From Methylotenera sp. (GTDB taxonomy: Bacteria; Pseudomonadota; Gammaproteobacteria; Burkholderiales; Methylophilaceae), in NCBI GenBank assembly GCA_030682715.1, contig JAUXNQ010000007.1, forward strand, positions 1-42,485: 42,485 nt of DNA. Reading direction: 5' to 3'. The notes under the pieces were generated by a model. The model worked only from the letters and a program-made list of their open reading frames with translations. It was not told where the DNA came from and searched no databases. Shown here piece after piece: positions 1 to 42,485 of the stretch; position 1 is the stretch's first letter, and every line of letters begins with the position of its first letter. A program made the position numbers and the translations under genes.

Positions 1-174
1 AGGCTGGCTATTTGTTTGTGGTAAATCAATTTTTACAGCATGCGTCAGCAATGGTGCGGTAATGATAAAAATCACCAATAACACCAACATCACATCCACT
101 AACGGTGTAGTGTTAATCTCAGACATTGGTGCCGAATGTGGCGCACCGCCGACATTACTTCTTGACCCTATCAT
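1..174 (-). CDS. exbD: ExbD biopolymer transport protein (partial, C-terminus outside window)
   Basis: The reverse strand from 174 encodes the first 58 codons of an ExbD/TolR protein. The segment [20 protein letters not shown] is the classic single membrane helix with the protonatable Asp. ExbD pairs with ExbB in the inner membrane and passes proton-motive force to TonB. Its ATG overlaps the exbB stop codon (ATGA at 171-174), so the two are translationally coupled. The residues before MSEINTTP are a short cytoplasmic N-terminus. The gene is cut by the left edge, so full length and C-terminal periplasmic domain cannot be checked. Confidence 0.93.
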
Positions 175-920
175 GCTACGACACCTGCAACATGCACTGC
201 TTGGTCAGCAACACCCTGTTTGTGCGCGCGATTAGTGCGCATTACCGCACCTGTGGTAATCAAGGTATGCAACTCGTAGCCAAATTTTTCTAGCGTTACA
301 GATAAAGTACGGTTACTACGCACAATTGCGTTATAAGCTAACACGGCTGGGATAGCCACAGCCAAACCTAGTGCCGTCATAATCAAAGCCTCACCCACTG
401 GTCCTGCCACTTTATCTAAGGTCGCCTGGCCACTTAAGCTGATGCTGGCTAGCGCGTGATAAATGCCCCACACTGTGCCAAACAAACCTACAAACGGCGA
501 CACACTACCCACAGAAGCCAATACGGTTAAGCCGCCTTCCATACTTGCATTTTCTTCTGCAATGCTGCGGTTCATGGCACGTGCTACAAACTCATCTTGC
601 GCCACCATTTCGGTGCCTTTTACTGTACACAGTTTGTGATGTTCAGCTGCTAAAGTAGCTTTCTCAGCCAACCGAGCTAGCCCAGTATTGGCATATGCCT
701 GACTTTGCTTAATTGCCACAGCTAAACTTGGTGCTTGCCAAAATACCTGTAAAAATGACTGATAAGCACTACGCATACGCCATGCACTAATGCTTCTAGT
801 CACGATTAAATACCAACTCGCCACAGACATTGTTAACAATATCAAGGCAACCAAGATAGAAACTGGTCCACCTGCCGTGATAAATTCCCAACTATTAAAC
901 TCATAACCGTTTTGCATCAT
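171..920 (-). CDS. exbB: ExbB proton channel subunit
   Basis: A 249-residue MotA/TolQ/ExbB family protein with three membrane segments at about residues 18-40, 130-157 and 174-200. The last two carry the conserved channel core ([20 protein letters not shown], then [20 protein letters not shown]). It forms the pentameric proton channel that energises TonB for outer-membrane iron, haem and B12 uptake. It sits between tonB and exbD in a minus-strand operon and shares an ATGA overlap with exbD. ExbB rather than TolQ is favoured because tonB and hemP are adjacent and no tolA or tolB is present. Length is normal for the family. Confidence 0.93.
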
Positions 921-1035
921 TATCCTCGCTTAATTCTTAATCTGTTAATTGATTCAGCCCCATCAATTTGCTGTTCATCAATCCACTTTTCATCAGCCTA
1001 TACACGCATTAATCTATGCGTATTGATTGAGTGAC

Positions 1036-1893
1036 TTAACTACTCAATGTGAAATTTACTGGCACCAGCACATAAGCGCTAATTGGCTGATTACTACGTT
1101 TTGCTGGTACAAAACTCCATTTTTTAACAGCCTCAATAGCTGCCAGATCTAATTTATGATGGCCACTACTGGTATCTACTTTAACAGTCTCAGCTTTACC
1201 ATTTTCTGACACTAAAACTTTAAGTAGCACTTTGCCTTGCTCACCCATTCTTCTTGCTACCATTGGATAAGCAGGTGCTGGGTTATTTAAATAGGCGGCC
1301 CCAAAACTAGGTGGCTCGATTACTGGCGCAGCTGCGACCTTTTCATTTACAACCTTATCAGTCGCTTCTGTTGCCTTTGCTAATTGTTGCGGCTCAGCAG
1401 GTTTACTCTCTGCAACAACGGCCTCTTCGACCTTCTGTTCTACTGCTGGCTCTACTTGCTCAACTTTTCTAACAGCTTCTTCATTCACTACCAGCTTTTC
1501 TTCTGAGACTTTCTGCTTTTGCACTACTGGTTTATTCACTGGTGTTTTTTTCACTGGTAGCTTTTGAACTGGTTGCGCCTGCTCTACAGGTGGTTTAACT
1601 TCTGGAACATCGGCAACTTGGCTTACCAAGCTCACCATCATTGGTGTTGTTAGCTTATTTAGTACAACAGTTTCTGGTTTAGCATTCAATACGCCCACAA
1701 CAGCAAGCAGATGCATCAGGGTCACTACAGCAAGCATTTTGTAAGAGATTGTTTTTTTGTTTTTACGTGCTGCACCAATATAACTGTTAATCGACAAATG
1801 TTTTACATTAGATTTACTTGCAGTATCTACCTTGCTTACAACAGGCTCCAAAAAGAAGTGAGTATTCACTGCAAGTTCTGAATTTGTCATCAT
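1036..1893 (-). CDS. tonB: TonB energy-transducing protein
   Basis: Start chosen at the double ATG at 1893/1890 because AGGAGG lies just upstream (reverse complement of 1898-1903); a longer reading frame from 1926 has no such site. The product is 285 residues. It has a cytoplasmic N-terminus, one membrane helix at about 52-69, a long Pro/Lys/Val/Glu-rich periplasmic spacer, and a C-terminal TonB domain in the last ~85 residues (YPMVARRMGEQGKVLLKVLV, then KWSFVPAKR). It spans the periplasm to open TonB-dependent receptors, here probably including BtuB at 16135. The ~50-residue cytoplasmic N-terminus is longer than in E. coli TonB. Confidence 0.92.
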   Translation of the reverse strand: MMTNSELAVNTHFFLEPVVSKVDTASKSNVKHLSINSYIGAARKNKKTISYKMLAVVTLMHLLAVVGVLNAKPETVVLNKLTTPMMVSLVSQVADVPEVKPPVEQAQPVQKLPVKKTPVNKPVVQKQKVSEEKLVVNEEAVRKVEQVEPAVEQKVEEAVVAESKPAEPQQLAKATEATDKVVNEKVAAAPVIEPPSFGAAYLNNPAPAYPMVARRMGEQGKVLLKVLVSENGKAETVKVDTSSGHHKLDLAAIEAVKKWSFVPAKRSNQPISAYVLVPVNFTLSS

Positions 1894-1942
1894 ACTTCCT
1901 CCTAACCTATTTCGTAAAAACTGCAATATCGCTAATGCAGTA

Positions 1943-2113
1943 CTACTTTGTAAGAATCAACTTACCTTGATTGGTAAGTCTCAAACGGTAATCTTCACCA
2001 ACGTGCTTAATCACTAACTCACGCGCACCAGAAAACAAAAGCTCACTTGTTGTCACCCTAACAACAGAGACATCGGCAGCTTTAGTTTCATATTTCTTTT
2101 CATCCAGCATCAT
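1943..2113 (-). CDS. hemP: HemP hemin uptake protein (small)
   Basis: A 56-residue protein ending in the HemP signature GEDYRLRLTNQGKLILTK, preceded by ELLFSGARELVIKH. HemP/HmuP proteins are small factors encoded at the head of haem-uptake operons and are implicated as activators or RNA-binding regulators. The gene lies directly downstream of the Fur-box promoter and about 50 bases ahead of tonB, so it is the first gene of hemP-tonB-exbB-exbD. Two ATGs at 2113 and 2110 are both possible starts, with no strong Shine-Dalgarno. Identification rests on the very conserved C-terminal half. Confidence 0.88.
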   Translation of the reverse strand: MMLDEKKYETKAADVSVVRVTTSELLFSGARELVIKHVGEDYRLRLTNQGKLILTK

Positions 2114-2174
2114 TTATCAGGCTCATTATCAAGTTGGTAATTTCTACCGTTTAATTACCTTAACCACAAAAGCT

Positions 2175-2205
2175 AATGATAATTGTTATCATTTAGATTT
2201 GTCAA
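2175..2205 (-). promoter_or_regulatory. Fur-box promoter of hemP-tonB-exbB-exbD
   Basis: Bases 2175-2193 form a palindrome, AATGATAA-TTG-TTATCATT. Its core TGATAATTGTTATCA matches 14 of 15 positions of the 7-1-7 Fur consensus. On the minus strand TTGACA (2200-2205) stands 18 bases before TATCAT, which lies inside the box, so iron-loaded Fur would block polymerase. This makes the operon iron-repressed. Seen directly: motif and spacing. Inferred: Fur binding. Confidence 0.87.
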
Positions 2206-2255
2206 TAGTTTTGTGCTACCTTTGCTCTATGTCATTGATTTTATTTAGTTGTACT

Positions 2256-2562
2256 TATAGTTGCTCCATCAAACAATCCGATGCTGTGCCCATCGCACAA
2301 ATTGTCATACCGACCAAGTCGGTGTCCAGAGTCTTTAAGTCACTGGATTCCGTGTCAGACCGTGAGCCAGTGCTTGGCTTCCCCAATTTGATACCCGTAA
2401 AGGGCATCACCACCAATCTAAGTAGCTAAAGCTACAAGATTGGTGCGATAAGCGAGTAAGATCGTAAAGGTCTTATCCGTGGATATACCAGCTTCAGCTG
2501 GTTATTCACACGCGAAAGCACGGAATAACTAGGTGGTAGAATTATTTAGGGGAATAGCTATA
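2256..2562 (+). mobile_element. MITE-like dispersed repeat, copy A (307 bp)
   Basis: The element begins TATAGTTGCTCC and ends GGAATAGCTATA, giving imperfect terminal inverted repeats within TA dinucleotides. A related copy lies inverted at 28151-28418. The two share the outer ~55 bases at one end, a central block around CCAGAGTCTTTAAGTCACTG, and the other end (CAGCTTCAGCTGGTTATTCA to the terminus). They differ by internal insertions or deletions. A 76-codon frame at 2199-2429 crosses the left boundary and is not a gene. The TATAG ends recall Correia-type elements, but family assignment is inference. Confidence 0.75.
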
Positions 2563-2582
2563 AGTCAGCCAAGGTAAAACAG

Positions 2583-3302
2583 CTATTTACGCGTAAACAC
2601 CATATCCCAGACGCCATGCCCTAGTTTTAGGCCACGATTCTCAAATTTGGTAAGTGGGCGGTAACTTGGTTTGACGGCATAATCTTTTACTGTATTTTCC
2701 AACTGTGTTTCTGCATTGAGTACCTCTAATACCCACTCAGCATATTCTTGCCAATCTGTTGCCACATGAAGATAGCCACCAGCTTTAAGCTTAGTGCATA
2801 ACAACTTTACAAACTCAGCCTGAATCAACCGACGTTTGTGGTGACGTTTTTTATGCCAAGGATCAGGGAAAAAGATATGCACGCCGTCCAAGCTCGCATC
2901 CGCCACCATGTGATGCAACACTTCAACCACGTCATGTTGAATGACACGAATGTTTGTTAGCGCATTTTCCTGAATCAATTTAAGCAGTGCGCCCACACCT
3001 GGGGTATGTACCTCGGCGGCTAAAAAATCACAATCAGGTAGCACTTGAGCGATTTTGGCGGTAGTCTCACCCATACCAAAACCAATTTCCAGTATCTTTT
3101 TACTATCTGCTCGATTAAATACTGCATTTAGATCTAATAACTCTGGTGTGTAACTCACCCCAAACTGCGGAAAACCTGTTTCTAACGCACGCGCTTGGCC
3201 TTTAGTTAAACGCCCTTGGCGCAACACGAAACTGCGAATACGACGCTGGCTTAGCGCTTCGGTTTCATTTTCAATTTTTTCTGTTTGATTTAATGTATTC
3301 AT
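2583..3302 (-). CDS. trmB: tRNA (guanine-46-N7)-methyltransferase TrmB
   Basis: A 239-residue SAM-dependent methyltransferase that makes m7G46 in the variable loop of tRNAs. The SAM-binding motif LEIGFGMGE is at about 71-79. The TrmB signature [17 protein letters not shown] (~145-161) supplies the conserved DPWxKKRHxKRR catalytic and tRNA-binding stretch. The C-terminal [16 protein letters not shown] block matches the family's TxFExRGxxxGH ending. It stands alone on the minus strand, about 110 bases from midA, with the MITE copy just past its 3' end. Confidence 0.96.
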
Positions 3303-3414
3303 AAGGGCGAATTATACTTCAGGTACAACAACACGTCAGTTACAACAAGTCGTCAAATACAATAACTAGCCAAGCGCAACAACTTATCGCGGCCACATTG
3401 CTGACATTATTATT

Positions 3415-4578
3415 TTAAAGCGTATGTGACTTATCACCAGACGAAAAGCCGATTAACGCTTGATTTAGCCCTTTGCCTAAGGCGATTACTTTAAATAAAT
3501 CTCCCATTTCCGCAGGAGACAACAACTTTTGCGCAGCGGCAGCTAGTGGTGCATAGCGCGCCATATCATGCGGAGAGACTTGACTCATGATCTCTAAAAT
3601 ACCGCAGTTCATTAAAAATTGGGCTTGTGAACAAAAGCCCATCAATTCAAGGCCACTACGCTCACCTGCATCAGCAACACTAGTAAAGTCCACATGCGCA
3701 GTAACATCCTGCAAGCCAACATAAATCAGCGGATCAACGTGCGCGTAATGCTGGTAATGACACATCAATGTCCCTAGATTGCGTTGCGGATGATAATACT
3801 CACGCGCAGAAAAACCATAATCAACCATCATGATGACGCCATGCTTTAACGAACTACCCAAGCTACTTACAAGGCCAATCGCCGCGGGGCTGATTTCAGT
3901 CAAATAATCATCAGGCAACTCATGTGCATTCGCTAAATCAAAAAGCTCACCAGAAGCTAATGGCTTATCTTGCAAATAAAAATTGCCATTAAACGACACA
4001 CCTCGCTCATACAATACTTGTAAATCAGCAGAGGCTGGTTTGTATATTAAATGTACGGGAACAGCATCAAGCACTTCATTACCCAACATAACGCCAACAA
4101 AATTAGCTGGCAAGGTATCCAGCCAAACAACTCGCTCAAACAATGCTTCAGGGAGATTTTTCTGCATAGTCTCAAGCTGAACCTGGCGCAAGTAAGCACT
4201 AACTTCAAGAATGTAATAATGAGACGGCAGTTGGTTAAGCGACTGTAAGCTCAGCAACAAATCAACAGCGAGCTTACCAGAACCTGCACCTAGCTCAAGC
4301 ACATCACCCTGCGTTTCAACTAACACCCGCGCAACTTGGTTAGCAACAGCTTGTGCAAACAAAGGCGAAATTTCAGGTGCAGTGACAAAATCTCCGCCTA
4401 CGCCGAACTTTTTAGCGCCGCCGCTGTAATAACCTAGGCTGGGTGTATAAAGTGCCATCTGCATAAAGTCAGCAAATGATAGCCAACCGCCATGCTGACT
4501 GATTCTATCTTGAATTAGCAACGCAAGCTGCTGACTATGCGCTTGCGCATCAGCGTTAGGAATAGGTAATGAACTCAT
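3415..4578 (-). CDS. Class I SAM-dependent methyltransferase, MidA/NDUFAF7 family
   Basis: A 387-residue protein of the MidA/NDUFAF7 family. Conserved blocks are GYYSGGAKKFGVGGDFVTAP (~49-68), the SAM loop ELGAGSGKLA (~95-104), and GNEVLDAVPVH. The mitochondrial relative methylates an arginine of the NDUFS2 subunit of complex I; the bacterial role is less certain but may be similar. It is divergent from the neighbouring pteridine reductase gene with only 40 bases between starts, so their promoters must overlap. Length is typical. Confidence 0.85.
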   Translation of the reverse strand: MSSLPIPNADAQAHSQQLALLIQDRISQHGGWLSFADFMQMALYTPSLGYYSGGAKKFGVGGDFVTAPEISPLFAQAVANQVARVLVETQGDVLELGAGSGKLAVDLLLSLQSLNQLPSHYYILEVSAYLRQVQLETMQKNLPEALFERVVWLDTLPANFVGVMLGNEVLDAVPVHLIYKPASADLQVLYERGVSFNGNFYLQDKPLASGELFDLANAHELPDDYLTEISPAAIGLVSSLGSSLKHGVIMMVDYGFSAREYYHPQRNLGTLMCHYQHYAHVDPLIYVGLQDVTAHVDFTSVADAGERSGLELMGFCSQAQFLMNCGILEIMSQVSPHDMARYAPLAAAAQKLLSPAEMGDLFKVIALGKGLNQALIGFSSGDKSHTL

Positions 4579-4618
4579 AAGCCATTATAATATTTTAGAA
4601 GAAAGAAATGAGTAAACT

Positions 4619-5368
4619 GTGGATACAAACAAAGATAAAGTTATTTTAATCACTGGTGGCGCAAAGCGCGTTGGTGCCGCCATGTGTCGTGAGTTACACA
4701 AGCATGGCGCAAAACTAATGATTCACTACAACACCAGCATGTCAGAGGCTCGTGCGCTACAAGCAGAACTCAATTTATTGCGCGCAAACTCAGTCTCTAT
4801 TATCCAAGGTGATTTGCTTAACAACAACGTATTACCTACACTGGTGAGTGAAACTGTGAATCAGTTTGGCAAATTAGACGTGCTCATCAATAATGCGTCA
4901 ACTTACTACCCAACAGACTTAGGGCAAATTAACGAAGAAAATTGGCAAGACTTAATCGGTAGCAATTTAAAAGCACCTGTATTTTTAGCACAGGCGGCTG
5001 CGCCTGAGTTGCGTAAAAACCACGGCTGCATTATTAATATCACTGACATGCATATTGAACGCCCGAAAAAGGGCTATATTGTTTACAGCGTGGCAAAGGC
5101 TGGCTTAGTGACACTCACCAAATCACTCGCACATGAGCTTAGCCCCGAGGTGAGAGTCAATGCTGTTGCCCCAGGGCCTGTACAATGGCCAGAAAGCAAC
5201 CCGCAATTTGATGAAGTCTATCGCCAGCGCGTCATTAACCAAACTTTGCTTAAGCGTGTAGGCGAAGCGGAAGACGTAGCCAAAGCCGTTAAGTTCTTGA
5301 TTTACGACGCACCATTTATCACAGGGCACGTATTAGCAGTTGATGGCGGCCGCTCTTTAAACCTGTAA
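4619..5368 (+). CDS. folM: Pteridine reductase-type short-chain dehydrogenase (FolM-like)
   Basis: A 249-residue short-chain dehydrogenase starting at GTG 4619; a stop codon 6 bases upstream excludes a longer frame, and the ATG at 4609 is out of frame. The cofactor loop is TGGAKRVG (12-19), whose Arg is typical of NADPH-dependent pteridine reductases. The NNAS motif is at 91-94. The catalytic set is Asp143-Tyr156-Lys160: Asp replaces the usual Ser, with the spacing of trypanosomatid PTR1. This points to dihydrofolate/dihydromonapterin reduction. Substrate is inferred from the motif, not proven. Confidence 0.83.
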   Translation: MDTNKDKVILITGGAKRVGAAMCRELHKHGAKLMIHYNTSMSEARALQAELNLLRANSVSIIQGDLLNNNVLPTLVSETVNQFGKLDVLINNASTYYPTDLGQINEENWQDLIGSNLKAPVFLAQAAAPELRKNHGCIINITDMHIERPKKGYIVYSVAKAGLVTLTKSLAHELSPEVRVNAVAPGPVQWPESNPQFDEVYRQRVINQTLLKRVGEAEDVAKAVKFLIYDAPFITGHVLAVDGGRSLNL

Positions 5369-5433
5369 CGACATTTAATGAACACCCATCAAACATGATG
5401 CCACTTTGTAATATATTTTAGATTTAAAACATA

Positions 5434-6339
5434 ATGATTAAACACTTACCAGACAACCATTCAAACAACTTTATCAAACTACGCAATAGTTTGATTAGTG
5501 CCACGGGCAAAGCCATTGGCGACTACAACATGATTGAAGAAGGCGACACCGTGCTGGTATGTATGAGCGGCGGCAAAGACTCTCACGCTATGTTGATGAT
5601 TCTGCTCGCATTGCAAGAGCGCGCCCCTATCAACTTCAAACTGATTGCGATGAATCTTGATCAAAAGCAACCAGGCTTTCCCGCAGACATACTGCCAGCC
5701 TATTTCGAGAAGCTAGGAATTGATTATCGAATTGTAGAGGCAGACACTTACTCTATCGTTAAAGAAAAAATTCCAGAAGGAAAAACCACATGCTCACTGT
5801 GTTCACGCCTGCGTCGCGGTGTGATCTACACCACTGCTAAAGAATTAGGCGCAAATAAAATTGCACTAGGCCACCACCGTGATGATATTGTTGAAACCTT
5901 ATTCTTGAACTTATTCTTTGGCGCAAAAATGAAAGCCATGCCGCCAAAACTAGCCACTAATGACAAACAAAATATCGTCATTCGCCCATTAGCATATTGC
6001 AGTGAAAAAGATATTGCCAGCTACGCGCGTCAAATGGAGTTTCCAATTATCCCTTGCGATTTATGCGGTAGCCAAGAGAACCTACAACGCCAAAAAGTGA
6101 AAGACATGCTACAAAACTGGGAGCGTGAGCAACCTGGGCGGATTAATAATATTTTCCGCGCCATTACGAATGTAGAACCATCCCATTTAGCCGATACTAA
6201 TTTATATGACTTCAAAAATCTAAGTCAAGCTAAGGCGGATGATGAAGATCCTTTATTCGGAGATATTGCCAATGAAGGCGCTGCATTAAGTTTAGCCAGC
6301 ACAGAAGGCAGCAAAATTGAGTTTATTCGCAACAAATAA
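5434..6339 (+). CDS. ttcA: tRNA 2-thiocytidine-32 synthetase TtcA
   Basis: A 301-residue PP-loop ATPase that thiolates C32 of certain tRNAs with a [4Fe-4S] cluster. The PP-loop SGGKDS is at 45-50. Cluster-type cysteines are at 120 and 123 ([12 protein letters not shown]) and at 208 and 211 ([13 protein letters not shown]). [17 protein letters not shown] is the family's second nucleotide-binding block. About 65 bases separate it from the upstream reductase, so co-transcription is possible. Length and all key residues are normal. Confidence 0.95.
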
Positions 6340-6450
6340 GGTAACAAGCAAAAAAAATTGCACTATATAGTTTAAGTTGTTGTATTTTAGGCAATGTCCT
6401 TGTTATCATCCAAAATGTTAGAAAAGCAAACTCCTTATTATTAGGCATTC

Positions 6451-9063
6451 ATGTCCAAACTACTTATTGTTGAATCTCCATCTAAAGCAAAAACGCTCAA
6501 AAAATATCTTGGGAGCGATTTTGAGGTACTTGCCTCTTATGGACATGTACGTGATTTAATTCCTAAAAATGGCGCGGTAGATACCGAAAATCAATTCGCC
6601 ATGAAGTACGACATCATTGAACGCAACAGCAAGCATGTAGACGCGATTGCAAAAGCGGTTAAAAGTGCTGATAGCATCTATCTGGCAACCGATCCGGACC
6701 GCGAAGGTGAAGCCATTTCTTGGCATATTGCTGAGATTCTGAAATCTAAGAACCTACTTAAAAACAAACTCATGAAACGTGTCGTCTTTCATGAGATTAC
6801 CAAAGGTGCTGTAGAACACGCGATTGCCGAGCCACGCGATATTTCCATGCCAATGGTGAATGCGCAACAAGCACGCCGCGCACTGGATTACCTAGTCGGC
6901 TTTAATTTATCTCCATTGCTGTGGAAAAAAATCCGTCGCGGGCTATCTGCTGGCCGCGTACAAAGCCCAGCGCTACGCCTGATTGTTGAGCGCGAGTTAG
7001 AAATTGAAGCGTTTAAATCACAAGAATACTGGTCTATCCATTTAGACGCATTAAAACATCAACATGGTTTTAAAGCTAAATTGGTACAACTCAACAATCA
7101 AAAAGTTGAGCAATTCACGGTCATTAATCATGATCAGCAATCTGAGATTGTAGGTAAGCTACTGCTAGCAAGCGCAGGTAAAACCACAGTATCACGCGTT
7201 GAAAAGAAACAACGTAGCCGCAGCCCTGCTGCACCATTTACTACCTCTACCTTACAACAAGAAGCTGTACGTAAACTAGGGTTCACGACCTCACGCGCAA
7301 TGCGTGTAGCACAACAACTATACGAAGGCGTAGATGTAGGCAGTGGTACCGTGGGCTTAATCACTTACATGCGTACAGACTCATTTAGCTTGGCTACTGA
7401 AGCCGTCATGCAAATTCGTGACTATGTTAAAAAGAATTTTGACGCTGATTACCTACCAAAATCACCTGTCATGTACAAAACGAAGTCTAAAAGTGCTCAA
7501 GAAGCGCATGAGGCGATTCGCCCAACCGACATCTCTCGTACACCAGCCAGCGTTCGCCAATATTTAAACGACGAACAATTTAAATTGTATGAAATGATCT
7601 GGAAGCGCGCACTTGCCTGCCAAATGGCACCCGCTAAGTTTGACGCAGTCAGCGTAGATTTAAGCGTGGGTAGCGATGCAAACCTGTTCCGTGCAACAGG
7701 CCAAACCCTTGTATTCCCAGGCTTTATCGCAGTATATATGGAAGGCTCAGACGACGAGGAAGAAGAAGACGAAAGCAAACTGCCTAATCTCGAAACAGGT
7801 GAAGTACTCACTGTTGAAAAGATTTACGGCGACCAACACTTTACCGAACCACCTCCGCGCTACTCTGAAGCTAGCTTAGTAAAAGTATTAGAAGAGTACG
7901 GCATAGGCCGCCCTTCTACCTATGCAAGCATCATTAGTACGCTACAAGACCGTGAATACGTACTGCTAGATAAAAAACGCTTCACACCGACTGATGTTGG
8001 CCGTGTTGTGAACAAATTCTTAACCGAACATTTCACCAAGTATGTGGACTATGACTTCACAGCAAACCTAGAAAATGCGCTGGATAGCGTGGCTGAGGGT
8101 GAGCGTGAGTGGATTCCACTCATGGATGAATTCTGGAAAGATTTTAATCAACAAATTCACGACAAAGCGGACGTTGATCGTCCAGGTAATGAACTTATCG
8201 ATGAAGCATGCCCGAAATGTGGCAAGCCATTACAAAAACAATTAAGCAGATTTGGTAGCTTTATTGGCTGTACAGGTTATAACGATACCCCAAAATGTGA
8301 CTATAAACGTAGCATCGATGGCACTGCCAACGCAGGCGCAGATCCAGTGACGATTGGTGTAGATACAGCGACTAGCAAAGAAATCTACTTGATGAATGGT
8401 CCTTATGGCCCATACCTACAATTAGGTCTTGCTGTAGAAGGTGAAAAGAAGAAACCAAAACGTGTAAGCATTCCCAAAGAAATACCGCTTGCAGATGTCA
8501 ACCTAGACACAGCAAACATGCTGTTGTCATTGCCACGCGACCTCGGCTTACACCCAGAGACCAACAAAAAAATCATTGCGAATATTGGCCGTTTTGGTCC
8601 TTATATCAATCATGATGCAAAGTTCAAATCCATCCCTAAAAACCTAAGTGTATTTAGTATTGATTTAGATGGTGCAGTAGCGCTACTCGCACAAGCAAAT
8701 ACGGGCCCTGCGCCACTTTGTTCATTAGGTAGCCATCCAACTGAAGATGGTCAGATTGAAGTGTTTGCTGGACGCTACGGCCCTTATGTACAACATGGGA
8801 AGATTCGCGCAACCTTGCCAAAAAGTGTAGAGCCTGAATCTCTAACAATGGAAGAGGCATTAGAGCTATTAAGTGCAAAAGCAGCAAAAGAAGCACCTGC
8901 TAAAAAAACAACTGCAAAAAAAGCGGTAGCTAAGAAAACGACAGCTACAAAACCAGCGGCAGAGAAGAAGGCCAGCGCGGCCAAAGCTAAACCTGCCGCG
9001 AAGAAAGCAACTGCTAAAAAAACTGCTGCTAAAAAAACTAACACTAAACCTACTGCTGCCTAA
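6451..9063 (+). CDS. topA: DNA topoisomerase I (type IA)
   Basis: An 870-residue type IA topoisomerase that relaxes negative supercoils. The N-terminal TOPRIM domain opens with KLLIVESPSKAKTLKKYLG and holds the DPDREGEA metal site. The catalytic tyrosine is in LITYMRTDS, about residue 306. A four-cysteine zinc ribbon (CPKCGKPL through the CGYN-like region to PKC) lies at about 587-615, followed by further zinc-less ribbon repeats (FGPYI, YGPYV). The last ~55 residues are a Lys/Ala/Thr-rich tail, probably a nonspecific DNA-binding extension common in betaproteobacteria. An acidic run (SDDEEEEDESK) lies at about 431-441. Confidence 0.97.
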   Translation: MSKLLIVESPSKAKTLKKYLGSDFEVLASYGHVRDLIPKNGAVDTENQFAMKYDIIERNSKHVDAIAKAVKSADSIYLATDPDREGEAISWHIAEILKSKNLLKNKLMKRVVFHEITKGAVEHAIAEPRDISMPMVNAQQARRALDYLVGFNLSPLLWKKIRRGLSAGRVQSPALRLIVERELEIEAFKSQEYWSIHLDALKHQHGFKAKLVQLNNQKVEQFTVINHDQQSEIVGKLLLASAGKTTVSRVEKKQRSRSPAAPFTTSTLQQEAVRKLGFTTSRAMRVAQQLYEGVDVGSGTVGLITYMRTDSFSLATEAVMQIRDYVKKNFDADYLPKSPVMYKTKSKSAQEAHEAIRPTDISRTPASVRQYLNDEQFKLYEMIWKRALACQMAPAKFDAVSVDLSVGSDANLFRATGQTLVFPGFIAVYMEGSDDEEEEDESKLPNLETGEVLTVEKIYGDQHFTEPPPRYSEASLVKVLEEYGIGRPSTYASIISTLQDREYVLLDKKRFTPTDVGRVVNKFLTEHFTKYVDYDFTANLENALDSVAEGEREWIPLMDEFWKDFNQQIHDKADVDRPGNELIDEACPKCGKPLQKQLSRFGSFIGCTGYNDTPKCDYKRSIDGTANAGADPVTIGVDTATSKEIYLMNGPYGPYLQLGLAVEGEKKKPKRVSIPKEIPLADVNLDTANMLLSLPRDLGLHPETNKKIIANIGRFGPYINHDAKFKSIPKNLSVFSIDLDGAVALLAQANTGPAPLCSLGSHPTEDGQIEVFAGRYGPYVQHGKIRATLPKSVEPESLTMEEALELLSAKAAKEAPAKKTTAKKAVAKKTTATKPAAEKKASAAKAKPAAKKATAKKTAAKKTNTKPTAA

Positions 9064-9110
9064 CTTTTATAGCAACATTTAGATTGCAGCATCAATGACT
9101 TAGCCAAATA

Positions 9111-9137
9111 AAAAAGCGGTTTTTAAAACCGCTTTTT
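9111..9137. terminator. Bidirectional intrinsic terminator between topA and phoU
   Basis: AAAAAGCGGTTTT is followed by its inverted copy AAAACCGCTTTTTT. It is symmetrical, with an A tract before and a T tract after the GC core, so it can stop both topA (plus) and phoU (minus) transcripts. The gap 9064-9221 otherwise holds only the short tandem array at 9157-9227. Confidence 0.85.
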
Positions 9138-9156
9138 TATTTTATTCACACAATAC

Positions 9157-9227
9157 TTTAGGTACTATGGCTAAGTATTATGGGACTAAGTGCTATAGAG
9201 CTAAGTGCTATGCACTAAGTACTATGA
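9157..9227. repeat. Imperfect ~15-bp tandem repeat at the 3' end of phoU
   Basis: Four to five units of about 15 bases follow one another: CTAAGTATTATGGGA, CTAAGTGCTATAGAG, CTAAGTGCTATGCA, CTAAGTACTATGA, with a degenerate first unit before 9171. The array includes the stop codon of phoU (9222-9224) and lies between that gene and the shared terminator. Function unknown; it may be slippage-generated. Confidence 0.75.
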
Positions 9228-9929
9228 CTCGAACGTTTCTCTTTCCATCTCTTGCACTGAGATATGACGGACATCCTTACCTTTAACCATATACACGACA
9301 TATTCGGCAATATTCTTAGCATGGTCGCCAATACGTTCAATTGCTTTGGCAACAAACAAAACCTCTAGCGACATAGAAATCGTACGCGGATCTTCTAACA
9401 TAAAAGTAATCAACTGACGCATAGCTGAACGGAAATGCTCATCGACCTGCTCATCCTGTCTCGCCACTTCTACAGTTTTACTCACATCCAATCGAGCAAA
9501 GCCATCTAGCGAGGTGCGCAACATTTCTCTCACCAATGCCACCATTGATTTAATTTCATTAAAGCGTGGCTTATACATGCGATCTTCATCAAAAATCTTT
9601 TGTGCAGTACGAGCGATTTTTGTTGCCTCATCACCAATACGCTCTAGATCCGTGATAGTTTTCACCATCATCATCACCATCCGTAAATCACTTGCAGCAG
9701 GCTGACGGCGCGCGATAATCTGACTACATCCTTCGTCAATTTGCACTTCAAGTGCGTTAACCAGATGGTCGTTATTCATCACCTCTTTAGCTAGATTTGA
9801 GTCTAGCTTCACCAAGGCTTCAAGTGCTTGTACGATTTGCTGCTCAACCAAGCCGCCCATCTCAAGCACTTTGCCACGTAAAGCCTCTAGTTCTGCGTCA
9901 TATTGCTTAAAAGTATGTTCAGAATGCAT
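9222..9929 (-). CDS. phoU: PhoU phosphate-signalling regulator
   Basis: A 235-residue PhoU with two tandem three-helix repeats. The E/DxxxD metal-binding pattern is visible in RMVMMMVKTITDLERIGDEA (~82-101), and again as AKAIERIGDHAKNIAEYV (~198-215). PhoU links the Pst phosphate transporter to the PhoR kinase and keeps the Pho regulon off in high phosphate. No pst or phoB/R genes are adjacent, so it is a stand-alone copy here. Its 3' end runs into a small tandem repeat. Confidence 0.95.
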   Translation of the reverse strand: MHSEHTFKQYDAELEALRGKVLEMGGLVEQQIVQALEALVKLDSNLAKEVMNNDHLVNALEVQIDEGCSQIIARRQPAASDLRMVMMMVKTITDLERIGDEATKIARTAQKIFDEDRMYKPRFNEIKSMVALVREMLRTSLDGFARLDVSKTVEVARQDEQVDEHFRSAMRQLITFMLEDPRTISMSLEVLFVAKAIERIGDHAKNIAEYVVYMVKGKDVRHISVQEMERETFES

Positions 9930-10009
9930 TTTATAATTTCCAATATCTGCTAATAAACGCAGTTTAACGATTTAATATGACAATATTATTACAATTAAAT
10001 ATTAACAGC

Positions 10010-10669
10010 TTACTTTTGATAGGTTTTTACACCATCTGCAGTTGCTAGTAATAATACATTAGCTGGGCGAGCCGCAAACAGGCCATTAGTCACAACACCC
10101 ACAATTTGATTGATTTTCGCTTCCATCGCGACAGGATCTGTAATCGTTAACCCATGCACATCAAGAATCAAATTACCATTGTCAGTTGTAAAATCGCGCA
10201 ACTGTGGTTGACCACCTAACTTAACTAGCTCACGTGCAACATGGCTCTTTGCCATCGGCAACACCTCTACAGGTAATGGGAACTTACCTAACACTGGCAC
10301 ATATTTAGTAGCATCACAGATGCAAATAAATTTTTTCGCAACGGCCGCAACAATCTTTTCACGTGTTAATGCGCCACCGCCACCTTTTAGCATGTGCATA
10401 TGCTCTGTAATCTCATCAGCACCATCTACGTAAATTTCCAACCCATCGACTGAGTTCAAATCAAACACTTCAATACCATGGCCACGTAAACGTTGTGCTG
10501 TTGCTTCAGAGCTAGCGACTGCACCATCGATCTTATGTTTTACTTTTGCCAACTCTTCAATAAAAAAGTTAGCTGTTGAGCCTGTACCTACACCAATGAT
10601 GCCGCTTTTTACATATTCAACTGCCGCTTTTGCCACTTGTTGCTTTAATTCGTCTTGTGTAAACGCCAT
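10010..10669 (-). CDS. rpiA: Ribose-5-phosphate isomerase A
   Basis: A 219-residue RpiA that interconverts ribose-5-phosphate and ribulose-5-phosphate. Substrate loops are all present: GTGSTANFF (28-36), DGADEI (82-87) and [11 protein letters not shown] (95-105). In ribulose monophosphate methylotrophs this enzyme also serves regeneration of the formaldehyde acceptor; that is context, not sequence proof. It is divergent from ilvA, with 80 bases between starts holding both promoters. Confidence 0.97.
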
Positions 10670-10749
10670 TTACTTAATTCCTTATAAATTCTTTATAATG
10701 TCAATCAAACCATCACTATACACCGCTACTTACTAATACAAAATAACGC

Positions 10750-12261
10750 ATGCCTACTAACTATCTAGAAAAAATCAAAAACTCTCGCGTTTACGACGTG
10801 GCTAAAAACACGCCATTGGAATTTCAGCCAAATTTATCTGCTCGCATTCACAACCGCGTACTACTAAAACGTGAAGATATGCAACCAGTCTTCTCCTTTA
10901 AGCTGCGCGGTGCTTATAACAAAATGGCAAACCTAACTAAAGCAGCGCTAGACTCAGGCGTCATTGCTGCGAGTGCAGGGAACCATGCCCAAGGGGTAGC
11001 GCTATCAGCGCAAAAGTTAGGATGCCGTGCCGTCATTGTGATGCCGACAACCACTCCCCTGATTAAAATCAATGCGGTTAAAAGTCGTGGCGCTGAAGTC
11101 GTGTTGTTTGGTGACAGCTACTCCGACGCCTATGTACACGCGCTGGAGCTAGAAAAGTCTGAACACCTCACCTTTGTACACCCTTATGACGATCCTGATG
11201 TCATTGCTGGTCAGGGTACCATTGCAATGGAGATTTTAGATGCTCACCCAGAACCAATTGAAGCCATCTTCTGCTGTGTTGGTGGCGGTGGTTTATTAGC
11301 GGGCATTGCTACTTATGTCAAAGCAGTTCGCCCCGAAATTAAGATTATCGGCGTGGAAGCGCGTGATGCAGAGGCAATGACCGAGTCACTACGCAGAGGT
11401 AAGCGCGTCATGCTGGATCAAGTTGGTCTATTTGCCGATGGCGCGGCAGTCAAACAAGTGGGTGAACACACGTTTGCGCTATGCCAACAGTATGTTGATG
11501 AAATGATTGTGGTTGATAATGATGCCATTTGCGCAGCTATTAAAGATGTATTTGAAGATACACGTAGCATTTTAGAGCCAGCAGGTGCGCTTGCTACAGC
11601 AGGACTCAAAGCCTATGCCGCACGAGAAAAGCTTGAAGGAAAAACACTAATTGGCATTGCTTCTGGCGCTAATATGAACTTTGATCGCCTGCGATTTATT
11701 GCAGAACGTGCAGAACTAGGTGAAAAGCGTGAAGCGGTGCTGGCTGTGACTATTCCAGAAAAGCCTGGTGCATTTAAAGCTTTTTGTCATTTACTTGGTA
11801 ACCGCAATATCACAGAATTTAATTATCGCTACTCTGACCAGAAAGAAGCGCACATTTTTGTAGGCGTTGCAGTAAGCGACCCGACAGAATCAGCGAAACT
11901 TGTGAAGGACTTAGAAGCACAAGGCCTACCCGCGCTTGATTTATCAGAAAATGAAGTCGCTAAGCTACATTTACGTCACTTGGTTGGCGGCCATGCCCCT
12001 CAAGCCGAAAACGAAGTTGTGTTCAGATTTGAATTCCCTGAAAAACCAGGCGCTCTGATGAAGTTTTTAGACACAATGGGGCACGATTGGAACATCAGCC
12101 TATTTCATTACCGTAATCATGGTGCAGATTTTGGCCGCGTATTAGTTGGCATGCAAGTACCGCCAAATGAACTATCTGAGTTTTCTGATTTCCTAAATAA
12201 TTTAGGTTATCCATACTGGGATGAAACGCAAAATCCAGCTTATAAGTTATTTTTAGGCTAA
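10750..12261 (+). CDS. ilvA: Threonine ammonia-lyase, biosynthetic
   Basis: A 503-residue PLP enzyme that deaminates threonine to 2-oxobutanoate, the first committed step to isoleucine. The PLP lysine is in FSFKLRGAYNK (Lys51). The phosphate-binding glycine loop CVGGGGLLAGI is at about 176-186. Two C-terminal ACT-like domains start near 330 (VTIPEKPGAFKAFCHLLG) and 420 (FEFPEKPGALMKFLDTMG), the arrangement of the allosteric isoleucine-inhibited form. Length is typical of the long biosynthetic class, not the short catabolic one. Confidence 0.97.
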   Translation: MPTNYLEKIKNSRVYDVAKNTPLEFQPNLSARIHNRVLLKREDMQPVFSFKLRGAYNKMANLTKAALDSGVIAASAGNHAQGVALSAQKLGCRAVIVMPTTTPLIKINAVKSRGAEVVLFGDSYSDAYVHALELEKSEHLTFVHPYDDPDVIAGQGTIAMEILDAHPEPIEAIFCCVGGGGLLAGIATYVKAVRPEIKIIGVEARDAEAMTESLRRGKRVMLDQVGLFADGAAVKQVGEHTFALCQQYVDEMIVVDNDAICAAIKDVFEDTRSILEPAGALATAGLKAYAAREKLEGKTLIGIASGANMNFDRLRFIAERAELGEKREAVLAVTIPEKPGAFKAFCHLLGNRNITEFNYRYSDQKEAHIFVGVAVSDPTESAKLVKDLEAQGLPALDLSENEVAKLHLRHLVGGHAPQAENEVVFRFEFPEKPGALMKFLDTMGHDWNISLFHYRNHGADFGRVLVGMQVPPNELSEFSDFLNNLGYPYWDETQNPAYKLFLG

Positions 12262-12288
12262 TTGCTCCATACGCATAATGGTGGTGCA

Positions 12289-12333
12289 ATTTGGTTAATA
12301 TCAACCATACATATTGGCTGATATTAACCAAAT
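12289..12333 (+). terminator. Perfect 15-bp inverted repeat downstream of ilvA
   Basis: ATTTGGTTAATATCA (12289-12303) is mirrored exactly at 12319-12333 with a 15-base loop. It lies 28 bases after the ilvA stop. There is no clean T tract after it, so it may be a 3'-end stabiliser or operator rather than a classical terminator. The rest of 12262-12495 is AT-rich leader for the next gene. Confidence 0.5.
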
Positions 12334-12495
12334 CATCACTTCTCAGCATTTAACCTTTTGTTTTTAATTGATTATACTTACTAGTATAGTTTTTGCTTGC
12401 TTAAGCTAGTTAAGGCTTATTTAAATTAAAGTTAAGGTCTTACTTAAATAAAAAGATCAGCATGACATTATCAGAAATCAATTTGGAGAGAATGT

Positions 12496-13614
12496 ATGAA
12501 ATTTACACCCACATTTAGTAAGACGCGCATTAGTTTAGTGCTATTAGCATTAGTAGCAAGTATTAACGGTTGCAGTAAAGAGCCCTCCAATGAAGTGCAA
12601 CCAGTTTCGGAAGAAAAAACCACTGAAAATGGCGTTGCTTACGTGACGCGCCAAGATGCTGGTGTCAGCGTTATTGACCTTGCAACCATGCAGGTGATTA
12701 AAGAATTTGACGTTAAAGCAATTGCACCACGCGGCCTTGGTGTGACCGATGATGGTAAAAAATTGATTGTAGCAACACGTGAAAACGAAAGCATTTCTGT
12801 AATTGATACGGCTACAGGTGAAGTTCTACAACAAATTCCAGTAGGTAAAAACCCAGAGTTCGTTCGCATTAGCGGCAACTATGCGTTCATTTCCTCTGAA
12901 CCAAGCGCAGTTGGTGGCCCTCCACCAAAGCCAGGTCAGAAACCAGCTGAAGAAGATGACGACGACGATGATGACGCTGAACCAGCACGTATTGCCATTG
13001 TAGATTTAGCGCAAGGCAAAAAAATCCGTGACATTGTTGGTGGCCCAGAAACCGAAGGCATTGAATTTTCAGCTGACGGCAAGCATCTTGTCATCACAAA
13101 TGAGGCTGACAACACGGTGACTGTGCATAATATTGAAGATGGCAGCTTGGTTAAAACCATTCATACCCATGAATACGGTGACCGTCCACGTGGCATCAAA
13201 GTCTCTCCTGATGGCAACACTTACCTAGCAACACTTGAATATGGCAACAAGTTTATGGTATTAGACAAAGACTTTAACTTTGTGCGCACCGTAGACACTG
13301 GTGAAACCCCTTACGGAATTGCTTACGATACAAAAGGCGAACGCATTTTTGTAGCCGCCAACAAACAAAAAGCATTACAAGTATTTGATGCTAAAACCTA
13401 CGAAAAACTAAAAGACATTCCAACTGGCAACCGCTGCTGGCATTTCACTTTTACACCTGACGACAAACAAATCTTGTTGGCTTGCGGTAAATCAGATGCC
13501 GTTTTCGTGATTGATGCTGAAAAACTAGAAGTTACTAAGCAAATTGAGGTGAAAGATATGCCTTGGGGCATCGTAACCTATCCAAAATCAATGGGTAGCC
13601 TCGATAAAAAATAA
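12496..13614 (+). CDS. YncE-like beta-propeller lipoprotein with Asp-rich insert
   Basis: A 372-residue secreted protein with a lipoprotein signal peptide: hydrophobic stretch, then INGC, acylated Cys26. The start is supported by GGAGAG upstream. The rest is a YVTN/YncE-type propeller with repeats such as SVIDTATGEVLQQIPVGKNP and GKHLVITNEADNTVTVHN. Similar propellers accompany PQQ-dependent alcohol dehydrogenase systems, so a periplasmic electron-transfer or substrate-binding role is possible but unproven. Odd: a loop at ~141-164 has Pro-rich sequence then seven consecutive Asp residues, perhaps a metal site. A terminator follows. Exact function unknown. Confidence 0.75.
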   Translation: MKFTPTFSKTRISLVLLALVASINGCSKEPSNEVQPVSEEKTTENGVAYVTRQDAGVSVIDLATMQVIKEFDVKAIAPRGLGVTDDGKKLIVATRENESISVIDTATGEVLQQIPVGKNPEFVRISGNYAFISSEPSAVGGPPPKPGQKPAEEDDDDDDDAEPARIAIVDLAQGKKIRDIVGGPETEGIEFSADGKHLVITNEADNTVTVHNIEDGSLVKTIHTHEYGDRPRGIKVSPDGNTYLATLEYGNKFMVLDKDFNFVRTVDTGETPYGIAYDTKGERIFVAANKQKALQVFDAKTYEKLKDIPTGNRCWHFTFTPDDKQILLACGKSDAVFVIDAEKLEVTKQIEVKDMPWGIVTYPKSMGSLDKK

Positions 13615-13712
13615 GCTAAGAAATAAAGAAAAGATAAGAAATAAAGCTATAAAACGAAAGAAGCCAAATTAAACAGCTAAATAATCTGGCTATAAAAAAC
13701 CAGTGTTTTGTT

Positions 13713-13743
13713 AAAAGCGCCTATCATTGGTAGGCGCTTTTTC
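13713..13743 (+). terminator. Intrinsic terminator after the propeller gene
   Basis: AAAAGCGCCTA, a 7-base loop, then TAGGCGCTTTTT. The GC-rich stem and T tract fit a rho-independent terminator for the plus-strand propeller gene. The A-rich left arm also lets it serve the convergent EVE gene that ends at 13743. Confidence 0.88.
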
Positions 13744-14201
13744 TATTTCAGCTTATCAATAATAAATGCCCAGTCTCTTGGGTCTACAGGGGTAATTGAT
13801 AAACGATTACCTCGCTGTAAAATGCGTAGATTTTCTAACTCTGGCGTATCTCGCATCTCTTTTAAACTCAATAAACGTGTCTTACGCACCAACTTCACAT
13901 CCACATTAAACCAACGTGGGCTCTCTGGCGTGGCTTTGGGGTCAAAATACTTATGGCCTTCTATAAACTGCAAGCGATCAGGATAAGCAAGCGTAGCTAC
14001 TTCAGCAATCCCAGCAATACCAGGCTCATCACAATTTGAGTGATAGAACAGCACGCCATCGCCAGCTTGCATCTGGTCACGCATGAAATTACGTGCTTGA
14101 TAATTGCGCACGCCATACCAATCTACCGTTTGATTTTCAAAGCCAGCTAGATCGTCAATTGAAACATCTGATGGCTCCGACTTCATTAACCAATATCGCA
14201 T
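13743..14201 (-). CDS. EVE domain-containing protein
   Basis: A 152-residue single EVE domain, a PUA-like fold. Conserved features are the opening MRYWLMKSEPSDVSIDDL, the WYGVRNYQARNFMRDQMQAG block, FYHSNCDEPGIAGIAEV, and the ending TPVDPRDWAFI. EVE proteins bind modified cytosines or adenines in nucleic acid; the stand-alone bacterial form has no firmly assigned role. It is divergent from the DUF2237 gene. Length matches the thymocyte-nuclear-protein-1-like family. Confidence 0.9.
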   Translation of the reverse strand: MRYWLMKSEPSDVSIDDLAGFENQTVDWYGVRNYQARNFMRDQMQAGDGVLFYHSNCDEPGIAGIAEVATLAYPDRLQFIEGHKYFDPKATPESPRWFNVDVKLVRKTRLLSLKEMRDTPELENLRILQRGNRLSITPVDPRDWAFIIDKLK

Positions 14202-14268
14202 TACGTTTTCCTGTCAAAAATGATTGTCTATGATAATCTATATCGAACCTACTTTAACAACCTCTACA

Positions 14269-14640
14269 ATGACAAAACCACAACAAAAAAACGTACTTGG
14301 CACCATATTACAAACTTGTAGCTTAGATCCAATCACTGGTTTCACACGATCAGGTTGCTGCGAAACTGGCGCCGAAGACCACGGGAGCCATACTGTATGC
14401 GCATTAATGACTGAAGAGTTTTTGGCATTTTCTATATCAAGAGGAAATGATATAAGCACACCGCGCCCTGAATATGGCTTTGAAGGTTTAAGTGCTGGGG
14501 ATCGCTGGTGTTTGTGTGCAAGCCGTTGGCTGGAAGCATCAGAGGCTGGATTTGCGCCGCCTGTGATTTTAGAAGCATGCCATGAAAAGTGTCTGGAGGT
14601 TGTTAGCTTAGCTGATCTGAAATATCACGCATTAAGATAG
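14269..14640 (+). CDS. DUF2237 family protein
   Basis: A 123-residue protein with the full DUF2237 pattern: NVLGTILQTCSLDPITGFTR, then GAEDHGSHTVCALMTEEFLA, STPRPEYGFEGLSAGDRWCL, and EACHEKCLEVVSLADLKYHA. Several conserved Cys residues suggest a metal or redox role, but none is established. The start at 14269 is chosen from family similarity; the same frame is open back to an ATG at 14230 and a TTG at 14224. No Shine-Dalgarno decides between them. Confidence 0.82.
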   Translation: MTKPQQKNVLGTILQTCSLDPITGFTRSGCCETGAEDHGSHTVCALMTEEFLAFSISRGNDISTPRPEYGFEGLSAGDRWCLCASRWLEASEAGFAPPVILEACHEKCLEVVSLADLKYHALR

Positions 14641-14677
14641 TGCGCGACAACAGGCATCTCATTCAACACAGGCCTTG

Positions 14678-14777
14678 TTCCATTTCTAAATCATTCGTGT
14701 CTAGGCGACGAGGCGAAGACAGTGCTGTAGCACGGCTAGCCGAAAGCAACAACGACACGAATGATTTAGAATTGGAA
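14678..14777. repeat. Long inverted repeat (24-bp arms) beyond the 3' end of 6S RNA
   Basis: The arm at 14678-14701, containing TCTAAATCATTCGTGTC, is repeated inverted at 14754-14777 with one mismatch in 24. The 52-base interior holds a second small hairpin (GTGCT-GT-AGCAC). It starts about 13 bases beyond the inferred 3' end of 6S RNA. It may be a dispersed palindromic element, a terminator for the minus strand, or both. The plus-strand stretch 14641-14677 shows nothing. Confidence 0.7.
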
Positions 14778-14789
14778 TTAATCATTAAG

Positions 14790-14992
14790 GAGTTCTCCAC
14801 GGACATAGCCTAAGCCAGCATCCTGAACCAAAAAGGCTCAAGTGGTAACAGCCTAGAGCGCATTAGGTACACCCGCCACAAGTGCTCTAAAAGAACACCT
14901 ATTAGGGCGCGCACACAACAACTCGAATGACTAAAACCGATGCTATAAACTAGTTCAAGGAATTATTAGCCTAAACCACGCCGCAGAGAACA
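14790..14992 (-). ncRNA. ssrS: 6S RNA
   Basis: The minus-strand transcript of about 200 nt would begin near 14992. Its ends pair: GTTCTCTGCGG (14981-14991) with CCGTGGAGAAC (14792-14802), G-U pairs included. Further arms match inward: TTTAGGCT near the 5' end with AGCC-type sequence near the 3' end, and CCTTGAACT opposite GGTTCAGGA. This long imperfect rod with a central bubble is the 6S shape. Its place directly downstream of zapA on the same strand is the canonical 6S location in beta- and gammaproteobacteria. 6S RNA binds sigma70 polymerase in stationary phase. Exact ends are estimates. Confidence 0.82.
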
Positions 14993-15102
14993 AACTGTAT
15001 AACCTGACGTTTTATATTTAAAAATAAAACGATTGAATTGATTCTACTCTACTTACAAAAAAACTCTATCAAGAAAACGCTATTACCTAATTTAAATATA
15101 TA

Positions 15103-15393
15103 TTACTTCTCACAAGCTTGATCGATTTGATCTTGCATCATTGATATTCTACGCTTGATATCCCCAACACTCACATCACCGTTTTTACTATTTAACAGCT
15201 CGTATGACAAGTTAAGCGCGGTCATAATGGCAATACGTTCCACCCCGATCACTTTGCCACTATCTCGTATATCACGCATTTTCTTATCTAAATAATTAAC
15301 CGCGTTAAGTAAGCCTGGACGCTCTTCATCCGTACACGAGACGGTAAAGTCACGCCCCATGATATTGACATCAACGCCTTTAATTTCACTCAT
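15103..15393 (-). CDS. zapA: Cell division protein ZapA
   Basis: A 96-residue ZapA that bundles FtsZ filaments at the division ring. The N-terminal domain has VDVNIMGRDFTVSCTDEERP and LNAVNYLDKKMRDIRDSGKV; the C-terminal helix (~70-96) forms the coiled coil. It follows the zapB-like gene by 34 bases on the same strand and precedes 6S RNA. Between zapA and 6S lies an 8-bp AT-rich inverted repeat (15008-15015 with 15024-15031). Confidence 0.93.
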   Translation of the reverse strand: MSEIKGVDVNIMGRDFTVSCTDEERPGLLNAVNYLDKKMRDIRDSGKVIGVERIAIMTALNLSYELLNSKNGDVSVGDIKRRISMMQDQIDQACEK

Positions 15394-15427
15394 TAGCTTT
15401 TACTCAAAAATAATCATTTATTGAAAC

Positions 15428-15616
15428 TTAAGGCAAGCTTTGCATTAATGCTTCGATACGCTCACTAGCTTTTGCCATATTAGCTTTTAACACTGCCGTA
15501 TCAGACTCCATCGTACCTAAATCAACGCGCATACGTGCGTTCTCATCGCGCAACTCGTTATAGCGTGCGATTAATTGCAACAGTTTTTGTTCCAGTGCGG
15601 TTAAGTCTGCGTCCAT
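15428..15616 (-). CDS. ZapB-like coiled-coil protein (TIGR02449 type)
   Basis: A 62-residue protein beginning MDADLTALEQKLLQLIARYN, almost entirely a predicted coiled coil with leucine heptads. This short coiled-coil type is usually encoded just upstream of zapA in betaproteobacteria and is thought to act in division-ring assembly. The start is set at ATG 15616, not the upstream TTG 15652, because that TTG is part of a good -35 box (TTGACT). The -10 box TATAGT lies 6 bases before the ATG, so the mRNA should be leaderless or nearly so. Confidence 0.82.
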   Translation of the reverse strand: MDADLTALEQKLLQLIARYNELRDENARMRVDLGTMESDTAVLKANMAKASERIEALMQSLP

Positions 15617-15622
15617 ACACCC

Positions 15623-15652
15623 ACTATAATTGAAAAAAATGATTGTAGTCAA
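15623..15652 (-). promoter_or_regulatory. Sigma70 promoter of the zapB-like/zapA/6S group
   Basis: On the minus strand TTGACT (15647-15652) is followed after 18 bases by TATAGT (15623-15628). Transcription would start at or next to the ATG at 15616. Confidence 0.7.
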
Positions 15653-15737
15653 TAGTTAACAATGATTTTTAAAAGTATTACAACACATTGTAAAAAAATT
15701 TATTATCGATAATTAACTTTATGGAATTTTTAGGCGC

Positions 15738-15743
15738 TATAAT
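15738..15743 (+). promoter_or_regulatory. -10 box for the btuB riboswitch transcript
   Basis: TATAAT at 15738-15743 lies just ahead of the first riboswitch helix. The best -35 candidate, TTAACT (15713-15718), is at a long 19-base spacing, so the -35 is uncertain. Confidence 0.55.
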
Positions 15744-15749
15744 TGTCGC

Positions 15750-15990
15750 TGTTGATAGGTGCCAAGTTTGTGATTCACAAACAAGGTGAAACTGGGAAAT
15801 AGGTGCGTTAACGCTTTATTATTTAAAGTAAACAATGCCTATGCTGCCCCCGCAACGGTAAGTGAGTATGATTTTTAATCATCTTGTTTTGCAATAAACC
15901 ACTGAACACGACTATTTTCATAGTACACGTTTGGGAAGGTGCAAAACATAGCGCTCATAAGCCCGGAGACCGGCCTCGCAACAATTAGTT
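15750..15990 (+). promoter_or_regulatory. Cobalamin riboswitch upstream of btuB
   Basis: The conserved core CTGCCCCCGCAACGGTAA is present at about 15842-15859, and the B12 box AGCCCGGAGACCGGCCT at 15960-15976. A GGTGCC-type 5' segment lies near 15757 and GGGAAGGTGC near 15932. Adenosylcobalamin binding is expected to repress the downstream genes. It is oriented with btuB and probably controls the whole run to 28110. Confidence 0.96.
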
Positions 15991-16081
15991 GGAAATACCG
16001 CGGGGTGACGGTTTATCAAAACGTACTGCATGGCTGATGCATATGCGTCATTTTTTCGTTTCGATGCTTTAAACTCCCTGG

Positions 16082-16132
16082 TATTTCCTTTTTCACAGCT
16101 GCATGCGGGGTCGCATGTCACAAAAGGAAATA
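16082..16132 (+). promoter_or_regulatory. Ribosome-binding-site sequestering hairpin (expression platform)
   Basis: TATTTCCTTTT (16082-16092) is the exact reverse complement of AAAAGGAAATA (16122-16132), which contains the btuB Shine-Dalgarno AAGGAA. An inner stem CATGCG/CGCATG with loop GGGT lies between. When formed, the hairpin hides the ribosome site, so the riboswitch is expected to act on translation initiation. Confidence 0.85.
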
Positions 16133-16134
16133 GA

Positions 16135-18027
16135 ATGAATAAAAAAATCATTGCAGGCTTAATCAGCCTCGCATTTCATCACAACATATCCGCTACAGAA
16201 AGCATCAACTTAAACGAAGTGGTTGTCACAGCCACTCGAACATCACAAGCACGTGAGAATGTGATCGGTGATGTCACCATAATTGACCGTCAAGAAATTG
16301 AACGCATGGGTGCAGGTTCTATCACTGACATCTTGCGCATGCAGCCTGGTGTACAAGTCAGCGCCAACGGTGGTGCGGGCACCGCGAGCAATGTATATCT
16401 ACGTGGCACAAATGATCAACATGTTGTTGTATTGGTAGATGGCTTACGAATCAACTCTGCCACATTAGGTACAACCTCTTTTGAAAATATTCCGCTTGGT
16501 CAAATTGAAAGTATTGAAATACTTCGCGGACCAGCTTCTAGCTTATATGGTGCCGATGCTATTGGTGGTGTTATTCAGATATTTACACGTAAAAATATTT
16601 CTGATAAACCCGTGGTGAGTGCGGCAGCTGGACTTGGCTCTTTCAATACAAAAACTGCTGAATTTGGCATCAGCGGTGCGGTAAGTGCGCTTAAATATGG
16701 CGTAAACGTTAGCAGTATGGATACTGAAAGCTTTTCTGCTAAACGTATACGCATAGGCAAAGACGCTGATGATGATAGCTACCGCAATTTAAGCACGTCC
16801 GCCTTTTTGGAGCTTGCACTAGCTCAAGGTCATACTTGGGGTTTACAATTTTTTGAAAGCAAAGGTCATGCAGAGTTTGATAATAATTATGAGAACTTTG
16901 GTGAGCAAACGCTACAAAGCTATGCATTTACCAGCAAAAATCAATTTACTGATATATGGCATAGCACATTTAAGCTGGGCATGGGTGTAGATGATTCTGA
17001 TAGCCACGCAAGACCTAATACCAACCCAGCAAGTTCAAGTTACAATCCTACTGGCATTAGCAAGTTTCGCACAGAGCAACTACAACTTACTTGGCAACAC
17101 GACTTTCAATTGCCAATTGGTGCACTAACCTTGGCATATGACAGGCTAGAACAGGATGTAGATTCACAAAGTAATGTTAAAACTCGAGTTAAGGAGCAAC
17201 GTAACAACGATAGCTTCTTGGCAAGCTATTTTGCTAATCTTGATAAACATACTTTACAGCTTTCATTGCGTGAGGATCATAATACGCAGTTTGGCAACTA
17301 CACAACTGGTGGTGCTGGCTATGGTTACCGCATTTCTCCTGAGTGGCGTATCACTGCCAGCTATGGCAAAGCATTTAAAGCACCGACATTTAACCAGTTA
17401 TATTTCCCTAACTTTGGCGACCCTACTTTAACTCCAGAAAAGTCAGATAACGTAGAGGCTGGCGTTAAATATACAGGTCAACACTTTAATGCTGGCATCA
17501 CCATATTTGAAAATAAAATCCGCAATTTAATTGCAAACGCGGGGCCTGCTACCGCGGGCTGTACGTTTGGAGGGTTCTGCCCGATTAACGTTGGTAAAGT
17601 TGAAATACTAGGAACAACAATAGACGGAAACTGGAGCTTGACTGACAATTTAGTTCTAAGCGGAAACTTAACTGTGCAGTCTCCTCGCGATGAAGAATCA
17701 GACCAGTTACTCATTCGCCGTGGTAATCGATATGGCACGGTTAACCTCATGCATACGTGTGGAAACTTACAATGGGGATCTGAAGTTACAGGCGCATCCA
17801 CGCGCTACAACGACGCAAATAATACAAAAGCGATGAGGGGCTATATGCTAGTTAACTTCACCGCCAACTATAAACTATCTCCTGAGTGGAAACTAGAAGC
17901 GCGCGCTAATAATGTATTCGATAAGAATTACATCCTAGCTTATACAGGCAACTCAGCGACAGCCGTACCTTACAACACAGCAGGAAGCAATTTATTTGTA
18001 GGATTGCGCTACAACATGAAACATTAA
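16135..18027 (+). CDS. btuB: BtuB, TonB-dependent cobalamin receptor
   Basis: Start at ATG 16135, right after AAAGGAAATAGA; the same frame is open further upstream, but that part lies in the riboswitch platform. The 630-residue product has a signal peptide ending near SAT, then the TonB-box region NEVVVTATR. The plug carries VYLRGTNDQHVVVLVDGLRI and ESIEILRGPASSLYGADAIG, and a 22-strand barrel follows, including the APTFNQLYFPNFGDPTL block typical of BtuB. It imports corrinoids across the outer membrane using TonB/ExbB/ExbD. A riboswitch controls it, and the next genes are B12 genes. Length is normal. Confidence 0.95.
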   Translation: MNKKIIAGLISLAFHHNISATESINLNEVVVTATRTSQARENVIGDVTIIDRQEIERMGAGSITDILRMQPGVQVSANGGAGTASNVYLRGTNDQHVVVLVDGLRINSATLGTTSFENIPLGQIESIEILRGPASSLYGADAIGGVIQIFTRKNISDKPVVSAAAGLGSFNTKTAEFGISGAVSALKYGVNVSSMDTESFSAKRIRIGKDADDDSYRNLSTSAFLELALAQGHTWGLQFFESKGHAEFDNNYENFGEQTLQSYAFTSKNQFTDIWHSTFKLGMGVDDSDSHARPNTNPASSSYNPTGISKFRTEQLQLTWQHDFQLPIGALTLAYDRLEQDVDSQSNVKTRVKEQRNNDSFLASYFANLDKHTLQLSLREDHNTQFGNYTTGGAGYGYRISPEWRITASYGKAFKAPTFNQLYFPNFGDPTLTPEKSDNVEAGVKYTGQHFNAGITIFENKIRNLIANAGPATAGCTFGGFCPINVGKVEILGTTIDGNWSLTDNLVLSGNLTVQSPRDEESDQLLIRRGNRYGTVNLMHTCGNLQWGSEVTGASTRYNDANNTKAMRGYMLVNFTANYKLSPEWKLEARANNVFDKNYILAYTGNSATAVPYNTAGSNLFVGLRYNMKH

Positions 18028-18040
18028 CTTTAACAAACAA

Positions 18041-18062
18041 TTGGCGAGTGAAAGCTCGCCAA
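18041..18062 (+). terminator. Stable hairpin between btuB and btuM
   Basis: TTGGCGAG, loop TGAAAG, CTCGCCAA. The following bases are A-rich without a T tract, so it is more likely a partial terminator or mRNA 3'-end stabiliser separating btuB from the rest than a full stop. Confidence 0.55.
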
Positions 18063-18100
18063 AATAAAATACTTAGGCAAAACACATTTACGCTAAAATC

Positions 18101-18128
18101 TTGTTCTAATTAAACTTACTTTTATAAC
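18101..18128 (+). promoter_or_regulatory. Possible internal promoter for btuM-cobO and following genes
   Basis: TTGTTC (18101-18106) and TATAAC (18123-18128) with a 16-base spacer, 25 bases before the btuM ATG. GGAGG follows at about 18137. Weak -35; if used, transcription here would escape the riboswitch. Confidence 0.35.
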
Positions 18129-18152
18129 GATTCAACGGAGGCCAACCCTACT

Positions 18153-18722
18153 ATGCTAACACTCTCTAAAACACAACAAATAATCATAGGTGTTGCACTT
18201 GCTGCGCTTATTATTGTGACGCGTGGTCATCACTTTGCTTCAATCAACAGCCTACCAAGTGCCTCACTAGCGGTGTTTTTTCTAGCGGGTTTGTACCTAA
18301 GCCCTGCCTTGGCATTTCCAGCACTACTTGCTTTATGTGCAGGCTTAGACTTTTACTCTGTGACATTTCAAGGTGTTAGCAACTTCTGCGTAACACCCGC
18401 TTATGGCTTTTTATTGCCAGCTTACGGTGTGATGTGGCTTGCTGGTCGTTGGTTTGCGAAACATTATAGCTTTAGCATTAAAGCTATTTTGCCACTTATC
18501 GGTAGCATCACTGTTGCTGGAGCAATCAGCGAGCTATTCTCTAGCGGTGGCTTTTACTTCTTTGGTGGCCGCTATCCTGACCCAACCATCACTGAATTTG
18601 GCGCTCGCTTAGCTAAATATGCACCACACCAATTTGAGAACATTGGCTTCTGGTTAGCTGTTGCTACTGTCGTGCATATTGCATTTGTATTAGCAAGCGG
18701 TGTGAATCGCGCAAAAGCTTAA
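18153..18722 (+). CDS. btuM: BtuM-type cobalamin transporter (solitary ECF S-component)
   Basis: A 189-residue membrane protein with about six hydrophobic segments. The stretch FQGVSNFCVTPAYGFLLPAY places a cysteine at residue 79. BtuM of Thiobacillus denitrificans is a solitary S-component that imports B12 without its own ECF module, and its Cys80 ligates cobalt and removes cyanide. Size, topology, the cysteine and the position between btuB and cobO all fit. No BtuC or BtuD is in the window, so this is the obvious inner-membrane carrier. The call is from recall of the family and context, not a search. Confidence 0.8.
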   Translation: MLTLSKTQQIIIGVALAALIIVTRGHHFASINSLPSASLAVFFLAGLYLSPALAFPALLALCAGLDFYSVTFQGVSNFCVTPAYGFLLPAYGVMWLAGRWFAKHYSFSIKAILPLIGSITVAGAISELFSSGGFYFFGGRYPDPTITEFGARLAKYAPHQFENIGFWLAVATVVHIAFVLASGVNRAKA

Positions 18723-18728
18723 TTAGCA

Positions 18729-19334
18729 ATGTCATCTGACGATAAAAACACGCGCCATACAACACGTATGGTGCGTAAAAAAGCAGTGATTGATGCTGCA
18801 ATTGAACAAGCAAACCAAGAAAAAGGCTTGTTATTAGTACTCACAGGCAACGGTAAAGGCAAAAGCTCGTCTGCATTTGGCATGATGGCACGCGCATTAG
18901 GCTACGGCATGAAAGTTGGCGTAGCTCAGTTTATCAAAGGGCGTAGTGATACTGGTGAAGAAGCCTTTTTTCGCGGTCAGGCCAACGTAGAGTGGCATGT
19001 GTTAGGTGAAGGTTTCACTTGGAACACACAAGACCGAGAACGCGATACACAAACAGCACAAGCAGGATGGGCAATTGCACAACGCATGTTGCGCGACCCC
19101 GACATTAAACTGTTGATTCTAGACGAACTCACCTACACCATGAAATATGGTTATCTTGATCTCACACAAATATTAGCTGATATTGCTGGACGCCCTGCCA
19201 TGCAACATGTGGTGGTAACAGGCAGGGGTGCGCCAGCAGCGCTCACCGAGATGGCCGATACCGTGAGCGAAATTATGGATGTCAAACATGCATGGCGTGC
19301 AGGTATTAAAGCCCAAGCAGGGATTGACCTTTAA
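18729..19334 (+). CDS. cobO: Corrinoid adenosyltransferase CobO/BtuR (CobA-type)
   Basis: A 201-residue P-loop enzyme that transfers the 5'-deoxyadenosyl group of ATP to cob(I)alamin or other corrinoids. The ATP loop is TGNGKGKSSSAFGMMARALG (39-58). VAQFIKG and the acidic LLILDELTYTMKYGYLD are the family's other conserved blocks. It starts 6 bases after btuM, so the two are coupled. The N-terminal ~30 residues (RHTTRMVRKKAVID) match the helix that caps the corrinoid site. Length is typical. Confidence 0.95.
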   Translation: MSSDDKNTRHTTRMVRKKAVIDAAIEQANQEKGLLLVLTGNGKGKSSSAFGMMARALGYGMKVGVAQFIKGRSDTGEEAFFRGQANVEWHVLGEGFTWNTQDRERDTQTAQAGWAIAQRMLRDPDIKLLILDELTYTMKYGYLDLTQILADIAGRPAMQHVVVTGRGAPAALTEMADTVSEIMDVKHAWRAGIKAQAGIDL

Positions 19335-19343
19335 AGAACTGCT

Positions 19344-20642
19344 ATGACAACTTGCAAAGCCGTACTTATTTCCGCCCCCGCATCTGGGCAAGGAAAAACC
19401 TTCATTACTGCCGCGCTTGCACGTGCATGGCGCAACCAAGGACTACGCGTTCAAGCATTTAAGTGCGGCCCAGACTTTCTGGATCCTATGATTTTAGAAG
19501 TGGCGACTGGCCGCCCCGTTTACAATCTTGACTTCACCATGTGTGGTGAAAGTGATGGCGAGGCGCAACTGTATCGCGCTGCACAACATGCTGATTTGAT
19601 TATCGTTGAGGGCGTGATGGGCTTGTATGATGGCACGCCATCAAGCGCAGACATTGCAGTACGCTTTAACTTACCAGTCTTGCTAACAATAGATGCTAGC
19701 GGCATGGCGCAGACTTTTGGCGCTGTCGCCAAAGGACTTTTGTCCCATTACCCACACTTAAAACCAGCTGGTGTGTTAGCAAATAAGGTGGGGAGTGTTG
19801 GCCATGGCAAGTTGCTACACGACTCATTACCTAGCCATCTCAATTGGTTTGGCGCACTACAAAAGAACGAAGCACTCAGCTTACCTGAACGACATCTCGG
19901 TTTATTTTGCGCAAGTGAAATGAGCGATTTGGACCAGAAAATTGAAGAAGCTGCCAATGCCTTGACGCAAGATTTGCCACTGCCGCCAACCGTCACATTT
20001 AATACGCCCATCACACTACCGCCGCCGAAACTCCTAGATGGGAAAACAATCGCGATTGCCAAGGATGAAGCGTTCTGCTTTATTTATCAAGCAAATTTAG
20101 ACTGCTTAATAGAGATGGGGGTAAAGCTTGAGTTTTTCTCACCACTCCATGATCAATCACTGCCTAAAGCTGATGCTTACTGGCTTCCGGGAGGCTACCC
20201 AGAGCTTCATCTCAACGAAATCAGCGCTAACTCAGCAATGAAAAATTCCCTACAGGCAGCATTTGATGCGAACAAACCAATATTGGCAGAGTGTGGTGGC
20301 ATGATGGCATTATCTACACACTTAAATAATGAGCCTTGCTTTGACTTACTGCCAGGTGTGAGCAAAATAGAGGACCGATTGCAGGGACTAGGCTCATTAA
20401 AAGTAGCATTGCTTAATGAAGAGCTTGGCGCACACACTTTTCACTATGGTAGCTTTACAACAGAACTGCCGCCTATCGCAACTGCCAAGACGCGTTTTGG
20501 TAAGGTTGAAAACATTTACCAACATGGTTCGATTCTCGCAAGCTTTTTGCACTTTTACTTTGCTTCTAATCCTAGGCTAGCTGCACAATTGTTTACACCA
20601 CTTTTACACCAAGGTGAGCCAAGTGTATTTAATCAAATCTAG
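19344..20642 (+). CDS. cobB: Cobyrinate a,c-diamide synthase
   Basis: A 432-residue CobB/CbiA that amidates the a and c side chains of cobyrinate (or hydrogenobyrinate) using glutamine and ATP. The N-terminal dethiobiotin-synthetase-like domain has SAPASGQGKTFITAALARAW and FKCGPDFLDPMILE. The C-terminal glutaminase has WLPGGYPELH and the nucleophile Cys317 in AECGGMMAL. CobB and CbiA differ in whether cobalt is present, which sequence alone does not settle. Its last 20 bases overlap the cobN start. Confidence 0.94.
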   Translation: MTTCKAVLISAPASGQGKTFITAALARAWRNQGLRVQAFKCGPDFLDPMILEVATGRPVYNLDFTMCGESDGEAQLYRAAQHADLIIVEGVMGLYDGTPSSADIAVRFNLPVLLTIDASGMAQTFGAVAKGLLSHYPHLKPAGVLANKVGSVGHGKLLHDSLPSHLNWFGALQKNEALSLPERHLGLFCASEMSDLDQKIEEAANALTQDLPLPPTVTFNTPITLPPPKLLDGKTIAIAKDEAFCFIYQANLDCLIEMGVKLEFFSPLHDQSLPKADAYWLPGGYPELHLNEISANSAMKNSLQAAFDANKPILAECGGMMALSTHLNNEPCFDLLPGVSKIEDRLQGLGSLKVALLNEELGAHTFHYGSFTTELPPIATAKTRFGKVENIYQHGSILASFLHFYFASNPRLAAQLFTPLLHQGEPSVFNQI

Positions 20643-23600
20643 ATTAATGAATGTCAGCATTTTGCTGTTGAGCCTATTGACAGGCACGGCTCATAGCGCG
20701 ACATTGTTTGGCATTGTGTCAGATCGTACCGCACCCGCCGCTGCGGAAGCAGCAAAAAGTATCCTTGCTCAACGCTCTGATGACCAGATTATTTTACGTA
20801 CACAATCGCAAATAATGGCGGCAGACAGCCGTACATTAAAGCGCTGGTTACAAGAAGCAGATGCAGTATTTGCAGTAGCCCTGTTTGCCGAGTCCTCTGC
20901 GCAGCTACAAAACGGACTTGACGGTCTAAAATCCGAGTCCTCAAGCACACAGCCCGCCACTTTCATCGCATTTAATGGTGATAGTGCACTATCGCTCAGA
21001 AGCCGCTTTAACAAAAGTACGGTAAGTGAATTTTCTGAAGCAAAAATACTTACGCAAACGCAAGAAAAAATACCAGATGCACTATTAGCTTCCGCAAAGA
21101 AACATGCTGCTACCGCAAAGTGGCTTGCATTACGCGAAATATGGCAAGCTGGTGGTCAGGAAAATTTGACTGCATTTATGGAGTATCTACTTAATGCACA
21201 GTCTGCAAAGAAGAACGTCCAACTGCCTACAGTCAAGCCAACACCGCCCATTCGCTTACGCGTTAACGGTAAAGAATTAGCAACCGAACAAGTAGCGTTT
21301 GCATCACAGCCCAACCAAAACAGTAAGTCCACATTAGCGGTGCTAGATTTAAGCACCAGCGACCCTCAGGTTGCAGACGCTATTTGCGCACAAACGCAAC
21401 AACAGGGGCTAAATTGTGTGGTGGTCATGGCCAAGTGGGGCGAAGCCTCAAAGCAAGCCATAGAAAGATTACCATCAATGTTAGCCCCTGCTAAACTAAC
21501 GGGCCTAGTGGTATTGCAGGATTTTGTAGTGGGTGCTGCAGAGGGGCGGGAATCAGTCACCGCGCTTATCAAAAAATTAGACGTGCCGATGTTTAAGGCC
21601 ATCAGACTCACAGATCGTAGTGCGACTGCCTGGCAATTATCAGAAGATGGCCTACCTACCAACTCTATTCAATACCGCGTCGCAATGCCTGAAGTGCAAG
21701 GCAGTAGCCAGCCGATGGTGGTGGCAGCAACAGGCGTGCCAAGTATTGATAAGCTCACGGGTATAGAGCTACGCCGCCCTGAGTTATTGCCCACAGAAAT
21801 AAAATCACTGGTAAGCCGAGTGATGAACTGGCATACCTTGCAACGCAAAGCCAACGCAGAAAAACGCGTCGCCATTATTTACTATAACCATCCACCTGGG
21901 CGGCATAACATTGGCGCTGATAATTTGGATGTGCCGCAATCTTTATTTGATATTTTGCACAGCATGAAAGCGGCTGGTTATCAAACAGGCGAACTACCTA
22001 CCACACACGAAGCCTTGCTGGATTTAATGCAGGACAAAGGCGTTAATCTACCTGAAAACAATGAAGAGCTGTCCAGCATGTTGCCTAAGGTGGCTACCAT
22101 GGACAACGCTACTTATACGCAGTGGTTTAATACTTTACCAGCCGTAGTAAAAGGTGAAATGGTGCAAGGGCCGCTAGGTCGCCTACATGCTGAGATTGTT
22201 GCAGCGCAATCAGAAGGCGAGTTAACGATTGCACATAACCGTTTGACTAAATCTATGCGCGAGCTACGCCACCTAGTAGAGGGTGTGGATCACCCACAAC
22301 GTGCGGAAGCGATTAAACTATTGGCAGAGCTGAATGATGGTTACGAAGTTTGTTTAAGCAAGCATAGCCCTTGTGAAGTACTAGATGCATTAAAAACACG
22401 CATTATAAGTTTAAATATTGAAGGGTTGCGTGGCTGGGGACACGCTCCTGGTAAAGTCATGGTCATTAACAATAAAATGATGTTCCCTGGCATACAGCTT
22501 GGTAATGTTTTTTTTGGGCCTCAGCCGCCTCGGGGCTGGGAGGTGGATGAAGAGTTACTGCATGCCAACACGACCATACCGCCACCGCATCAATATTTAG
22601 GTTTTTATCACTGGCTTAAAGATAGTTTTAAAGCCGATGTTTTGGTGCATTTAGGCAGACATTCGACTTACGAATTTCTACCGGGCAAAGCTGTAGGGTT
22701 GTCGGCAGAGGATTATTCACGCATTATCGCAGGCGACCTGCCTGGGCTTTACCCGTACATTGTCGATGGCGTAGGCGAAGGTACCCAAGCTAAACGTCGT
22801 GCACTTGCGGTGATGATTGATCATTTAACACCGCCACTGACTGCAACACCCTTGTATGACCGCTTACTTACACTACGCCAAGTGGTGGAGAGTTACGAAT
22901 CTTCAAACTCTGACACTATGCGTATTGCCTCTGCCAAAGAAATACGGCGACTGGTAGAAACGCTAGAACTGCGCGCGGAGCTAGAATCCAGCATGGCTGA
23001 TGTATTAAAAGTGCGTGGCATTAATTTTGAGCAAGCGGATGACGATTTATTAGCGCATGAAGTCGGCCATTACCTGACCAAATTACAAGAAAAATTCATG
23101 CCGCATGGCTTACATGTGTTTGGTCGCCCATGGTCTGATGCGTCATTACAACTGATGTTAGATTCTATGGCGCAAAATAAGCCAGAAAATATTAGTACTC
23201 AAATACGCGATAATTTAATCGCCTCACCTAAACTAGAAATGCAAGCACTGTTGCATGGCTTAGTAGGGGGCTTTATTGAGCCAGGCAAAGGCAATGACCC
23301 ACTACGCTCCCCTGAATCGCTTCCTACAGGGCGTAACTTTCATGCGCTGGATGGTGATGTATTACCTACTCCACTAGGCTTCCAGTTGGGCTTTAATATG
23401 GCAGCCAACGTGCGTAACCGTGATGATATCACCAAAAGTGAAGGTGTTATTTTATGGGCATCGGATGCCGTGCGCGATGAAGGCGTGATGGTGAGTTTTA
23501 TTTTATCGCTGATGGGTATCACACCAGAATGGAACTCGCGAGGCATTGTGCAAAAAATGCAGTTAGTACAACCCTCTGAAGCAGATACGACTAAGCCAGC

Positions 23601-25050
23601 AATCTCTGACACTAAACGCTATGACGTGATCATCACCACTTCTGGCTTGTTCCGTGACCTTTATCCTAACCTAATGCAATGGATTGATATCAGTGGCAGG
23701 ATGGCGCTGGCCGCATCGGCAAACAGCATTTTTCAAGCTAATCCAGATTTGGCTACTGCCCTAGATTCAGCCTTAAAGCCGCTCTCACACTATACGCGTG
23801 GCAACGAATCAATGACGACCAATGGCGTGGCGATGCACTGGGTAAAGCGTACGCAAGCGCTTTTAGCGCAAGGCATGCCAGCCGAGCAAGCAGGACGTGA
23901 GGCGGCATGGCGTATATTTGGTGATGCGCCTGGCGCTTATGGTGCAGGCGTGAATACCTTAGCAGAGCGCTCGGGCGCGTGGCAAAACCGTAACGAAATC
24001 GGCCGCGCCTATTTGCAGCGCATGGGGCATGCCTACGGTGTAGATGCCCAAGGCGAACCAGCGCACGAAGCATTTGATACCGCCTTACATAGCATTGCAA
24101 CCACCTACCACGGTCGCGCTTCTAATCTGTATGGCTTAATGGATAACAACGATGCTTTTGATTACTTGGGTGGTCTGTCCCTCGCAATAGAAACCATTAC
24201 TGGCAACAAACCACAAGCCCGCATATTGAATCATGCAGACCAAAAAGGTTTTACGGATGAACCGCTGGAAACAGCATTACTCATGGAACTGCGTGGGCGT
24301 TACTTAAACCCTTCATGGATAAAACCACTCATGAGCCACGGCTATGCTGGCGCGCGCACCATGAACCAAGCGTTTATGGAAAATTTATGGGGGTGGCAAG
24401 TTACCCGTCCAGATATTATTAAAGATTGGGCATGGAACGAAGTTAAGCGCGTGTATATTGACGACGACTTAAAGCTAGGTCTGAATCAATTTTTAGAGCA
24501 AGGACATAACGCACAAGTCAAAGCCAGCATGGTTGCATTGATGCTGGTTGCCGCACAAAAAGGGTTTTGGAAGCCAGATACTGCTAGTACACAGCAATTA
24601 TCTCAAACGCTGGCTAGATTGGTTATCAAAAATGGCTTACCTGGTAGTGGTCACACCGCACCTAACCACACGCTATGGGATTGGATGGGGCAACATTTGA
24701 ATGCAGAGGATAAAGCAGGACTTGCACGTGTGCTCGCAAAAGCACGTGGCTATGGTAAGACACAATCCATCACCGATGCTTTACAGAATTCAGCGCAATT
24801 GGTTCAAAATAAAGAAGCTTCGAAAACAGGCCAAAACCAACAAGTTAGCAAAGCTATCACGCATCAATCTACTATAGATTCGGCAAATATAGATGCGGCA
24901 AAGTCTGAGCTAAAAACGCCTATCAATAAAGCAGTGCGAGCTTATGAACTTACCGTCGAGACGGTTAAAGACAATCTCGCTTGGATACTGTTACTACTGC
25001 CTATTTTTGCGATAGGCCTTTGGTTTGGCACACGTAAACCTACTGCATAA
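20623..25050 (+). CDS. cobN: Exported, membrane-anchored CobN-type chelatase subunit
   Basis: A very long CobN/BchH-family protein, 1475 residues from GTG 20623. That start is preferred because AAGGTGA lies 5 bases upstream and it gives a Lys/Arg n-region before the hydrophobic core SILLLSLLTG and a cleavage site after AHSA; ATG 20647 has no ribosome site. The C-terminus has one membrane helix (WILLLLPIFAIGLWFG) and a short RK tail. The large domain should therefore be periplasmic, unlike classical cytoplasmic CobN. Chelatase-core residues remain: LGRHSTYEFLPGKAVGL at about 677-693 holds the conserved His and Glu, with PPHQYLGFYHWL before it. No CobS/CobT ATPases are nearby; an ExbB-like and a DUF2149 protein follow. 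Metal insertion or removal from a tetrapyrrole is inferred. Confidence 0.88.
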   Translation: MYLIKSRLMNVSILLLSLLTGTAHSATLFGIVSDRTAPAAAEAAKSILAQRSDDQIILRTQSQIMAADSRTLKRWLQEADAVFAVALFAESSAQLQNGLDGLKSESSSTQPATFIAFNGDSALSLRSRFNKSTVSEFSEAKILTQTQEKIPDALLASAKKHAATAKWLALREIWQAGGQENLTAFMEYLLNAQSAKKNVQLPTVKPTPPIRLRVNGKELATEQVAFASQPNQNSKSTLAVLDLSTSDPQVADAICAQTQQQGLNCVVVMAKWGEASKQAIERLPSMLAPAKLTGLVVLQDFVVGAAEGRESVTALIKKLDVPMFKAIRLTDRSATAWQLSEDGLPTNSIQYRVAMPEVQGSSQPMVVAATGVPSIDKLTGIELRRPELLPTEIKSLVSRVMNWHTLQRKANAEKRVAIIYYNHPPGRHNIGADNLDVPQSLFDILHSMKAAGYQTGELPTTHEALLDLMQDKGVNLPENNEELSSMLPKVATMDNATYTQWFNTLPAVVKGEMVQGPLGRLHAEIVAAQSEGELTIAHNRLTKSMRELRHLVEGVDHPQRAEAIKLLAELNDGYEVCLSKHSPCEVLDALKTRIISLNIEGLRGWGHAPGKVMVINNKMMFPGIQLGNVFFGPQPPRGWEVDEELLHANTTIPPPHQYLGFYHWLKDSFKADVLVHLGRHSTYEFLPGKAVGLSAEDYSRIIAGDLPGLYPYIVDGVGEGTQAKRRALAVMIDHLTPPLTATPLYDRLLTLRQVVESYESSNSDTMRIASAKEIRRLVETLELRAELESSMADVLKVRGINFEQADDDLLAHEVGHYLTKLQEKFMPHGLHVFGRPWSDASLQLMLDSMAQNKPENISTQIRDNLIASPKLEMQALLHGLVGGFIEPGKGNDPLRSPESLPTGRNFHALDGDVLPTPLGFQLGFNMAANVRNRDDITKSEGVILWASDAVRDEGVMVSFILSLMGITPEWNSRGIVQKMQLVQPSEADTTKPAISDTKRYDVIITTSGLFRDLYPNLMQWIDISGRMALAASANSIFQANPDLATALDSALKPLSHYTRGNESMTTNGVAMHWVKRTQALLAQGMPAEQAGREAAWRIFGDAPGAYGAGVNTLAERSGAWQNRNEIGRAYLQRMGHAYGVDAQGEPAHEAFDTALHSIATTYHGRASNLYGLMDNNDAFDYLGGLSLAIETITGNKPQARILNHADQKGFTDEPLETALLMELRGRYLNPSWIKPLMSHGYAGARTMNQAFMENLWGWQVTRPDIIKDWAWNEVKRVYIDDDLKLGLNQFLEQGHNAQVKASMVALMLVAAQKGFWKPDTASTQQLSQTLARLVIKNGLPGSGHTAPNHTLWDWMGQHLNAEDKAGLARVLAKARGYGKTQSITDALQNSAQLVQNKEASKTGQNQQVSKAITHQSTIDSANIDAAKSELKTPINKAVRAYELTVETVKDNLAWILLLLPIFAIGLWFGTRKPTA

Positions 25051-25065
25051 AACATCAAGATTACT

Positions 25066-25521
25066 ATGGAAAATCATATGTCTATTAATTTAAACTATCT
25101 GCATAGCGCCATTACATGGCTGTTAGAGCCAGTTATCATCATCCTCGTTGCGGCAGTGGTGATTGCCGTATTAGAAGCAGGCTTAGCCATTGGTGAGCGC
25201 TTATTTGGGCTCAAACAATTACGTAATGCTGGGGAGGAGGCAGTGCTTAGGGTGGCACGTAAACGCCTAGAGCGCGCAGACTTCTTAGCGCGTATTCCTC
25301 CTATGCTCGGTTTAATGGCGACTATTATCCCGTTAGGACCTGGGCTTGCGGCATTGGGCCAAGGTAACCCATCATTACTTGCGCAAGCGGTCACCACAGC
25401 ATTTGATGCGACGGTGTTGGGGTTGCTGGCTGGCATTATTGGTTTAGTGATTGGCAAGTGCCGCCGCCGCTGGTATGAGGATGTATTAGTGTCGCTTGAA
25501 ACACAATCACAACAAGCGTAA
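25066..25521 (+). CDS. Small MotA/TolQ/ExbB-family proton channel (CobN partner)
   Basis: A 151-residue ExbB relative with helices at about 15-42, 78-98 and 108-130. The channel core reads ARIPPMLGLMATIIPLGPGL then AQAVTTAFDATVLGLLAGII, the counterpart of the two core helices in the canonical ExbB at 171-920 (249 residues). It lacks the long cytoplasmic domain seen there. It starts 15 bases after cobN and precedes the DUF2149 gene, so the three likely form one complex in which proton flow drives CobN. The equivalent gene in Bacteroidetes haem loci is hmuT/U-like, from recall. Confidence 0.87.
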   Translation: MENHMSINLNYLHSAITWLLEPVIIILVAAVVIAVLEAGLAIGERLFGLKQLRNAGEEAVLRVARKRLERADFLARIPPMLGLMATIIPLGPGLAALGQGNPSLLAQAVTTAFDATVLGLLAGIIGLVIGKCRRRWYEDVLVSLETQSQQA

Positions 25522-25553
25522 TAACTACCCAGACTATTCAGCCCAACACAATC

Positions 25554-25892
25554 ATGCAAAAGAAGCACAGCCTAGACAATCGTTTAAATGGTCGTTTTAA
25601 TCACGAAGACGAAGACCCACGTGCAAGCTTGGTGAACTTAGTGGATGTGATGCTGGTGTTTGCTTGTGGTTTATTGGCAGCACTTAGCGCTGGTCAGCAA
25701 TCGACCCTCAACCGACCGCAAGAAGTCAATAAAGGGCGAGAAATTGAGACACCATCCACTGGTGAGCAAAGTGTTGGTAATGGTTATGACGCCATCGGGC
25801 AAGTATATCGCGACCCTAAAACGGGCAAGTTGTTTTTGATTGAGTCCACACCAGAGTTAGCGGCTGACAAAGGATCAAAAGGTAAATCCTAA
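25554..25892 (+). CDS. DUF2149 protein, ExbD/TolR-like partner
   Basis: A 112-residue DUF2149 protein. One N-terminal helix, SLVNLVDVMLVFACGLLAAL (~25-44), closely resembles the ExbD helix [16 protein letters not shown] encoded at the left edge of this window, including the Asp that carries protons. The periplasmic tail ends with GNGYDAIGQVYRDPKTGKLF, the DUF2149 signature. It overlaps bluB by one base (TAATG). Role as the ExbD equivalent of the neighbouring channel is inferred from the helix and gene order. Confidence 0.87.
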   Translation: MQKKHSLDNRLNGRFNHEDEDPRASLVNLVDVMLVFACGLLAALSAGQQSTLNRPQEVNKGREIETPSTGEQSVGNGYDAIGQVYRDPKTGKLFLIESTPELAADKGSKGKS

Positions 25893-26557
25893 TGCAAGAC
25901 TTTAGTTACCCAGACCATGAGAAAGAGGCGATTTATCGCGTCATTGCTGAGCGCCGTGATATGCGCCACTTTCTGCCTACGCCAGTTGCCCCAGAAATAC
26001 TCACCAAAATTCTTCATGCTGCGCACCATGCGCCAAGCGTAGGCCTCATGCAGCCGTGGCGCTTTATTAGAATTACCGATGTAAATACGCGCAGTCAAAT
26101 TCATCAATTGGTAGATAAAGAGCGTATTAATACTGCGCAAGCGATAGGTGAACATGAAAACACTGCACGCATGGCTGAGTTTCTGCGTTTAAAAGTAGAA
26201 GGTATATTAGAGTGTGGCGAGCTCATCGTGGTGAGCCTGTGCGATAAACGAGAAGAACATATCTTTGGCCGTAGAACCTTGCCTGAGATGGATATGGCGT
26301 CTGTGAGCTGTGCGATACAAAACATGTGGCTAGCCTCTCGTGCTGAGGGTCTGGGCATGGGTTGGGTGTCTATTTTCGACCCTGTTGAATTGGGTGCGTT
26401 ACTGAAGATTCCCCCAGGTGCCAAGCCAGTTGCCATCTTATGCTTGGGCCACGTAAGCTCTTTTTACAAAGAGCCGATGCTCATAGAAGCTGGCTGGAAA
26501 CAAGCTAAACCTCTTGCTGACATGGTGATGGAAAATCATTGGAAGAATACAAAATGA
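25892..26557 (+). CDS. bluB: 5,6-dimethylbenzimidazole synthase BluB
   Basis: A 221-residue flavin-destroying nitroreductase-fold enzyme that fragments reduced FMN with oxygen to make dimethylbenzimidazole, the lower ligand of B12. Diagnostic stretches: IAERRDMRHFLPTPVAPEIL, HHAPSVGLMQPWRFIRI, and GMGWVSIFDPVELGALLKIP. It begins within the stop codon of the DUF2149 gene and overlaps the next gene by ATGA, so it is coupled to both. Its presence means the cell can make its own lower ligand aerobically. Length is typical. Confidence 0.95.
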   Translation: MQDFSYPDHEKEAIYRVIAERRDMRHFLPTPVAPEILTKILHAAHHAPSVGLMQPWRFIRITDVNTRSQIHQLVDKERINTAQAIGEHENTARMAEFLRLKVEGILECGELIVVSLCDKREEHIFGRRTLPEMDMASVSCAIQNMWLASRAEGLGMGWVSIFDPVELGALLKIPPGAKPVAILCLGHVSSFYKEPMLIEAGWKQAKPLADMVMENHWKNTK

Positions 26558-27366
26558 GGTCCCCACAACGCATTGTGTGTCTTACGACTGAACCTACAGA
26601 AGTGCTGTATTTATTGGGTGAACAAGCTCGCATTGTTGGCATTTCTGGCTTTACCACCCGCCCCGCCATTGCGCGCAAGGAAAAACCAAAAATCGCCGCA
26701 TTTACCAGCGCTAAGATTGATAAAATATTAGCGCTGAAACCTGATTTAGTGATTGGCTTCTCTAACCTACAAGCAGATATTGCGGCATCATTGATTCGTG
26801 CAGGGGTAGAAGTGCACATCTTTAATCAGCGCTCTATTGCACAAATGCTTAACATGATTGCAACCGTTGGCAGCCTGGTCGGTGCCTCGGATAAAGCGTT
26901 TAAACTGATTGAAACGCTTGAATCAACGATTCAGCAGGCGCGAGATACAGCATCACAATTACCTGCAAAACCCATCGTATATTTTGAAGAGTGGAACGAC
27001 CCCATCATTTGCAGTATAAAGTGGGCAGCTGAACTGATTGAAATCGCTGGCGGCAAGGACTGCTTTCCAGAGCTATCGCAGTTTCACAGTGCAAAAGATA
27101 GAACTATACAAGCGAGCCAAGTCATCGAACGTCAACCGGACATCATTATCGGCTCATGGTGTGGTAAGAAATTTCAGCCTGAACAGGTCATCGCCAGAGA
27201 TGGGTGGAACACCATCCCAGCCGTAAAAAATGGCTTTGTATTTGAAATAAAATCCGCAGACATTTTGCAGCCAGGTCCATCACTCATTACCCATGGTTTG
27301 AAACAAGTGCAAGCTATTATCCAGCAATGGGCGTTAGCACAAACTCACAGCAACAATAGGAACTAA
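26554..27366 (+). CDS. BtuF-like cobalamin-binding protein lacking a signal peptide
   Basis: A 270-residue class III periplasmic-binding-protein fold (BtuF/FepB type). RIVCLTTEPTEVLYLLGEQ opens directly on the first strand, and KIDKILALKPDLVIGFSNLQ and RQPDIIIGSWCGKKF follow. The ATG at 26554 overlaps the bluB stop (ATGA), which fixes the start; the in-frame ATG 26539 adds only MEEYK. Either way there is no signal peptide, and no BtuC or BtuD accompanies it. It should be cytoplasmic unless exported some other way. A corrinoid-handling role is inferred from fold and context. Confidence 0.85.
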   Translation: MRSPQRIVCLTTEPTEVLYLLGEQARIVGISGFTTRPAIARKEKPKIAAFTSAKIDKILALKPDLVIGFSNLQADIAASLIRAGVEVHIFNQRSIAQMLNMIATVGSLVGASDKAFKLIETLESTIQQARDTASQLPAKPIVYFEEWNDPIICSIKWAAELIEIAGGKDCFPELSQFHSAKDRTIQASQVIERQPDIIIGSWCGKKFQPEQVIARDGWNTIPAVKNGFVFEIKSADILQPGPSLITHGLKQVQAIIQQWALAQTHSNNRN

Positions 27367-27367
27367 C

Positions 27368-27895
27368 ATGTCTACACATCTTATTTTAGGTGGCGCACGC
27401 TCAGGTAAAAGCGCCTACGCAGAAAAACTGGCGTTGGAATCTGGCCTGCCTGTCACTTATATTGCAACGGCACAAGTTTACGATACAGAGTTTGGCGCAC
27501 GTGTTGACCAGCACAAAACACGTCGCCCCGCCCATTGGGCAACACTAGAGCAATCTTTTAATTTAGCAGAAGCGCTGCAAACACACGCTAAAGCTGATAC
27601 CTGCATTATTGTAGATTGCCTCACACTGTGGCTGGCGCAATGCATTTGTCCAGACTGCGACCGACCAGAGAGTTTAGACTGGCAACATGAGCGCAACCGC
27701 TTATTAGAAACCTTAGCTAAGCTTGAAGGTACTGTATTATTAGTCAGCAATGAGGTGGGCATGGGCATTGTGCCCTTAGGTGAAATTAACCGTCAGTTTC
27801 AAGATGAACAAGGCCGCCTCAATCAAGCGGTTGCTGAACGTGTTAACAAAGTCAGCTTTATTGCAGCAGGCCTGCCTCTTACCCTTAAAGGATAA
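27368..27895 (+). CDS. cobU: Adenosylcobinamide kinase / GTP:adenosylcobinamide-phosphate guanylyltransferase
   Basis: A 175-residue bifunctional CobU/CobP that phosphorylates adenosylcobinamide and attaches GMP. The P-loop is GGARSGKSAYAEKLA (8-22). VDQHKTRRPAHWATLE carries the catalytic His and the Arg pair. VDCLTLWLAQ and LLVSNEVGMGIVPLGEINRQ complete the family pattern. It starts one base after the BtuF-like gene, with AGGAACTA as ribosome site, and runs closely into the S4 gene. Length is typical. Confidence 0.96.
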   Translation: MSTHLILGGARSGKSAYAEKLALESGLPVTYIATAQVYDTEFGARVDQHKTRRPAHWATLEQSFNLAEALQTHAKADTCIIVDCLTLWLAQCICPDCDRPESLDWQHERNRLLETLAKLEGTVLLVSNEVGMGIVPLGEINRQFQDEQGRLNQAVAERVNKVSFIAAGLPLTLKG

Positions 27896-27897
27896 CC

Positions 27898-28110
27898 ATG
27901 GAAATCACGACTTTCGAACTACAAGGTGAATTTATCGAACTTTGTAACCTATTAAAACTTGCGGGCATTGCCAATAGTGGCGGCCAAGGCAAAGTGATGG
28001 TAAGCGATGGTATCGTCCGAGTAGACGGCAATATTGAAACGAGAAGAACCGCAAAAATACGCTCAGGGCAAGTTGTAGAGTGCCTAGGCCAAACCGTTAA
28101 GGTGTTATAA
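27898..28110 (+). CDS. RNA-binding S4-domain protein (YbcJ-like)
   Basis: A 70-residue single S4 domain: IELCNLLKLAGIANSGGQGK, then VDGNIETRRTAKIRSGQVVE. Proteins of the YbcJ type bind RNA and are linked loosely to translation or ribosome maintenance. It starts 2 bases after cobU and is the last gene of the B12 run, before the MITE. Why it is co-transcribed with B12 genes is unclear; it could be a chance passenger. Confidence 0.88.
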   Translation: MEITTFELQGEFIELCNLLKLAGIANSGGQGKVMVSDGIVRVDGNIETRRTAKIRSGQVVECLGQTVKVL

Positions 28111-28136
28111 ACGCACCTTGATATGCGCTGAACGCT

Positions 28137-28439
28137 TTAGGACACTGAGTTATAGCTATTCCACTAAATAATCCTACCACCACCTAGTCATTCCGTGCTT
28201 TCGCGCGTGAATAACCAGCTGAAGCTGTTATATTCCACAGTGAAGACCTTCACGGTCTGACACGAAATCCAGTGACTTAAAGACTCTGGATACCGACTTT
28301 TCGCGCTTCCACTTGGCACTTTAGTGCTTAGTGGAGCGGTGAAGACCTTCACGGTCTCGTCGGTATGACAATTTGTGCGATGGGACACAGCATCGGATTA
28401 TTTGATGGAGCCGCTATAGCTTATTAGGACACTGAGTTA
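28137..28439. repeat. 16-bp direct repeat flanking MITE copy B
   Basis: TTAGGACACTGAGTTA occurs at 28137-28152 and again at 28424-28439, on either side of the MITE, with a third partial copy (TTTAGGACACTTA) just after. It may be a duplicated target or older repeat into which the element inserted. The rest of 28111-28473 has no gene. Confidence 0.65.
28151..28418 (-). mobile_element. MITE-like dispersed repeat, copy B (268 bp, inverted relative to copy A)
   Basis: Ends TATAGCTATTCC and GGAGCCGCTATA; the two termini match as inverted repeats at 18 of 23 positions. Inside, GTGAAGACCTTCACGGTCT occurs twice and can fold on itself, and CATACCGAC-type and GCGCGAAA stretches recall other proteobacterial intergenic palindromes. 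It is homologous to copy A at 2256-2562 in reverse orientation. No transposase is encoded, so movement would depend on an enzyme elsewhere. Confidence 0.75.
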
Positions 28440-28473
28440 GTTTAGGACACTTAATTTAGCTTAGTAAACTTAG

Positions 28474-29991
28474 TTATTGTCGATTATCGTCAGCAATACT
28501 TTTTGGCCACACCCTGCGCACTCTACGCCAACCTAGCACGATGCCAGCTATCGTGAGCAGCACGCCACCTGCCGACAATATAAAAATGGTGACTCTCCGT
28601 GCCAGTAATCTGTCACTTAATGGCGGAATATCCATGCGGTGTAAGCCATTAAACAACCACCGATAAACGCGGCTGTAGCGATCCTGTGACACCAGTATCT
28701 TAGTAGTATGTGCATCGACGTAATAAGTGGTATTTAAGGTGTCGGTAAAGGCAATGCGCAACACCTTTGGTGTTTTTTGTGCATCCTGATAGAAATATAA
28801 ATCACCGTTTGTAAGCCAATGTGCAGAATCTATCGACCCATAGACGCCTAGTTTACTGGCCTGCAATTGCAATATAGCGGCTGAGAATGACGCAACTGGC
28901 TCTCCTGACTGGCTATCAATAAGCGATTCCTGCTGTTCGTTTTTTGCCAAGATGTAAGTATTGCCAGCAAACTTCACCCATTCCATTTCCTTAATCTCAG
29001 CAATAGGTATATCAGTAACAGGCATATTAGCTGCGGATGAAAACACAGGCAGCTTCATGTCCTGCACAGTTAGCTTAGGCCCTGTCCATCGTTCAGACTC
29101 TTTAACACTCAAAGATCTTTCTGACAACCAACCGAATGGCGTTAAAGAAAGCCAACCACTCAATAACCAGGTCATGCAGAAAACACCCGCGCTTACACCG
29201 ACAATATGATGCCAGCGTGCCCAGCCCCGATACGGCGTAACCCTGCCACTGCTGTAGCGGCGACTAAAACGTATACGCTGCACACCTAGCCATAAACCCA
29301 AACTTGATAGCGCCATCCCGCCAAAGGCGAGCCATAACACTATCTGCCGCCAAAGTTCACGATCCATGCGCAAGGGCGTAAAGTAAACCCAGTGAATCAC
29401 CGAACCCAGCCAATTCCATACACGCTCACTACGATGCGTATCTAGAACAACTTCACCAGTATGGCTAGAAACATAAAGCTCACTAGCCTCAACATCATTA
29501 AGTGCAACACGGTATAAAGGCCGATGTCCATTCAGGCTCGATGAGATAGACCATTGGTCATGATCAATCAACAACGCGCCTGCTGCTTTTGCATGACTTT
29601 GAAACCGCTCAGCAGCTTTCACCGCCTCTGCTTTTGAGATTTGAATAGGTTTTTCTTGAATGGACTTACCTTGAGTAACCTTGTTAGCATCAGCCCACAC
29701 CGCTAGCCATTGCCCGTTTTGCATAAAATAGTATGCAGGGCGATGCTCCCGCATGGCTAACCTGACGCTTTCTGGTTGGCCAAGTTTGTCCGTTAACGCC
29801 CATGCTTGTGTTACATCAAGTTTTACCTGTTGCAGCTTCAAACTATCTAAGTGGCTTAGCCGCTCAGCTTGGGTAAGTTGCGGATAACCCACGAATAGCA
29901 TCACCAAGCCAGATAAGAACCAAAGCAATACAAACAGCCCCAGTCCAATACCCAGCCAACGATGCATCAGATGTAAATAGCGTAGTTTCAC
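28474..29991 (-). CDS. PepSY-associated membrane protein
   Basis: A 505-residue PepSY-TM protein. The opening helix has HRWLGIGLGLFVLLWFLSGL with the conserved HRW; further helices lie at about 210-235, 265-290 and 470-490. Between them are two PepSY-type periplasmic parts (ISKAEAVKAAERFQSHAK; TYYVDAHTTKILVSQDRYSR). Conserved His residues could bind haem. Such proteins often follow TonB-dependent siderophore receptors and are thought to reduce or release the imported metal complex. It starts 38 bases after the receptor pseudogene, so it was probably its partner. It looks intact. Confidence 0.83.
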   Translation of the reverse strand: MKLRYLHLMHRWLGIGLGLFVLLWFLSGLVMLFVGYPQLTQAERLSHLDSLKLQQVKLDVTQAWALTDKLGQPESVRLAMREHRPAYYFMQNGQWLAVWADANKVTQGKSIQEKPIQISKAEAVKAAERFQSHAKAAGALLIDHDQWSISSSLNGHRPLYRVALNDVEASELYVSSHTGEVVLDTHRSERVWNWLGSVIHWVYFTPLRMDRELWRQIVLWLAFGGMALSSLGLWLGVQRIRFSRRYSSGRVTPYRGWARWHHIVGVSAGVFCMTWLLSGWLSLTPFGWLSERSLSVKESERWTGPKLTVQDMKLPVFSSAANMPVTDIPIAEIKEMEWVKFAGNTYILAKNEQQESLIDSQSGEPVASFSAAILQLQASKLGVYGSIDSAHWLTNGDLYFYQDAQKTPKVLRIAFTDTLNTTYYVDAHTTKILVSQDRYSRVYRWLFNGLHRMDIPPLSDRLLARRVTIFILSAGGVLLTIAGIVLGWRRVRRVWPKSIADDNRQ

Positions 29992-30029
29992 ATCACAACT
30001 TTATGGTTAATCATGACCAAGTTTACTGA

Positions 30030-32134
30030 TTAGAAAGCTAATTCAGCGGTAAGCTCAGCACGTCTAGACTCGCCCAAAATAAATTGCTGAGCAGCATACG
30101 AAACGGGCGCATACAATTTATCCGTCAGGTTACGCAAATTGCCTCTCAGCGTAGTTTTCGGGTTAACGCGCCATGCAATACTAGCATCGTAGACCGTGTA
30201 GCCTTGCATCGTAGAAGTGTTGGCATTATTTGCAAAACGTTTACCCACCATGCGTGCACCTATTCCAGCCTCCCAACTTGTTTGCTGATAATAAACCCAA
30301 GCATTGGCTATTTTCTTAGGTACATCTATTGGCGTATTGCCCGCGCGCGAAACGCCTCCGGCTTCCAGCAGCGCATCGTAGCGTGCGTCAACCAAGGCCA
30401 TATTTAAGTCAGTACGCCAGTGATTCACAGGGAATAATGTCGCCGCCAGCTCAATCCCGCGTGATGACTGCTTGCCACCCTGCACTCTAAGCGTTGGGTT
30501 ACTTGGATCACGGGTAATAATGTCATCTTTTTCTATATGATAAATCGCAAAAGTAAGCTCACCTTTAGCTTCAGGTAACACGTGTTTGATGCCAAGTTCG
30601 GTTTGCTGTGCTTAAGTCAGTTTAAATGCTCCATTTCTCGGCCTTAACGTAACAATAGAAGATACCGGGTCTGAGCCTTGGCTGAATTGACCATAGAATG
30701 CGGTACTTGGCGTAGTTTGGAATACCGCACCGAATCTGTATGCAAATGGTGAGTAGTTTTTATTCAGGCTCGCTGTAGTTAAGCGGCTTTCATGGTCTAC
30801 ATTAATCAAATCCTGACGCATGCCAGCACTCAACTTAAGCTGGTTTGTCACATCAAAAGCGTCTTCTACAAATAAAGCTTGCTGTACTGTTTTAGACACA
30901 TAGTCGACAACCGTCGGGTCTATCGTCGTGAAGTATCCAGGATTAGCATTATTGATAGCAACATTGCTAGTAGGGTCGTTACCGTTATAAAAATTGTCAA
31001 AATATTTAAAATCCACTCGTGCCACTTCATAGCCTGCTGACCAGCGATTTTTATGCCCAAAAGCATCAGAAATTGAAACCAGTTCAAAACGGTTACCAAT
31101 TTGCTTCTGCTGGTGCTTAATCTCGGTGTAACCAGAGCGGTCTACGGTATTGGTGGCATTATCAATTGCAAAATACTCTACATTGCGCCAATGGCGACGA
31201 GCATTAAACCAATAACTCACATTACTTAATTTAAGCGCGTCCGATAATTGCCATTCAACTTTTGCACGCAAACGGTCTTCTGTAAAGCTTTGTTTATCGT
31301 CGCGAATGTTGTAGTTTTCTTTACGCAGAGATGAATCAATACGCCAATTACGCAATGGAATACCTGTATATCGAGTCGGTGATTCATCGGAGTGATCAAA
31401 AGTAAAGTTAATGCGCAGGTCCTCAGTGGGAGTAAGTAGCAGATTAGTCATGAGTTTCTGGCTATCATGCTCACCACGGTCTACATAACCATTACCACCC
31501 GTTACCGAAGCATCTGCACGAAATGCACCAATCTCACCCACAGCACCTGTGCCGCCTATGCCAGCTCGGTACTCACCGCGAGAGCCTGCACCGACCAGCG
31601 CGTCCACAGAGCTTTCACGACTAGGCGCCTTACGTATGCTGTTAACGATACCACCAACTGTGCCATCTCCAAATAACACTGAAGCTGGGCCACGTAATAT
31701 TTCAACACGTTGGTATCCCCAAGTATCCGAAGGGTAAGTCAGTGTGCTTGCAGCGGTAAGTAAGCGGATACCATCTTCAGCCTGGCCTACGGAATCGTTC
31801 CCAGTAAAACCACGCGCAGAGTACGCTACACCAGAGCCAAGGTTGCTAATATCGGAAATACCAGTGGTACGAGAAACAGCCTCATGGATATTAATATCAC
31901 CACGCATGCGGATCGTTTCTATATCCAGGGTTTCGACACTAGCAGGAATATCAATAGCATTCAGGCCCAGTCTGCTGGCCGTGCTATTGGGTTGTTTAAG
32001 ATTAAGTACGGTATCTTGATCAGCAGTAGACTCTACGCTGACCTCGTTGAGCTTTAACACTATTTCATCAGCCATGGCCAACTTGGTAGCGCGGCCAACA
32101 CAGCCATCGTTATTAATCGATTACTTTTAATCAT
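30030..32134 (-). pseudogene. TonB-dependent siderophore-type receptor, inactivated by a frameshift and a nonsense codon
   Basis: The minus strand from ATG 32134 reads MIKSNRLITMAVLAALPS, a signal peptide, then falls out of frame. Restoring one base in the CCAACT run at about 32078-32083 gives ...ALPSLAMA/DEIVLKLNEV, a perfect cleavage region. From there the frame is open to TAA at 30612-30614, then continues in the same frame (AQQTELGIKH...) to a natural stop at 30030. The coded protein is otherwise complete at about 701 residues: plug with YQRVEILRGPASVLFGDGTV, barrel, terminal Phe. Two independent lesions argue for a dead gene, not a single read error. A cobalamin riboswitch lies upstream. 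Confidence 0.88.
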
Positions 32135-32451
32135 TATTTTTATACTCCCAGATGCTCATTTAAATGAACATGACCAACCGTCATGTACGTTCTGCAGTGG
32201 TAGTATTTGAAAGGAGTGTGACAACGAAATATACGCATCCAAGATATCTATATCCTGACCTTATTAACGTATGCATCTGCACTCAACTCACTGAATAATG
32301 AGTAATAAGCGCATATTAAAAGCACCGCCTACTGATTCTGCTATAGATACTGCTGGGATTTCTGTGAATATATTAATGTGTAAGCAAAATAACTATTTTT
32401 GCTTTTTTACTCAGGACGCCCCGCCCTAATCAAACATTACGACTACATCAA
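32135..32451 (-). other. Gene-free leader between riboswitch 2 and the receptor pseudogene
   Basis: About 317 bases with no credible coding region. On the minus strand it holds GCAAAAATAG-TTATTTTGC near 32390, a small hairpin CATGAC-GGTTG-GTCATG near 32180, and GGGAG about 10 bases before ATG 32134 as ribosome site. No clear T-tract terminator. The long leader may contain the remnant of a deletion. Confidence 0.5.
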
Positions 32452-32650
32452 GGCAGGTCTCCTGACTCTCGGGTCGCGGCCTTATTCGCTGCCTTCCCAA
32501 ATCTAACGACTCAGTGGCCAAGGGTGCGAACAGACTATCCGATTACAGTTGCGGGGGCAGTACTGGAATAAGCTCAAAGACTTTCACGTCAAATTGCCGC
32601 ACCAGATTCCCTATTAATCAACCAGAGTGAAACTCCAGCTAAACCTTAAT
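32452..32650 (-). promoter_or_regulatory. Second cobalamin riboswitch, directed toward the receptor pseudogene
   Basis: On the minus strand the order is GGGAATCTGGTG, then ACTGCCCCCGCAACTGTAA (around 32545-32562), then GGGAAGGC, and the B12 box AGTCAGGAGACCTGCC at 32452-32467. All core blocks are consensus-like, more so than riboswitch 1. The only genes downstream on this strand are the receptor pseudogene and the PepSY gene. Confidence 0.96.
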
Positions 32651-32656
32651 CGCCGC

Positions 32657-32685
32657 AGTTTAGATTTTGATGGTATTAAAGTCAA
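32657..32685 (-). promoter_or_regulatory. Promoter for riboswitch 2 transcript
   Basis: On the minus strand TTGACT (32680-32685) stands 17 bases before TAAACT (32657-32662), placing the start near the first riboswitch helix. Confidence 0.6.
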
Positions 32686-32791
32686 GTTTGATACTAATAT
32701 TAATAGTAGATGTAAGATACTTACTGACATTTAATATTGTTCGGTTTTCATGTGTGGTCTACAACCACTGAGTGTACGGCTTGTCTCGGCC

Positions 32792-32923
32792 TTGAATTCA
32801 ACTGGTCGATGCAACACACTAAAAACTGCGAAAGCAGAAGGAGTGTTGCAAATGAAACAACGTCCCAGAATCTATTACACGGCTACACAGAAAGCTTTAA
32901 TGTGGGATCGTTGGCAAAAATAG
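32792..32923 (+). mobile_element. IS30-family remnant: left end and truncated transposase
   Basis: TGAATTCAACTGGTCGATGC followed by a short inverted repeat (TGCAACACAC ... GTGTTGCA) resembles an IS30-type left end. From ATG 32852, after AGAAGGAG, it encodes MKQRPRIYYTATQKALMWDR then WQK and a TAG at 32921, the very N-terminus of an IS30 transposase with its first helix-turn-helix part. Everything after residue 23 is missing. No right end is seen. Confidence 0.68.
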
Positions 32924-33015
32924 GTTGACAGTTATTCACCTGTTCTAGGACGGGACAGTTTTTATGCAATAGACGCTAACGGCTTATGGGGTAAGTGGAA
33001 GTCTTGTATTATTAG

Positions 33016-33657
33016 TTAAAAGCTCCAGGCTAATTGTATTTTTTCGGATGATGCTCCAAATGAGGCTTGAGGCGGCTTTCCAGAAACTGGATTGAAAGAG
33101 TCATCTATGGTTTCGATAGAATCAAATAGTGAAGGCTGATTACCCAGCAAAATAAGAGCGCGTCCAAACCGCTTGTTTAGCGTCTGAGAAGTTATATAAA
33201 AATAACTACTTATTGTTTTTTCATCCTGATTAAAATTATCAAATGTCACTACATAGGCTTTAGCCTCAGAATAACTATTCTCCAATAATGTTTGGTGAAT
33301 TGACAGTTCCTCTTCGAATAGAAGCCCTGCCAGTGGACTGCTATTTTCAGGTGCAGGTAACTCCAATAGCCAACTTTCACCATCATCATTTTCAAGTGAA
33401 TGAATGCGCACTGCATTCCTGAGATTATGATCAGTCCACTTTATAAATTTATTGAATAGCCTTGATAAAACCCATTTTTGATCATCGATATTAAACTTAT
33501 TAGGTTTACGTTCATATTTCTCAGAAAACTCATTAAGCAAAAAATAAGTTTCATTTTCTAAATCTTCAAGTTCTATTTCGCCATTTGTTCTATAAGAGAT
33601 ACGTTTTAAATCACTGCGTATTTGTTCTAGAAATTCATCAATAAATACGTAGTTCAT
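33016..33657 (-). CDS. Uncharacterised protein with a sigma70-like layout
   Basis: A 213-residue acidic protein I do not recognise by name. The N-terminal half is helical with EIELEDLENETYFLLNEFSE, like the region-2 pattern of sigma factors (DLxxExxLxL). The second half, SYSEAKAYVVTFDNFNQDEK then ISSYFYITSQTLNKRFGRAL, has the spacing of a region-4 helix-turn-helix. The similarity is by eye and weak. The gene is AT-rich compared with the B12 genes around it and has no partner, suggesting transfer. The next 180 bases upstream hold nothing clear. Confidence 0.55.
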   Translation of the reverse strand: MNYVFIDEFLEQIRSDLKRISYRTNGEIELEDLENETYFLLNEFSEKYERKPNKFNIDDQKWVLSRLFNKFIKWTDHNLRNAVRIHSLENDDGESWLLELPAPENSSPLAGLLFEEELSIHQTLLENSYSEAKAYVVTFDNFNQDEKTISSYFYITSQTLNKRFGRALILLGNQPSLFDSIETIDDSFNPVSGKPPQASFGASSEKIQLAWSF

Positions 33658-33839
33658 ATGTAATGGCAGACTACCATATCAATGTTTTAATAGATAACTG
33701 AGCGACATTAAGACAGCCCCATGAAAACAGGATAATTGACACAGTACACGTGGCATGGCGCTGGCACAAAACTTATATAGCGGCACGGAACACGCTATAT
33801 CTGAAAATTAACAGAATTCAATTTAAATATCTACCCTAG

Positions 33840-35327
33840 TCAAGCATCTAAATGCTGCACATTCCCATCGCTAGGCAGCAATCCTAATGCGCTCCAATCT
33901 AAATGCTGCTCTACGCAGTCTGCTAAACGATTCAGCTCGTCGTTTTTAAGCTGTTCATAATCAAAGTGCTGCTGCACTTGCAGGCCAGCCCATGCCAGCC
34001 AAGCTGCACATGCTTCTTCGTGGTCAAACAAGCCGTGCAAATAAGTACCAGCAATCTGATTATCCTGCGAAATAGCACCTTCTGGCCGACCTTCAAGATA
34101 GAGTGCTGGCGACTTCAGTGCTGGGCCGGTAGTCACCCCCATATGAATTTCATAACCCGTCACATTTGCCTCTGCAAAGGCTAAATGGCCTGAGATTTGT
34201 TTCAGCTGCTTGGTTTGCGCTAAGCTGGTTTCCATATCAAGCCAACCAAACCCATGGCTAGAGCCAGCATCCCCCTCTATTGCATAAGGGTCATGGATGT
34301 CTCGGCCAAGCATCTGGAAGCCACCACAAATACCTAACACTTTTCCGCCATAGCGTAAATGATGAGTGAGCGCTTGCTCCCATCCATTAGCCCGCAAAAA
34401 CTCAAGGTCACCACGTACATTTTTACTGCCTGGCAATATAATAATATCCGCATTGGGGATGGCTTCCCCCATTTTAATGAACTGAAAATCAACCTGAGGA
34501 TGCAAGCGTAGTGCATCAAAATCGGTGTGATTACTGATATGGGGTAAAACTGGCACCACTACTTTCAGGCGTCCATTCGTGGCTCTTCCAGTTACCTGCT
34601 GGCTAACAGGCACAGAATCCTCTGCCTCAATATGCAAGCCATGCAAATACGGCAATACGCCCAATACGGGCTTTCCTGTTTCCTGAGTGAGCCAATCAAG
34701 CCCTGGCTGCAATAATGCAATATCACCACGAAAGCGGTTAATTACAAAGCCAATCACTCGCGCACGCTCGCTTTCAGAAAGCAAGGCCATGGTACCTACA
34801 ATGTGCGCAAATACTCCGCCTCGGTCAATATCTGCGATTAAAATCACAGGGCAGTCTACCGCCTCGGCAAAGCCCATATTGGCAATATCGCGATCACGCA
34901 GATTAATTTCTGCGGGGCTACCTGCCCCTTCCACCACGACGCAATCATATTGAGACTTTAATCGCTCCCATGAGGCCAGTACTGCACGCATGGCAGTCGG
35001 CTTGTAAGCGTGATAGCCTACCGCCTCTAAGTTGCATTCAACCTTACCGTGAACAATCACCTGACAGCCAGTATCAGAGTTAGGCTTAAGCAATACGGGG
35101 TTCATATCGGTATGCGGCGCTAGACCACAAGCTTGTGCCTGCACTGCCTGTGCGCGTCCGATTTCACCACCATCCACCGTCACCGCTGAATTTAAAGCCA
35201 TATTTTGTGGCTTGAATGGGGCAACACTGACGCCTCTGCGATACAATACCCGGCATATCGCTGCAACCAGCGTACTTTTACCTGCATCGGATGTCGTTCC
35301 CTGAACCATAAGTGATTTAAATGTCAT
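33840..35327 (-). CDS. cobQ: Cobyric acid synthase
   Basis: A 495-residue CobQ/CbiP that amidates side chains b, d, e and g of adenosylcobyrinate a,c-diamide. The N-terminus is [20 protein letters not shown], with the ATP loop and then [13 protein letters not shown]; the C-terminal glutaminase has [16 protein letters not shown] and [13 protein letters not shown] 35327 is chosen from family alignment; the open frame reaches 35396 but that would overlap cbiB further. Its start codon lies inside the first codons of the divergent cbiB. No Shine-Dalgarno is evident. Confidence 0.95.
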
Positions 35328-36301
35328 TTGATTATTATCCCATAAATACCTATAGCACAGCCCTCGCGGTGATTGCGGCTGTATTATTAGATGCACTGCT
35401 AGGTGAGCCTAAACGCTGGCATCCATTAGTAGGCTTTGGTTGGCTGGCAACATCTGCTGAGCGTATATTTAACCAACAGGTGCTGCCCCGCTCTGCTCGA
35501 TGTATCGGGTTAATGGCTTGGTTATTGTTAGTGTTACCTCTTGCCACCATAAGCTACTTTGTGACGCTCGATGTATTGGTAGGTGGCAAAGTAGCATGGG
35601 TCGCTAATGTCATGCTGCTTTACTTCGCCATCGGCGCTCAAAGCCTTACCCAGCATGCAAAAGCAGTGTTCAAACCACTATCTGAGAAAAATCTCCCGCA
35701 AGCCCGCCATGCAATCAGCATGATCGTCAGCCGTGACACCTCCCAACTAAACGAAACGGAAATCGCTACCGCCACGGTTGAATCTGTGTTGGAAAATGGT
35801 AATGACGCAATATTTGGCGCTATTTTCTGGTTTGTATTATTTGGTGGCACTGGCGCAGTGGTTTTTAGATTAGCCAACACCCTAGATGCCATGTGGGGCT
35901 ACAGAACGCCACGATTTTTATACTTTGGCTGGGCAGCCGCACGTTTAGATGATCTATTAAACTTAATACCAGCACGCCTAACTGCGCTAAGCTACGCCTT
36001 ATGTGGGCATACCAGAAGTGCATTAAAATGCTGGTTTACCCAAGCCAGTACTTGGTACAGCCCGAATGCTGGGTCAGTGATGTCGGCAGGCGCTGGTGCA
36101 CTGCAAGTAACACTTGGTGGCAATGCTGTGTATCACGGCGCAGCCAAACAACGCCCTACATTAGGGATGAGCACATTAGCCAATCCTCAGCATATTTTAA
36201 AAGCGGTTAACCTTGTCAGGCGCTGCATCGTACTCTGGTGTATCGTAATCCTACTGGGGTCAATATTCATCAACTTTACAGGAAGCCATTACCTTGCTTG
36301 A
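35321..36301 (+). CDS. cbiB: Adenosylcobinamide-phosphate synthase CbiB/CobD
   Basis: A 326-residue inner-membrane protein that attaches aminopropanol (phosphate) to cobyric acid. Family blocks: [60 protein letters not shown], and [20 protein letters not shown]. About five hydrophobic segments. The ATG at 35321 overlaps the cobQ start on the other strand; an in-frame GTG at 35369 is a possible later start, which family length does not exclude. The next gene begins inside its last 8 bases. Confidence 0.94.
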
Positions 36302-37268
36302 ACATGGCGGCAACTTAAGCGCTGCGGTAACGCGGTATGGAATACCATTAGAACACTCGCTGGATCTATCGACTGGCATTAATCCCGACCACTATCCAAT
36401 CGCAGAGATTCCACCCCACCAATGGCATCAACTACCTAATGACGAAGATGGCTTGGTTAACATCGCCGCCAATTATTACGGCTGCCGATCTTTGCAACCC
36501 ACCAGCGGCTCTCAAGCGGCTTTGCAAGCCCTGCCTAACCTTAGGTCTTTAGGCACGATTGCCATGCTCAAGCCCATGTATCAAGAGCACGCCCATGCAT
36601 GGCAACGTTGCGGACATCAAGTGCTAAGCTTTAGTGACTTAAACGACGAACAGATTCTAAACAAGGCTGACGTGGTGTTGCTTTGCAATCCAAACAACCC
36701 CACTGGCAAACAATTTTCCGCTCAAGCGCTACTTAGCTTACATGCAAAGCTTGCCAACCGTGGCGGATGGCTAGTTGTGGATGAGGCGTTCATGGATGCA
36801 ACGCCAGAACATAGTATCGCGCAGCACTCGCATTTAGAAGGCTTGTTTGTGTTGCGATCACTTGGCAAGTTTTTTGGGCTAGCTGGCGCGCGCGTTGGGT
36901 TTATGCTCGCCGCAGATGAGCAACTAAAAAAATTACAAGAATCACTGGGGCCGTGGACATTAACAGGGCCAAGCAGATTCATTGCTAAGCAAGCATTGCA
37001 AGATAAAGCCTGGCAAGAAAACACGCGGAGCACTTTAAAAAGTAGTAGCAAACGCTTAGAAGCACTACTCAGCCAATACGGTTTAACGCCAACTGCGGGT
37101 ACGGCTTTATTTCAATACGTGATGACAGCGCAAGCCCAAGTTCTACAAGAAAGATTAGCAGCCAAAGGTATTTGGGTCAGATTATTTAAAGAACAGCCCG
37201 CGCTCAGGTTTGGCTTACCCCATGACAGCGGCTGGCAGCTATTAGAAGACGCGCTAAAATCACTTTAG
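36294..37268 (+). CDS. cobC: Threonine-phosphate decarboxylase / CobC-type aminotransferase-fold enzyme
   Basis: A 324-residue class I/II PLP enzyme that supplies (R)-1-amino-2-propanol phosphate for the B12 side arm. It starts at TTG 36294, supported by AGGAAG 8 bases upstream and by the family opening [17 protein letters not shown]. The substrate block DLSTGINP is at ~26-33, and NPNNPTGKQFS carries the NPNNPTG motif. The PLP lysine is in RSLGKFFGLAGARVGF. Overlap with cbiB indicates translational coupling. E. coli-style naming would be CobD; do not confuse it with the phosphatase next door. Confidence 0.92.
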   Translation: MLEHGGNLSAAVTRYGIPLEHSLDLSTGINPDHYPIAEIPPHQWHQLPNDEDGLVNIAANYYGCRSLQPTSGSQAALQALPNLRSLGTIAMLKPMYQEHAHAWQRCGHQVLSFSDLNDEQILNKADVVLLCNPNNPTGKQFSAQALLSLHAKLANRGGWLVVDEAFMDATPEHSIAQHSHLEGLFVLRSLGKFFGLAGARVGFMLAADEQLKKLQESLGPWTLTGPSRFIAKQALQDKAWQENTRSTLKSSSKRLEALLSQYGLTPTAGTALFQYVMTAQAQVLQERLAAKGIWVRLFKEQPALRFGLPHDSGWQLLEDALKSL

Positions 37269-37326
37269 TGCCTTACAGATTTTGACGTTGTATATCTATT
37301 ACGGCTAACACTTATATGACCAACTC

Positions 37327-37893
37327 TTAGCGGTTAACAAAATGGATTCTAGGGACAGGGTCACTCAAAGTTATTTGTGTAACACTTGCGTGATCAATCA
37401 CCATCCTAAATAAACCCTTTAACGGCATATTCAGCGCATCCGCCAACATCGCGCGAATCACACCGCCATGCGTGACCACCGCGACATTTTTTCCACGTAA
37501 GCGATTACTCACTTCCTCCGTGAACATTTTAGTTCGGTTGTATAACTGGGTAAAGCTTTCACCATTAGGTGGCGACAAGTGTGCATAATCATGCGCCCAA
37601 GTATCAAACATCTCACGCGGTATGCTATCCCAAGGCTGCATTTCCCAATCACCAAAATGTAACTCTTTTAGCCGATCGTCAACCTGCATTTCACCTAAAT
37701 TAAGCGCACGTGCTAACTTAGTACAACGCTGCAATGGGCTTGCATATACCGCATCAAACTGAATACCATCCAACTTTGATAGTAAGACACTACACTCCGC
37801 TTCAAAATTGGCAGAAACATCCACATCACTCTGCCCATAGCAAACCCCTGATGGAATATTAAGGGATGTATGCCGAATCAGATGCAGGTTCAT
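37327..37893 (-). CDS. cobC: Alpha-ribazole phosphatase (histidine phosphatase family)
   Basis: A 188-residue phosphoglycerate-mutase-like phosphatase that removes the last phosphate in B12 loop assembly. The catalytic RHT is in LHLIRHTSLNIPSGVCYGQS; AVYASPLQRCTKLARALN and HFGDWEMQPW follow, and VVTHGGVIRAM holds the second His. ATG 37893 overlaps the cobS stop (ATGA), fixing the start; a longer frame to 37965 runs inside cobS. It is convergent with the aminotransferase gene, with nothing notable in the 58 bases between. Confidence 0.92.
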   Translation of the reverse strand: MNLHLIRHTSLNIPSGVCYGQSDVDVSANFEAECSVLLSKLDGIQFDAVYASPLQRCTKLARALNLGEMQVDDRLKELHFGDWEMQPWDSIPREMFDTWAHDYAHLSPPNGESFTQLYNRTKMFTEEVSNRLRGKNVAVVTHGGVIRAMLADALNMPLKGLFRMVIDHASVTQITLSDPVPRIHFVNR

Positions 37894-38696
37894 ATTTGCT
37901 GAGCCCAAACGAGCAAGCCCAAATAAAATGCTAGCTCGGTCATTTGTTGCATTGCGCCTAAACAATCACCCGTATAGCCGCCAAGCCAAAGTTTGATTTT
38001 ATTGCGCCACCAAATCCAAGCAAGTACCACTGGCGTTAAACAACAAGCCGTCAACCACAGCCAGTCACTCACATTCAGCATGACAGGAGAAAAGTTAAAA
38101 TAAAGTAACGGTATAGGCAGCGTGCCAAATACTATCGCAACGAATAAATCGCTAGCCTGTACTTTAGTAGCAAGCGGCTTAGCTTTGCCATCGTCTTTTA
38201 CATAGCTTAAATCCACCATCACAAACAGTGCGCACAAACGGCTAAGCGAATGCCCCACCACTAAAATAAATGGTAAAAAGAAGGCAGGTAAGGCATTGAG
38301 CACTTGGTACTTTGCAAACATCATAAAAAACAGAGCAATCGCACCGTAAGTACCAAGACGCGAGTCTTGCATAATCGCGACAATTCGCGCTTTATCCCAA
38401 CCGCCACCTAAACCATCCGCGCTATCTGCCAGCCCATCCTCATGAAACCCACCAGTGATATAAATCGTCATCGCCATGCTAATCAACACCGCAATGCTAT
38501 GTGGCAAGACTTTGCTGGCTAAGACAAAAGCACCCGCACCAATCATGCCGACAAAAATCCCCACTAACGGAAAATATTTAGCCGACCGATTCAAATCATC
38601 AGGATGAAAGTCGCTAAACACAGGCACTGGAATACGCGTAAAAAAGCCAACCGCTAACAACATATAGCGTCGCTCGTTACGCAAAAAATTAAACAT
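37890..38696 (-). CDS. cobS: Adenosylcobinamide-GDP ribazoletransferase
   Basis: A 268-residue integral membrane CobS that joins adenosylcobinamide-GDP and alpha-ribazole(-phosphate). The key block GGFHEDGLADSADGLGGGWD contains the acidic metal-binding residues, and ARIVAIMQDSRLGTYGAIAL follows. Several hydrophobic helices fill the rest. It lies 46 bases after cobT and overlaps the phosphatase gene, forming cobT-cobS-cobC on the minus strand. Not to be confused with the CobS chelatase ATPase, which is absent here. Confidence 0.95.
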   Translation of the reverse strand: MFNFLRNERRYMLLAVGFFTRIPVPVFSDFHPDDLNRSAKYFPLVGIFVGMIGAGAFVLASKVLPHSIAVLISMAMTIYITGGFHEDGLADSADGLGGGWDKARIVAIMQDSRLGTYGAIALFFMMFAKYQVLNALPAFFLPFILVVGHSLSRLCALFVMVDLSYVKDDGKAKPLATKVQASDLFVAIVFGTLPIPLLYFNFSPVMLNVSDWLWLTACCLTPVVLAWIWWRNKIKLWLGGYTGDCLGAMQQMTELAFYLGLLVWAQQI

Positions 38697-38726
38697 GGAG
38701 TGTCCTCATCACTGGGCTTCGCTATT

Positions 38727-38760
38727 CACGGAGTATCTTTAGTCACGGAGTATCTTTAGT
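38727..38760. repeat. 17-bp perfect tandem duplication over the cobT stop codon
   Basis: CACGGAGTATCTTTAGT occurs twice back to back at 38727-38743 and 38744-38760. On the minus strand it repeats the last codons (KDTP, stop) of cobT, leaving the coding end intact and a ghost copy behind it. Confidence 0.9.
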
Positions 38761-39816
38761 GCTCACACCAGCACTTTCAAACGAGGCCATTTCATTGATG
38801 AAATTAACCGCAGCCTGCACCAATGGGTAGGCCAAGGCAGCGCCTGTCCCCTCGCCTAGACGCAAACCAATATCCAGCAAAGGGGTTGCCTCAAGATGCG
38901 CCAACAAACGACGATGCCCAGCCTCGCCAGAGCAATGGGTAAATACACAATATTGCAAAATATTAGGTTGCAATTGAGAAGCCACTAACAATGCCGATGT
39001 TGCAATAAAGCCATCAATCAATAGCACCGAGTGTTGCTCAGCCGCACCTAACATCGCCCCTGCCATCATCGCAATTTCATAACCGCCAAACGTTGCCAGC
39101 ACGTCCAGTACGCTTTCACCACTGATATCATGAAAATCGATAGCTTGCCTAAGAACAGACAGCTTTTGCGCTAAACCAGCATCGTCCAACCCCGTTCCGC
39201 GGCCTACACACTCATCAATGGAGATTCCACACAACACACTCATTAAACAACTAGCAGATGATGTATTACCAATGCCCATCTCGCCAAAGCCGAATACATT
39301 GCACCCAGCCAATGCCTCCTGCTTTGCCAAAGCGGCACCTGTCGCAAGCGCTTGCTGACATTGTGCAGCGGTCATGGCGGGAGCCTGCAAGAAATTAGCA
39401 GTACCAGCCCCCACTTTTGCGTGAATTAAATCAGTGTTTGCATCAAAATCATAATTAACACCAGCATCAATCACCCGCAACTGCATATTGTTCTGCCGCG
39501 CAAACACATTAATCGCGGCACCACCCTGCAAGAAATTGAGCACCATCTGCGCAGTCACGGCTTGCGGATAAGGGCTAACGCCTGCATCCACTACCCCATG
39601 ATCACCCGCGAACACTAACAAAGTTGGGTTAGATAATTGCGGCGCTAAGGTTTGTTGAATCAAGCCAAGCTGTAAAGTAATCGACTCCAGTTGCCCTAAA
39701 GCACCCAATGGTTTTGTCTTATGATTTATTTTATCAACAAGTACAGCCTTCAATGACTGATCTAATGATTGGATATTTGGTAATCCGATATTTGGTAAAT
39801 TTGTGTTTAAATTCAT
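38743..39816 (-). CDS. cobT: Nicotinate-nucleotide--dimethylbenzimidazole phosphoribosyltransferase
   Basis: A 357-residue CobT that activates dimethylbenzimidazole to alpha-ribazole phosphate. Diagnostic stretches: [60 protein letters not shown], and the catalytic-Glu block [11 protein letters not shown] near the C-terminus. The ATG 39816 is chosen by alignment; the frame runs on to 39891 without support. A small in-frame repeat ([10 protein letters not shown]) lies near the N-terminus. Its partner BluB is encoded at 25892. Confidence 0.95.
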
Positions 39817-39934
39817 GGAGAAAGATTTTACATGAGAGCAACCGAGATAACACCACAACTCTATACAAACTTTCAGATTAAAATCAGACAAACTTTCGCA
39901 TTAAAAATAAATATGCATAAATTGAAAATATTTT

Positions 39935-39963
39935 TTGTCAGTTCATTATTTAGTTGCTATAAT
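39935..39963 (+). promoter_or_regulatory. Sigma70 promoter of tRNA-Phe
   Basis: TTGTCA (39935-39940), 17-base spacer, TATAAT (39958-39963), followed by GCGCGGC, a GC-rich discriminator of the stringently controlled kind. Confidence 0.88.
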
Positions 39964-39969
39964 GCGCGG

Positions 39970-39998
39970 CTTGCAAACATTAAACCGAAGTTTGCAAG
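39970..39998 (+). other. Leader hairpin in the pre-tRNA-Phe transcript
   Basis: CTTGCAAAC (39970-39978) is repeated inverted as GTTTGCAAG (39990-39998) with an 11-base loop, between the promoter and the tRNA. It probably folds in the precursor's 5' leader. Confidence 0.6.
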
Positions 39999-40011
39999 TG
40001 GCAGTAAGGAA

Positions 40012-40087
40012 GGCTGGGTAGCTCAGTCGGTAGAGCAGCGGATTGAAAATCCGCGTGTCGCCAGTTCGATTCTGGCCCCGGCCACCA
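40012..40087 (+). tRNA. tRNA-Phe (GAA)
   Basis: A 76-base cloverleaf: acceptor GGCTGGG with CCCGGCC (one G-U), D arm GCTC/GAGC, anticodon arm GCGGA-TTGAAAA-TCCGC with anticodon GAA, T arm GCCAG-TTCGATT-CTGGC, and encoded CCA. Its 3' half is the likely attachment site for the integrase encoded just downstream. Confidence 0.97.
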
Positions 40088-40095
40088 GAATTTAG

Positions 40096-40122
40096 AAAGC
40101 TCACAGTGATGTGGGCTTTTTT
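40096..40122 (+). terminator. Terminator after tRNA-Phe
   Basis: AAAGCTCACA, loop GTGA, TGTGGGCTTTTTT: a stem with one G-T pair and a T tract. It also faces the 3' end of the integrase gene. Confidence 0.83.
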
Positions 40123-40127
40123 ATTTT

Positions 40128-41144
40128 CTAGTCGACCGTAGCCAAATCGTAACCACTAAACACTGCATTAAGTCGTGAAGCTGCATGCTCAAGATTATCT
40201 GGTGCAACGTGCGCATATCGCTCTACCATTGAAGCTGTCTTCCAACCACCTAATCTCTGAAGCTCATGTGTTGGGGTTCCAGCTTGCCTTTGCCAAGTTG
40301 CCCAAGTATGCCTTAAATCATGCCACCTAAAATCTTCAATTCCAGCACGTTTTAAAGCACTTTTCCAAGCCTTGGTATTCGCAGCTACAAAAGGCCTTCC
40401 CAAATAAGTAAAAACCCTTTCAGGATGATTTCCTAATTGCTGCTTCAAGACCTCGATTGCTACATTGTTCAAAGGTATCGCTATTGGTTTGCGATTTTTA
40501 GATTCATTACCTTTAACCCAAGCATGCTTTAAATCAAGATTCACTTGCGCCCACTCCAGCTTAACAACGTTACTCAACCTTAAACCTGTTGTTAAAGCGA
40601 AAAGCACTGTAGATCGCTGATGCGATGGCAACTCATTTAACAAAACTTTTGCCTGCTCAATGGTCAACGCACGTTCACGAACATTACTTTCTTTAAAGAG
40701 TCGAATCTTTGGCGTTCTTTCAATCCACTCCCATTCTTGGCAAGCTCGAATAAGAATAGAGCGAATTAACGCCAAGTAACGATTAACCGTAGCCTTTGAA
40801 GCCTCCTTGAGTTTTTCAGATCTAATCTTATCAATACAATCTAAATTAATCTCTTCAAGCATTAAATCACTAAGAAATTTATCAAGCCATTTCAGCTTTG
40901 ATACATCTTCGTGATGAGTTGCTTTGTCAGATGTCTCATTTAACCAGCGAATAACCGCTTCCTTCCAAGAGTGGCGTGGTTTAAGACCTAACCGCTCTTG
41001 CTCCCATAACTGCACTTTTAATTTGTCATGGAACTCTTGGGCTTCGATTCTGCTTGAAGTCCCAGTGCCTCTTTGTACTTTCTGTCTACCGACAGTAATT
41101 TTGACCCACCAGAAAGAGGAGTCTTTGCGTTTGTAAAGTGACAT
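40128..41144 (-). CDS. Tyrosine-family site-specific integrase
   Basis: A 338-residue phage-type integrase. The N-terminal arm- and core-binding part runs to about 160; the catalytic domain has TTGLRLSNVVKLEWAQV (first Arg), HDLRHTWATW (HxxR), GGWKTASMVERYAH (Trp replacing His, then the Tyr nucleophile). All key residues are present, so it should be active. Its 3' end lies 40 bases from tRNA-Phe, the usual arrangement for an element integrated in a tRNA 3' end. A duplicated tRNA fragment marking the far end is not in the window. Confidence 0.95.
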   Translation of the reverse strand: MSLYKRKDSSFWWVKITVGRQKVQRGTGTSSRIEAQEFHDKLKVQLWEQERLGLKPRHSWKEAVIRWLNETSDKATHHEDVSKLKWLDKFLSDLMLEEINLDCIDKIRSEKLKEASKATVNRYLALIRSILIRACQEWEWIERTPKIRLFKESNVRERALTIEQAKVLLNELPSHQRSTVLFALTTGLRLSNVVKLEWAQVNLDLKHAWVKGNESKNRKPIAIPLNNVAIEVLKQQLGNHPERVFTYLGRPFVAANTKAWKSALKRAGIEDFRWHDLRHTWATWQRQAGTPTHELQRLGGWKTASMVERYAHVAPDNLEHAASRLNAVFSGYDLATVD

Positions 41145-41359
41145 AATGTTTCCTTTCGTTCACCTTGCAACGCTCGCGCCTTGTATTGTGAACGAATGTG
41201 CTCAACAAGGTCAACCTCTAAAAATACCCAACGTTTACCGATTTTGGCACCTTGAATTTCACCGGTAGCCGCTTTAATTGAAAGAGTTACTGGGTGAATT
41301 TTAAGGAAATCCGCTGCTGCCTTTAGATTCAAAGTTTTGACTAGGTTGTTTTTTGTCAT
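41018..41359 (-). CDS. Excisionase-like helix-turn-helix protein
   Basis: A 113-residue protein whose first ~55 residues form a MerR/Xis-type winged helix: LNLKAAADFLKIHPVTLSIK, then GEIQGAKIGKRWVFLEVDLV. It lies upstream of the integrase on the same strand, and its last 42 codons overlap the integrase start in a different frame. Likely excision factor or regulator of the element. The C-terminal tail (KTPLSGGSKLLSVDRKYKEA) is read in the overlap. Confidence 0.8.
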   Translation of the reverse strand: MTKNNLVKTLNLKAAADFLKIHPVTLSIKAATGEIQGAKIGKRWVFLEVDLVEHIRSQYKARALQGERKETLCHFTNAKTPLSGGSKLLSVDRKYKEALGLQAESKPKSSMTN

Positions 41360-41398
41360 AAAAATATTATTAGCTAATTTGCACTTTAAGTTTTTGAC

Positions 41399-41890
41399 TT
41401 AATTTTTAAGAACTTTCTGAAAACTTGTTGATTGTATTGATGAAACATATCTCATCAACTGATCCCTGAGCGGTATTAAAATGGCGACAAATTCTTTGGA
41501 AAGGACATGCTCAAGCATCAACCTCAACTCTTCATCATTTATTTTTTTTATGAAGAGTTGTATCAAATAGCTCTCTGGATTTAAAGGTGAATACATTTCC
41601 AACAGAGCTAAAACTTTTTCATTTTTAGAGAGTAGAAAAATTTTTTTTCTTATCGAGCCTGGGCCATACAAAATAAATTGATCAGGTGATTCAGCTTCCA
41701 AAATATCCAACTTATTACTTTTATAAGAAATTGAAAAGTAATGTTCAATATGGTCCATACTTAATTCAAAGTTATACATTTCAAGCTCTAAGTTTAGATA
41801 AGAGCGTTTAGCTTGAGCTAAGTTAAATCTCATTTCAGAAGAGGTTTTATAAGGTTCAATCAAAAATTCAAAAGATATATTTTTAGGCAT
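41399..41890 (-). CDS. Hypothetical protein of the integrated element
   Basis: A 163-residue AT-rich gene product I do not recognise. No signal peptide or membrane helix; mixed alpha/beta composition with alternating charged helices (SMDHIEHYFSISYKSNKLDI; EELRLMLEHVLSKEFVAILI). It is coded on the same strand as the excisionase-like gene, 39 bases upstream of it, with GGGGGC-type sequence (reverse of GCCCCC at 41892-41897) before its ATG. Cargo or regulatory gene of the element. Confidence 0.65.
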   Translation of the reverse strand: MPKNISFEFLIEPYKTSSEMRFNLAQAKRSYLNLELEMYNFELSMDHIEHYFSISYKSNKLDILEAESPDQFILYGPGSIRKKIFLLSKNEKVLALLEMYSPLNPESYLIQLFIKKINDEELRLMLEHVLSKEFVAILIPLRDQLMRYVSSIQSTSFQKVLKN

Positions 41891-42085
41891 AATGCCCCCT
41901 TTTTCTATTAAATACTTTTTAAATCTAAATTTAGATTCGTTTGAATTTAATTACATTTCCATACACAAAGTAAGTGTTTAATAGGTTCAAAATAGAGGCT
42001 TTTCTTCCTTGACAAAACTTAAATTTCAACAATCCTTTACCTTGAAAATTATTTAATATCCGGATGGCTCAAATATAGTGAATCG

Positions 42086-42121
42086 AATTGCCCCGTCACT
42101 ATATGTAGTGACGGGGCAATT
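42086..42121. terminator. Perfect 16-bp hairpin
   Basis: AATTGCCCCGTCACTA, loop TATG, TAGTGACGGGGCAATT, followed by TTATTT. A very strong stem that could terminate transcription in either direction or serve as a recombination or replication structure. Confidence 0.75.
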
Positions 42122-42135
42122 TATTTGCAGCCGTA

Positions 42136-42168
42136 GCGCTTTCGAGGCCTCGATGGCCGAGAAAGCGC
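42136..42168. repeat. Second hairpin, GC-rich
   Basis: GCGCTTTC (42136-42143) pairs with GAAAGCGC (42161-42168), and an inner GGCC pairs with GGCC. It lies 15 bases after the 16-bp hairpin. Confidence 0.6.
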
Positions 42169-42358
42169 AATCGCGATTTACTTTTTCAAAAATATATGGA
42201 GTGACAGATCGGAGTGACGAGGTAATCAATGCCTTGACAAAGATTATTTAAAGTAGGACGATTGGAATGTGTGAGCTTCTGTACACCTAAAAAGTTAAGC
42301 ATATAAATCTGTAGTTAAGTAGCAGTTTAAACATTCATGTTCTGAGTGCGTATTACGG

Positions 42359-42447
42359 CTATCGTGACCGCCCAAAACGGTCTATCGTGACCAGTTGCGC
42401 ATGAAATAATATTACGCGTTTAAATTGTATAGGTGCGGTCACGATAG
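42359..42447. repeat. Three copies of CTATCGTGACC (two direct, one inverted)
   Basis: CTATCGTGACC at 42359-42369 and 42382-42392, 23 bases apart, and its reverse complement GGTCACGATAG at 42437-42447. The arrangement fits binding sites for a dimeric protein or multiple terminal repeats of an insertion sequence (IS21-type ends have this look). It lies just inside the right edge, so what it serves is out of view. Confidence 0.7.
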
Positions 42448-42485
42448 GTCGATGTTTTTCTCCTTTATTTGATTTTTAGTGGTGG

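Follow-up and report, generated by a model that had tools for sequence, protein, structure and literature searches.

The CobN-like protein encoded in the window (the whole stretch of 42,485 nucleotides that was analysed, from a Methylotenera sp.) forms one operon with an ExbB-like and a DUF2149 protein under a cobalamin riboswitch (Table 1), and we favour, with confidence only slightly above even, the view that this trio is a periplasmic cobaltochelatase driven by the proton-motive force, acting on self-made or scavenged metal-free corrinoids. In such a system, CobN would be exported and anchored by its C-terminal helix, and its periplasmic body would bind a metal-free corrinoid of the hydrogenobyrinate type together with Co(II) and insert the cobalt. 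A proton channel made up of the ExbB-like and DUF2149 proteins would act on the membrane helix of CobN, taking the place of the ATPases CobS/CobT or ChlI/ChlD of the cytosolic enzyme. The product would then enter via BtuM or BtuCDF and be finished by CbiA, CobO, CobQ, CobU and BluB. Ring auxotrophs, such as the Methylophilaceae genome that contains the window, would scavenge the substrate with the help of BtuB; where the aerobic pathway is present, as in a few genomes, the substrate would be a corrin of the cell's own making, with an ABC-2 transporter of the cluster as the probable exporter.

Within the operon, 15 nt separate CobN from the ExbB-like gene and 32 nt separate the latter from the DUF2149 gene, in agreement with the earlier note, which had placed each partner within 35 bases. 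The trio also overlaps its neighbours at both ends: the start of CobN and the end of CbiA share 29 nt, the end of DUF2149 and the start of BluB share 1 nt, and the region therefore looks like a single operon. The CobN ORF comprises 1478 aa from a GTG start, with an ATG at 20647 as the alternative. The location of the trio below a cobalamin riboswitch, in the company of CobO, was borne out by the RF00174 match and by CobO families above their cut-offs. The labels BtuB and BtuM, given in the same note, fared less evenly: the match of the receptor to TIGR01779 is full-length (47-662) but below the cut-off of 599.7, and the BtuM candidate matched no family in the profile libraries, its name resting on context. 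A homologue of this candidate sits after BtuB in loci L014-L019, L021 and L038. CbiA, BluB, the BtuF-like protein and CobU, also listed in Table 1, had gone unmentioned in the note.

Table 1. Riboswitch and genes accompanying the trio in the window
Feature	Position	Strand	Evidence
Cobalamin riboswitch heading the operon	15740..15992	+	RF00174, 84.1 bits
BtuB-like TonB-dependent receptor	16030..18027	+	TIGR01779, 415.6 bits; Plug and barrel domains
Putative corrinoid importer, membrane protein (BtuM from context)	18153..18722	+	
CobO, corrinoid adenosyltransferase	18729..19334	+	NF004637 and TIGR00708, above cut-off
CbiA/CobB, hydrogeno/cobyrinate a,c-diamide synthase	19344..20642	+	NF002204, above cut-off
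CobN-like chelatase subunit, predicted exported and membrane-anchored	20614..25050	+	PF02514, 818 bits
Short ExbB/TolQ/MotA-type proton channel subunit	25066..25521	+	PF01618
DUF2149 protein in ExbD-like position	25554..25892	+	PF09919
BluB, 5,6-dimethylbenzimidazole synthase	25892..26557	+	TIGR02476, above cut-off
BtuF-like periplasmic binding protein	26539..27366	+	PF01497
CobU, cobinamide kinase	27368..27895	+	PF02283, 195.7 bits

Export and membrane anchoring of CobN, as proposed previously, are supported by a predicted signal peptide and a C-terminal membrane helix, both judged by hydropathy, an AxA-like site and a positive tail rather than with SignalP, and its body is thus predicted to lie in the periplasm, tethered by that helix. 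The match to PF02514 (cut-off 24.5) extends over three stretches; the best score against the NCBIfam CobN equivalog was 617 bits (cut-off 1619) and that against TIGR02257 was 523 bits (cut-off 822), both below the cut-off. The best PDB match was HmuS (9d26). In the rest of the same genome, which is 95% complete and whose owner apparently cannot make the vitamin B12 ring on its own, a search with TIGR01650 returned no CobS match, TIGR02442 yielded only a 28-bit fragment and no ChlI/D-type partner, and no second CobN was found, in line with the earlier statement that the ATP-driven partners are missing.

Regarding the two partners, the ExbB-like protein scored 33.9 bits against PF01618 (cut-off 22.9), and its structure, predicted as a single chain, showed three helices (pLDDT 88), with ExbB and TolQ as the best Foldseek matches (probability 0.99-1.00 in the top 20, E of at least 0.01). 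The DUF2149 protein (34.5 bits against PF09919; cut-off 27.1) carries one membrane helix, whose Asp31 is conserved in all 37 aligned sequences, followed by a beta hairpin; its single-chain model, of low confidence (mean pLDDT 69), places the helix at 22-47 and the hairpin at 82-97. An alignment to four ExbDs with hhalign was weak (20.6%) and set this Asp against the ExbD Asp. From these partner families we infer that the proton-motive force drives CobN.

The trio was present in all 47 related loci found, which excludes a chance association, and a cobalamin riboswitch precedes it in 43 of them, which strongly supports the corrinoid role that had been suggested for it. A cmscan analysis confirmed the riboswitch in 18 of the 22 loci tested; the B12-box regular expression was too strict and missed real riboswitches, and mapped hits on other contigs were ignored. 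Among four loci with the other type of trio, none had a riboswitch before it. The 59 clade loci comprise the window, L004, L014-L060 and ten of L075-L086; L084 and L038, which have identical coordinates, are one genome, so that the 59 loci or genomes amount to 58 different ones, and L001-L003 and L007-L013, pieces of the genome of the window, were left out of the counts. The CobN sequence is divided among several ORFs in L017, L026, L048, L051, L052 and L058, while L045 and L060 carry a truncated CobN; the pieces were entered separately.

In a tree of 54 of the 76 available sequences, from which near-duplicates and some broken CobNs were left out, the trio CobNs of the related loci formed one clade (UFBoot 100; all values read from unrooted trees). 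Its private motifs, HLGRHSTYEFLP (44 of 45 clade members) and YHGRASNLYGLMDNNDAFDYLGG (45 of 45), occurred in none of the other 18 sequences of a 63-sequence alignment. This clade joins other ExbB/DUF2149-linked CobNs including HmuS (UFBoot 98), apart from the cytosolic CobNs, so that both a kinship with HmuS, whose similar trio had been pointed out before, and a separate position from cytosolic CobN were recovered. All 34 clade members aligned keep the active-site His of the HxGxHG motif, have Ser in place of the next Gly, and carry Asp at the positions of both HmuS His-1209 and Glu-1212; the HmuS motif LSLDHxxEFMGG is absent from them. Simple membership in HmuS was rejected, since the published HmuS motifs are missing in the clade where compared. 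Domain IV is short in the clade (124-139 aa, with at most 5.4% Met) and has no Met-rich insertion. The architecture of the trio is already known from Hmu; this CobN branch and its inferred role appear to be new.

The earlier note had left insertion, removal and stripping open, and the evidence now favours insertion. In three genomes (G136, G168 and G283) the trio heads an aerobic B12 cluster, in which it is joined by CobG, CobH, CobI, CobJ, CbiD, CbiET, CobM and CobK, and the trio CobN is the only PF02514 protein of these late-insertion genomes, where no ChlI-type partner was detected (best TIGR02442 match 37.8 bits). An ABC-2 permease lies inside the B12 cluster in all three, and in none of the 56 other clade loci or of three ordinary aerobic clusters. 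As the three genomes form one sub-clade (UFBoot 100), they count as one event. Across the 59 genomes (58 distinct), a strong ChlI-type ATPase (>230 bits) was found only in G012, G019 and G037, each time adjoining a second CobN; that of G019, the sole one of the three placed in the tree, falls among the cytosolic CobNs. CobW, the cytosolic cobalt chaperone, was found in 0 of 59 clade loci and beside 6 of 7 cytosolic CobNs. Insertion is further favoured by the Asp at the His-1209 position, which is shared with 7 of 8 cytosolic CobNs, whereas HmuS has His; this residue does not by itself prove cobalt insertion, for 7 of 9 CobNs from other trios have it as well.

Several observations weigh against insertion. 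HmuS, the only characterised relative, removes metal; a Marinobacter plasmid CobN (L004) has neither ExbB, DUF2149 nor anchor; and G032 carries the trio in addition to a CbiX-type ring cluster, so that late insertion is not needed there. A match to CbiC is missing in 45 of 47 genomes, among them G041 of Azotobacter vinelandii CA (locus L054), and most owners would probably make no metal-free ring and depend on an outside supply. The idea that the trio replaces lost ring synthesis was dropped as a statistical anti-association, because in the class survey CbiC was no scarcer among genomes with the trio (3/12) than among the others (38/357). In favour of insertion, on the other hand, a Chromatium strain has yielded metal-free hydrogenobalamin, which could be turned into B12 by inserting cobalt, as described in an excerpt of PMC7693184. 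The wider proposal, namely that late cobalt insertion in B12 synthesis may proceed outside the cytoplasm on proton drive and that one lineage may have replaced CobNST altogether by a cycle of export, metalation and re-import, is held more tentatively, at a little under even confidence.

Among the alternatives, we regard as unlikely that the trio handles corrinoids without metal chemistry, the CobN body binding a periplasmic corrinoid and the channel driving its release from BtuB or its hand-over to BtuM or BtuF. Operons with BtuB, BtuM or BtuCDF and the riboswitch are consistent with it, as is a transport role suggested, in the extract of PMC3403914, for a related cluster of Geobacter lovleyi; but in 29 of the 47 loci CobN directly follows the riboswitch, without an intervening receptor gene; all 34 clade members retain His-538 of HmuS, a residue conserved throughout the superfamily according to PMC12583661; and this reading leaves unexplained the aerobic clusters, where the trio CobN is the only one found. 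An ExbB-like and DUF2149 pair that energises the outer-membrane receptor as an accessory of the TonB system, with CobN acting alone, is very unlikely in our judgement. The weak alignment of the DUF2149 Asp with that of ExbD points this way, and HmuU/HmuV are drawn so for HmuR in the excerpted text of PMC12583661; against it, the genome of the window holds further ExbB proteins, two of them with ExbD adjoining (L008 and L010), the G. lovleyi cluster holds the trio plus a full ExbB-ExbD-TonB set, and the pair stays with CobN in those 29 loci without an intervening receptor gene.

We consider it quite unlikely that the trio is an HmuS-like de-chelatase that strips imported corrinoids, or other tetrapyrroles, of cobalt or of a wrong metal. 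Its architecture is the same as that of HmuS-HmuU-HmuV and it shares a superclade with HmuS, which removes iron from heme (PMC12583661), yet, besides the missing LSLDHxxEFMGG motif, the position of the heme ligand His-254 is His in 0 of 34 clade members, and destroying cobalamin would bring no gain to cobalamin-short cells. The cobalamin riboswitch senses cobalamin and not cobalt, which also counts against this reading, and removing cobalt from corrins is chemically very hard. The same difficulty is described for nickel in an excerpt of PMC7693184. Finally, membership in PF02514 and the usual family annotation would suit an ordinary cytosolic CobN with CobST encoded elsewhere; we rejected this as highly improbable on account of the predicted export, the anchor, the lack of a CobS match or ChlI/D partner in the genome of the window and the separate clade.

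Should the trio prove to be a periplasmic cobaltochelatase, a class I chelatase step would take place in the periplasm rather than the cytosol and draw its energy from the proton gradient rather than from ATP. Cobalt-free corrinoids, usually left out of account as a nutrient, would then be open to use by B12 auxotrophs, and the existence of genomes that have CobN while lacking CobST would be accounted for. The ExbB-DUF2149 pair beside HmuS would also gain a testable job, that of working CobN and not an outer-membrane receptor.

Among the closest known systems, HmuS-HmuU-HmuV of Bacteroidota (PDB 9d26) likewise combines an exported, anchored CobN-like body with ExbB and DUF2149 in an operon with a TonB-dependent receptor. 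HmuS differs in acting on heme and iron rather than on a corrinoid, and the clade trio is set apart by its riboswitch control. As published, HmuS has HFG(T/A)HG, LSLDHxxEFMGG and Met-79/His-254 (PMC12583661) and a long Met-rich domain IV (PMC13227078); in the clade the motifs read GRHS and DNNDAFDY, His-254 is missing and domain IV is short. PA1921-PA1925 of Pseudomonas aeruginosa resembles the trio by its description in an excerpt of PMC4542158, with a TonB receptor, a CobN-like protein, ExbB/ExbD-like proteins and a further protein, but it is Zur-regulated and under zinc-starvation control; L065-L067, similarly arranged trios that include a TonB receptor, fell outside the clade. The plasmid cluster of Geobacter (Trichlorobacter) lovleyi also has CobN without CobST, with ExbB and DUF2149 and near corrinoid genes, but lies outside the clade and has DUF2162 and its own ExbB-ExbD-TonB. 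CobNST and CobN-ChlID share with the trio the large-subunit family, aerobic clusters with CbiA, CobO and CobG, and the Asp at the His-1209 position; the clade CobN differs from them in its predicted export and anchor, in having no ATPase partner found and no adjoining CobW, and in forming a clade of its own.

The trio of the window, an exported CobN-like protein followed by a short ExbB-like protein and a DUF2149 protein, is encoded within a B12 operon headed by a cobalamin riboswitch, in the order BtuB, BtuM (a membrane protein named so in the earlier note), CobO, CbiA, CobN, ExbB-like, DUF2149, BluB, BtuF-like and CobU. CbiA and CobN overlap by 29 nt, the ExbB-like gene starts 15 nt on, DUF2149 follows 32 nt further and overlaps BluB by 1 nt. 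Methylotenera oryzisoli was the nearest named relative at the locus among the matches listed (best CobN segment, 88% identity). Searches of the own genome (2.45 Mb, 95% complete) detected a single CobN, no match to CbiC or CobS, and no ChlI/D-type partner. CbiC/CobH acts in each of the two known corrin-ring pathways; since no CbiC match was found, this genome probably does not synthesize the ring, as judged on CbiC alone among the ring genes. The window also encodes another TonB-dependent receptor, which has a cobalamin riboswitch to itself; a single in-frame stop breaks its gene into two ORFs, and it is followed by a membrane protein named PepSY-like by eye rather than by family search. This pair recurs in loci L014, L017 and L059, and in L096, beside an aerobic cluster, the PepSY-like homologue comes after a receptor.

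Features in the window and in the aerobic B12 clusters L075 (genome G283), L076 (G136) and L077 (G168)
Feature	Location	Strand	Remark
Riboswitch-led B12 operon	window 15740-27895	+	riboswitch first, CobU last
PepSY-like membrane protein	window 28474-29991	-	after the receptor
Second TonB-dependent receptor	window 30030-32120	-	
Cobalamin riboswitch of the receptor	window 32433-32663		
CobQ	window 33843-35408		elsewhere in window
CobD-like aminotransferase	window 36249-37265		elsewhere in window
ABC-2 permease + ATPase	L075 4792-6758	-	between CobG and CbiD
ABC-2 permease + ATPase	L076 4992-6878	-	between CobG and CbiD
ABC-2 permease + ATPase	L077 4209-6172	-	between CobG and CbiD
307-aa protein	L077 11110-12033	-	between BluB and CobO, no Pfam match

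A genome-collection scan yielded 47 loci of this kind, with hosts including Methylophilaceae, Azotobacter, Pseudomonas, Stutzerimonas, Methylophaga, Steroidobacter, Ectothiorhodospiraceae, Nitrospinota and Nitrospirales. In all 47, ExbB-like and DUF2149 ORFs come after CobN, mostly directly, the widest spacing being about 1 kb (L038, L045). Cobalamin riboswitches were present in all 47 genomes, directly before CobN in 29 loci and at the operon head, 1.8-4.5 kb before CobN, in 14; cmscan confirmed them in 18 of the 22 loci tested. No riboswitch was mapped in the remaining four, of which L029, L045 and L060 start at a contig end but L043 does not, and among ten further clade loci it was missing in L082 and L085. 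CbiA was encoded in 16 of the 47 loci, CobO in 18 and BluB in 14. Seven clade genomes have a second DUF2149 locus (L061-L067), with a full trio in six and L064 ending at a contig end; these were placed outside the corrinoid clade, CobN is adjoined by a TonB-dependent receptor in L065-L067, and none of the four examined (L061, L062, L065, L066) has a cobalamin riboswitch. On a Runella slithyformis plasmid (L006), a hydrogenase maturation (hyp) cluster contains a CobN-ExbB-DUF2149 trio together with a receptor and a UreH-like urease-accessory protein, a context hinting at nickel.

Phylogenetic analyses were performed with IQ-TREE (54 sequences, 1132 columns) and FastTree (63 sequences), with supports taken from unrooted trees in which, as in the alignments, HmuS was represented by pieces only. 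The CobNs of the window's type formed a corrinoid clade on a long branch of 0.75 (UFBoot 100; FastTree 1.00). Cytosolic CobNs grouped together (100; 1.00), as did all ExbB/DUF2149-linked CobNs including HmuS (98; 0.999), and HmuS joined the other trios with values of 76 and 0.83. Two motifs, H[LVI]GRHSTYEFLP (44/45 members) and [YF][LH]GRxSxLYGxxDNxDxFD (45/45), marked the clade and occurred in 0/18 other sequences. HFG(T/A)HG is described as strictly conserved superfamily-wide in the retrieved part of the HmuS paper (PMC12583661), whereas all 34 clade members compared have Ser for Gly after the active-site His. The HmuS heme ligand His-254 is missing in 34/34. At the position of His-1209, 34/34 carry Asp, which is shared by 7/8 cytosolic CobNs but equally occurs in 7/9 other trio CobNs.

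Topology was predicted by hydropathy in the 63-sequence set (N-terminus, 12-residue mean of at least 1.8; C-terminal helix, 19-residue mean of at least 1.5). A signal-peptide-like hydrophobic N-terminus was found in 43/43 clade CobNs reaching the start and 10/10 other trio CobNs; at the same threshold, 0/4 cytosolic CobNs (top value 1.66, L071) and 0/2 ChlHs had one. The C-terminal helix was scored in 37/44 clade members and 10/10 other trio CobNs, and in 0/4 cytosolic CobNs and 0/2 ChlHs. Five of those below threshold (L018, L029, L033, L055 and L057, four from Nitrospinota) reached 0.95-1.19 with the helix still visible; the others were the broken L017 and L004 (0.63). The latter, on a plasmid of Marinobacter sp. 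M3C, encodes a clade CobN within a corrinoid operon headed by a riboswitch; ExbB, DUF2149 and the C-terminal anchor are all missing, and the first clade motif is degenerate. Here the anchor has disappeared together with both partners, although the gene may be decaying.

The ExbB-like protein (151 aa) was modeled as three long helices (pLDDT 88), with ExbB/TolQ chains as best Foldseek matches (probability 0.99-1.00 in the top 20, E-values of at least 0.01), and its Thr86 and Thr116 are invariant (37/37). DUF2149 has one membrane helix with an invariant Asp31 (37/37) plus a weakly modeled hairpin; its likeness to ExbD is confined to the helix. Together these features make a proton path plausible.

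Evidence for cobalt insertion comes from a class survey of 369 genomes, of which 12 encode a CobN of the clade type at 43% identity or higher, nearly complete except in G380, where it is in two long pieces; three of the 12 also have CbiC. In these three (G136, G168 and G283), riboswitch-headed clusters combine the trio with CobG (above the curated cut-off), CobH, CobI, CobJ, CbiD, CbiET, CobM, CobK, CbiA and CobO, by gene content a late-insertion set, which requires a cobaltochelatase. The chelatase search in these genomes covered PF02514 and TIGR02442, the CobS search having covered the own genome; apart from the trio CobN, no PF02514 protein turned up in any of the three, and no ChlI-type ATPase was detected (top TIGR02442 match, 37.8 bits). 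Each of the three clusters encodes an ABC-2 permease with its ATPase, which together are a candidate exporter for the corrin before it receives metal. Downstream of two of them are genes for BtuB and a BtuC-type permease (L093, L095; BtuF-like in L093), and BtuB lies upstream in L076. Three ordinary aerobic clusters that encode a CobN of their own (L079, L099, L100) also encode CobW and lack the permease. This context suggests that the ABC-2 transporter would carry metal-free corrin out, trio CobN would insert cobalt outside the cytosol, and the corrinoid would be taken back in. Since the three genomes form one sub-clade (UFBoot 100), they count as one case.

CobW, which the retrieved text of PMC7689651 describes as the late pathway's cytosolic chaperone for Co(II), was found in 0/59 clade loci (flanks mostly up to 8 kb) and beside 6/7 cytosolic CobNs. 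Strong ChlI-type ATPases occurred in 3/59 genomes, each adjoining a second CobN; in six other genomes (seven when G037 is included a second time) the second CobN is trio-type and no such ATPase adjoins it. Both patterns fit an extracytosolic site. G012 and G037 (loci L025 and L050) have a second CobN with such an ATPase and no CbiC match, which could be genes for inserting cobalt in a cell that makes no ring, or a different chelatase.

Periplasmic cobalt insertion has to be weighed against metal removal, the direction in which the sole characterised relative acts, and this counts against insertion. A CbiC match was also missing in 45/47 genomes, and most trio owners thus seem not to synthesize the ring, so that any metal-free corrinoids would have to come from other organisms; a Chromatium strain has yielded metal-free hydrogenobalamin (PMC7693184, as excerpted). 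The trios of G032 and of A. chroococcum (G019) would have to serve salvage, because the former coexists with a CbiX-type cluster and the latter with a cytosolic CobN.

Parts of this picture have precedents in the literature extracts consulted. A Geobacter lovleyi CobN without CobST beside ExbB/ExbD/TonB was noted with no role assigned (PMC3403914), a version in P. aeruginosa, PA1921-1925, is under zinc-starvation control (PMC4542158), and Shelton et al. reported cobalt chelatase annotations in some bacteria without most ring genes (PMC6461909). Among the literature matches listed and the extracts consulted, which covered few subscription papers, none described a riboswitch-controlled periplasmic CobN or proton-driven cobalt insertion. 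HmuS-HmuU-HmuV has the same architecture as the trio (PMC13227078, PMC10434189, in the parts retrieved); the architecture is thus already known from Hmu, and the riboswitch-controlled branch with its proposed role in proton-driven insertion appears new.
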